Translations under genes and position numbers: made by a program | Notes under the pieces: generated by a model | The model's input: only the letters and a program-made list of their open reading frames with translations | Told to the model about the DNA's origin: nothing | Databases searched by the model: none | Origin: a virus | Length of the DNA stretch: 20,677 nucleotides | IMG/VR virus record: IMGVR_UViG_3300030060_003948 | Coordinates: 33,189-53,865 of that record | Direction: 5' to 3' (one strand) | Shown: in pieces, positions 1 through 20,677 of the stretch | Numbering within the stretch: position 1 is the stretch's first letter | Layout: each line of letters opens with the position of its first letter

Positions 1-45
1 TGTACTCCTGAAGATATATTTATTAGTTAAAAACTACTCAATGTT

Positions 46-86
46 CTGTTGTACTACTGTTGTAAACAAATGTTAAGACTGTTGTA
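46..86. repeat. Three phased 8-bp direct repeats
   Basis: The octamer CTGTTGTA occurs exactly three times, at 46-53, 57-64 and 79-86. The offsets of 11 and 22 bases are one and two turns of B-DNA, which would put all copies on one face of the helix, as in operators or iterons. ACTACT at 53-58 can also pair with AGTAGT at 86-91. The repeats sit upstream of the first forward gene in a non-coding leader. A protein-binding role is inference. Confidence 0.45.
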
Positions 87-316
87 GTAGTCTAAAGTAG
101 TAACGACCACGGGAATATATATATGTAATATAGTAACGTAATGTAGAATGCTGCAACAAAAACTTTAGGAAAGACTAAATTGCCTTTTTTAGCTCAAAAT
201 ATATTTCGATGGTACCTTACCTTAGTTTTTACACCGATCTAGCCTAGAAAGGGGTGTTTTGCGTTGAAAAGTGCATTTGTAAAAAATTGCCCTAGAATCT
301 GAGTACGTGATATACA
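87..316. other. AT-rich leader with no recognisable gene
   Basis: This stretch lies between the direct repeats and the structured element before the first gene. I see only very short open frames (for example a 12-codon TTG frame near 264) and no convincing conserved protein. No confident sigma-70 promoter could be placed: TTGAAA near 264 and TAGAAT near 294 are too far apart. Early promoters would be expected here from the layout, but I cannot mark them. Confidence 0.5.
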
Positions 317-430
317 CTACCCCGACCCCGTTGAAATTCACGGTGCGCTTCGCTTACCAGGTTGAATTTCTCACGGTCCTGGGGTAGGTTCAACCTTCGG
401 TTGGCCCCTGCTCGCTTGGGCTCGTTGCCC
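317..430 (+). ncRNA. Structured leader element A, three hairpins
   Basis: A long imperfect hairpin spans 317-387. CTACCCC (317-323) pairs with GGGGTAG (381-387), GACC (324-327) with GGTC (375-378), GAAATTCA (333-340) with TGAATTTC (363-370), and the tip is GGT/ACC plus GCG/CGC around 342-358. Two small hairpins follow: CAACC/GGTTG (391-403) and GGGC/GCCC (418-430). GGTTGAA (360-366) could instead pair with TTCAACC (389-395), so two conformations are possible. The element is visibly GC-richer than its surroundings and ends about 40 bases before the first start codon. It could be a leader RNA or a structured DNA site; no known family was recognised. Confidence 0.45.
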
Positions 431-468
431 TAATTAATAAACAATAATAAACATAAAGGAAATTAATT

Positions 469-864
469 ATGTCAAGTTCAAAGAATAATAAATACTGTGA
501 TTTATATAACTATGCAAATGAAAAGCAACAACATAAAGATAAAGTTATCAAAGATAATGCTATTGTAGAAGAATGGGTTAATACCAAAGTAAATGGTAAA
601 CAACAATATAGAAATAGCATAATCATTAACTTTATTGCTGAAGAGGGTAAAGCAATACCTGAAATACTCTCTGTTGATATGCTTAAAGCAATGCAATCTG
701 AACACGATAAACTAATCGTTGAAGAAGGTGTTGCATATAGGAAATCTTATCAGTTCCCTGAACCTATGGAACAAGTTGATGAAGATGAAACTACTACTGT
801 TACTATTGGTGCCAAGTATACGCCAATACGTAAAGGCTTTCGTAGTAATCTATCATTTGGGTAG
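469..864 (+). CDS. Hypothetical protein, 131 aa
   Basis: First forward gene after the structured leader, starting at ATG with AAAGGA a short distance upstream. The product is hydrophilic and lysine/glutamate-rich, has an acidic stretch VDEDETTT near residue 105, and lacks a signal peptide or membrane segment. The middle reads like a small alpha/beta protein. I recognise no family. It is followed within 20 bases by a strong hairpin terminator, so it probably forms its own transcript. That arrangement fits an early-expressed phage protein, for example one acting on the host, but this is guesswork from position. Confidence 0.75.
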   Translation: MSSSKNNKYCDLYNYANEKQQHKDKVIKDNAIVEEWVNTKVNGKQQYRNSIIINFIAEEGKAIPEILSVDMLKAMQSEHDKLIVEEGVAYRKSYQFPEPMEQVDEDETTTVTIGAKYTPIRKGFRSNLSFG

Positions 865-884
865 TATCAACCTAAAGGTTGTAG

Positions 885-912
885 AAAGGGTAGACATCTG
901 TCTATCCTTTTT
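885..912 (+). terminator. Rho-independent terminator
   Basis: AAAGGGTAGACA (885-896) pairs with TGTCTATCCTTT (899-910) with a single G-U pair; the real loop is about four bases. A T-run at 908-912 completes the stem. It lies 21 bases after the stop of the 131-aa gene. A small CAACC/GGTTG hairpin at 869-881 precedes it. Confidence 0.75.
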
Positions 913-987
913 AAACCCACGACAATAGAGCGTTAAGTAAGTCTTTTAGTATACATAAAACAATAATCAATAACTACGGGGGACTAT

Positions 988-1140
988 ATGAATATAGTTA
1001 AAAGTCTCGGTTCAACTGAGCAATTCAACCATTATTTAAAGCAAGACGGCACAATATTATCAGTGCAAAGAACTAAAGAATTAACAATACCACAATCGCT
1101 ATCAGTGGCTATTAAATTGGCAAAGGAGGTAAACAAATGA
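988..1140 (+). CDS. Small hypothetical protein, 50 aa
   Basis: ATG at 988 follows a weak GGGGGA ribosome site, and the frame encodes a 50-residue protein beginning MNIVKSLGSTEQF. Its 3' end holds the AAAGGAGG site of the next gene, and its TGA overlaps the next ATG (ATGA at 1137-1140), the classic arrangement for translational coupling. The C-terminal half (SLSVAIKLAKEVNK) looks like an amphipathic helix. No family recognised. It is the first gene after the terminator at 885-912, so a promoter is expected between 913 and 987, but I could not define one. Confidence 0.65.
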   Translation: MNIVKSLGSTEQFNHYLKQDGTILSVQRTKELTIPQSLSVAIKLAKEVNK

Positions 1141-1364
1141 AGATGAAAGGTTTAGTCAAATTATTTACATTTTTATCTTGTTTAGGCTTTTGGTATTTAA
1201 TATTACCTACCTCATATCTTACCTTTATACTTTGGACAATATTATACATTGTAGTTGGAATACCACTGTATTTAACAGCATTCTACTTACAAGTAATAAT
1301 AGTAAGGACTTTACGCAAAAAGTCTAAATTCTGTCGAAAGCTTATCATCAATCCTCGATACTAG
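1137..1364 (+). CDS. Small membrane protein, 75 aa, two TM segments
   Basis: It overlaps the preceding gene by ATGA and uses the AAAGGAGG site inside it. Residues about 8-32 and 34-56 are strongly hydrophobic (aromatic and Ile/Leu-rich), separated by a short turn, and the C-terminus is basic (RTLRKKSKFCRK). Two transmembrane helices with a cytoplasmic basic tail are likely. No family is recognised. Small early phage membrane proteins often act in superinfection exclusion or host takeover, but nothing in the sequence shows which. Confidence 0.7.
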   Translation: MKMKGLVKLFTFLSCLGFWYLILPTSYLTFILWTILYIVVGIPLYLTAFYLQVIIVRTLRKKSKFCRKLIINPRY

Positions 1365-1452
1365 TGATCCAGACAATAGCCTGTGTCTTAAAACGTGCTA
1401 GCCCTGAGTAAGGCTTAAAACTGCTCAAAATTTCTAAATATTATAAAACTAG
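1361..1452 (+). ncRNA. Structured intergenic element B, possible pseudoknot
   Basis: CTAGT (1361-1365) can pair with ACTAG (1448-1452), which includes the first two bases of the next gene's AGGAGG site. Inside, AGACA (1371-1375) pairs with TGTCT (1384-1388), and AGCC (1400-1403) with GGCT (1412-1415). The loop TGAG (1405-1408) can pair with CTCA (1424-1427), an H-type pseudoknot. Occlusion of the ribosome site is possible, so a cis-regulatory role is plausible but unproven. The outer stem is only 5 bp. Confidence 0.35.
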
Positions 1453-1462
1453 GAGGTCAATA

Positions 1463-1759
1463 GTGGGTAAAATGAAAAGTCTTTTAATGGACTATCAAGA
1501 TTATCAAGGCTATCCAATAGAGATAGACGAAGCAGCATTGTATGATTATCAACAGCAATGCCATGAAGAAGAATTAATGAGACAAGGTGTTATATCAGTC
1601 CCATTAGAGCCAGGAATAGAAGAAGAATCTTATCAACTTTACATGGAGGGTAAGTTATGTGGAGAACAAACAAATACTGCCCTTACAAGTTCAGATACGA
1701 ACTCGAAAGATGGGCAAACAATCGTTGGCCTAAGAAAAAGGCGAAACATGCGAAAATGA
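1463..1759 (+). CDS. Hypothetical protein, 98 aa, GTG start
   Basis: GTG at 1463 sits six bases after AGGAGG (1451-1456); the in-frame ATG at 1472 is a worse fit. The first 64 residues are acidic and tyrosine/glutamine-rich (DYQDYQGYP, DYQQQCHEEEL) and look like real protein. The last third overlaps the next gene in another frame and has a low-complexity, shadow-like composition ending in RLRKRR-type basic residues. No family recognised. Translation would still run to 1759, producing a 103-base overlap with the following gene. Confidence 0.65.
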   Translation: MGKMKSLLMDYQDYQGYPIEIDEAALYDYQQQCHEEELMRQGVISVPLEPGIEEESYQLYMEGKLCGEQTNTALTSSDTNSKDGQTIVGLRKRRNMRK

Positions 1760-1797
1760 GTCGCAAACAGTTATATGCAATCTGGTATAGTCAATAA
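1657..1797 (+). CDS. Small basic protein, 46 aa, overlapping gene
   Basis: ATG at 1657 follows GGAGGG (1645-1650). The frame gives a 46-residue, tryptophan/tyrosine- and lysine-rich protein that ends MSRKQLYAIWYSQ. This C-terminal Q-L-Y-A-I pattern occurs, from memory, in small proteins of marine phages, and it convinces me that this frame is the selected one in the overlap with the 98-aa gene. Charge is strongly positive, so nucleic-acid binding is possible. Function unknown. Confidence 0.65.
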   Translation: MWRTNKYCPYKFRYELERWANNRWPKKKAKHAKMSRKQLYAIWYSQ

Positions 1798-1823
1798 TGG
1801 CTATACTATAAACTGGAGGGTAG

Positions 1824-1991
1824 ATGAAATTAAATAATCGGCAACAAATAGCACTATCAAAAGTTATCAATTATTTATACACAGAAGAGGAAAAGCATTT
1901 TGAAGAATCAAATAGACCAATGAAACACATATTTAAAGAAGTAACAGTATTAAATCAAGCATTAAAAAATAAGAGTGTTATCTCTTACTAG
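1824..1991 (+). CDS. Small hypothetical protein, 55 aa
   Basis: ATG at 1824 follows GGAGGG (1815-1820) and encodes 55 residues starting MKLNNRQQIALSKV. Composition suggests two helices (LNNRQQIALSKVINYLYTEEEKHF and KHIFKEVTVLNQALKNK). The stop codon TAG at 1989-1991 is the first part of the closing stem of structured element C, so ribosomes finishing this gene would disturb that fold. No family recognised. Confidence 0.65.
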   Translation: MKLNNRQQIALSKVINYLYTEEEKHFEESNRPMKHIFKEVTVLNQALKNKSVISY

Positions 1992-2087
1992 TCGCTAATA
2001 TAAGGCAACCACTCAAGGTTTGCCGACCAATCGGGTTTACCCCCGTATACCCAGGGCTTATAACTTTTTAGCGACGGTTATAGGCCC
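1991..2087 (+). ncRNA. Structured element C with predicted pseudoknot
   Basis: Four helices can be drawn. GTCGCTAA (1991-1998) pairs with TTAGCGAC (2068-2075). GGCAACC (2004-2010) pairs with GG-T-TTGCC (2017-2024) with one bulged T. CGGG (2032-2035) pairs with CCCG (2042-2045). GGGCTTATAAC (2054-2064) pairs with GTTATAGGCCC (2077-2087), 11 bp with one G-U. The 3' strand of the first helix lies in the loop of the last, which makes a pseudoknot. Compact helices with a perfect 8-bp pseudoknot are typical of riboswitches, small ribozymes or functional phage RNAs. I could not match it to a known class. Confidence 0.55.
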
Positions 2088-2094
2088 AAACATT

Positions 2095-2177
2095 TAATAG
2101 AGAGGATATTGAAAGGCGAGAAAGATACCGTCCTAGGTGCGAGAGTATACACTAACGAGGGTCAAGCCTCTCTATTA
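2095..2177 (+). ncRNA. Structured element D with 11-bp closing stem
   Basis: TAATAGAGAGG (2095-2105) is perfectly complementary to CCTCTCTATTA (2167-2177), enclosing 61 bases. The interior carries two similar segments, GCGAGAAAGATAC (2116-2128) and GCGAGAGTATAC (2139-2150). The element follows element C by only eight bases and precedes the small membrane-protein gene at 2220. A longer TTG-initiated frame for that gene would run through it, but the perfect stem and the strong ribosome site at 2207 favour RNA here. Confidence 0.5.
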
Positions 2178-2219
2178 CTATTAACTACATATATAAATAT
2201 CATAATAAAGGAGAAAACA

Positions 2220-2318
2220 ATGGATTTTTTTATGAATTTACCTAAAAATGTTGTATGGATACTGTTATTCTTAATGGGAGCAGTATTTTGGTATTTTATA
2301 GTTAAATATTTATTCTAG
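2220..2318 (+). CDS. Single-pass membrane microprotein, 32 aa
   Basis: ATG at 2220 lies six bases after AAAGGAG (2207-2213). The 32-residue product (start MDFFMNLPK) is one hydrophobic helix from about residue 10 to 32, rich in Val/Ile/Leu/Phe/Trp, with almost no soluble part. An in-frame TTG at 2109 would add 37 residues but has a poor ribosome site and lies in element D, so I prefer 2220. The stop overlaps the AGGAGG site of the radical SAM gene. Function unknown. Confidence 0.65.
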   Translation: MDFFMNLPKNVVWILLFLMGAVFWYFIVKYLF

Positions 2319-2332
2319 GAGGTAGATATGAA

Positions 2333-3193
2333 GTGAAATACGTAACACGTAAAGCAAAAATAATCAGAGAATCGGGTAGATCATCTGATTTTATTACACC
2401 ATCATTTGGTTTTGGCTGTGTATACAGATGTAATTACTGTTATATGCGTAGACATGTAAGTAGAGGGCTAACAATAGCCAAGAATACACAAGAACTAATA
2501 GATGTTATAGATAACCATGTAAAATCATTACAATGGCCTAAAGCCCCTAATCAGACTCATACAAATTTTTATACTTATGACTTTAGTTGTAACGAAGACT
2601 ATGTAAGGCACATAGAGTTTCATGATTGGCAACTACTATTTAATTATTTTAAAAATAGTGACAGAGCCTTTGGCACTGCAGCAACTAAATATGTTAACAG
2701 ACATTTATTAACATTTAATCCTAATAGAAAAATACGTATAAGATTTAGTCTAATGCCTCAACATTTATCAGACAAGTTAGAGCCTGGTACTAGCAAAATA
2801 ATAGAAAGAATAAAAGCAATAAACGAGTTCTACGATGCAGGCTATGATGTTCATATTAATTATAGTCCCGTAATCGTATATGATAACTGGCTCAACGACT
2901 ATCAAGATCTGTTTAGACTTGTTAGTGAAAATGTTAGAAACGACATTAAAAAAGACGTTCTAGCAGAATGTATCTTCTTAACGCACAATGCGAGTATGCA
3001 TGAACAGAATGTATCAAAGAATACGAGGGGTGAAGAGTATTTGTGGACTCCCCATAATCAGGAGGAAAAAGTGTCACAGTATGGTGGACACAATATACGA
3101 TACAACTGGTTTTACAAGAAGAAATACATAGAGCAGTTTAAATACATGCATACTAATGGTGTACCTTGGAATAAAATAAGGTATATCTTTTAA
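2333..3193 (+). CDS. Radical SAM protein, spore photoproduct lyase-like
   Basis: A 286-aa protein with C29-x3-C33-x2-C36 in the context TPSFGFGCVYRCNYCYMRRH, the radical S-adenosylmethionine 4Fe-4S motif. The surrounding TPS-G-C and CYMRRH pattern and the downstream TYDFSCNEDY segment resemble the spore photoproduct lyase family seen in phages. The family founder repairs spore thymine dimers; the substrate here is unknown, with DNA photolesion repair a reasonable inference. GTG at 2333 is used because the ATG at 2328 reads ATG-AAG-TGA and stops after two codons. The AGGAGG at 2317-2322 is 10 bases before GTG. Confidence 0.75.
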   Translation: MKYVTRKAKIIRESGRSSDFITPSFGFGCVYRCNYCYMRRHVSRGLTIAKNTQELIDVIDNHVKSLQWPKAPNQTHTNFYTYDFSCNEDYVRHIEFHDWQLLFNYFKNSDRAFGTAATKYVNRHLLTFNPNRKIRIRFSLMPQHLSDKLEPGTSKIIERIKAINEFYDAGYDVHINYSPVIVYDNWLNDYQDLFRLVSENVRNDIKKDVLAECIFLTHNASMHEQNVSKNTRGEEYLWTPHNQEEKVSQYGGHNIRYNWFYKKKYIEQFKYMHTNGVPWNKIRYIF

Positions 3194-3338
3194 TGCAGCC
3201 CAGTGAGTCTCTCGTCAGTATGAAACAGGACTACCGAGCATGGGCTTAAATCTGGCTGGCATACCTAACAGAGAGGCGGATAGAAGCACTGCAGTGGCGT
3301 CTGATAGACTAACTATCTATGTCAAACTAAAGTATGCC
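3194..3338 (+). ncRNA. Structured element E with competing pairings
   Basis: GTCTCTC (3207-3213) pairs with GAGAGGC (3271-3277; one G-U). Within it, GTATG (3218-3222) can pair with CATAC (3260-3264). GGCATAC (3258-3264) is also perfectly complementary to GTATGCC (3332-3338), so the same bases have two exclusive partners. GATAG/CTATC (3303-3317) forms a further hairpin. Upstream TGCAG (3194-3198) can pair with CTGCA (3289-3293). The element fills the gap between the radical SAM gene and the 65-aa gene and ends just before its ribosome site, so a switch-like leader is possible. Confidence 0.4.
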
Positions 3339-3365
3339 AAAAATTAAAGATAAGGAGGAAAGATA

Positions 3366-3563
3366 ATGGTTCAAGGTGATAATGTTTTTTATTATATGAA
3401 AAATGTCAAGTTAGTTCCAGACACATATGGTATGACAATAGAAATCAAAATGTTAAGTGCCCATAAGGGTGACGGTACATTTATTAAAAACCTAAAAATA
3501 GACGAAGACGCCTTAAATATTATAAAAAATGGCGTAATAGTTTACAATCAAAAGGAGGAATAA
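3366..3563 (+). CDS. Hypothetical protein, 65 aa
   Basis: ATG at 3366 follows a strong AAGGAGG site. The 65 residues alternate hydrophobic and polar positions (NVFYYMKNVKLVPD, MTIEIKMLSA), suggesting a small beta-rich fold. No family recognised. The gene ends only two bases before the next start, with that gene's AAAGGAGG site inside its 3' end, so the two are co-transcribed and probably co-translated. Confidence 0.7.
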   Translation: MVQGDNVFYYMKNVKLVPDTYGMTIEIKMLSAHKGDGTFIKNLKIDEDALNIIKNGVIVYNQKEE

Positions 3564-3565
3564 GC

Positions 3566-4264
3566 ATGCCTAACTGGTGTTACAACGAAATGACAATATC
3601 TGCAGAAGGTGAAGATGCAGAAAAACAATTAGAAGAGTTTAAAGAAATTAGCATAAAAGTAGAAGAAAAAGAGAATGACAATGGAGCTAAATACACTGAA
3701 GAAAACTTAACATTTCAAGGTGTAGTCCCAAGACCATTATCTTTAAATATTACATCTGGCAGTTCTGTTAGTGATGCTATATCATACCTGAAACATTTAG
3801 ACGGAAATAGTGATGAAATTAAAGGCATGTTTAATAGAACTTGGATGACTGAAGGCCCTGACAAACTATTTGACAAAGAATCATCTGAAAGCGATAAAAT
3901 TAAAGCAATCGCAAAATGGTTAGAGGATAGTTTAGAAGTAAATGATTTAACTGAAGCTAGAGTTGCCATAGAAAATGTTAAAAAGCATGGACATACAGAC
4001 TGGTATTGGTGGTCAGTAGAGAATTGGGGAACAAAATGGGATGCAGTAACAACTAACTATGATTACGATCATCAATGGTTGCAAGTATGTTTTGACACTG
4101 CATGGTCACCCCCAGAACCATGGATACAAGAAGTGTCAAAGAAATTTCCTTTACTGGAAATAACAGTAAGAGTAACAGAAGAAAGTGATGCATATATGGG
4201 TTATATTTGTGCAATTAACGGCGAAATCAATTGCAGTTTTGCAGAACCACATATGCCTAATTAA
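3566..4264 (+). CDS. DUF1281/Api92-like ferredoxin-fold protein
   Basis: A 232-aa protein with the hallmarks of the YubB/DUF1281/Api92-like family: MPNWCYN at the N-terminus, FQGVVPRP near residue 50, a central helical insert, then WGTKWDA (about 150-156) and a FDTAWSPPEPW motif (about 172-182). Members occur on phages and plasmids; the C-terminal domain is described as ferredoxin-like and the molecular role is unknown. It lies directly upstream of the ubiquitin-like modifier gene, 21 bases apart, on the same strand. Whether it belongs to that system or is just a neighbour cannot be told. Confidence 0.75.
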   Translation: MPNWCYNEMTISAEGEDAEKQLEEFKEISIKVEEKENDNGAKYTEENLTFQGVVPRPLSLNITSGSSVSDAISYLKHLDGNSDEIKGMFNRTWMTEGPDKLFDKESSESDKIKAIAKWLEDSLEVNDLTEARVAIENVKKHGHTDWYWWSVENWGTKWDAVTTNYDYDHQWLQVCFDTAWSPPEPWIQEVSKKFPLLEITVRVTEESDAYMGYICAINGEINCSFAEPHMPN

Positions 4265-4285
4265 AACTAAAGAAAAGGAGGCTAT

Positions 4286-4525
4286 ATGCCAACAGCTCAA
4301 GGAGTAAACGTAGAAGTATCATCATACACAAGAGGTGGAACATTTGAATCTGGTAGTTTTGTAAAATTAGCAGATGTTCTTAGAGAATATGCAGTAGACC
4401 AAGGTGAAGCAATTATAGAAGTAACAGGTGAAGACGGTGAAGAAAGAAAAGTCACTGCTGCAATGAACCTGCAAGAAGGTGATACTATAGTAATTATGAA
4501 AGCCAAAAACAAATCAGGTAGATAA
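4286..4525 (+). CDS. ThiS/MoaD-like ubiquitin-like modifier
   Basis: A 79-aa protein with AAAAGGAGG before its ATG. The layout matches a beta-grasp ThiS/MoaD/ubiquitin-like fold: an N-terminal strand (NVEVSSYT), a glycine-containing hairpin, a helix (KLADVLREYAV, about 27-37), a strand pair with a turn (IIEVTGEDGEERKV), and the diagnostic LQEGDTIVIM before a short tail. The tail ends K-S-G-R, not Gly-Gly; removal of the last Arg would expose Gly78. It is followed by E2-like, JAB and E1-like genes, which is the main reason to call it a conjugated modifier and not a sulfur carrier. Confidence 0.7.
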   Translation: MPTAQGVNVEVSSYTRGGTFESGSFVKLADVLREYAVDQGEAIIEVTGEDGEERKVTAAMNLQEGDTIVIMKAKNKSGR

Positions 4526-4546
4526 GTCGGCTTTTTAAAATAGAGA

Positions 4547-4629
4547 AGGGGGCAATAACTGGTCCTGTAAGTCGAAGAGCCTCATGGGCAAGTCCCGTGG
4601 ACGAACGCAAAGGAATATGTGAGCCCCCT
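4547..4629 (+). ncRNA. Structured element F inside the ubiquitin-like cassette
   Basis: AGGGGGC (4547-4553) pairs perfectly with GCCCCCT (4623-4629). Inside, CATGGG (4583-4588) pairs with CCCGTG (4594-4599; one G-U) over a 5-base loop, and GTC (4571-4573) can pair with GAC (4600-4602). The 3' side contains AACGCAAAGGAA (4604-4615), nearly identical to AACGCAAGGGAA in element H. It lies between the modifier and E2-like genes, just before the AAGGAGG site of the latter. It could tune their relative expression. No known class matched. Confidence 0.45.
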
Positions 4630-4649
4630 ACTCACAACAAGGAGGTTCT

Positions 4650-6011
4650 ATGAACGAAACTGAACAACTATGGTGCGATTTATTAGAAGAATGGCACAGT
4701 AATACTAGTGGTGCAAATGAGCCAGAAATGAGTTTAGAGAATCAAGCCAAATATCTTTCTAAAAAATACCCAATTAAAGTAACTACTGTAAAAAAAGCTC
4801 GTTATGATAGTAGTAACGAAGAGTCAATATCAGTAGATGAAGACAGAGCATTGGTATGTTTAAAGAAAGTTATAGTCAAATATAGACCACACCTCCATAT
4901 GGGAGAGTATTGGCTTGATGTGGATTTTAGCAATGGTGTTCAAAACTACTCTTTCTATAATTTACAAGAGTTAGAATCAGAAACAATGGCACTGTATGCC
5001 CAACATCCTCATATAAACAATGGTAAACCATGCTTAGGAACTTATCAAGCTGACCTAGGCACAGCATTTGTTGCAGCTAATTATATACAATTTATGTCGT
5101 TAATAAGAGCATTCTTAGGAACATACACAGGTAATGATACATATTTTAGAGGTACACATTTTAAAACAATAGAATTAAAATGTCAATTACATAGTGTAGA
5201 ACAAATTAATGATATATTTAGTGAAGAAGCAGCAAACTCAGGAATAGATGCTTATAGTGTAGCATCAGATCCAATGAGATGGAACTGGCCTAAAAATTTA
5301 ACAGCTTTTAATACTATAACAATTACAGGTCAAGAACCACAATTACTACAGGCATATTTTAGAGTTAAAGAATTTCCATTTTTACATCAAAGGTATAATG
5401 GGAATTTGTATGAATATGCTAATAGTGTGACAAATAAAATACTTGGATACATATCAATTGCACATCATATAGGTGAATTAAGCCTAGTACAGTCTTTTGA
5501 ATTTGTAAGGGTATTTTTATTAACATGTAAAGCACATTACAACGGAGAAATGGATGAAGAAACAAGTAGAAAACTAGAGAAATTAGCAAGTGATATATAT
5601 ACTGCTCAACAAACTGGTAAAGTTTCTTTAAATCCTAGATATTCTGTTTCATTAGATAATGAAAATAGAGACGAGATTACTAATCTTAACACATTAACAA
5701 GAAATCATATGCGTGAAGATCCTAATCAGTTTCTAAAAGAATTAAAATGGGCAGGTGATAAATTAACAAACTTTGTTGTATTGCTAAGAAAACAAGCGCC
5801 ACACAAAGCAGCTCAAAACTACTTAATAACTCTTAAAAATTCAGTAGATGTAGATACTATTGAACTAAGATATAAAAAAGTAAGAAAGTTTGCATGTAGG
5901 TTGGCATTACAACAAGTGGAAAGAGACAAAAGGAGGTTCATAAATGAACTTAATAAATCAGAAGTTAATAATTCCTTCGACGATTTGGGACAAGGTACTT
6001 TATTTTCTTAA
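4650..6011 (+). CDS. E2-like ubiquitin-conjugating protein with helical extension
   Basis: A 453-aa protein starting at ATG after AAGGAGG. Residues about 75-165 look like a prokaryotic E2/UBC domain: strands around MGEYWLDVDF and VQNYSFYN, then H119-P-H-I-N-N-G-K-P-C128-L-G, equivalent to the E2 HPN...G..CL active site, with C128 as the predicted thioester cysteine. Residues about 170-453 are a long, mostly helical extension of unknown function. The protein ends in QGTLFS, which fits the QxxLF sliding-clamp-binding pattern. It overlaps the JAB gene by 68 bases. A role in transferring the upstream modifier is inferred from the family and context. Confidence 0.72.
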   Translation: MNETEQLWCDLLEEWHSNTSGANEPEMSLENQAKYLSKKYPIKVTTVKKARYDSSNEESISVDEDRALVCLKKVIVKYRPHLHMGEYWLDVDFSNGVQNYSFYNLQELESETMALYAQHPHINNGKPCLGTYQADLGTAFVAANYIQFMSLIRAFLGTYTGNDTYFRGTHFKTIELKCQLHSVEQINDIFSEEAANSGIDAYSVASDPMRWNWPKNLTAFNTITITGQEPQLLQAYFRVKEFPFLHQRYNGNLYEYANSVTNKILGYISIAHHIGELSLVQSFEFVRVFLLTCKAHYNGEMDEETSRKLEKLASDIYTAQQTGKVSLNPRYSVSLDNENRDEITNLNTLTRNHMREDPNQFLKELKWAGDKLTNFVVLLRKQAPHKAAQNYLITLKNSVDVDTIELRYKKVRKFACRLALQQVERDKRRFINELNKSEVNNSFDDLGQGTLFS

Positions 6012-6792
6012 AAAGTTTCCAAGTTTAGAATGGTCAGGACCAGCATGGTACTCACATGAGAAAGATGAAAATGGTTTTCCAACTGAAGTAAAGTTAGAAT
6101 ACTTTCATCCATTACATTTAGGTACAGCAAGTGAAACAGATTGGGACGGCAAAGAACTAATTAAAATATATAAGCCTTTACGAAAAGAATTTCCTGAAAT
6201 AGGTAAATCTTGGGTTCAAGGCAATATACACTCACATCATAGCATGGGAGCATTCTTTAGTGGCACAGATATACAGCAATGTGAAGACGGCGCTAATGAA
6301 AATTTTTATTATTCATTAGTAGTGTCAACTAAGCCTGGAAAAGAAGTGCATTTTGGTGTGTCATACCCCGATCAGTTTGGGAATATACATGTGCTTGAAT
6401 TTGAAGATATAGAAATAGAATCTATAGAAAATACAGATGACGAATGGGTAAAACAAGCAAAGTATATTAATAAAAACAGAACAAAAGTTACCCCTCAACT
6501 ATACACGAGAAAACATAATTCTTACTATAAAGAACAGGGGACTTTATTTGGTGTAACAAATGCGGAACAAAACCCCCAAGACACCAAACAAGACAGGTAC
6601 GAAGAATGGATGGATGTAATGTCATTCAACAATTCATTTACTGGTGAAGTAGAGGAGTTAGGATTTGCACAATGGGATGCATACGACACACTTATGCTTG
6701 ACTATGAAAAAGGTAGGATAAAGAAAAACAAGTTAAAAAAAGAACTTAAAAAAATAGGAGTAGATGAGCATGGACACCCGATACCTTCGTAA
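5944..6792 (+). CDS. JAMM/JAB-domain metallopeptidase
   Basis: A 282-aa protein starting at ATG 5944 with AGGAGG inside the E2-like gene. It has an intact JAMM zinc signature: H96-S-H98-x7-S106-x2-D109, with E29 (SLEWSGPAWY) as the probable catalytic glutamate. Such enzymes cleave ubiquitin-like proteins from targets or trim their C-termini; here trimming the modifier's terminal Arg would be the simplest use. The region after about residue 165 is an extra tail containing EQGTLFG (about 197-203), a second QxxLF clamp-like motif matching the end of the E2-like protein. It overlaps the E1-like gene by 23 bases. Confidence 0.82.
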   Translation: MNLINQKLIIPSTIWDKVLYFLKKFPSLEWSGPAWYSHEKDENGFPTEVKLEYFHPLHLGTASETDWDGKELIKIYKPLRKEFPEIGKSWVQGNIHSHHSMGAFFSGTDIQQCEDGANENFYYSLVVSTKPGKEVHFGVSYPDQFGNIHVLEFEDIEIESIENTDDEWVKQAKYINKNRTKVTPQLYTRKHNSYYKEQGTLFGVTNAEQNPQDTKQDRYEEWMDVMSFNNSFTGEVEELGFAQWDAYDTLMLDYEKGRIKKNKLKKELKKIGVDEHGHPIPS

Positions 6793-7450
6793 CCAAGACA
6801 TTATCGATCAATCAAGATTAGATAAGATAACAGTAATAGGAGCTGGTGGTATAGGTTCTGCATTACTACAAAACGCTGCAATAATGGGATTTAAAGAAAT
6901 AACCGTCTGGGACCCTGATATGTTAGAGGAACATAATTTGTCCACAACATCATGGCCAGAATGCTACTTAAATCAACCAAAAGTACATGCAGCAAATAAG
7001 ACATGTAAAAATCTTAATAAAAAGGTTAAAATAAATCTTAGAGAAGTTTTCTGGGAAACTGGAATGCCATTAGAAAACAAAGTATTCTTAACGCCTGATA
7101 ATATGGAATGTAGGCTTGCAGTATACAATCAATGGAAAGAAAACCCAGACAGAGAGTTCTTACTTGACATGAGAATGGGTGCATTGGGTTTTGAAATAAT
7201 AACTGTGACCAGAGAGTCCGATTATTTCATGGAATCCTATGCCCCAAGTTCCGCAATACCCGACGACCCCTGTACAGCAAAACACACAATATTTTGTGGT
7301 AGTTTAGCAGCATCATATGGCCTAGCACAAGCATTTAATGTCTTGCAAAATAGGATTTATTATGCGTACATTTGGGGGTCGTTAGGTCCTGTTAGTTTAC
7401 GTAGAGAGCATCTCGTTAAACCACAGATAATTAATAAACTTGCTGTATAA
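6770..7450 (+). CDS. ThiF/E1-like adenylating enzyme
   Basis: A 226-aa protein with the Rossmann-type E1 fold: an N-terminal RY-x-R helix, ITVIGAGGIGS (GAGGIGS about 24-30), WDPD (D48, D50), HNL (N56), a lysine in QPKVHAA (K71), and PDN....R (D110, N111, R115). C168 in DDPCTAKH is a candidate catalytic cysteine. The usual N-L-x-R after the ATP loop reads N-L-S-T-T, so that arginine is missing. ATG 6770 is chosen because AGGAG (6756-6760) is nine bases away; ATG 6764 leaves only three. It would activate the modifier's C-terminal glycine and pass it to the E2-like protein. Confidence 0.78.
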   Translation: MDTRYLRNQDIIDQSRLDKITVIGAGGIGSALLQNAAIMGFKEITVWDPDMLEEHNLSTTSWPECYLNQPKVHAANKTCKNLNKKVKINLREVFWETGMPLENKVFLTPDNMECRLAVYNQWKENPDREFLLDMRMGALGFEIITVTRESDYFMESYAPSSAIPDDPCTAKHTIFCGSLAASYGLAQAFNVLQNRIYYAYIWGSLGPVSLRREHLVKPQIINKLAV

Positions 7451-7514
7451 CGCAGCAGTAATCAGAGATATATATCCCTAAATTTACGTCTAGTAGTTAG
7501 GGATATTTGTCTCT
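7441..7514 (+). promoter_or_regulatory. Hairpin pair after the E1-like gene (element G)
   Basis: TGCTG (7441-7445) pairs with CAGCA (7453-7457) across the E1 stop codon. A longer hairpin follows: AGAGA (7464-7468)/TCTCT (7510-7514) and ATATCCCTAA (7472-7481)/TTAGGGATAT (7497-7506), 15 bp in total with a 3x3 internal loop. The bases after it (TTAAAATA) are not a proper U-tract, so it is either a weak terminator or an mRNA-stability or processing element between the ubiquitin-like and recombination modules. Confidence 0.5.
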
Positions 7515-7529
7515 TAAAATAGGAGTCGT

Positions 7530-8393
7530 ATGTTAAAAGTAAATAAAATAAGTACCGATTGGTCCGATGATTTGCCAGGTGGAATAACTTGGTTTTTTAT
7601 TGGTCAGCCTAAAACAGGTAAAACTACTCAAGCATCAAAATGGTCACCAAAAGGCAGTGAAGGTTGTCTAGTTATAGACACAGATTTAGGTGCAGATTTT
7701 GTAGATGCTGCAAATGTAGTTACTTGTTGTGGTTTGAATCCTCCAACAAGAGTACAAGAAAAAGATGGTGTAAAAGTTACTAAAAATGGTCAATCAGTTA
7801 TAGAGATAGTTCCAACAAATGAACGTGGATTTTACTATAGAGGTGGACCAGAAAAAGGTAATCCTATGCATGTTTATTCATTAGCAGAAATATTAGCTGA
7901 TTTAATGAAAAACTGGCATGAATATTCTTATGATACTATAGTTATAGATACTATAGATCAGGTTAATTCATGGATTGAAGATGTCGTTAAAATTGATTTA
8001 GGCATTCAAAATATGGGTGACGGGAATTGGGGTGCAGATTGGGCTGCAGCTAAGAGAAAAAATGCAGATATTGTAAAAAAACTGCAAGATTTCTTAAAAA
8101 AGAAAGGTGGAAACTTAATACTAATATCACATGCTAAGCAAACAGCTATGACTGATGATAAAGCACAATTAGCTCCATCTTTACCTAGTGGTTTAGGTAG
8201 AACATTATGTGCTAAAGCAGATGTAATCGGATATGCTACTGTTAATAAGTCAACCCAAGAATATGAAGTATCATTTGAAGGTTATGACGAGAGAATGGTC
8301 GGTTCAAGACTAGCACCATTAGCAAATAAAGCTTTACCATTCGATTACGAAACAATAATAAATGAAATAAAATCCTATAAGGAGGAAAAATAA
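7530..8393 (+). CDS. Sak4-like RecA-fold recombination ATPase
   Basis: A 287-aa RecA/AAA-type ATPase with Walker A GQPKTGKTT (25-33), a Walker B IVID (137-140) in YDTIVIDTID, and a KKKGGNLILISH strand typical of the sensor region. Size and arrangement fit phage Sak4-type single-strand annealing recombinases. It begins at ATG after AGGAG and is followed with no gap by the 196-aa gene, whose ribosome site lies in its 3' end. That pairing of Sak4 with an ssDNA-binding protein is common in phage recombination modules. Role in homologous recombination or replication repair is by family. Confidence 0.78.
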   Translation: MLKVNKISTDWSDDLPGGITWFFIGQPKTGKTTQASKWSPKGSEGCLVIDTDLGADFVDAANVVTCCGLNPPTRVQEKDGVKVTKNGQSVIEIVPTNERGFYYRGGPEKGNPMHVYSLAEILADLMKNWHEYSYDTIVIDTIDQVNSWIEDVVKIDLGIQNMGDGNWGADWAAAKRKNADIVKKLQDFLKKKGGNLILISHAKQTAMTDDKAQLAPSLPSGLGRTLCAKADVIGYATVNKSTQEYEVSFEGYDERMVGSRLAPLANKALPFDYETIINEIKSYKEEK

Positions 8394-8984
8394 ATGGCAA
8401 TAATGCGTTCAGAAGTAAAAAAGAGTGGTGGTGATTGGCTAGGTATTAAAACTGGTACAATTGCAAAAATAACAGATGAAGCAGCTAAGTATGACTGGGC
8501 TGATGTTTATTTAGTTATTGAGTTTAATGTAGAAGGTTCTGATTATCCAAGAATCATGAAAATAGCTGGTTCTTATGATAAAGAGTCTAACGGTCAAATC
8601 AAAGATTGTTCATTACTTAAAAAAGTAACACATTTCTTTGATGCTATTGGTGAAATGGGTGGACCAAATCATCTAGGCCAATGGGTTAATGAAAAAGAAG
8701 AACCTGTTGCAGATATTGTTACTCATTTAAATCAATATATGGGCACTAGTCTAACTATATTTGTATTTAAAGAACTTGCAAAAAATGGACAAGCATATAC
8801 TAGAGTACATAATAAAGTATTAGCTAAAACTGCCAACTCAGAAAATGAATTAGAAGGTTATATTAATTTTCTAAGATCTAAAGGGTTCTTAAATGAGGCT
8901 CCTAAAGATATGTCTACACCAGCACAATCAGTGCAAATGAATGGCGCAACGAATGTTGACGGTATAGATATTGCAAATCTATAA
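8394..8984 (+). CDS. Probable ssDNA-binding protein of the recombination module
   Basis: A 196-aa protein starting immediately after the Sak4-like stop codon, with GGAGGAAAAATAA before ATG. Residues 12-150 show alternating strands (WADVYLVIEFNVEG, RIMKIAGSYD, TSLTIFVFKEL, RVHNKVL) compatible with an OB-like fold, followed by a low-complexity tail ending DGIDIANL. The sequence is not a close bacterial SSB and I assign it from its place next to the Sak4 homologue. It could instead be another replication accessory protein. Confidence 0.5.
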   Translation: MAIMRSEVKKSGGDWLGIKTGTIAKITDEAAKYDWADVYLVIEFNVEGSDYPRIMKIAGSYDKESNGQIKDCSLLKKVTHFFDAIGEMGGPNHLGQWVNEKEEPVADIVTHLNQYMGTSLTIFVFKELAKNGQAYTRVHNKVLAKTANSENELEGYINFLRSKGFLNEAPKDMSTPAQSVQMNGATNVDGIDIANL

Positions 8985-10749
8985 TTATATAGAGATAGCT
9001 AAGGACGCTCCAAAGAATAGGGGCGTCCTAATACCTAAAGAGGAACTTCCAAAACATATGAATGGGGTTCCTCTATATAGGTCTTTGTATATGTATGGTA
9101 AAGATGCTTATGACTATGCAGATGCACATAATAATAGTTTGAGAAATTATTATGGTGTTAGAGCAATTGACAATATTTTAATAGATATTGACAAAGAACA
9201 AAATACAGATGATTTTACATTAAAAAAATGTCAGTCAATAGTATTTAGTTTAACAGATGAATTTGACCTGCAGCAACATAATTTTAGGGTATATTTCTCT
9301 GGCTCTGGTTACCATATAATGATTCCTAATTCTGTTTTTAATTTTGTACCATCAGAAGAATTGCAATTTCAGGTAAAAGACACTATGATGAAGTTATTTC
9401 CTGATATTGATTCAATGATATACATGAGAACAGGATTGTATAGAGTTGCACATACTATAAACAAAAAAAGTGGTTTATATAAAATTCCCCTTACTTACCA
9501 AGAAATAATGAATAATACATGGCAGCAGATACACGATTTAGCAAAGTATCCTAGATTAGAGTTTCCATATACAGAATTACATGGAGACGGCGAACTAGAA
9601 GACTATATCGTAACTGAACAAGCTATGAAAAGAACTTTGGGTAAAGTAATGGAACCTAGGAAAGTAGCAACTTGCATACAAGCTATGTATAATCAAGGAC
9701 CACAACAAGGTTCTAGACACAAAACAATGCTTAGAATGATTTCACACTATAGAAGACACGGTATTCCATCGGAAGCAGCAAAAGAAATAATGTTAAAATG
9801 GAATGACGGTCAACTACATGAGCATGAAATTATAAAGCAAGTAGAATATGCATATAATAAAGGTTATCAATATGGCTGTAAAGACGAATTAATGTCTAGT
9901 CTATGTAACCCTAAATGTATATACTACAAAAGAAAAGACTATTTTGTAGATGTGATGACATCAGATAGCATGCAAACACAACTGGAAGATCGGTTAACAA
10001 CTGATTTTACAGGTAGAGCTTATAATTTTTCTAAATCATTAGGTTTAGAGCAAGATTGTATGTTTTACCCTGGTGACCTTATAACTATATTTGGCCCAAC
10101 TGGTAGTAGCAAAACTACTTTGGCTCATAATATTGCATTAGGTTACAACCATTATGAAGACAGAATCGATTTAGATGCACAAATACCTACGCTATATCTA
10201 TCTTTAGAGCTTGCTGGTTGGTATATGCATAGAAGAAGTCTTCAGATTGCATCAAATAAACCAAAAGATGTCGTTACTGCAGAATATAGAAGCATCTATC
10301 CTACTGTAAAAGACAAAGTTCAGCATATAAGTGTGCAAACTGTGTCACCTACACTTGAACAGATACAAAGTAAGATAACTGAATTGCAACCTGCTATGGT
10401 AATCGTAGATTATATTGATTTAGTCGAAACTCCGCCACATATAAAAGGCGAGTACGAACAAATTAAACATATATCTCATGGATTGTCTAATATGGCTGTT
10501 AATTTAGATATAATAATCGTACAAGTGTCTCAGGTAAGCCGAGAATACAGTAGAAACGAAGTATTAGACCTTTATGCAGGTAAAGGTTCAGGTGCTATAG
10601 AAAATGCCTCTAGAAAGGTAATTGGCTTAAATGGTCAAGCAAATTCACCAAATAAGTCAGTTAAATTGTTTAAAAATACAGATGGAGAGTTGTTTGAAAC
10701 AGAAGTAGAATGGACGCCATCTTTCAGATTACGGAGGACAAATGTCTAA
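8971..10749 (+). CDS. Primase-helicase fusion
   Basis: A 592-aa replication protein. The N-terminal archaeo-eukaryotic-type primase has ILIDIDKE (D72, D74), SGSGYHI (about 110-116) and D147 before IYMRTGLYRVAH. Residues 247-280 look like a PriCT-type linker; cysteines 303, 312 and 316 could bind metal. The C-terminal DnaB/RecA-like helicase has Walker A GPTGSSKTT (375-383), VIVDYIDL (D480) and QVSQVSRE. TTG at 8971 gives a 14-base overlap but lacks a good ribosome site; ATG 9058 is possible but would remove conserved-looking residues. It would unwind and prime DNA at the phage fork. Confidence 0.85.
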   Translation: MQIYNYIEIAKDAPKNRGVLIPKEELPKHMNGVPLYRSLYMYGKDAYDYADAHNNSLRNYYGVRAIDNILIDIDKEQNTDDFTLKKCQSIVFSLTDEFDLQQHNFRVYFSGSGYHIMIPNSVFNFVPSEELQFQVKDTMMKLFPDIDSMIYMRTGLYRVAHTINKKSGLYKIPLTYQEIMNNTWQQIHDLAKYPRLEFPYTELHGDGELEDYIVTEQAMKRTLGKVMEPRKVATCIQAMYNQGPQQGSRHKTMLRMISHYRRHGIPSEAAKEIMLKWNDGQLHEHEIIKQVEYAYNKGYQYGCKDELMSSLCNPKCIYYKRKDYFVDVMTSDSMQTQLEDRLTTDFTGRAYNFSKSLGLEQDCMFYPGDLITIFGPTGSSKTTLAHNIALGYNHYEDRIDLDAQIPTLYLSLELAGWYMHRRSLQIASNKPKDVVTAEYRSIYPTVKDKVQHISVQTVSPTLEQIQSKITELQPAMVIVDYIDLVETPPHIKGEYEQIKHISHGLSNMAVNLDIIIVQVSQVSREYSRNEVLDLYAGKGSGAIENASRKVIGLNGQANSPNKSVKLFKNTDGELFETEVEWTPSFRLRRTNV

Positions 10750-11296
10750 TAAACCAACAACAAGAGATCTAATAGGTGCTCTTATTGATTTACAAATCGA
10801 TAGGGAAAATCAAGAACTTTTAGAGCCAGATAATACAGAGGCACTAACAACGATTGATAATTCTATTAGTCAACTTAAAAAAGAAATCTCTAATAAAGCG
10901 TCTTCTATAGATTACTTTATGGTAGAGATGAACAAAAACACAAACCTTATTGATGCTGAAATAAAAACACATATGGATGAGGTTAAAAGATTGCGTAATA
11001 GAAAAAATGCAATTAAACGAACCGAAGACTACTTAAATAAAGAGCTTCTTCCTATGATAATCAATACTGCTGGAAACGATGGAGTGTTTAAAACAGATAC
11101 CACTAAGTATAAAATGTATCAAACCTGGGGACCAGTAGAAGTTACAGATGAAGAATCAGTTCCAGATAACTACAAAAGATACAAGGTAGAAATAGATAAA
11201 AAGAAAGCCAGACAGGATATTATCAAAGCTGCAGAAGACGGCATGGGAATATCAGGTTTTCAAATTAAAAAAGTAGACAGAATAAGGAGGTCTTAG
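10742..11296 (+). CDS. Siphovirus Gp157-family protein
   Basis: A 184-aa protein with GGAGG just upstream, overlapping the primase-helicase by 8 bases. The order fits the Gp157 family: a long coiled-coil helical half (about 36-100, ISNKASSIDYFMVEM...DEVKRLRNRKNAIKRTEDYLNKEL), then a beta part with FKTDTTKYKMYQTWGPVEVTD, a VPDNYKRYKVEIDKKKARQDI segment, and a C-terminal GISGFQIKKVDRIRRS. Members are frequent in phage recombination and replication clusters; the biochemical role is unsettled. The next gene starts inside its stop codon. Confidence 0.75.
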   Translation: MSNKPTTRDLIGALIDLQIDRENQELLEPDNTEALTTIDNSISQLKKEISNKASSIDYFMVEMNKNTNLIDAEIKTHMDEVKRLRNRKNAIKRTEDYLNKELLPMIINTAGNDGVFKTDTTKYKMYQTWGPVEVTDEESVPDNYKRYKVEIDKKKARQDIIKAAEDGMGISGFQIKKVDRIRRS

Positions 11297-11454
11297 TGGT
11301 TAAGGTATCATATAATAAGGGCGGAGCTTTAATAACGTTGTTTAACATTGTAGGTGTAGGCTTTGCACAAGTAAAAACTAAAAAAGAACAATCAGTTACT
11401 ATAACATTAAAATTATGGAAACTACATACATTCTTAAGTTTTGCTTGGATATAG
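11296..11454 (+). CDS. Small hypothetical protein, 52 aa, GTG start
   Basis: GTG at 11296 overlaps the previous TAG by one base (TAGTG) and uses AGGAGG at 11285-11290. It encodes 52 residues (VVKVSYNKGGALITL...) with beta-like alternation and an LFNIVGVGFA stretch. The stop TAG overlaps the AGGAGGG site of the HNH gene. The tight coupling on both sides supports it being translated. No family recognised. Confidence 0.6.
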   Translation: MVKVSYNKGGALITLFNIVGVGFAQVKTKKEQSVTITLKLWKLHTFLSFAWI

Positions 11455-11466
11455 GAGGGCCAGTAT

Positions 11467-11949
11467 GTGGCATACAAAAAGAACATAGTTAGAAGAGGTA
11501 AGGTGAAAACCTGGGAAGACAAATTCAGTAAAGTGCTCAAGAAACATCATGGGCACTTTGCTAAAAAGATATTCCATAGGTTAATGAAAAAAACCTCTAC
11601 CTTAAAAGCTTCTTTAAAGAAAAGGAGTAAAGAATATGAAGTTAAATTCGAAATCTCTTTGGATGAGATTAGAAGGATGTTTCTTAAGTATTATGGAAAG
11701 CAATGTAGGTATTGCACTGATGTACTTGTGGTATCTAATATTGTATGTGACCATATGTATCCTCTTTCTTTGGGGGGCGATTCAACTCCTAAAAATCTCA
11801 CCATAATATGTAGAAGATGTAATACTAGAAAGGGTCATTTGACAGATAAAGAATATTTATCTTTATTAAAATTCTTAAAGTCAAAGCCAGAAAATATGAG
11901 AAATTACGTTTTACGCAAATTAGCAAAAGGAGATAATTTTGAGAGTTAA
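11467..11949 (+). CDS. HNH endonuclease
   Basis: A 160-aa protein. The first 60 residues are strongly basic, fitting DNA binding. The HNH/treble-clef core follows: C80-x2-C83, D95-H96 in CDHMYPLSLGG, N110, and C115-x2-C118-N119 in ICRRCNTRKG. The two CxxC pairs bind structural zinc and D95-H96 are predicted catalytic residues. GTG at 11467 is the start (AGGAGGG at 11453-11459); the ATG two bases earlier closes after seven codons. It may be a free-standing homing nuclease or a phage DNA-processing enzyme. Confidence 0.8.
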   Translation: MAYKKNIVRRGKVKTWEDKFSKVLKKHHGHFAKKIFHRLMKKTSTLKASLKKRSKEYEVKFEISLDEIRRMFLKYYGKQCRYCTDVLVVSNIVCDHMYPLSLGGDSTPKNLTIICRRCNTRKGHLTDKEYLSLLKFLKSKPENMRNYVLRKLAKGDNFES

Positions 11950-12292
11950 CATGGTAAATACAGTGAAAGGGTTTATAATAGCAAAACCCGAATTAGCAAA
12001 CAGTGATGTAGAGTTGATTTATGCAATCTGGGCATGGCAACTCAAAAATAACAAGCCTTCTAAGGATATAAGTAAAATGACTGCTAAAGACTTGATGCAG
12101 CATTGGAGAGATGGAAATATTTCATCCGCATTCAATATATCAAGATCTAGAAGAAAATGTCAACAACATTATCCTGAAACGAGGGGGGAGTCATATGTCA
12201 AAAAGCAAAAGCATCAGGAAAGAGTTATCGAAGATGTCAAAAGAGAAACTGATAAGGCAAATCGAGTTTTATCAGAAGGACTTGGAGATTAA
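11939..12292 (+). CDS. Small protein with SISR-RRKCQ-PE-RG motif, 117 aa
   Basis: TTG at 11939 follows AAAAGGAG (11925-11932) with six-base spacing; ATG 11951 is the alternative. The central part has LIYAIWAWQ, an acidic helix, and NISRSRRKCQQHYPETRGESYVKKQKHQERV (about 66-96). The S-x-S-R-x-R-R-K-x-Q-x-x-x-P-E-x-R-G pattern recurs in phage proteins of unknown function and looks like a basic, probably nucleic-acid-binding helix pair. It overlaps the HNH gene by 11 bases and the next gene by 98 bases. Confidence 0.6.
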   Translation: MRVNMVNTVKGFIIAKPELANSDVELIYAIWAWQLKNNKPSKDISKMTAKDLMQHWRDGNISSAFNISRSRRKCQQHYPETRGESYVKKQKHQERVIEDVKRETDKANRVLSEGLGD

Positions 12293-12410
12293 ATCAGCAA
12301 GGGCTTTAAAGTATTATACGGCTTTTAACTATTTAATGGACCATTTTAACGATTTACCTGATGACATAAAAAAAGAAGTAGACAATAGGCTTAAAAACTT
12401 AAGTCTTTAA
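12195..12410 (+). CDS. Small coiled-coil protein, 71 aa, overlapping gene
   Basis: ATG at 12195 follows GGGGGGAG (12183-12190). The product (MSKSKSIRKELSKMSKEKL...) is nearly all helix, with a charged N-terminal half and LMDHFNDLPDDIKKEVDNRL near the end. The frame could be opened from an ATG at 12111, but the ribosome site decides for 12195. Its first 98 bases overlap the C-terminal part of the preceding gene in another frame. Function unknown. Confidence 0.65.
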   Translation: MSKSKSIRKELSKMSKEKLIRQIEFYQKDLEIKSARALKYYTAFNYLMDHFNDLPDDIKKEVDNRLKNLSL

Positions 12411-12415
12411 AAATA

Positions 12416-12551
12416 TATAGATGCAGGCAACGCAAGGGAAACAAGGTAACTAAGAAGTTATTCTCGTCGGGATTCAGTGGCTGGAAGTTGCACTAAACTA
12501 GGGGATAATAAAGCCTGGTTAGTATAAAAACTCTAAAGTCCTGCATCTATA
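12416..12551 (+). ncRNA. Structured element H with 12-bp closing stem
   Basis: TATAGATGCAGG (12416-12427) is perfectly complementary to CCTGCATCTATA (12540-12551). Within the loop, TAACT/AGTTA (12447-12451/12456-12460) forms a hairpin, CAAC/GTTG (12428-12431/12487-12490) a second helix, and ACTAA-CTAGG (12492-12502, one bulged A) pairs with CCTGGTTAG plus T (12514-12523, one G-U), a 10-bp arm. This gives a multibranched fold of 136 bases between two small genes, ending ten bases before the next ribosome site. It shares AACGCAARGGAA with element F. No known class recognised. Confidence 0.55.
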
Positions 12552-12567
12552 AAATTAAGGAGAAGGC

Positions 12568-12675
12568 ATGGCAAACCCAGAATACAAAATGACAAAGTGC
12601 ATGGCTTGTCAAAGATTTATCTCAGCTGCAGCATGCAACTTTGGATGTCCATACTGTGGATATACAGACGGCTGA
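12568..12675 (+). CDS. Zinc-knuckle microprotein, 35 aa
   Basis: ATG at 12568 follows AAGGAGAAGG. The 35 residues carry C11-x2-C14 and C23-x3-C27-x2-C30 (KCMACQ and CNFGCPYCGY), a compact zinc-ribbon or rubredoxin-like arrangement. It is the first gene after structured element H. Small zinc ribbons in phages often bind RNA polymerase, nucleic acid or other proteins, but nothing identifies the partner here. Confidence 0.65.
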   Translation: MANPEYKMTKCMACQRFISAAACNFGCPYCGYTDG

Positions 12676-12718
12676 GACACAAGCATACCTCCGTTGGAGG
12701 AAATTAAAGGAGTCGGCA

Positions 12719-12889
12719 ATGACAAAAAAAGATTACGAACTAATAGCAGCAGTGATGAAAAGTCACAAAGTGCTGTTCGAAAAGTCAACAAAAATAATAA
12801 TGAAATCATTAATGGAACATCTTAAAAAAGATAATCCTAAGTTTAATGAAGATATATTTAAAAAGAGGAGTGGCTTTATAAATGGGTAA
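12719..12889 (+). CDS. Small hypothetical protein, 56 aa
   Basis: ATG at 12719 follows AAAGGAG. The product begins MTKKDYELIAAVMKSHK and is helical and basic, with NPKFNEDIFKKRSGF at the end. MTKKDYELIA-type short proteins are, from memory, widespread in phage early regions and have no assigned role. A longer in-frame start at 12641 would overlap the zinc-knuckle gene and has no ribosome site. A CCTCC-GTT-GGAGG mini-hairpin at 12688-12700 lies just upstream and could affect initiation. Confidence 0.65.
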   Translation: MTKKDYELIAAVMKSHKVLFEKSTKIIMKSLMEHLKKDNPKFNEDIFKKRSGFING

Positions 12890-13295
12890 GATAAGCTCAA
12901 TATATGGAAGCAATCAGATATTATTTGCTGCAGGTTCTAGAAAAGGTAAATCTAAGAAACGTATTGCAGGAATGATTAAAAGTCAACAGTATAAAAAGAA
13001 AACTTATACTAAAACAATAAACAAAAAAAGGAGTTCTTATATGGGCTACACTAAGCTAGGAAAAGTAACAATGTACGTCAACAAAGATGCAACAGAAGAA
13101 AACAGACAACCTCATTTTAAAGGTTATGTTAAATTAGACCATAAAATACCAAAAGGCGCAGAAATTGGATTAGCTGGTTGGTTAAACGAAAAAGGAAGTG
13201 ATAAATCTTTATTTTTCGCTATATCTGCTAAAGATGAACAACTAACACAGGAAAATCTAGATCTTGACGATTCGGAGAGTGATACGCCGTTTTAG
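12882..13295 (+). CDS. Two-start small protein, 137 aa (internal start gives 84 aa)
   Basis: The outer ATG at 12882 overlaps the preceding gene by 8 bases and has GAGGAG upstream. The first 53 residues are very rich in Lys/Arg. A second ATG at 13041, in the same frame, has its own AAAAGGAG and begins MGYTKLGKVTMYVNKDATEENRQ; that 84-residue part resembles a small phage protein family with KLGKVTMY and acidic C-termini (DLDDSESDTPF). The conserved-looking part therefore starts at 13041, while the longer form adds a basic tail. The C-terminus resembles acidic SSB-type tips, so ssDNA association is conceivable. Confidence 0.65.
   Translation: MGKISSIYGSNQILFAAGSRKGKSKKRIAGMIKSQQYKKKTYTKTINKKRSSYMGYTKLGKVTMYVNKDATEENRQPHFKGYVKLDHKIPKGAEIGLAGWLNEKGSDKSLFFAISAKDEQLTQENLDLDDSESDTPF
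13027..13043 (+). promoter_or_regulatory. Internal ribosome site and in-frame start
   Basis: AAAGGAG (13027-13033), seven bases before ATG 13041, in frame with the longer gene that starts at 12882. It would produce a separate 84-aa protein lacking the basic N-terminus. Confidence 0.55.
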
Positions 13296-13297
13296 AA

Positions 13298-13387
13298 ATG
13301 TCTATGGAAGAAATAACTGAATTGTTTAAATTAAGGCAAATGGGCCTTGAAAACGCAATTCAAGAAATCTTAAGGAGAAGGGGGTAA
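13298..13387 (+). CDS. Microprotein, 29 aa
   Basis: The frame ATG 13298 to TAA 13387 encodes MSMEEITELFKLRQMGLENA followed by a basic end with three consecutive arginines. It is a single amphipathic helix. Its end contains the AAGGAGAAGGGGG site of the next gene, and TAA overlaps the next ATG (TAATG), indicating coupling. Its own ribosome site is poor (GGAGAG about 20 bases upstream), so translation may depend on reinitiation after the previous stop at 13295. Confidence 0.5.
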   Translation: MSMEEITELFKLRQMGLENAIQEILRRRG

Positions 13388-13605
13388 TGATGAGTGTTAA
13401 GTTGGTAAACCTTAGCAATTACGAAGAAAGTAAAAAACGTAATAAATCAGGAATCAATTCTTATTATTGTGAAGAATACAGAGGGCTCGATGTTGTTTCA
13501 AGAGCTAAAAAAGCTGCTTTAGCAGTATCAGATAATGGGAAATGTTGGTGGATTTATGACTTTGTTTACAGAGAATTAACTTGGAGGAACCCAAAATGCG
13601 ATTAG
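13387..13605 (+). CDS. Hypothetical protein, 72 aa
   Basis: ATG at 13387 overlaps the upstream TAA; a second ATG follows at once. The product has a basic middle (ESKKRNKSGINSYYCEEYRGLDVVSRAKKAALAVS) and an aromatic end (GKCWWIYDFVYRELTW). No family is recognised. The last bases overlap the next gene by ten, with that gene's GGAGG site inside this one. Confidence 0.65.
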   Translation: MMSVKLVNLSNYEESKKRNKSGINSYYCEEYRGLDVVSRAKKAALAVSDNGKCWWIYDFVYRELTWRNPKCD

Positions 13606-14051
13606 CAGAACACAATGAACTCTTGGAAGATATATTTGATAAAGTTCGTGACATAAGACTAGCTGGTCAGAAAGAGTATGCGCATGACGAGGATAACTGC
13701 TTTGCTAACTTTGAAAGAATAGCAAATTTGCAAGGACTAAGCCGTGAAAGTATACTAATGACATATGTTTTAAAACATGTGGATGGCATACAATCTTATG
13801 TTAAAGGTCATAAAAGTCAACGTGAAGATGTAAGAGGTCGAATCGTTGATATAATAGTCTATCTGACCCTACTTTGGGGTATGGCCGATCAGGATGACAT
13901 TACCGATGCATTTATAAAACGTGAGAAATCACTTATAGATGAAGATGTAAGTGCAGAAGCACACATGTCTAAATACAAAGGTGAATGGAAACAAGAACCA
14001 GATAGATTTAAGGTAAAAGGATATGACAGCAATGGAGAAAAAACAAAATAA
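13596..14051 (+). CDS. DUF1599/Nmad1-type protein, 151 aa
   Basis: ATG at 13596 follows TTGGAGG; a TTG at 13581 in frame is the ribosome site itself. The pattern AGQKEYAHDEDNCFANFERIA (about 22-42), MTYVLKHVDGIQSYV (about 55-69) and REDVRGRIVDIIVYLTLLWGM (about 77-97) matches the DUF1599 family (nucleotide-modification-associated domain 1). The family is helical and related in appearance to MazG-type nucleotide-binding proteins. In phages it sits near DNA-metabolism genes; a role with modified or regulated nucleotides is by association only. Confidence 0.7.
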   Translation: MRLAEHNELLEDIFDKVRDIRLAGQKEYAHDEDNCFANFERIANLQGLSRESILMTYVLKHVDGIQSYVKGHKSQREDVRGRIVDIIVYLTLLWGMADQDDITDAFIKREKSLIDEDVSAEAHMSKYKGEWKQEPDRFKVKGYDSNGEKTK

Positions 14052-14319
14052 AGCATACGAAAACGCAATAGACTATGCTAATGCTGTAACTACTGCTGAG
14101 AACGGCGATGTCGGGTTTTTAGCTTGGAGATTTCTAATAGGATGTCGTATATTAGAATGTCTGGAAGATATGGAAGGTTGCCCTAAAATAGGGACTGACG
14201 TTCAAGTCAGCTCATTGAATCAAGACACTAGTATATTAAGGTTAGGCGACTATGAAATCTCTTTGGCATACAAGCCCGAGGGTCAGGACAAACCGTTAAA
14301 TGAGCCGAACTCTTTGTAG
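14023..14319 (+). CDS. Hypothetical protein, 98 aa
   Basis: Last forward gene, overlapping the DUF1599-type gene by 29 bases. ATG 14023 and ATG 14032 are both possible; AAAAGG is close to the first and about 13 bases from the second, so neither is ideal. The product has a helical N-terminal half (QNKAYENAIDYANAVTT, FLAWRFLIGCRILECLEDME) and a beta-like C-terminal half. No family recognised. The forward transcription unit ends after it at the hairpin near 14343. Confidence 0.6.
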   Translation: MTAMEKKQNKAYENAIDYANAVTTAENGDVGFLAWRFLIGCRILECLEDMEGCPKIGTDVQVSSLNQDTSILRLGDYEISLAYKPEGQDKPLNEPNSL

Positions 14320-14342
14320 ACCTCAGCCAAGAGGGACTAAAA

Positions 14343-14371
14343 TATAGGGGGACTATTAATGTCCCCTTATA
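14343..14371. terminator. Candidate bidirectional terminator hairpin
   Basis: Bases 14343-14353 pair with 14361-14371 (core GGGGAC/GTCCCC), an 11-bp stem with a 7-base loop TATTAAT. On the forward side a long T-tract lies further on (14383-14393); on the reverse side TATATTTTAG follows the stem directly. The position between convergent gene blocks supports a shared terminator, although neither side has a textbook immediate U-tract. Confidence 0.5.
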
Positions 14372-14378
14372 ATTTAAA

Positions 14379-14495
14379 TCATTTCTTTTTTTTAACTACG
14401 TAAGTATATTTTTTTTGACCATAGAATACTGGGACTGAAGTAGATGACCTAGTCCAATAATCTTTAGGAATCTCTATTATCTTCTTTTGCTGCAT
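14379..14495 (-). CDS. Nested microprotein, 38 aa
   Basis: Reverse-strand frame ATG 14495 to TGA 14379, overlapping the last 32 bases of the giant ORF in a different frame. It encodes MQQKKIIEIPKDYWTRSSTS followed by VPVFYGQKKYTYVVKKKK. The mix of aromatic, proline and alternating hydrophobic residues looks like real protein. The hairpin at 14343-14371 lies eight bases after its stop, so it would be the last gene of the reverse operon. Its ribosome site is weak (GATAAAG), which suggests coupling to the upstream giant gene. Confidence 0.5.
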   Translation of the reverse strand: MQQKKIIEIPKDYWTRSSTSVPVFYGQKKYTYVVKKKK

Positions 14496-17400
14496 TATTT
14501 GCTTTATCTGCCTTTTTAATTTCTCTAGCTATTTGTATATAAGGTATTCCTGTTCCTTTTTCTATAGTATAGTAAGGATTTTCCATAACTCCTGTAACAT
14601 CTCTTGCCATTCTTCCGAATGGGAACATTGTCCACATATAATAGTCTGTTAGCCTACTATAATCATTTGTTACCATAGAATTAAACAGGGCTGGAGCCAA
14701 CCGCAAACCTGGCGGAGTAACCATTTGGAGTGGAGCTAGTGCAGTTGGCCAAACCCCGAAAAATGCTCTATCTCTTTCAACTTCATCACCAAAGATCCAA
14801 TCAGCAGTATCTTGAAACCAAGAATAAGGCTGTGGCATTGCTGTTTCAAATAAAGAGTAAGCGAATATATTTGCCATACCTAAAACAAACATATCAGTAC
14901 TAGTTTGTCTTTTAAGTCTTTCAAATTCTGGAGTACCACGTCTAAATCCATGTAACTTAGCTTCTCTGTATACATCATTTCTAAATCTTACAGAGTTCCA
15001 AGCCCAAGTTTGGAAACGTGTCATAACTTTACCTAATGCTGTAGCACTAAATGCTGGTCTATATGGAGCAGAATATAAGAACTGTGTAGCCTGTACACCT
15101 TTTTTAGCCATTTCTATTAAAAACGGGTCATTTAAGCCCATATTAGCATGACCATAAATCTCCCTAGCTTGTAAATAGTGTGCAGCAAATGCATCTCTTC
15201 TCAATGCTCTTTCAGGATAACGCATAAACCAAGCAGCATTCTGGAACATTGCTTCAGTAATTTGATGCTTTTTAGCTAGTGAAAGTAATGTTTCGTCCTT
15301 GACCATAGGGTCTTTCTTTAAAACTTTTTCAGCATCCATAAAGAATCTTTTATATTTACCAGACTTAAAGTTTGGATTTAAACCTGCCTCATAAAGAACA
15401 AAGTTGGGAACAACTCCGTGACTAATGGCCCAAGCTTCAATATCTTTTTTAGTAGACCAATCAGATGCTTTTCCAGCTATATTAGTTCTCCAGTATTCTA
15501 CATTTCTAGCATTTCTCCAGTTACGCCATCCAGTAGATTGTATTGTATGCATTTGTCCACCAAATACGTTACCAGTAGCCGACTTAGGGTGAGCAAGTAG
15601 TGTAGCCATTTGATATTTAGCTTCTAAGTTAGACCAATGTCTTATATCCATTTCATCTACACCTTGTAAATCAGTAGGTAAAGACGGATCTTCCTTCATA
15701 CCAACAGTTTTTCTAATTCTATTTACCATATCTTTTACATGATTATCAGCAAACCAACTATAAGGTGTCCCTTTAACTTTCATTAGTTTCGCATCCGCAC
15801 CAGTAAGCCAAGACTCGGGTAGTTTAGAAGGAAAACCCATAGCTCTAGATATATAATCATAAATATAGTTATTCCAAGCAAACGCTTGTTGTGGGTCTTT
15901 CCATTCTGCTAATGCTTTTTTGTTAAAGTTAGATAACATTTTTTTAGATAGTATCTGCCCTATCTGCCTATGATAAGTATCTATTAAATTCTTTTGATAT
16001 ATATCCCAAGCACCTAGGTCTCTATTCCATCCTGGAAGATGTATGTTTCTTGACATCATATTACCAGAAATAGGGTCTTTTTCAAGTGCTCTCATATGAT
16101 CGCCTTTTCTTTTATTAGCAATCTCATTTAAGGCACCTCTAATCATACCATCTTCAGCTACGTCATTAACAATCCAGTCTCCTGTCATAGACTTATATCT
16201 TAAAATTAATTTAGCAATTTCTTGCTCTCTTTGTTCATCAGGAATACCTGTTTGTTTTTTAAGTTTAGCAATAGCTGCTTCAATTGCTCGTTTTGCAACT
16301 GATTTGTTTTGTATAAAGTGTGGATGATACTCAGTAGATTTAAACTGTCTAGTTCTACCATACTCTGCTTTACCTAAGTTTTTAGCAAGTTCTAAATACA
16401 TGTCTTTTTCTGCTTTAGTTTGTGCCATATCTCGCATTTCTAAAACATTTTCAATTTGTATAGACCTAGATATTTTTCTTAAATTATCTAAACCAAACCT
16501 AATGTCAAGAGGTTTTCCTGACTTTAAATTTCTCATTATATCATCAATAAATTTTTCGCCTTTAATTTTAGGCAGCTTAGTATTACCAAACCAGTATTGA
16601 ACCTTACCCTTTTTAGTTTCTAAATATTTATTAATAGGATTGTCAACAGAATTGTCAATTTCATGTTTTCCAGTTCTTCTATTGTATCTATAATTAGATC
16701 CTGCTATCCAGGTATAAGTTTCTGCAGCTCTTTCAGTTAAGACTTTATTTATATTTTTTGCAATAGTTTCACCATTTTCTCTATAAGTTCCACCTTTTTT
16801 GCGAACAGCAAATATATTTTTAGATGTGTTTTTCCAATCAGCTATTTCTTCAGCTTCTTTTAAATTATCTTGATAAACCTTTAAATCTATACGATATGCT
16901 TGATCTTTTTTATTTGCATTTGCGCTTTCAAAAGATGCCAAGTCACGTCTAGCAGTAACAACTTCAGCAATATGTTGTCCCATACCATCAGGTAAAGACT
17001 CATATCCAGTTTGATCTCTAAGAGTTTGCTCTAATAAGTTTTTCTCATCCTCATCCATTTTAATAGCTAAAGCTTCTGCTTTACCAAGAACATATTGTAT
17101 ATTCTCTATAGCATGTGTAGGTCTACCAACATTACCACGACGCCACTCACCTTTAAAGTTTTGGAATCGGCCTTCCTGTGTAAATATATCAAAATCTTTA
17201 ACCATCATTTCTCTAGAAACTGTTTTAGGAAAAAGCATCCAGTGACGCTCTGCTAGTTTTAATATATTATCTTTTGTTAAAGAGCCGTCACGTACGAAAA
17301 CGGTACCACTGCGCATATCTTTAAAGAAATTATTTACAACACGATAATCCTCAACACCCATAGCGTCAAAGTTTTTAGCAACCAAAGACCTGGTGATTTG

Positions 17401-20400
17401 GTTTAATTTATTAGTATTACCTATAGATTTACCATAGTATGATATATGCCCAATAAGTTCATCAACCATCTTGCGTTCAAAACTAGACAATGAAGTATCC
17501 CCAACACGCTTAAGTCTTTCACGACTAGCATAAAGACCTTCGCTATCAGACTCTAATGGATCTTTAGGAGCAATATCAACTAACTCTCCCGCTTTATTAT
17601 TTCCATCCAATGCTTTGCTATAATCTACATCTTTTAACTGAACATTATCTCTATAGTCAAATTGTTCGCTATATTTCTTTAAAAAATCTCTAACGGCCCT
17701 ATCATTAACATACTTAGATGACATTCCAGTCTTTTCAAATAATGTTTCACTACCACTTAATCTAATTTGTCTTATAAGAGGATTAACTAATTGCTTGACA
17801 TTAGCATTTAAACTATTGTAATAATCGTAATTAATTAAGTCTTGCGCTTTGTCAAACGTAGATAACAGCATAGTATCAACTAAATAAGACTCTGCATCAC
17901 TTAATACTCTTGTTTTTTGCTCACCTTTAGAATCTTTACCCATTCCAAAATAATTATCTAATTTAAAGTTTTTTATTCTATTGTCAATTCTTTGTTGATT
18001 GCTATATGCTAACTCTTTATTTTTTAAGTTAAATACCTTTCTCATGCTAAAGTTTTCAAAAGAGGCATCATCAATAATACTTTCACCTTTTTCTGCTTCA
18101 TATGCATTAATTATAGCCCTAGCTCTATCACTTCTAGCCATTTTCTTAGTATCAGAAACAAAATTAGCAGCAGAACGTATAAAGTCATCAGAAACACCTG
18201 CTTTTTTAGCATTATTTATAGCATCTAGCAACTGTAAAGCAGATGCACGATCCATTCCATCGTTTTGTATAAAGTCTGTTGATTGTCTGTAGGCTCTATC
18301 AATCATTTCACTTCTATAAGTAAGCATATTAGCCATAGCTTGGTCGTATTTTGTTTGATTAAAAACACCATTGTCTATAAAATACTTTTTATTTTTTTGA
18401 TCAAAAGGTGTACTTCTAGCTTTAAATGTTAGAGTATTAAAAAAGGTTTTACCTTTTAAGCCTGAGAAAAAATTGTCATACATTTTAAAGTCTTGCAACA
18501 TTTCTCTTCTAACTTCAGGTTTGAATAATTCTGCATCTATTGCACGCATTGACAATTGACTCTCTGGAGACTTAAAGCTGAATCTACCTAGTAAACCTCC
18601 AACAACTTTCTTGCCATTAGCATCCATTCTATAAGAATCATTAAGCATTTTTAATTCACCAGCTATATTTTTATATTCATCATATCTATTTAGCAGCGCT
18701 TCTTTATCTATTCTTCCTAAAATATCATCAGAATAGTCTAATGGTTCTAATTCCTTAACCATTTTACCAAGCATATTACCTTTTTGATTATCATTTAATA
18801 AATGTATTTTGCTAGCAAACTCTTGTATTTCATGAGAATAAAATCTTCTATTCTTATCATAGTTTCTAGAAAAATAACCTCTATTGAAACCTTGGAATAT
18901 TTTAACTAAGCCTTGCTTAGAATGATAGTAAGGTGTAAAACTATTTTTAGCAGCGTCTGAATTAAAGTCTAATTCAAATAAAGAATGATAAGCAACATCA
19001 TAAAATTTTTGAGCACCAACTAAACCAAGTTCATCAAGCGGATCAGAACCAAAAGCAATTTGAGACCTAAACAATTCCCTAGAATAATTTAAAGAATCAT
19101 CGTCTAATCTAGGCTTAACATAAGCAACATGTTCTTTATTTTTACCCCAAACAAGCATTTCTCTAGTATCTTCTTTATATTGTTTCTTTTTATAATCAGA
19201 AAGTTTTTCATATTTATCTACTTCAATATATTTACCGTTCTTATCTACATACCTTTTAACAGTATTAAACTTCATAGCATCATAAGCAGCGTTTAGTATT
19301 TGTTTACTAACAACAGCAGGCCCAAGCTGATCACGACCATCAACTGCTTTGTTTGCTATATCTAATCTACCTTCAGGGGTAAACTTTCCTATGAAAGACT
19401 TGTAAGCATCTGACTTATTGCCAGTAGTAGCATCGTTAGTATAAGTAAATAAATCTTGCCAAGTAACATTTTTACCAGCTTTAATTTTATTTAACACTTG
19501 CTTATCATGTGAATCTTTAGGATTTAGTATATCTTGTAGTATTTCTAAACCTTTTTTAGATATAGGAGCTTCCTTATTATCTGCTATTTTTAAAGTTTCA
19601 GGGTCTCTAAACTCATATTTATTTTGATGGTACATTTTTCTATACTCTGGCTTCATACCAAAAAGAACAAAAGCTTTATCACCATCAAGGTCAGCACCTC
19701 CTAGAGCTCTCATAGTTCTAGGATGAAATACAGCCCCATGACCCTTTATACCTGTAAACCCTGCAAAGGCTAATTCATGTGCACCAGATATAGAGTCCAT
19801 AGGAACACGTAGAGAAATAGTTTTAAAAAAGTCTTTTACTTTATCGTTATGCCTATAATCTTTCCATAACTTTCCTAATTTCATTCTTTTACCACCAGCA
19901 ACTAAATTGCTTACATCATATTCTACATCCATATATAAATCGTCTAAGTAAAATAACTGGTCTGGATTTTCAACACCATAGGTTTCTTTTAAGTATTTTC
20001 TATCTTTCATAATACCTTTTCTACCTTTAGTCATATCCATATTCATGTCTTTAAACTTAGGGTCAATACGCATCCACGGATCGTAACCACGCATTCTAGT
20101 AGATATACTATAATCCCATTTAGGTCTAATAATTTTATTAACTACAAAATTCTTCATAGCTGCCTGGAGATAGTTTCTAACATCTTTGTGTAAGAAAACT
20201 GCTAAATCAGGATATATCTCCATCATTCTATTGATAGAAGAAGTAAATGTCTTAGCCTCTGCTATATTTTCTAAATATTCTTTAGAAGATAATTCACCAG
20301 ACTCATAGTCTGCTGTAAGATTCTCAATATTAGACCTTAATACTTTTTGATACAGCTTAGCTACAAAATCAGGATGGTTGTTGTTTTTAATTGCATCAAC

Positions 20401-20677
20401 TACATCTGATAAACCAATTTTATCTATATTTCTAAGTATATCTTGCTGCTCAGCTTCTGATATTTTTTCACTCTTAAGAGCGTCGTCTAATCTAGTATTC
20501 CATTCGTCATTACCTTTAAACTTTGTTTCAATAATATCTTTATAAAAATCATCAATAACCTTTTGATTTATCTTACTCCAAGAATGAGGTAATAAATTAG
20601 ACATCATCTGTTTAGGTATTTGTTGTGGATCTAGCATATGTTGTGTTTGTTTTTCAGATAAAGAACCCTTTATAGAT
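14464..20677 (-). CDS. Giant two-barrel RNA polymerase-like / polyvalent virion protein (partial)
   Basis: Open from the stop at 14464 to the window edge; the first ATG at 20637 has no ribosome site and the frame stays open 13 codons upstream, so the true start lies outside. Numbered from that ATG, D316-L-D-G-D320 sits in GGADLDGDKAFV, preceded by LRVPM (276-280) and HPRTMRALGG: the R-P...HP...DxDGD order of the catalytic barrel of multisubunit, YonO/QDE-1 and crAss-like phage RNA polymerases. D-Q-L-G-P (436-440) recalls the LG-x-I motif after it. The C-terminal ~450 residues, with LLAHPKSATGNVFGG and ATQFLYSAPYRPAFSATALG, resemble large phage polyvalent or injected proteins and contain hydrophobic stretches. 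A virion-borne transcriptase is inferred. Confidence 0.6.
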   Translation of the reverse strand, partial: SIKGSLSEKQTQHMLDPQQIPKQMMSNLLPHSWSKINQKVIDDFYKDIIETKFKGNDEWNTRLDDALKSEKISEAEQQDILRNIDKIGLSDVVDAIKNNNHPDFVAKLYQKVLRSNIENLTADYESGELSSKEYLENIAEAKTFTSSINRMMEIYPDLAVFLHKDVRNYLQAAMKNFVVNKIIRPKWDYSISTRMRGYDPWMRIDPKFKDMNMDMTKGRKGIMKDRKYLKETYGVENPDQLFYLDDLYMDVEYDVSNLVAGGKRMKLGKLWKDYRHNDKVKDFFKTISLRVPMDSISGAHELAFAGFTGIKGHGAVFHPRTMRALGGADLDGDKAFVLFGMKPEYRKMYHQNKYEFRDPETLKIADNKEAPISKKGLEILQDILNPKDSHDKQVLNKIKAGKNVTWQDLFTYTNDATTGNKSDAYKSFIGKFTPEGRLDIANKAVDGRDQLGPAVVSKQILNAAYDAMKFNTVKRYVDKNGKYIEVDKYEKLSDYKKKQYKEDTREMLVWGKNKEHVAYVKPRLDDDSLNYSRELFRSQIAFGSDPLDELGLVGAQKFYDVAYHSLFELDFNSDAAKNSFTPYYHSKQGLVKIFQGFNRGYFSRNYDKNRRFYSHEIQEFASKIHLLNDNQKGNMLGKMVKELEPLDYSDDILGRIDKEALLNRYDEYKNIAGELKMLNDSYRMDANGKKVVGGLLGRFSFKSPESQLSMRAIDAELFKPEVRREMLQDFKMYDNFFSGLKGKTFFNTLTFKARSTPFDQKNKKYFIDNGVFNQTKYDQAMANMLTYRSEMIDRAYRQSTDFIQNDGMDRASALQLLDAINNAKKAGVSDDFIRSAANFVSDTKKMARSDRARAIINAYEAEKGESIIDDASFENFSMRKVFNLKNKELAYSNQQRIDNRIKNFKLDNYFGMGKDSKGEQKTRVLSDAESYLVDTMLLSTFDKAQDLINYDYYNSLNANVKQLVNPLIRQIRLSGSETLFEKTGMSSKYVNDRAVRDFLKKYSEQFDYRDNVQLKDVDYSKALDGNNKAGELVDIAPKDPLESDSEGLYASRERLKRVGDTSLSSFERKMVDELIGHISYYGKSIGNTNKLNQITRSLVAKNFDAMGVEDYRVVNNFFKDMRSGTVFVRDGSLTKDNILKLAERHWMLFPKTVSREMMVKDFDIFTQEGRFQNFKGEWRRGNVGRPTHAIENIQYVLGKAEALAIKMDEDEKNLLEQTLRDQTGYESLPDGMGQHIAEVVTARRDLASFESANANKKDQAYRIDLKVYQDNLKEAEEIADWKNTSKNIFAVRKKGGTYRENGETIAKNINKVLTERAAETYTWIAGSNYRYNRRTGKHEIDNSVDNPINKYLETKKGKVQYWFGNTKLPKIKGEKFIDDIMRNLKSGKPLDIRFGLDNLRKISRSIQIENVLEMRDMAQTKAEKDMYLELAKNLGKAEYGRTRQFKSTEYHPHFIQNKSVAKRAIEAAIAKLKKQTGIPDEQREQEIAKLILRYKSMTGDWIVNDVAEDGMIRGALNEIANKRKGDHMRALEKDPISGNMMSRNIHLPGWNRDLGAWDIYQKNLIDTYHRQIGQILSKKMLSNFNKKALAEWKDPQQAFAWNNYIYDYISRAMGFPSKLPESWLTGADAKLMKVKGTPYSWFADNHVKDMVNRIRKTVGMKEDPSLPTDLQGVDEMDIRHWSNLEAKYQMATLLAHPKSATGNVFGGQMHTIQSTGWRNWRNARNVEYWRTNIAGKASDWSTKKDIEAWAISHGVVPNFVLYEAGLNPNFKSGKYKRFFMDAEKVLKKDPMVKDETLLSLAKKHQITEAMFQNAAWFMRYPERALRRDAFAAHYLQAREIYGHANMGLNDPFLIEMAKKGVQATQFLYSAPYRPAFSATALGKVMTRFQTWAWNSVRFRNDVYREAKLHGFRRGTPEFERLKRQTSTDMFVLGMANIFAYSLFETAMPQPYSWFQDTADWIFGDEVERDRAFFGVWPTALAPLQMVTPPGLRLAPALFNSMVTNDYSRLTDYYMWTMFPFGRMARDVTGVMENPYYTIEKGTGIPYIQIAREIKKADKANNAAKEDNRDS

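Follow-up and report, generated by a model that had tools for sequence, protein, structure and literature searches.

The window analyzed here, a 20,677-base stretch from a virus record of 53.9 kb, carries near its start a 55-aa open reading frame (ORF; 1824 to 1991, plus strand) and, after a gap, a 32-aa hydrophobic ORF (MDFFMNLPKN..., 2220 to 2318, plus strand). The gap opens with a 97-nt element at 1991 to 2087, referred to here as element C (W for the window's own copy in comparisons). Beyond these lie a spore-photoproduct-lyase-like radical SAM protein at 2333 to 3193 (Pfam SPL, 83 bits), for which viral contigs contain at least 80 relatives, and a possible ubiquitin-like conjugation set at 4286 to 7450. 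The members of the latter are a 79-aa protein, a 453-aa protein with HPHINNGKPCLG that is E2-like by eye and has no match in Pfam, and JAB-like and ThiF/E1-like proteins. Part of a giant protein occupies 14464 to 20637 on the minus strand; its open frames in relatives run to 2871 to 3473 aa.

Element C has the form of an H-type pseudoknot that holds a conserved core of two hairpins in loop 1, all on the plus strand. It shares its first base with the TAG stop codon of the 55-aa gene (1989 to 1991), of which this base is the last, so that it begins in the stop codon as the first-pass annotation had it. From there, the 5′ strand of the pseudoknot stem (S1a, GTCGCTAA, 1991 to 1998) is exactly complementary, in 8 of 8 positions, to S1b (TTAGCGAC, 2068 to 2075), and S1b sits in the 12-nt loop of an 11-bp hairpin, S2, whose strands S2a (GGGCTTATAAC, 2054 to 2064) and S2b (GTTATAGGCCC, 2077 to 2087) pair in all 11 positions, one of them U-G. 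This crossing arrangement, which can be read directly from the sequence, is present base for base as first described. Within loop 1, the hairpin P2 (GGCAACC-ACTCAA-GGTTTGCC, 2004 to 2024) pairs 2004 to 2010 with 2017 to 2024 with one bulge and is supported. It is followed at 2025 to 2053 by the conserved GACCAATC and a second hairpin around GGG..CCCCC..ACCC (about 2033 to 2052), the exact pairing of which is ambiguous: RNAalifold places GGG/CCC within 2033 to 2044, while the covariance model pairs 2033 to 2035 with 2050 to 2052. Thus, both of the intervening hairpins claimed earlier are there, the second with more than one possible pairing; the description of a nested order of four helices was loose, since P2, the second hairpin, and S2 follow one another in a row, with S1 crossing S2.

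The linkers of the pseudoknot are short. L2 (2065 to 2067) is U-rich, UUU in the window and 1 to 6 nt in the family, and L3 (2076) is 1 to 2 nt in all 10 elements compared, so that S1b runs almost straight into S2b. Judging from these loop lengths, S1b probably stacks almost directly on S2b, with L2 spanning the deep groove of S1, a path that is geometrically feasible, as in kissing loops. After S2b comes an A-rich tail (2088 to 2095; AAA(C/U)A or close to it in most relatives) with no U-tract. In general, the family layout from 5′ to 3′ is S1a, an A/U-rich joining segment J of 5 to 15 nt, P2 with an AnnCAA-like loop, the conserved GACCAAUC, the GGG..CCCCC..ACCC hairpin, S2a, L2, S1b, L3, S2b, and the tail. 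Crossing helices as strong as S1 and S2 arose in none of 1,000 dinucleotide shuffles of 1981 to 2108, bearing out the earlier judgment that such a pseudoknot was unlikely by chance; together with the covariation described below, this rules out a chance origin. Folded without the pseudoknot, the element gives z = -3.3, and 1 of 200 shuffles was equally good.

Pattern searches and a covariance model (R1) place element C in 12 virus records, the window included. The 80 loci of the neighboring radical-SAM/SPL-like protein contained one close copy only, in the near-identical record L002. In IMG/VR, a 15-base core pattern returned 32 stretches, among them the new true relatives L085 and L087 (L086 is an already known record); an 18-base pattern returned 6, all true, with L223, L224, and L225 new; a 17-base pattern returned 11, of which 9 were true, adding L226, L227, L229, and L230; and a wider pattern returned 24, with 9 true and none new. 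L267, whose core is shortened and changed, came from a locus retrieved for another reason. R1 found no further copy among 194 sources (the window and loci) except for a weak match in L020 (1387 to 1449, E = 0.013), and no additional copy in 100 loci obtained nearly all with the frame E pattern described below; of 100 whole records, 92 were silent, and the 8 matches were all previously known elements. The L020 match looks like a distant relation of element C; there, 1387 to 1475 would form a mirrored pseudoknot, with pairing between the hairpin loop and a strand that lies downstream of it. A search with the 55-aa upstream protein matched solely in the near-identical record, and blastn of window positions 1 to 8000 and of element C against 50,697 named phage records returned nothing. 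The core 17-mer does occur in 17 bacterial genome contigs, none of which has element C around it (profile E = 0.001 or worse, in the core only), so a bacterial RNA is rejected. With one copy per record, the family is so far confined to a narrow group of uncultured marine phages.

The strongest evidence for the pseudoknot comes from these relatives. We compared 10 of the 12 records, omitting L002, whose element is 99% identical to that of W, and L223, which is truncated by a contig end; L226 and L229 are nearly the same, and each is counted. With helix boundaries set by hand, S1 pairs in 8, 8, 7, 8, 7, 7, 7, 8, 7, and 7 of 8 positions, compared to a mean of 3.64 of 8 when S1a is set against the S1b of another element, and S2 is fully paired in 10 of 10. 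Almost no sequence is retained in either helix, which can be of almost any sequence provided that it pairs. Between two and four kinds of standard pair occur at every one of S1 positions 1 to 7, and position 8 frequently lacks a pair. In a model-based alignment (A3), 93.6% of 251 cells are paired, versus 26 to 48% when partners are slid, and all 11 pairs of S2 show changes on both sides, these being all such pairs in A3. None of 500 shuffles of A3 reached any of five measures; the shuffles ignore relatedness, while the slid controls keep it. A3 was fitted to a structure that includes S2 and leaves S1 unpaired, and S1 is therefore the independent test. P2 is preserved mainly through G-U variants at its inner pairs, and the second hairpin, which can be drawn in two ways, has no covariation.

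The covariation check proposed in the first-pass annotation thus gave a clear outcome: S1 and S2 are both retained by compensatory changes in homologs, as expected of a conserved structured RNA, rather than broken without compensation. The pseudoknot is real, and a functional structured RNA is strongly supported. On the sense strand, G-U pairs make up 11 of 102 S2 cells (boundaries again set by hand), which points to a sense RNA and rules out a DNA palindrome or an antisense RNA. The core (GGUUUGCCGACCAAU... and the C-rich hairpin) is nearly invariant, and GGUUUGCCGACCAA is almost identical across elements whose helices have no sequence in common, with the changed core of L267 as the exception. 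Because most homologs were found by exact core matches, the search itself accounts for part of this invariance; no search pattern contained the helices.

Element C is a new, apparently uncatalogued family of pseudoknotted RNAs. No Rfam 15 family matches it in window positions 1 to 4700, at gathering level or at E up to 5; the sole match in that region is snoU36a, far below the cutoff and on the other strand, at 1008 to 1092. No description of element C or its companion elements was found in open-license PMC listings, and one may still be in print elsewhere. Like other H-type pseudoknots with a structured loop 1, it has two crossing helices, short L2 and L3, and plausible coaxial stacking, but it differs in having two conserved hairpins in loop 1 and a core with no Rfam match. 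The motifs manA, wcaG, PhotoRC-II, and Ocean-V (as listed in PMC2864571), which are structured RNAs from marine phages or from marine metagenomes, are comparable in kind, but their Rfam models gave no match to element C; Ocean-VI stands in that list without an Rfam number and is thus outside the Rfam comparison. GOLLD (RF02032), too, is a structured phage RNA with pseudoknots and is present in two phages that bear element C; it is, however, approximately 400 to 800 nt long and described as forming a nanocage (PMC12286853), whereas element C has 97 nt and gave no RF02032 match.

What the 10 elements share in their surroundings is a place rather than a gene (with hand-set helix boundaries for the tails and for L085 and L224). 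Counted from the end of the preceding stop codon, the first base of S1a is at -1 in W, -2 in L230, +1 in L225, L227, and L267, +4 in L229, +5 in L226, and +20 in L087. In L085 and L224, bases 6 to 8 of S1a are the TAA stop that closes an open frame of 75 or 83 codons; these frames resemble each other in sequence, and neither is listed in a standard-start search. In all but L087, therefore, the distance from the end of the stop codon to the start of the element is between -8 and +5 nt (9 of 10 elements). The gene that ends there belongs to the 55-aa family in W, L087, L225, L226, and L229; in L227 and L267 it is a 59- or 61-aa ORF, in L230 a 47-aa ORF, and in L085 and L224 the 75/83-codon frame, so element C has no obligate link to the 55-aa gene. 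Downstream, the gene is for a 32-aa MDF(F/L) protein (homologs of the window's ORF follow element C in L225, L226, L229, and L230), an MxCLKCF protein, or an MGFDISG protein. Directly after element C there may be another structured module (module D in W, L085, and L227; a tmRNA-like domain in L224; other structures in L087 and L225) or the gene itself (L226, L229, L230, and L267). Element C thus keeps one genomic neighborhood and serves no fixed gene, which rules out a cis-regulator of a single gene. An intrinsic, Rho-independent terminator is likewise rejected: a U-tract after S2b is absent in all 10 elements, and a terminator scan found no terminator-like site at S2.

The first-pass annotation had named ligand-binding RNAs, ribozymes, and nuclease-blocking elements as the classes to consider. 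The functional structured RNA common to these is strongly supported by covariation. Among the three, overlap or near contact with a stop codon in 9 of 10 elements, at the end of a coding region where a 3′ element that blocks exonucleases would act, and the inconstant downstream gene speak for nuclease blocking. We consider it possible, with a probability of roughly 0.4, that element C is an intercistronic 3′-end element that abuts the stop codon, blocks 3′-to-5′ decay, and guards the upstream cistron. It would be made within a rightward early mRNA, the sense strand being supported by covariation, including the G-U pairs. Because element C starts at the stop codon of whichever gene lies upstream, a terminating ribosome would cover S1a, and we imagine that the knot closes once the ribosome departs. 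After cleavage or arrest of transcription downstream, the knot would resist 3′-to-5′ exonucleases and keep the upstream cistron alive, acting as a local insulator in a polycistronic message. In L224, the tmRNA-type tRNA-like domain 10 nt after element C is a plausible RNase P substrate, and a cut there would leave the knot terminal. The xrRNAs of RNA viruses are a partial parallel in that they are compact pseudoknots just past a coding region, but they stop 5′-to-3′ enzymes in eukaryotes and have another topology; their sequence relation to element C was compared via Rfam.

Some findings fit poorly with a block to decay. One copy per record in so narrow a group, unrelated structures in the other gaps, and the 20-nt spacing in L087 are among them. 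What weighs most against a purely mechanical role is a core conserved beyond the need of a mere exonuclease block, although the search patterns favored intact cores; such conservation suits specific binding or catalysis. The nearest rival to the decay block is a docking core, in which the invariant segment would be the binding site for a protein of phage or host, or for the ribosome as it departs from the stop codon, with the pseudoknot serving only to keep that segment in shape. The near identity of GGUUUGCCGACCAA amid unrelated helices is consistent with docking, at a level inflated by the core-pattern searches (L267, found otherwise, differs), and the presence of tmRNA-type domains and GOLLD in relatives is in keeping with RNAs that target the host machinery. 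Against it, Rfam gives no match, and we regard docking as rather unlikely.

Catalysis seems improbable. A self-cleaving ribozyme of a new fold could separate the two cistrons, and element C resembles small self-cleaving ribozymes such as pistol in its size, its pseudoknot, and a core that is invariant and mostly internal. However, the helix order is unlike that of HDV-like, twister, and pistol ribozymes, the consensus differs from that of pistol, and even E up to 5 brought no Rfam match. Slightly more doubtful still is a pause, termination, or antitermination signal, read by the host RNA polymerase or by the giant phage protein. The intergenic position would suit it, and GGADxDGD is invariant in 13 of 13 sequences of the giant protein, a motif that we take to be reminiscent of that of the two-barrel RNA polymerases of crAss-like phages; however, the giant protein is a putative polymerase only, with no polymerase support from Pfam, and element C has no U-tract and a core conserved beyond what such a signal needs. 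Least probable is a metabolite-sensing riboswitch, for despite a conserved core inside variable helices and alternative pairings of the GGG/CCCCC segment, the downstream genes form no constant class, no terminator or Shine-Dalgarno-masking platform is seen, and a structured copy is present in 0 of the 17 bacterial contigs with the core 17-mer.

Whichever of these applies, with the decay block as our preferred reading, element C has company. Starting 10 nt after it in L224 (656 to 735, minus strand) is the tRNA-like domain of a tmRNA without the mRNA part, scoring 49.6 bits against a cutoff of 47. A second such domain, in L203 (minus strand, reverse-complement position 2386, 81 nt), was identified by motif only and is not listed by Rfam at gathering level. 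The domains are 80 to 81 nt long, and both retain G3-U70 while the acceptor stem covaries; G3-U70 is the alanine identity element. In these phages, then, a host RNA, the tmRNA, appears from sequence to have been reduced to its tRNA-like end. GOLLD was found in 5 of 50 records searched, in 3 of them above the cutoff, and 2 of the 5 (L224 and L087) bear element C; records G063, G079, G083, and G069 are among those with GOLLD. In L224, it lies at 1768 to 2176 on the minus strand, a place corresponding to 1365 to 1462 of the window. RF02032 had no match in the window's own record, in a search in which no control genome matched; the same model matched elsewhere.

Two other modules recur as frames around variable inserts. 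Frame D (outer stem, a UUGA..GGCGAG / CUAACGAGGGUCAA core, and a variable insert; 2096 to 2176, plus strand) directly follows element C in some relatives only. Frame E (outer stem, AAUAACUGGUCCU..., insert, ...AAGGAAUAUGUGAG) lies at 4543 to 4633, with its insert at 4567 to 4609. Among distinct elements collected, with duplicates merged, there are 112 copies of frame E and 26 of frame D; the set includes loci retrieved with the E-frame pattern, which overrepresents E by construction, and the motif list allowed at most one mismatch, so that divergent frames were missed. The outer stem of E is paired in all 54 distinct flank pairs, among which 18 different 5-bp stems occur; that of D pairs fully at a simple offset in 8 of 14, and a better alignment is needed. 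Inserts match between D and E in 12 cases, over 17 to 35 bases at 96 to 100% identity, for example, the E insert of the window with a D insert of L227 (5047 to 5100); L006, L060, L030, L039, and L190 are other loci of D-E insert sharing or replacement. Nearly identical phages can differ at the insert: E flanks are 1.00 and 0.97 identical in L007/L033, 0.92 and 0.95 in the window/L002, and 0.99 and 0.95 in L014/L023, and the inserts 0.54, 0.54, and 0.60, against a mean of 0.50 and up to 0.63 for shuffled inserts, in 9 pairs chosen from 15 loci as syntenic looking. From sequence, it is as if the inner hairpins were swapped like cassettes in sockets, between frames and between nearly identical phages.

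The window has two more conserved modules, A (3198 to 3245; stem-GUGAGUCUCNCGUCAGUAUGAAAYAGGACUACCGAGCA-stem) and B (3253 to 3340; GGCAUACCUAACAG...GUAUGCC), which in relatives occur separately or in another order. In L076, L077, and L079, an intergenic pseudoknot of similar layout (L077, 2037 to 2179) has GCGGTGATGG/CCGTCACCGT crossing AGGGTAGTA/TACTACCCT. A survey found pseudoknots in 10 of 384 intergenic stretches and 2 in one shuffle set; homologous copies are included, and we do not take this as evidence. Folding z-scores of intergenic stretches are uneven, several being not unusually stable (z = 0.4 for 3194 to 3365), so stability alone would have missed these RNAs.

We tentatively envision a modular RNA system, in which early gaps are filled with interchangeable frames (C, A, B, D, E, the tmRNA-derived tRNA-like domain, and GOLLD) and frames may serve as sockets for swapped hairpins, giving rapidly diversifying RNAs, such as decoys, barcodes, or counterdefense RNAs. 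A pseudoknot first spotted by eye in a single sequence has proved to be maintained by strong covariation across divergent phages, and the RNA family that it represents is new, has a defined core, and can be taken directly into probing and structural studies. More broadly, many structured RNAs that no catalogue lists sit at the gene borders of these uncultured marine phages; cassette-like exchange of hairpins, or a tmRNA cut to its tRNA-like end, would either one be a testable new use of RNA by phages.

Follow-up and report, generated by a model that had tools for sequence, protein, structure and literature searches.

The DNA analysed here, a window of 20,677 nt spanning positions 33,189-53,865 of the IMG/VR record IMGVR_UViG_3300030060_003948, harbours what our evidence supports as a full cassette for ubiquitin-like (Ubl) conjugation, composed of a Ubl modifier, an E2-like protein, a JAB/JAMM metalloprotease and an E1/ThiF protein and lodged within a phage replication operon. 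Our best reading, to which we attach a probability of about 0.6, is that the cassette encodes a reversible Ubl conjugation pathway tied to the replisome, or sliding clamp, of the host, with conjugation, clamp binding and target all being inferred.

The four genes lie on one strand between positions 4286 and 7450 of the window (Table 1); the last three overlap, by 68 nt (E2/JAB) and 29 nt (JAB/E1), and the Ubl gene stands free of overlap. This arrangement had been proposed in a first-pass annotation made from the DNA letters alone, and it is borne out by ORF positions, motifs, family matches and conservation, as are the motifs on which that proposal relied (HPHINNGKPC with C128, H96-x-H98-x7-S106-x2-D109 and GAGGIGS); the predicted catalytic residues of the set are all present. 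Conserved order in viral metagenomes had been put forward as a check, and the four genes are found together, in the same order, in 25/25 dereplicated viral contigs long enough to hold the cassette. Values of dN/dS of 0.07-0.23 against the nearest relative indicate purifying selection. It is this constant association, together with the beta-grasp topology of the Ubl and the UBC-like order of the E2, that sustains the identity of the cassette. The setting is likewise as first described, with a radical SAM protein (spore photoproduct lyase family, E 3e-89) and an Api92-like DUF1281_C protein on one side and, on the other, the Sak4/primase-helicase operon that the cassette heads. Ten phage records of 43-55 kb, the completeness of which is unproven, yielded neither a clamp nor a polymerase of family A, B or C, and hence those of the host are likely to be used.

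Table 1. Features of the cassette and of the adjoining replication genes, in window positions.
Feature	Position	Strand	Basis
Ubl, 79-aa ThiS/MoaD-like beta-grasp protein, precursor end ...KNKSG-R	4286..4525	+	AlphaFold, profile, Foldseek
Ser77-Gly78, predicted mature C-terminus of Ubl	4514..4519	+	invariant in 37 Ubls
E2-like conjugating enzyme of 453 aa, with a UBC-like part at the N-terminus, a C-terminal helical domain and a disordered tail	4650..6011	+	AlphaFold, alignment
E2 active-site motif HPHINNGKPC; C128 is the predicted thioester cysteine	5004..5033	+	homologues, hhalign
QGTLF on E2 tail, predicted beta-clamp-binding motif	5991..6005	+	45/52 E2s
JAB/JAMM metalloprotease, predicted Ubl processing/deconjugating enzyme	5944..6792	+	Prok-JAB, invariant residues
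JAMM motif H-S-H-x7-S-x2-D	6229..6270	+	JAB alignment
QGTLF in JAB linker, predicted beta-clamp-binding motif, single-coded	6535..6549	+	25/60 JABs
E1-like/ThiF activating enzyme of 228 aa with one adenylation domain	6764..7450	+	Pfam ThiF, profile
GAGGIGS, nucleotide-binding	6839..6859	+	E1 alignment
E1 Cys170 in DDPCTAKHT, predicted catalytic cysteine	7271..7273	+	invariance
Sak4-like ssDNA annealing protein, next operon gene	7530..8393	+	phrog_124 E 9e-25; same place in related loci
196-aa unknown protein and primase/DnaB-like helicase, remaining replication operon	8394..10749	+	family matches

A general cassette of this type calls for a beta-grasp Ubl with a C-terminal Gly, a JAB/JAMM peptidase with E, HxH, S and D residues, and an E1-like adenylation domain with an ATP site and a catalytic Cys, and all three are met. 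The Ubl qualifies by fold, ThiS profile and invariant SG: its AlphaFold model (pLDDT 81) shows the beta-beta-alpha-beta-beta order expected of the beta-grasp fold that the first-pass annotation had assigned to it, its profile matches ThiS (2cu3) at E 8.5e-6, and Foldseek ranks Ubls highest, among them SUMO-2 and the TBCB Ubl, at E about 0.002-0.01; no Pfam, PHROG or PADLOC family matched. Met1 and the C-terminal Ser-Gly are the only invariant columns in the alignment of 37 Ubls, where the SG is the predicted mature C-terminus, one variable residue (R, K, I, N or others) comes after it, and the tails past it range from none to many residues. The JAB matches Prok-JAB at E 7.1e-5, just under the curated cut-off, and this family was found in 36/36 of its relatives, at up to 4e-7; the conserved region begins near residue 8, and E29, H96, H98, S106 and D109 are invariant. 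A search of plasmids for the JAB found none. The E1 has one match to Pfam ThiF (E 1.4e-15), and its profile matches UBA6, SUMO-E1, NEDD8-E1 and BubCD. Residues G26, G28, G29, G31 and S32, as well as D50, D52, K73 and D112, are invariant in 35 homologues, and so are C170, T171 and K173, the corresponding motif being C[ST]xKQT in crAss-like and Flavobacterium phages. The E1 profile, run over genome contigs, picked up no bacterial prophage and a single Methanospirillaceae MAG that matched weakly, and the plasmid search gave just ordinary partial ThiF matches.

Such a cassette also calls for an E2 of UBC fold with an active-site Cys, for which the evidence goes only part of the way. The AlphaFold model of the E2-like protein is confident (pLDDT 88.7, pTM 0.81) and shows a UBC-like succession of elements (a helix, a meander of four strands, the HPH/Cys loop and further helices), in keeping with the E2 fold first suggested; nonetheless, Foldseek against PDB gave nothing significant and no HMM match to a solved E2 reached significance, and the UBC assignment thus rests on topology and on active-site alignment. 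H119, P120, H121, C128 and G130 are the only invariant columns among 45 homologues of 12-90% identity, with HPHx(4-8)CxG kept in 45/45 long homologues, and hhalign places this motif onto the eukaryotic HPN...C (pairwise E 0.005, with the active-site stretch alone aligned) in comparison with four eukaryotic E2 sequences. Foldseek against viral models returned one full-length relative (E 5e-40). No Pfam, PHROG or PADLOC family matched the E2, and tblastn with it against 50,697 phage records gave zero matches, the homologues in phage records having been reached solely through JAB/E1 matches and synteny.

What is new here is the occurrence of clamp-type motifs in the E2 tails and JABs of the cassette, from which clamp binding is inferred. 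The bacterial clamp motif has been described as QL(S/D)LF at protein C-termini (review PMC9690074), and both E2 and JAB carry a motif of this type on a flexible tail or linker. QxxLF or QxxLxF falls within the last 16 residues of 45 of 52 E2s (0.39 expected by shuffling), both textbook forms being represented, the pentamer by QGTLF, QSELF and QNNLF and the hexamer by QVPLSF and QVHLSF, and the AlphaFold pLDDT of the tail is below 50 at residues 441-449 and 451-453. The excess over chance is overstated, since the loci are related. Moreover, the E2 motif is dual-coded, overlapping JAB helix 1 (DKVxYF) in a different frame, and stop-codon avoidance by itself forces its Q. That the motif is a mere by-product of the overlap is thus partly true, yet only 14.2 of the 52 would be expected to carry it given the JAB amino acids and the absence of stops, and the JAB motif is single-coded. 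The latter, QxxLF after the catalytic part, is present in 25 of 60 JABs (0.59 expected), and its Q, L and F are invariant within the clade of the window although the linker varies. Among ten distant JABs, QxxL[PD]F appears in five, all of them crAss-like, against 0.38 expected (QGELPF, QEELPF, QNELPF, QTNLPF and QSTLDF in the linkers of crAss001, Kolpuevirus 'frurule', cr126, cr106 and cr128); the half without it comprises DAC15, cr111, cr85, Dulem41 and FpV4. At least one relaxed-form motif is found in 51 of 52 cassettes, and in the 53.9-kb record the strict motif is confined, among plausible DNA-metabolism proteins, to E2 and JAB.

In the pathway that we propose, the JAB would trim the Ubl precursor and expose ...KSG-COOH, the E1 would adenylate the Ubl with ATP and, judging from its invariant residues, probably hold it as a thioester on C170, and the E2 would accept it on C128 and pass it to a target lysine. 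The E2, through its flexible C-terminal QGTLF tail, and the JAB, through the QGTLF in its linker, may bind the host beta clamp in its hydrophobic groove, and with both enzymes bound there the modification would be directed at the clamp or at clamp-bound replication proteins, as in the case of eukaryotic PCNA. Host polymerase III and accessory factors might be steered in this manner to phage DNA, with the JAB reversing the modification, and targets would be recognised by the E2 through its variable helical half, which would stand in for an E3.

Of the functions offered by the first-pass annotation, action on replisome targets gains support from the conserved clamp-binding motifs, whereas interference with host Bil or CBASS remains unsupported. 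It is conceivable, if unlikely, that the pathway modifies the phage's own Sak4, 196-aa protein and primase-helicase, the clamp-type motifs being incidental or minor: operon and order are common to all relatives and dual coding partly accounts for the E2 motif, but the JAB motifs, which are single-coded and occur in two distant lineages, would go unexplained, and the E2 tail carries pentamer as well as hexamer forms. Counter-defence, in which Ubl conjugation or the JAB would inactivate a host defence, be it signalling by Bil, Bub or CBASS or some further defence protein, seems to us quite improbable. The cassette holds a fixed position in the core replication operon of all relatives, as opposed to a variable accessory region, it carries clamp motifs, and E1, Ubl and E2 would be superfluous for merely stripping host conjugates. 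In favour of this reading, evolution is faster in the E2 than in E1 and Ubl, as would be expected of a surface caught in an arms race, and similar bacterial cascades are anti-phage (PMC11354881; PMC10097602).

The four activities also match Bil (PMC11354881), and a Bil-type defence or superinfection-exclusion module carried by the phage to tag competing phages could be envisaged. This is nonetheless very doubtful, for Ubl, E2 and JAB have no PADLOC match, the E1 is without a second adenylation domain, the E2 has an upstream HPH and not CEHH, and the set is present in every relative instead of sporadically. Finally, we can give hardly any credence to the idea that the ThiS/MoaD-like Ubl and ThiF serve as a sulphur-carrier system for a modified base or cofactor, with the JAB for processing. 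ThiS and SAMP2 are indeed the closest sequence relatives of the Ubl, and GenBank labels the crAss001 E1 'thiamine biosynthesis protein'; however, the Ubl ends in Ser-Gly, not Gly-Gly, an E2-like protein with an invariant HPH...C has no role in such a pathway, and the annotated neighbours include no further gene for thiamine, molybdopterin or thiolation.

The cassette falls outside Bil, CBASS and the 6d/PRTRC-type operons. We take operon type 6d to be the one later named PRTRC (Prok_Ub / Prok-E2_D / PRTRC-A / PRTRC ThiF). Listed as an uncharacterised type (Iyer et al. 2006, PMC1779556, Table 1), it resembles the phage set in that the Ubl (small, single-domain, with a C-terminal Gly), the E2-like protein, the JAB and the E1-like protein each have a gene of their own, and in its association with mobile elements. 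On the other hand, the histidine used by 6d E2s lies downstream, with none upstream, 6d JABs have an additional alpha+beta domain at the N-terminus, and the operon contains a helical protein besides (PMC1779556), whereas the phage E2 has an invariant upstream HPH and the phage JAB domain starts at residue ~8, without the N-terminal alpha+beta domain with Arg and Trp. At E up to 0.05, none of the 37 Ubls and 45 E2s was matched by a Prok_Ub or Prok-E2 model, and the matches to PRTRC_A (E 0.019) and PRTRC_ThiF (E 0.003) were weak, both far below cut-off. Bil comprises BilA (Ubl, with two Ubl domains), BilB (E2, with a CEHH motif), BilC (JAB) and BilD (E1, in which an inactive and an active adenylation domain are accompanied by a Cys domain) (PMC11354881). 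The phage set shares with it the distribution of Ubl, E2, JAB and E1 over four proteins and a JAB, here by prediction, that opens the C-terminal Gly of the Ubl, but its Ubl is a single domain, its E1 has one ThiF match in place of the double-domain plus Cys-domain layout, its E2 bears HPH before C128 and G130 with no invariant E/H after the Cys, and it adds clamp motifs and a replication-operon location. Type II CBASS (Cap2/Cap3) and Bub/BubCD have E1, E2 and JAB chemistry in common with the cassette, and the E1 profile weakly matches Cap2 and BubCD. In CBASS Cap2 and Bub, E2 and E1 are fused; here they are separate genes and a Ubl gene is present, and no cGAS-like nucleotidyltransferase was matched among the scanned neighbours. 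Lambda-type TAPI/TAPK (tail Ubl plus JAB) is ruled out by the replication operon and the different gene set. Eukaryotic PCNA is modified with ubiquitin by Rad6-Rad18 and with SUMO by Ubc9. The likeness here is one of analogy, Ubl conjugation being recruited to a sliding clamp, and differs in the phage proteins, the bacterial clamp motif and the lack of an E3, clamp binding by the phage proteins being inferred.

The first-pass annotation could match the layout to no described system. Yet the same gene order is found in crAss001 (gp79-76), DAC15 and Flavobacterium phage FpV4 (gp53-gp50), where GenBank calls the products 'hypothetical', 'metalloprotease' or 'ThiF', among other names, even though the open-licence literature yielded no paper recognising the four-gene layout in phages and none that connects ThiF or a conjugation cassette with crAss-like phages. 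These Crassvirales (Steigviridae) and FpV4 share clearly homologous JAB (hhalign E 3e-33) and E1 proteins, a Ubl with ...[KR]SG, an E2 with HSH...C.G and a replication neighbourhood; they differ in a long Ubl tail past the SG (short in cr106) and in weakly detectable E2/Ubl homology, and the records seen give no conjugation-system name. The hhalign links of the E2 to eukaryotic and crAss E2s, and of the Ubl to crAss Ubls, are weak (pairwise E 0.0015-0.005). We suggest, at slightly less than even odds, that at least two phage lineages (the IMG/VR relatives and Steigviridae crAss-like phages) run a full cycle of Ubl conjugation and deconjugation that is docked on the beta clamp of the host and serves to seize or regulate the host replisome, which would make it a prokaryotic counterpart of PCNA ubiquitination/SUMOylation. 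Bacterial Ubl conjugation has so far been known mainly as an anti-phage weapon; here phages hold the whole set, fixed in a replication operon, and its sequence points to the sliding clamp as the site of action. If true, eukaryote-type clamp modification by ubiquitin-like proteins has a phage/bacterial parallel. Given that the set sits in the cultured crAss-like phages crAss001 and DAC15 and in FpV4 under uninformative names, this can be tested now in existing phage-host pairs. In the distant, crAss-like lineage, the cassette lies between primase and uracil-DNA glycosylase.

Profiles built from the window proteins retrieved about 100 loci in IMG/VR, and dereplication of these, together with the few GenBank loci, left 62. 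Of the dereplicated loci, 25 could hold the complete cassette, and in every one of them the genes for the beta-grasp modifier (Ubl), the E2-like protein, the JAB/JAMM protein and the E1/ThiF protein are found in the same order and on one strand. The E2 and JAB genes overlap by 68 nt and the JAB and E1 genes by 29 nt, and dN/dS against the nearest relative is 0.10 for the Ubl, 0.23 for E2, 0.15 for JAB and 0.07 for E1. The longer overlap, in which the same bases encode the E2 tail and helix 1 of JAB in two frames, is maintained among relatives.

Coordinates of the cassette genes and of other features of the window
Feature	Position	Strand	Length
Radical SAM protein, spore photoproduct lyase family	2333-3193	+	
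Ubl	4286-4525	+	79 aa
E2-like	4650-6011	+	453 aa
JAB	5944-6792	+	282 aa
E2/JAB overlap	5944-6011		68 nt
E1/ThiF	6764-7450	+	228 aa
Gam-like/Gp157 gene	10742-11296	+	
Protein with GGADLDGDKAFVLFG	14464-20637	-	2,057 aa

As far as alignments can tell, the columns conserved in the cassette proteins are those of the predicted chemistry. Over 45 E2 sequences, 12-90% identical to that of the window, only H119, P120, H121, C128 (the predicted thioester cysteine) and G130 are invariant, with L451 nearly so. The invariant columns of the Ubl are Met1, Ser77 and Gly78 alone; past Gly78 the sequence varies without constraint (R, K, I, N, V, S, C, Y, none, or a longer tail), as would fit a trimmed precursor. 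JAB conserves E29, H96, H98, S106 and D109, and E1 a glycine-rich loop, D50, D52, K73, D112 and the predicted catalytic C170 within (P/S)CT(A/M)KHTIF.

JAB is assigned to Prok-JAB in 36 of 36 relatives, and the E1 profile matches UBA6, the SUMO and NEDD8 E1s, MoeB, ThiF, BubCD and Cap2. Against the PDB, the Ubl profile matches ThiS (E 8.5e-6) and SAMP2 (0.025); the topology of its model (pLDDT 81) is that of a beta-grasp protein, and Ubls rank best in Foldseek, with E of merely 0.002-0.01. The confident E2 model (pLDDT 88.7, pTM 0.81) runs from a helix through a four-strand meander and another strand into HPH...C and helices, which, as modelled, is the element order of a UBC domain, and continues into a C-terminal half composed of helices, with a disordered tail at the end; hhalign places its HPHIN-NGKPCLG on the eukaryotic HPNINSNGSICLD (pairwise E 0.005). 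Since Foldseek of this model found no solved E2, the predicted UBC fold is a good, not proven, assignment.

Bil and the type 6d operons (Iyer et al. 2006, PMC1779556) comprise the same four activities as the phage cassette. Features that define these two systems were checked, and the cassette lacks them: it has a single Ubl domain and one adenylation domain, its E2 carries HPH upstream of the cysteine as opposed to downstream histidines, its JAB is without an N-terminal domain, and the family models of this comparison gave no match in its proteins. CBASS was likewise rejected, there being no nucleotidyltransferase match among the neighbours scanned and no E2-E1 fusion. Hence, the cassette is a separate phage-borne variant that would work like the Bil, type 6d and CBASS systems.

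The bacterial beta-clamp-binding motif also has a hexamer form. Some clades have E2 tails that finish with QGTLF, QSELF, QNNLF or QTDLF, and others have QVPLSF, QVHLSF or QIPLFF; on sequence alone, these endings read as pentamer and hexamer forms of this motif. At C-termini the motif is QL(S/D)LF (PMC9690074). One or other of the two forms lies within the last 16 residues of 45 of 52 E2s, where shuffled tails would give 0.39; elsewhere in these proteins, 8 of 1,535 stretches of 16 residues have it. As a caveat, this stretch doubles as code for JAB helix 1 (DKVxYF). Synonymous-codon draws with the JAB amino acids fixed lead to 2.1 expected motifs among the 45 positive loci, and additionally barring stops in the E2 frame raises the expectation to 14.2 of 52, because TAA avoidance forces the Q. 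The excess of putative motifs (45 against 14) remains large, although the loci are related.

The motif of the variable JAB linker is free of this dual-coding problem. Of 60 proteins, 25 have QxxLF there, where 0.59 would be expected, and the conserved letters of the linker in the window's clade are Q, L and F; of ten distant JABs, five, each from a crAss-like phage, carry QxxL[PD]F in the linker (0.38 expected), and 51 of 52 cassettes have at least one relaxed motif. No polymerase of family A, B or C, and likewise no clamp, is detectable in ten related records of 43-55 kb (not proven complete), and the relatives therefore probably use host polymerase III and clamp.

From the genes, motifs, order, conservation and models observed here we infer a scheme that remains inference in each of its chemical steps, in clamp binding and in the target. 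JAB would cut the Ubl precursor back to ...KSG, E1 would adenylate the Ubl and load it on C170, and C128 of E2 would receive it; E2 and JAB would dock on the host sliding clamp via their motifs, and the clamp, or clamp-bound proteins, would gain and lose the Ubl. We consider conjugation chemistry by the cassette very probable and docking on the clamp likely, if less firmly so. The whole statement, from trimming through E1-to-E2 transfer and clamp docking to reversible tagging of the clamp or of clamp-bound proteins, is given a probability of about 0.6.

GenBank phages match E1 and JAB at 22-37% identity. These are the Steigviridae crAss-like phages crAss001, DAC15, Kolpuevirus, cr85, cr106, cr111, cr126 and cr128, Dulem virus 41 and Flavobacterium phages of the Fpv group, and the cassette proteins are named there as hypothetical, metalloprotease or thiamine biosynthesis protein. 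The genes 5' of JAB encode a protein whose N-terminal domain ends in ...[KR]SG (...SSG in Dulem virus 41) before a tail, and an E2-like protein bearing HSH...C.G; the order Ubl-E2-JAB-E1 is therefore the same, with Ubl and E2 separated in cr106 by an HNH gene plus a further small gene. Homology to the window group, as judged by profile alignment, is certain for JAB (hhalign E 3e-33); for Ubl and E2 the sequence evidence is weak (pairwise E 0.0015), and the inference relies on position and motif as well. Primase and uracil-DNA glycosylase flank the cassette in the majority of these Steigviridae records. In crAss-like phages a fifth protein, which may be part of their version of the system, is encoded directly 3' of E1 in the same operon, ahead of uracil-DNA glycosylase (8191-8940 of crAss-like locus L016, 6648-7460 of L018, and matching genes). 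The species-genome collection gave a single E1 match, a weak one, located on a Methanospirillaceae MAG contig (L109 4402-5199).

The virus record (53,865 bases, the window being G000:C1:33189-53865) comes from a tailed phage, and its remainder consists of structural genes, a P22-like portal and terminase among them. The cassette is preceded by the radical SAM gene (TIGR03886, E 3e-89), a possible phage-borne gene for UV-damage repair, and by an Api92-like gene (DUF1281_C, E 2e-9). On the 3' side are a Sak4-like annealing protein, a 196-aa unknown protein and a primase/DnaB-like helicase, and the next gene beyond this helicase has matches to Pfam Siphovirus Gp157 and to phrog_253 (Mu Gam-like end protection). 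The 2,057-aa protein gave no match in the Pfam and PHROG comparison; its GGADLDGDKAFVLFG resembles the motif NADFDGD at the active site of multisubunit RNA polymerases, and it may be a giant protein of RNA polymerase type encoded by the phage.

Follow-up and report, generated by a model that had tools for sequence, protein, structure and literature searches.

A giant gene split across the ends of the record

The window analysed here, a stretch of 20,677 nucleotides, forms the final 20.7 kb of a circularly permuted virus record of 53.9 kb (53,865 bases). Its minus strand carries the C-terminal 2,070 codons of a giant putative polymerase gene (14464..20677, minus strand), in a frame that stays open over positions 14464-20676 and runs off the contig end. 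A previous reading, made from the sequence only, had claimed at least 2,057 codons still open at the edge, which the longer frame bears out; the ATG at 20637 from which its residues were numbered is an internal methionine of the frame and not a start codon. The N-terminal 1,065 codons, methionine first, lie outside the window at the opposite end of the record (bases 1-3199, the latter limit approximate, minus strand), and about six codons are missing where the two gene ends join. Because the remainder of the split gene sits at the record's other end, the complete protein is expected to have ~3,141 residues. A relative that is 96% identical (L002) has a complete gene encoding 3,141 amino acids.

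The polymerase gene is the last on the virion-gene strand and follows terminase, portal and capsid genes, two other giant genes and a tail-fibre-like gene. Proteins of 1,392 and 1,668 aa are among its neighbours. The best terminase and portal matches listed are to tailed phages other than the crAss-like ones, at 23-28% identity, and the portal is of the P22/KPP25 type. No Rfam families were found in the window.

Relatives of the protein are encoded at no fewer than 210 IMG/VR loci, and the 57 full-length proteins that we aligned are mostly ~30% identical to the close relative of the window protein. The gene is present in all 12 long contigs that were picked by their terminase. The best reading is that it belongs to the core gene set of a phage lineage without GenBank representatives. 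A pattern scan of genome contigs for a host or prophage returned 61 matches, none of which was a relative.

Catalytic motif and predicted fold of the core

The motif order R-V-P...G-F-T-G...H-P-R...G-G-A-D-L-D-G-D, which had been proposed as RNA polymerase-like, is present in the window frame and begins at R290 (P0001 numbering). It belongs to a conserved alignment block (R-V-P-M-D-S-x-S-G-A...G-F-T-G...H-P-R...G-G-A-D-L-D-G-D; 19678..19809, minus strand), with GGADLDGD at 19678-19701. The aspartates D329, D331 and D333 in P0001, placed at D316-D320 when counted from the ATG at 20637, correspond to D1400, D1402 and D1404 in P0002. The DxDxD triad is invariant in the fetched proteins that span the site (77 of 77), as GGADLDGD in 71, GGADLDAD in 4, and GGADKDGD and AGADFDGD in 1 each. 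Given this invariance and the conservation of the catalytic block, one of the two most conserved stretches in the alignment of 57 relatives, the motif is not a chance occurrence. The two closest proteins differ with a dN/dS of ~0.05, indicating purifying selection.

Sequence comparison places the core in no described family. Searches with the window protein, full-length relatives and a core alignment gave no credible match in Pfam, PHROGs or PDB sequences, the eIF2B, PAH_ZNF598 and DUF matches being discarded as chance-level; tblastn against 50,697 GenBank phage records found no match to the core, and the core profile, run with hmmsearch on PDB sequences, misses the virion RNA polymerase of the crAss-like Cellulophaga phage phi14:2 (6vr4). 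A match to phrog_768 in one relative belongs to a DprA-like accessory part. In profile-profile comparison the core matches the crAss-like RNA polymerase weakly (E 0.0036, probability 9%), and barrel A alone matches crAss barrel A with an E of 0.0003. Comparison with gp96 of Thermus phage P23-45 gave no match; that with gp64 aligned the DxDGD region correctly, but weakly (E 0.04). When the barrels were compared singly, the pairing of A with crAss A and that of B with crAss B both scored higher than all 100 column-shuffled controls, whereas the crossed pairs were at chance level.

The structure prediction that had been proposed around the aspartates yielded a confident, template-free AlphaFold model of the core (m6ba61b38f9dd; pLDDT 90.1, pTM 0.87), for which two-barrel RNA polymerases are the top PDB matches, in line with the original claim. 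In Foldseek these were 6vr4 (E 6.4e-8) and QDE-1 (E 1.5e-5). VIA-align gave Z scores of 16.6 for QDE-1, 15.2 for RDR2, 12.3 for gp64, 11.5 for gp96 and 10.6 for 6vr4, the last with 683 residues aligned at 4.3 A. Residues 1-987 of the model align with single-chain two-barrel RNA polymerases.

The part of the predicted core that lies in the window (18712..20676, minus strand; P0002 1072-1726) comprises a connector, barrel A and a helical region after it. Barrel A, the metal-binding double-psi beta-barrel, is assigned to 19615..19956 on the minus strand (P0002 ~1312-1425) from DSSP strands and the crAss profile match, with limits estimated from the predicted strands. The first barrel, which had been expected beyond the window edge, was found in the gene part at the record's other end: barrel B (P0002 ~967-1045) has three lysines, 993, 1009 and 1038, that are invariant in 48 relatives. 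Both the model alignment and the barrel-by-barrel crAss match thus place barrel B ahead of barrel A in a single chain. The motif order (barrel B with its lysines, connector, barrel A with DxDxD) is that of the known single-chain enzymes (PMC10770324). Two model helices after barrel A (766-780 and 783-801) fall within the range aligned to known polymerases; a candidate bridge-helix region of long predicted helices (19270..19377, minus strand) is assigned by order only, and the helices after barrel A contain two invariant arginines, R1508 and R1519 of P0002. Together, the predicted fold, the profiles and the motif strongly support a two-barrel RNA polymerase as the core of the window protein, and the family is best read as new, highly diverged single-subunit two-barrel RNA polymerases.

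Could the fold be catalytically dead and retained as a structural or DNA-binding part of the virion? Extreme divergence and the lack of any sequence-family match would fit such a protein, but the metal-binding triad in every protein that spans it, the invariant barrel-B lysines and the strong structural matches to active enzymes make this scarcely credible.

The apparent lack of a phage-encoded DNA polymerase raises another reading, in which the two-barrel protein would replicate the genome, as a DNA polymerase like archaeal PolD or as a primase. No DNA polymerase was recognised among the ORFs scanned, and a search of the record aimed at one family, PolA, found none while its controls were positive. 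PolD also has double-psi barrels (PMC10770324). PolD is absent, however, from the best 50 matches listed in either PDB structure search, the best structural matches being RNA polymerases. Many phages of this size rely on the host DNA polymerase, which counts against a replicative role, as do the primase-helicase that the phage already encodes and the place of the gene among virion genes, away from replication genes. We regard a replicative enzyme as very improbable.

Layout of the chain and known polymerases

About 740 residues precede the predicted polymerase and ~1,400 come after it, which puts it in the middle third of the chain. The sequence that follows begins with a variable middle-to-late region (16573..18711, minus strand) of low conservation and no family match, and ends in a conserved, mostly helical C-terminal region (14467..16572, minus strand; P0002 2440-3141) that includes T-Q-F-L-Y-S-A-P...R-F-Q-x-W-x-W-N. 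The model of this region is of low confidence (pLDDT 67, pTM 0.48). In BFVD it retrieved unnamed proteins already found with the core, its other matches, among them tape-measure, internal-virion and large-polyvalent proteins, being weak or non-significant. BFVD members of the family include A0A516LW39, A0A516LAI4 and A0A516M3R5. The C terminus had been described as of polyvalent type, a description that our searches do not support: Pfam large-polyvalent (LPD) domains were detected neither in the window protein nor C-terminally in any of 44 relatives, and the structural matches to such proteins were non-significant. The hydrophobic segments noted there do exist, but they are weak; one, at 14836..14892 on the minus strand, is MFVLGMANIFAYSLFETAM, and the best 19-residue Kyte-Doolittle mean in L002 is only 1.35. 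A PHROG of unknown function (phrog_11358, 3,431 positions) weakly matches 27 of the 44 relatives (best 3e-5), and a consensus-like version of the C-terminal sequence had no tblastn match among GenBank phages.

One of the closest counterparts is the phi14:2 virion RNA polymerase, the best Foldseek PDB match, which has the same barrel order. The new family shares with the crAss-like enzymes the skeleton TDG...K...K...S-x-x-K-x-G and R-[IV]-P...S...G...G-x-D-x-D-x-D, a giant chain among virion genes and beside other giants, and DprA-like parts, which occur in some crAss homologues and some members of the new family. The two nevertheless differ in several ways: identity in structural alignment is ~10-12%, with no tblastn or HMM match; the triad is ADLDGD here and [SA]DFD[IV]D in crAss; genomes are ~50 kb here and ~90-100 kb there; and after the core the chain here runs on for ~1,400 residues, ending in a conserved C terminus that is distinct. 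The suggested kinship with crAss-like polymerases holds for fold and motif, but the family is separate and lacks ordinary sequence similarity to them. QDE-1 and RDR2, RNA polymerases of eukaryotic RNA interference that are also single two-barrel chains, give the highest structural Z over most of the core, at 10-12% identity, but are cellular enzymes of ~1,000-1,400 residues that use RNA or DNA templates. The P23-45 proteins gp96 and gp64 are likewise single-chain two-barrel phage polymerases. The former belongs to a giant virion protein, although its core is N-terminal in a tape measure of 5,002 residues from a long-tailed phage, whereas the core here is central. Activity of gp96 required 1,200 residues.

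In layout only, the chain resembles the N4 virion RNA polymerase, a giant with its polymerase in the middle third (998-2103 of 3,500 aa; PMC4496689). The N4 enzyme is of the T7 type, with a right-hand fold unrelated to the two-barrel fold. Pfam RNA_pol (T7-like fold) has no match in the window protein and the modelled fold is two-barrel, so we rejected an N4-type T7-like polymerase. A search of the record for a T7-type polymerase gave no signal, nor did its control genomes.

Probable delivery in the virion

The protein is probably a single-chain two-barrel DNA-dependent RNA polymerase of ~3,140 residues that is packaged in the virion, injected and used to transcribe early genes; its size, gene position and fusion layout suggest the packaging. 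We propose that barrel B and barrel A, the latter with the metal-binding D1400, D1402 and D1404, together make up a centrally placed active site. The polymerase would be packaged in the phage particle and enter the cell together with the DNA or ahead of it, its flanking regions helping in packaging and delivery. It would then refold inside the cell and transcribe the opposite-strand early genes from promoters specific to the phage, independently of the host RNA polymerase.

The enzyme could instead be synthesised during infection to transcribe middle or late genes, without entering the particle; the non-virion two-barrel enzyme gp64 of P23-45 is a precedent (PMC10770324). Structures of the gp64 type reach Z scores no lower than those of the virion enzymes (12.3 versus 11.5 and 10.6), and the search for an early promoter motif found none: no k-mer common to the intergenic gaps stood clearly above shuffles, nor did sigma-70-like sites at the left end. 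However, gp64 has 616 residues, whereas the chain here has ~3,140 and carries two large, conserved regions outside the polymerase; the giant fusions known so far (phi14:2, P23-45 gp96 and N4) are virion proteins; and the gene ends the virion-gene strand instead of lying among replication genes. An unpackaged enzyme consequently seems unlikely to us, and virion delivery is the reading that we prefer.

To our knowledge, structures have been solved for only a few RNA polymerases of the single-chain two-barrel kind, namely phi14:2, P23-45 gp96 and gp64, and QDE-1/RDR2. The family adds a deep branch, carried on hundreds of metagenomic contigs, which Pfam, PHROGs and sequence searches all miss and whose phages have genomes half the size of those of crAss-like phages. 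We lean towards viewing it as an undescribed deep two-barrel family that serves as a virion-delivered core gene of an abundant ~50-kb lineage and joins a crAss/QDE-1-type core to an N4-type layout. Virion RNA polymerases of such a build would then come from two unrelated folds, which suggests that the giant-fusion injected transcriptase evolved more than once. The diverse 57-protein alignment can be used to study the origin of the crAss and QDE-1 polymerases and, if our reading is true, the additional deep branch would bear on where the RNA-interference polymerases of eukaryotes came from.

A polymerase gene split across the ends of the record

The sequence-only reading had described a long reading frame still open at the edge, and the frame indeed runs for 2,070 codons up to the contig edge (window positions 14464–20676, minus strand). 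Because the window, bases 33189–53865 of a 53,865-base virus record, reaches the last base of that record, the contig holds no sequence past window position 20677, where the first barrel had been expected. The missing part was located at the other end of the same record, where bases 1 to approximately 3,199 encode, on the minus strand, an N-terminal piece of 1,065 residues that begins with methionine. Its last residues, DGTVDFDFKGGKD, match the expected join point of the window protein; the same join in L002, a 96%-identical relative with the whole gene, reads [YELSLE]SIKGS. Since this piece sits at the opposite end of the record and ends at the join, the record is, as judged from these junctions, a circularly permuted genome split within the polymerase gene, with about six codons lost. 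A relative's record, G003, is split in the same gene too, with pieces at both contig ends. The complete giant protein has approximately 3,141 residues; barrel A, the metal-binding double-psi beta-barrel, lies within the window, and barrel B, the first barrel, lies outside it.

Fold and barrel sequences

Searches of Pfam, PHROGs, PDB sequences and GenBank phages found no relative of the core. A template-free structure model of residues 740–1800 of the full-length protein, built with 48 relatives, was confident (pLDDT 90.1, pTM 0.87), and the Foldseek matches in the PDB bear out the earlier proposal of a two-barrel RNA polymerase: the first was the virion RNA polymerase of the crAss-like phage phi14:2 (6vr4, E 6.4e-8), the second was QDE-1, and every other match listed was a cellular or viral RNA polymerase. 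VIA-align ranked QDE-1 first (Z 16.6), followed by RDR2 (15.2), P23-45-type gp64 (12.3), P23-45 gp96 (11.5) and phi14:2 (10.6; 683 residues aligned, 4.3 Å). Among the matches listed from the viral structure library BFVD, the nearest were the unnamed proteins A0A516LW39 (45% identity) and A0A516LAI4 (23%), and proteins of crAss-like phages came next, along with further unnamed ones. Other unnamed viral proteins that share the fold at approximately 10–11% identity (A0A516M3R5, A0A516L9L2, A0A516LUR1, A0A516LSI3 and A0A516M7V2 in BFVD, and Virus NIOZ-UU157) suggest, from these models, still other undescribed two-barrel polymerase families.

Independently of structure, we compared the barrels one by one with crAss profiles made from phi14:2 and Crassvirales homologues. 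Barrel A scored 26.1 against crAss barrel A (100 column shuffles: mean 10.8, maximum 19.7) and barrel B scored 21.5 against crAss barrel B (column shuffles: mean 11.8, maximum 19.8), whereas crossed pairs stayed at chance level. Barrel B reads TDG...N-K-[SA]-F...G-A-L-L-G-K...S-[AS]-[AV]-K-x-x-G-x-R here and TD[GA]Q...K-P...K...S-[AV]-x-K-x-G in crAss proteins; its lysines at residues 993, 1009 and 1038 are invariant among 48 relatives. Polymerase identity of the catalytic part is well supported by model and motifs.

A core gene of the phage lineage

An IMG/VR scan with the single protein as query returned 8 relatives, and one with an alignment query returned at least 210, of which 80 were retained; full-length members have about 2,800–3,500 residues. 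Two regions stand out in an alignment of 57: the last ~350 residues and the catalytic block, R-[IV]-P-M-D-S-x-S-G-A...G-F-T-G...H-x-R-x-M...G-G-A-D-L-D-G-D. Every one of the 77 fetched proteins covering the site has DxDxD (nine others, fragments starting downstream of it, were left out of the count). L007, L009, L043 and L084 have GGADLDAD, in which the middle glycine of the metal loop is alanine and the three aspartates are retained. Comparison of the window with L002 gives a dN of 0.020 and a dS of 0.38. All 12 long contigs chosen by their terminase encode the polymerase core without a break in the reading frame, so this gene belongs to the core set of the phage lineage.

Several relatives have, in their N-terminal third, a DprA/SLOG-like motif, [TS]-[GS]-G-A-x-G-A-D (SGGAxGAD at residue 589 in L007 and 658 in L009; at about residues 386–419 in L025–L027, L031, L041, L042 and L089), which others lack, and one relative matches the DprA-like phrog_768 (E 4e-41). 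Some crAss polymerase giants are likewise annotated as DprA-like, an accessory part shared by some members of both.

Gene neighbourhood and virion carriage

In transcription order, the minus strand encodes the terminase large subunit, a P22/KPP25-type portal, the major capsid protein, other virion genes, a metallophosphoesterase, two adjacent giants of 1,668 and 1,392 amino acids, a tail-fibre-like gene and, last, the polymerase. The giants (minus strand, 8083–12261 and 12261–17267 of the window's record, G000; outside the window and upstream of the polymerase gene) had no family match in PHROGs, and recall phi14:2, in which three giant structural genes lie side by side. Convergent on the plus strand are genes for a radical-SAM lyase, a JAB/ThiF pair, Sak4, a primase-helicase, and Gam-like and HNH proteins. 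The lyase, of the spore photoproduct lyase family (PF20903, E 2e-23; window 2333–3193, plus strand), is a possible phage DNA repair enzyme. The JAB-like protein (PF14464, E 7e-5, just under the cut-off) and the overlapping ThiF/E1-like protein (PF00899, E 1e-15; together window 5944–7450, plus strand) form a ubiquitin-like E1–JAB pair in a phage, and just upstream lies a gene for a 453-amino-acid protein without known family (4650–6011, plus strand). No DNA polymerase was recognised in the record, PolA being the sole type searched for specifically.

Particle-borne giant fusions are the precedent from which we infer packaging: N4 vRNAP (3,500 amino acids, polymerase at 998–2103; PMC4496689), P23-45 gp96 (5,002 amino acids, found in virions; PMC10770324) and the RNAP-associated giants of crAss001 virions (PMC10172136). 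Given that the protein is an RNA polymerase, its carriage in the virion is, by this analogy, quite probable. Most likely it works like the crAss, P23-45 and N4 virion polymerases: packaged in the particle, it would enter the cell together with the DNA or ahead of it and transcribe the early genes, a task that the host or a different enzyme would later assume. A search for a promoter motif found none, and structure modelling and structural search gave the C-terminal region no assignable fold.

A 2024 paper compares 23 two-barrel families (PMC10770324), and the open-access papers that our search turned up do not mention the present family. Predicted fold and motifs place the protein in the single-subunit two-barrel superfamily, yet direct sequence comparison does not recognise it as a crAss family member, and the portal matches listed are to podovirus-type phages (23–27% identity), not crAss phages. 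The kind of polymerase is therefore known in principle and the family new: real, conserved and widespread.
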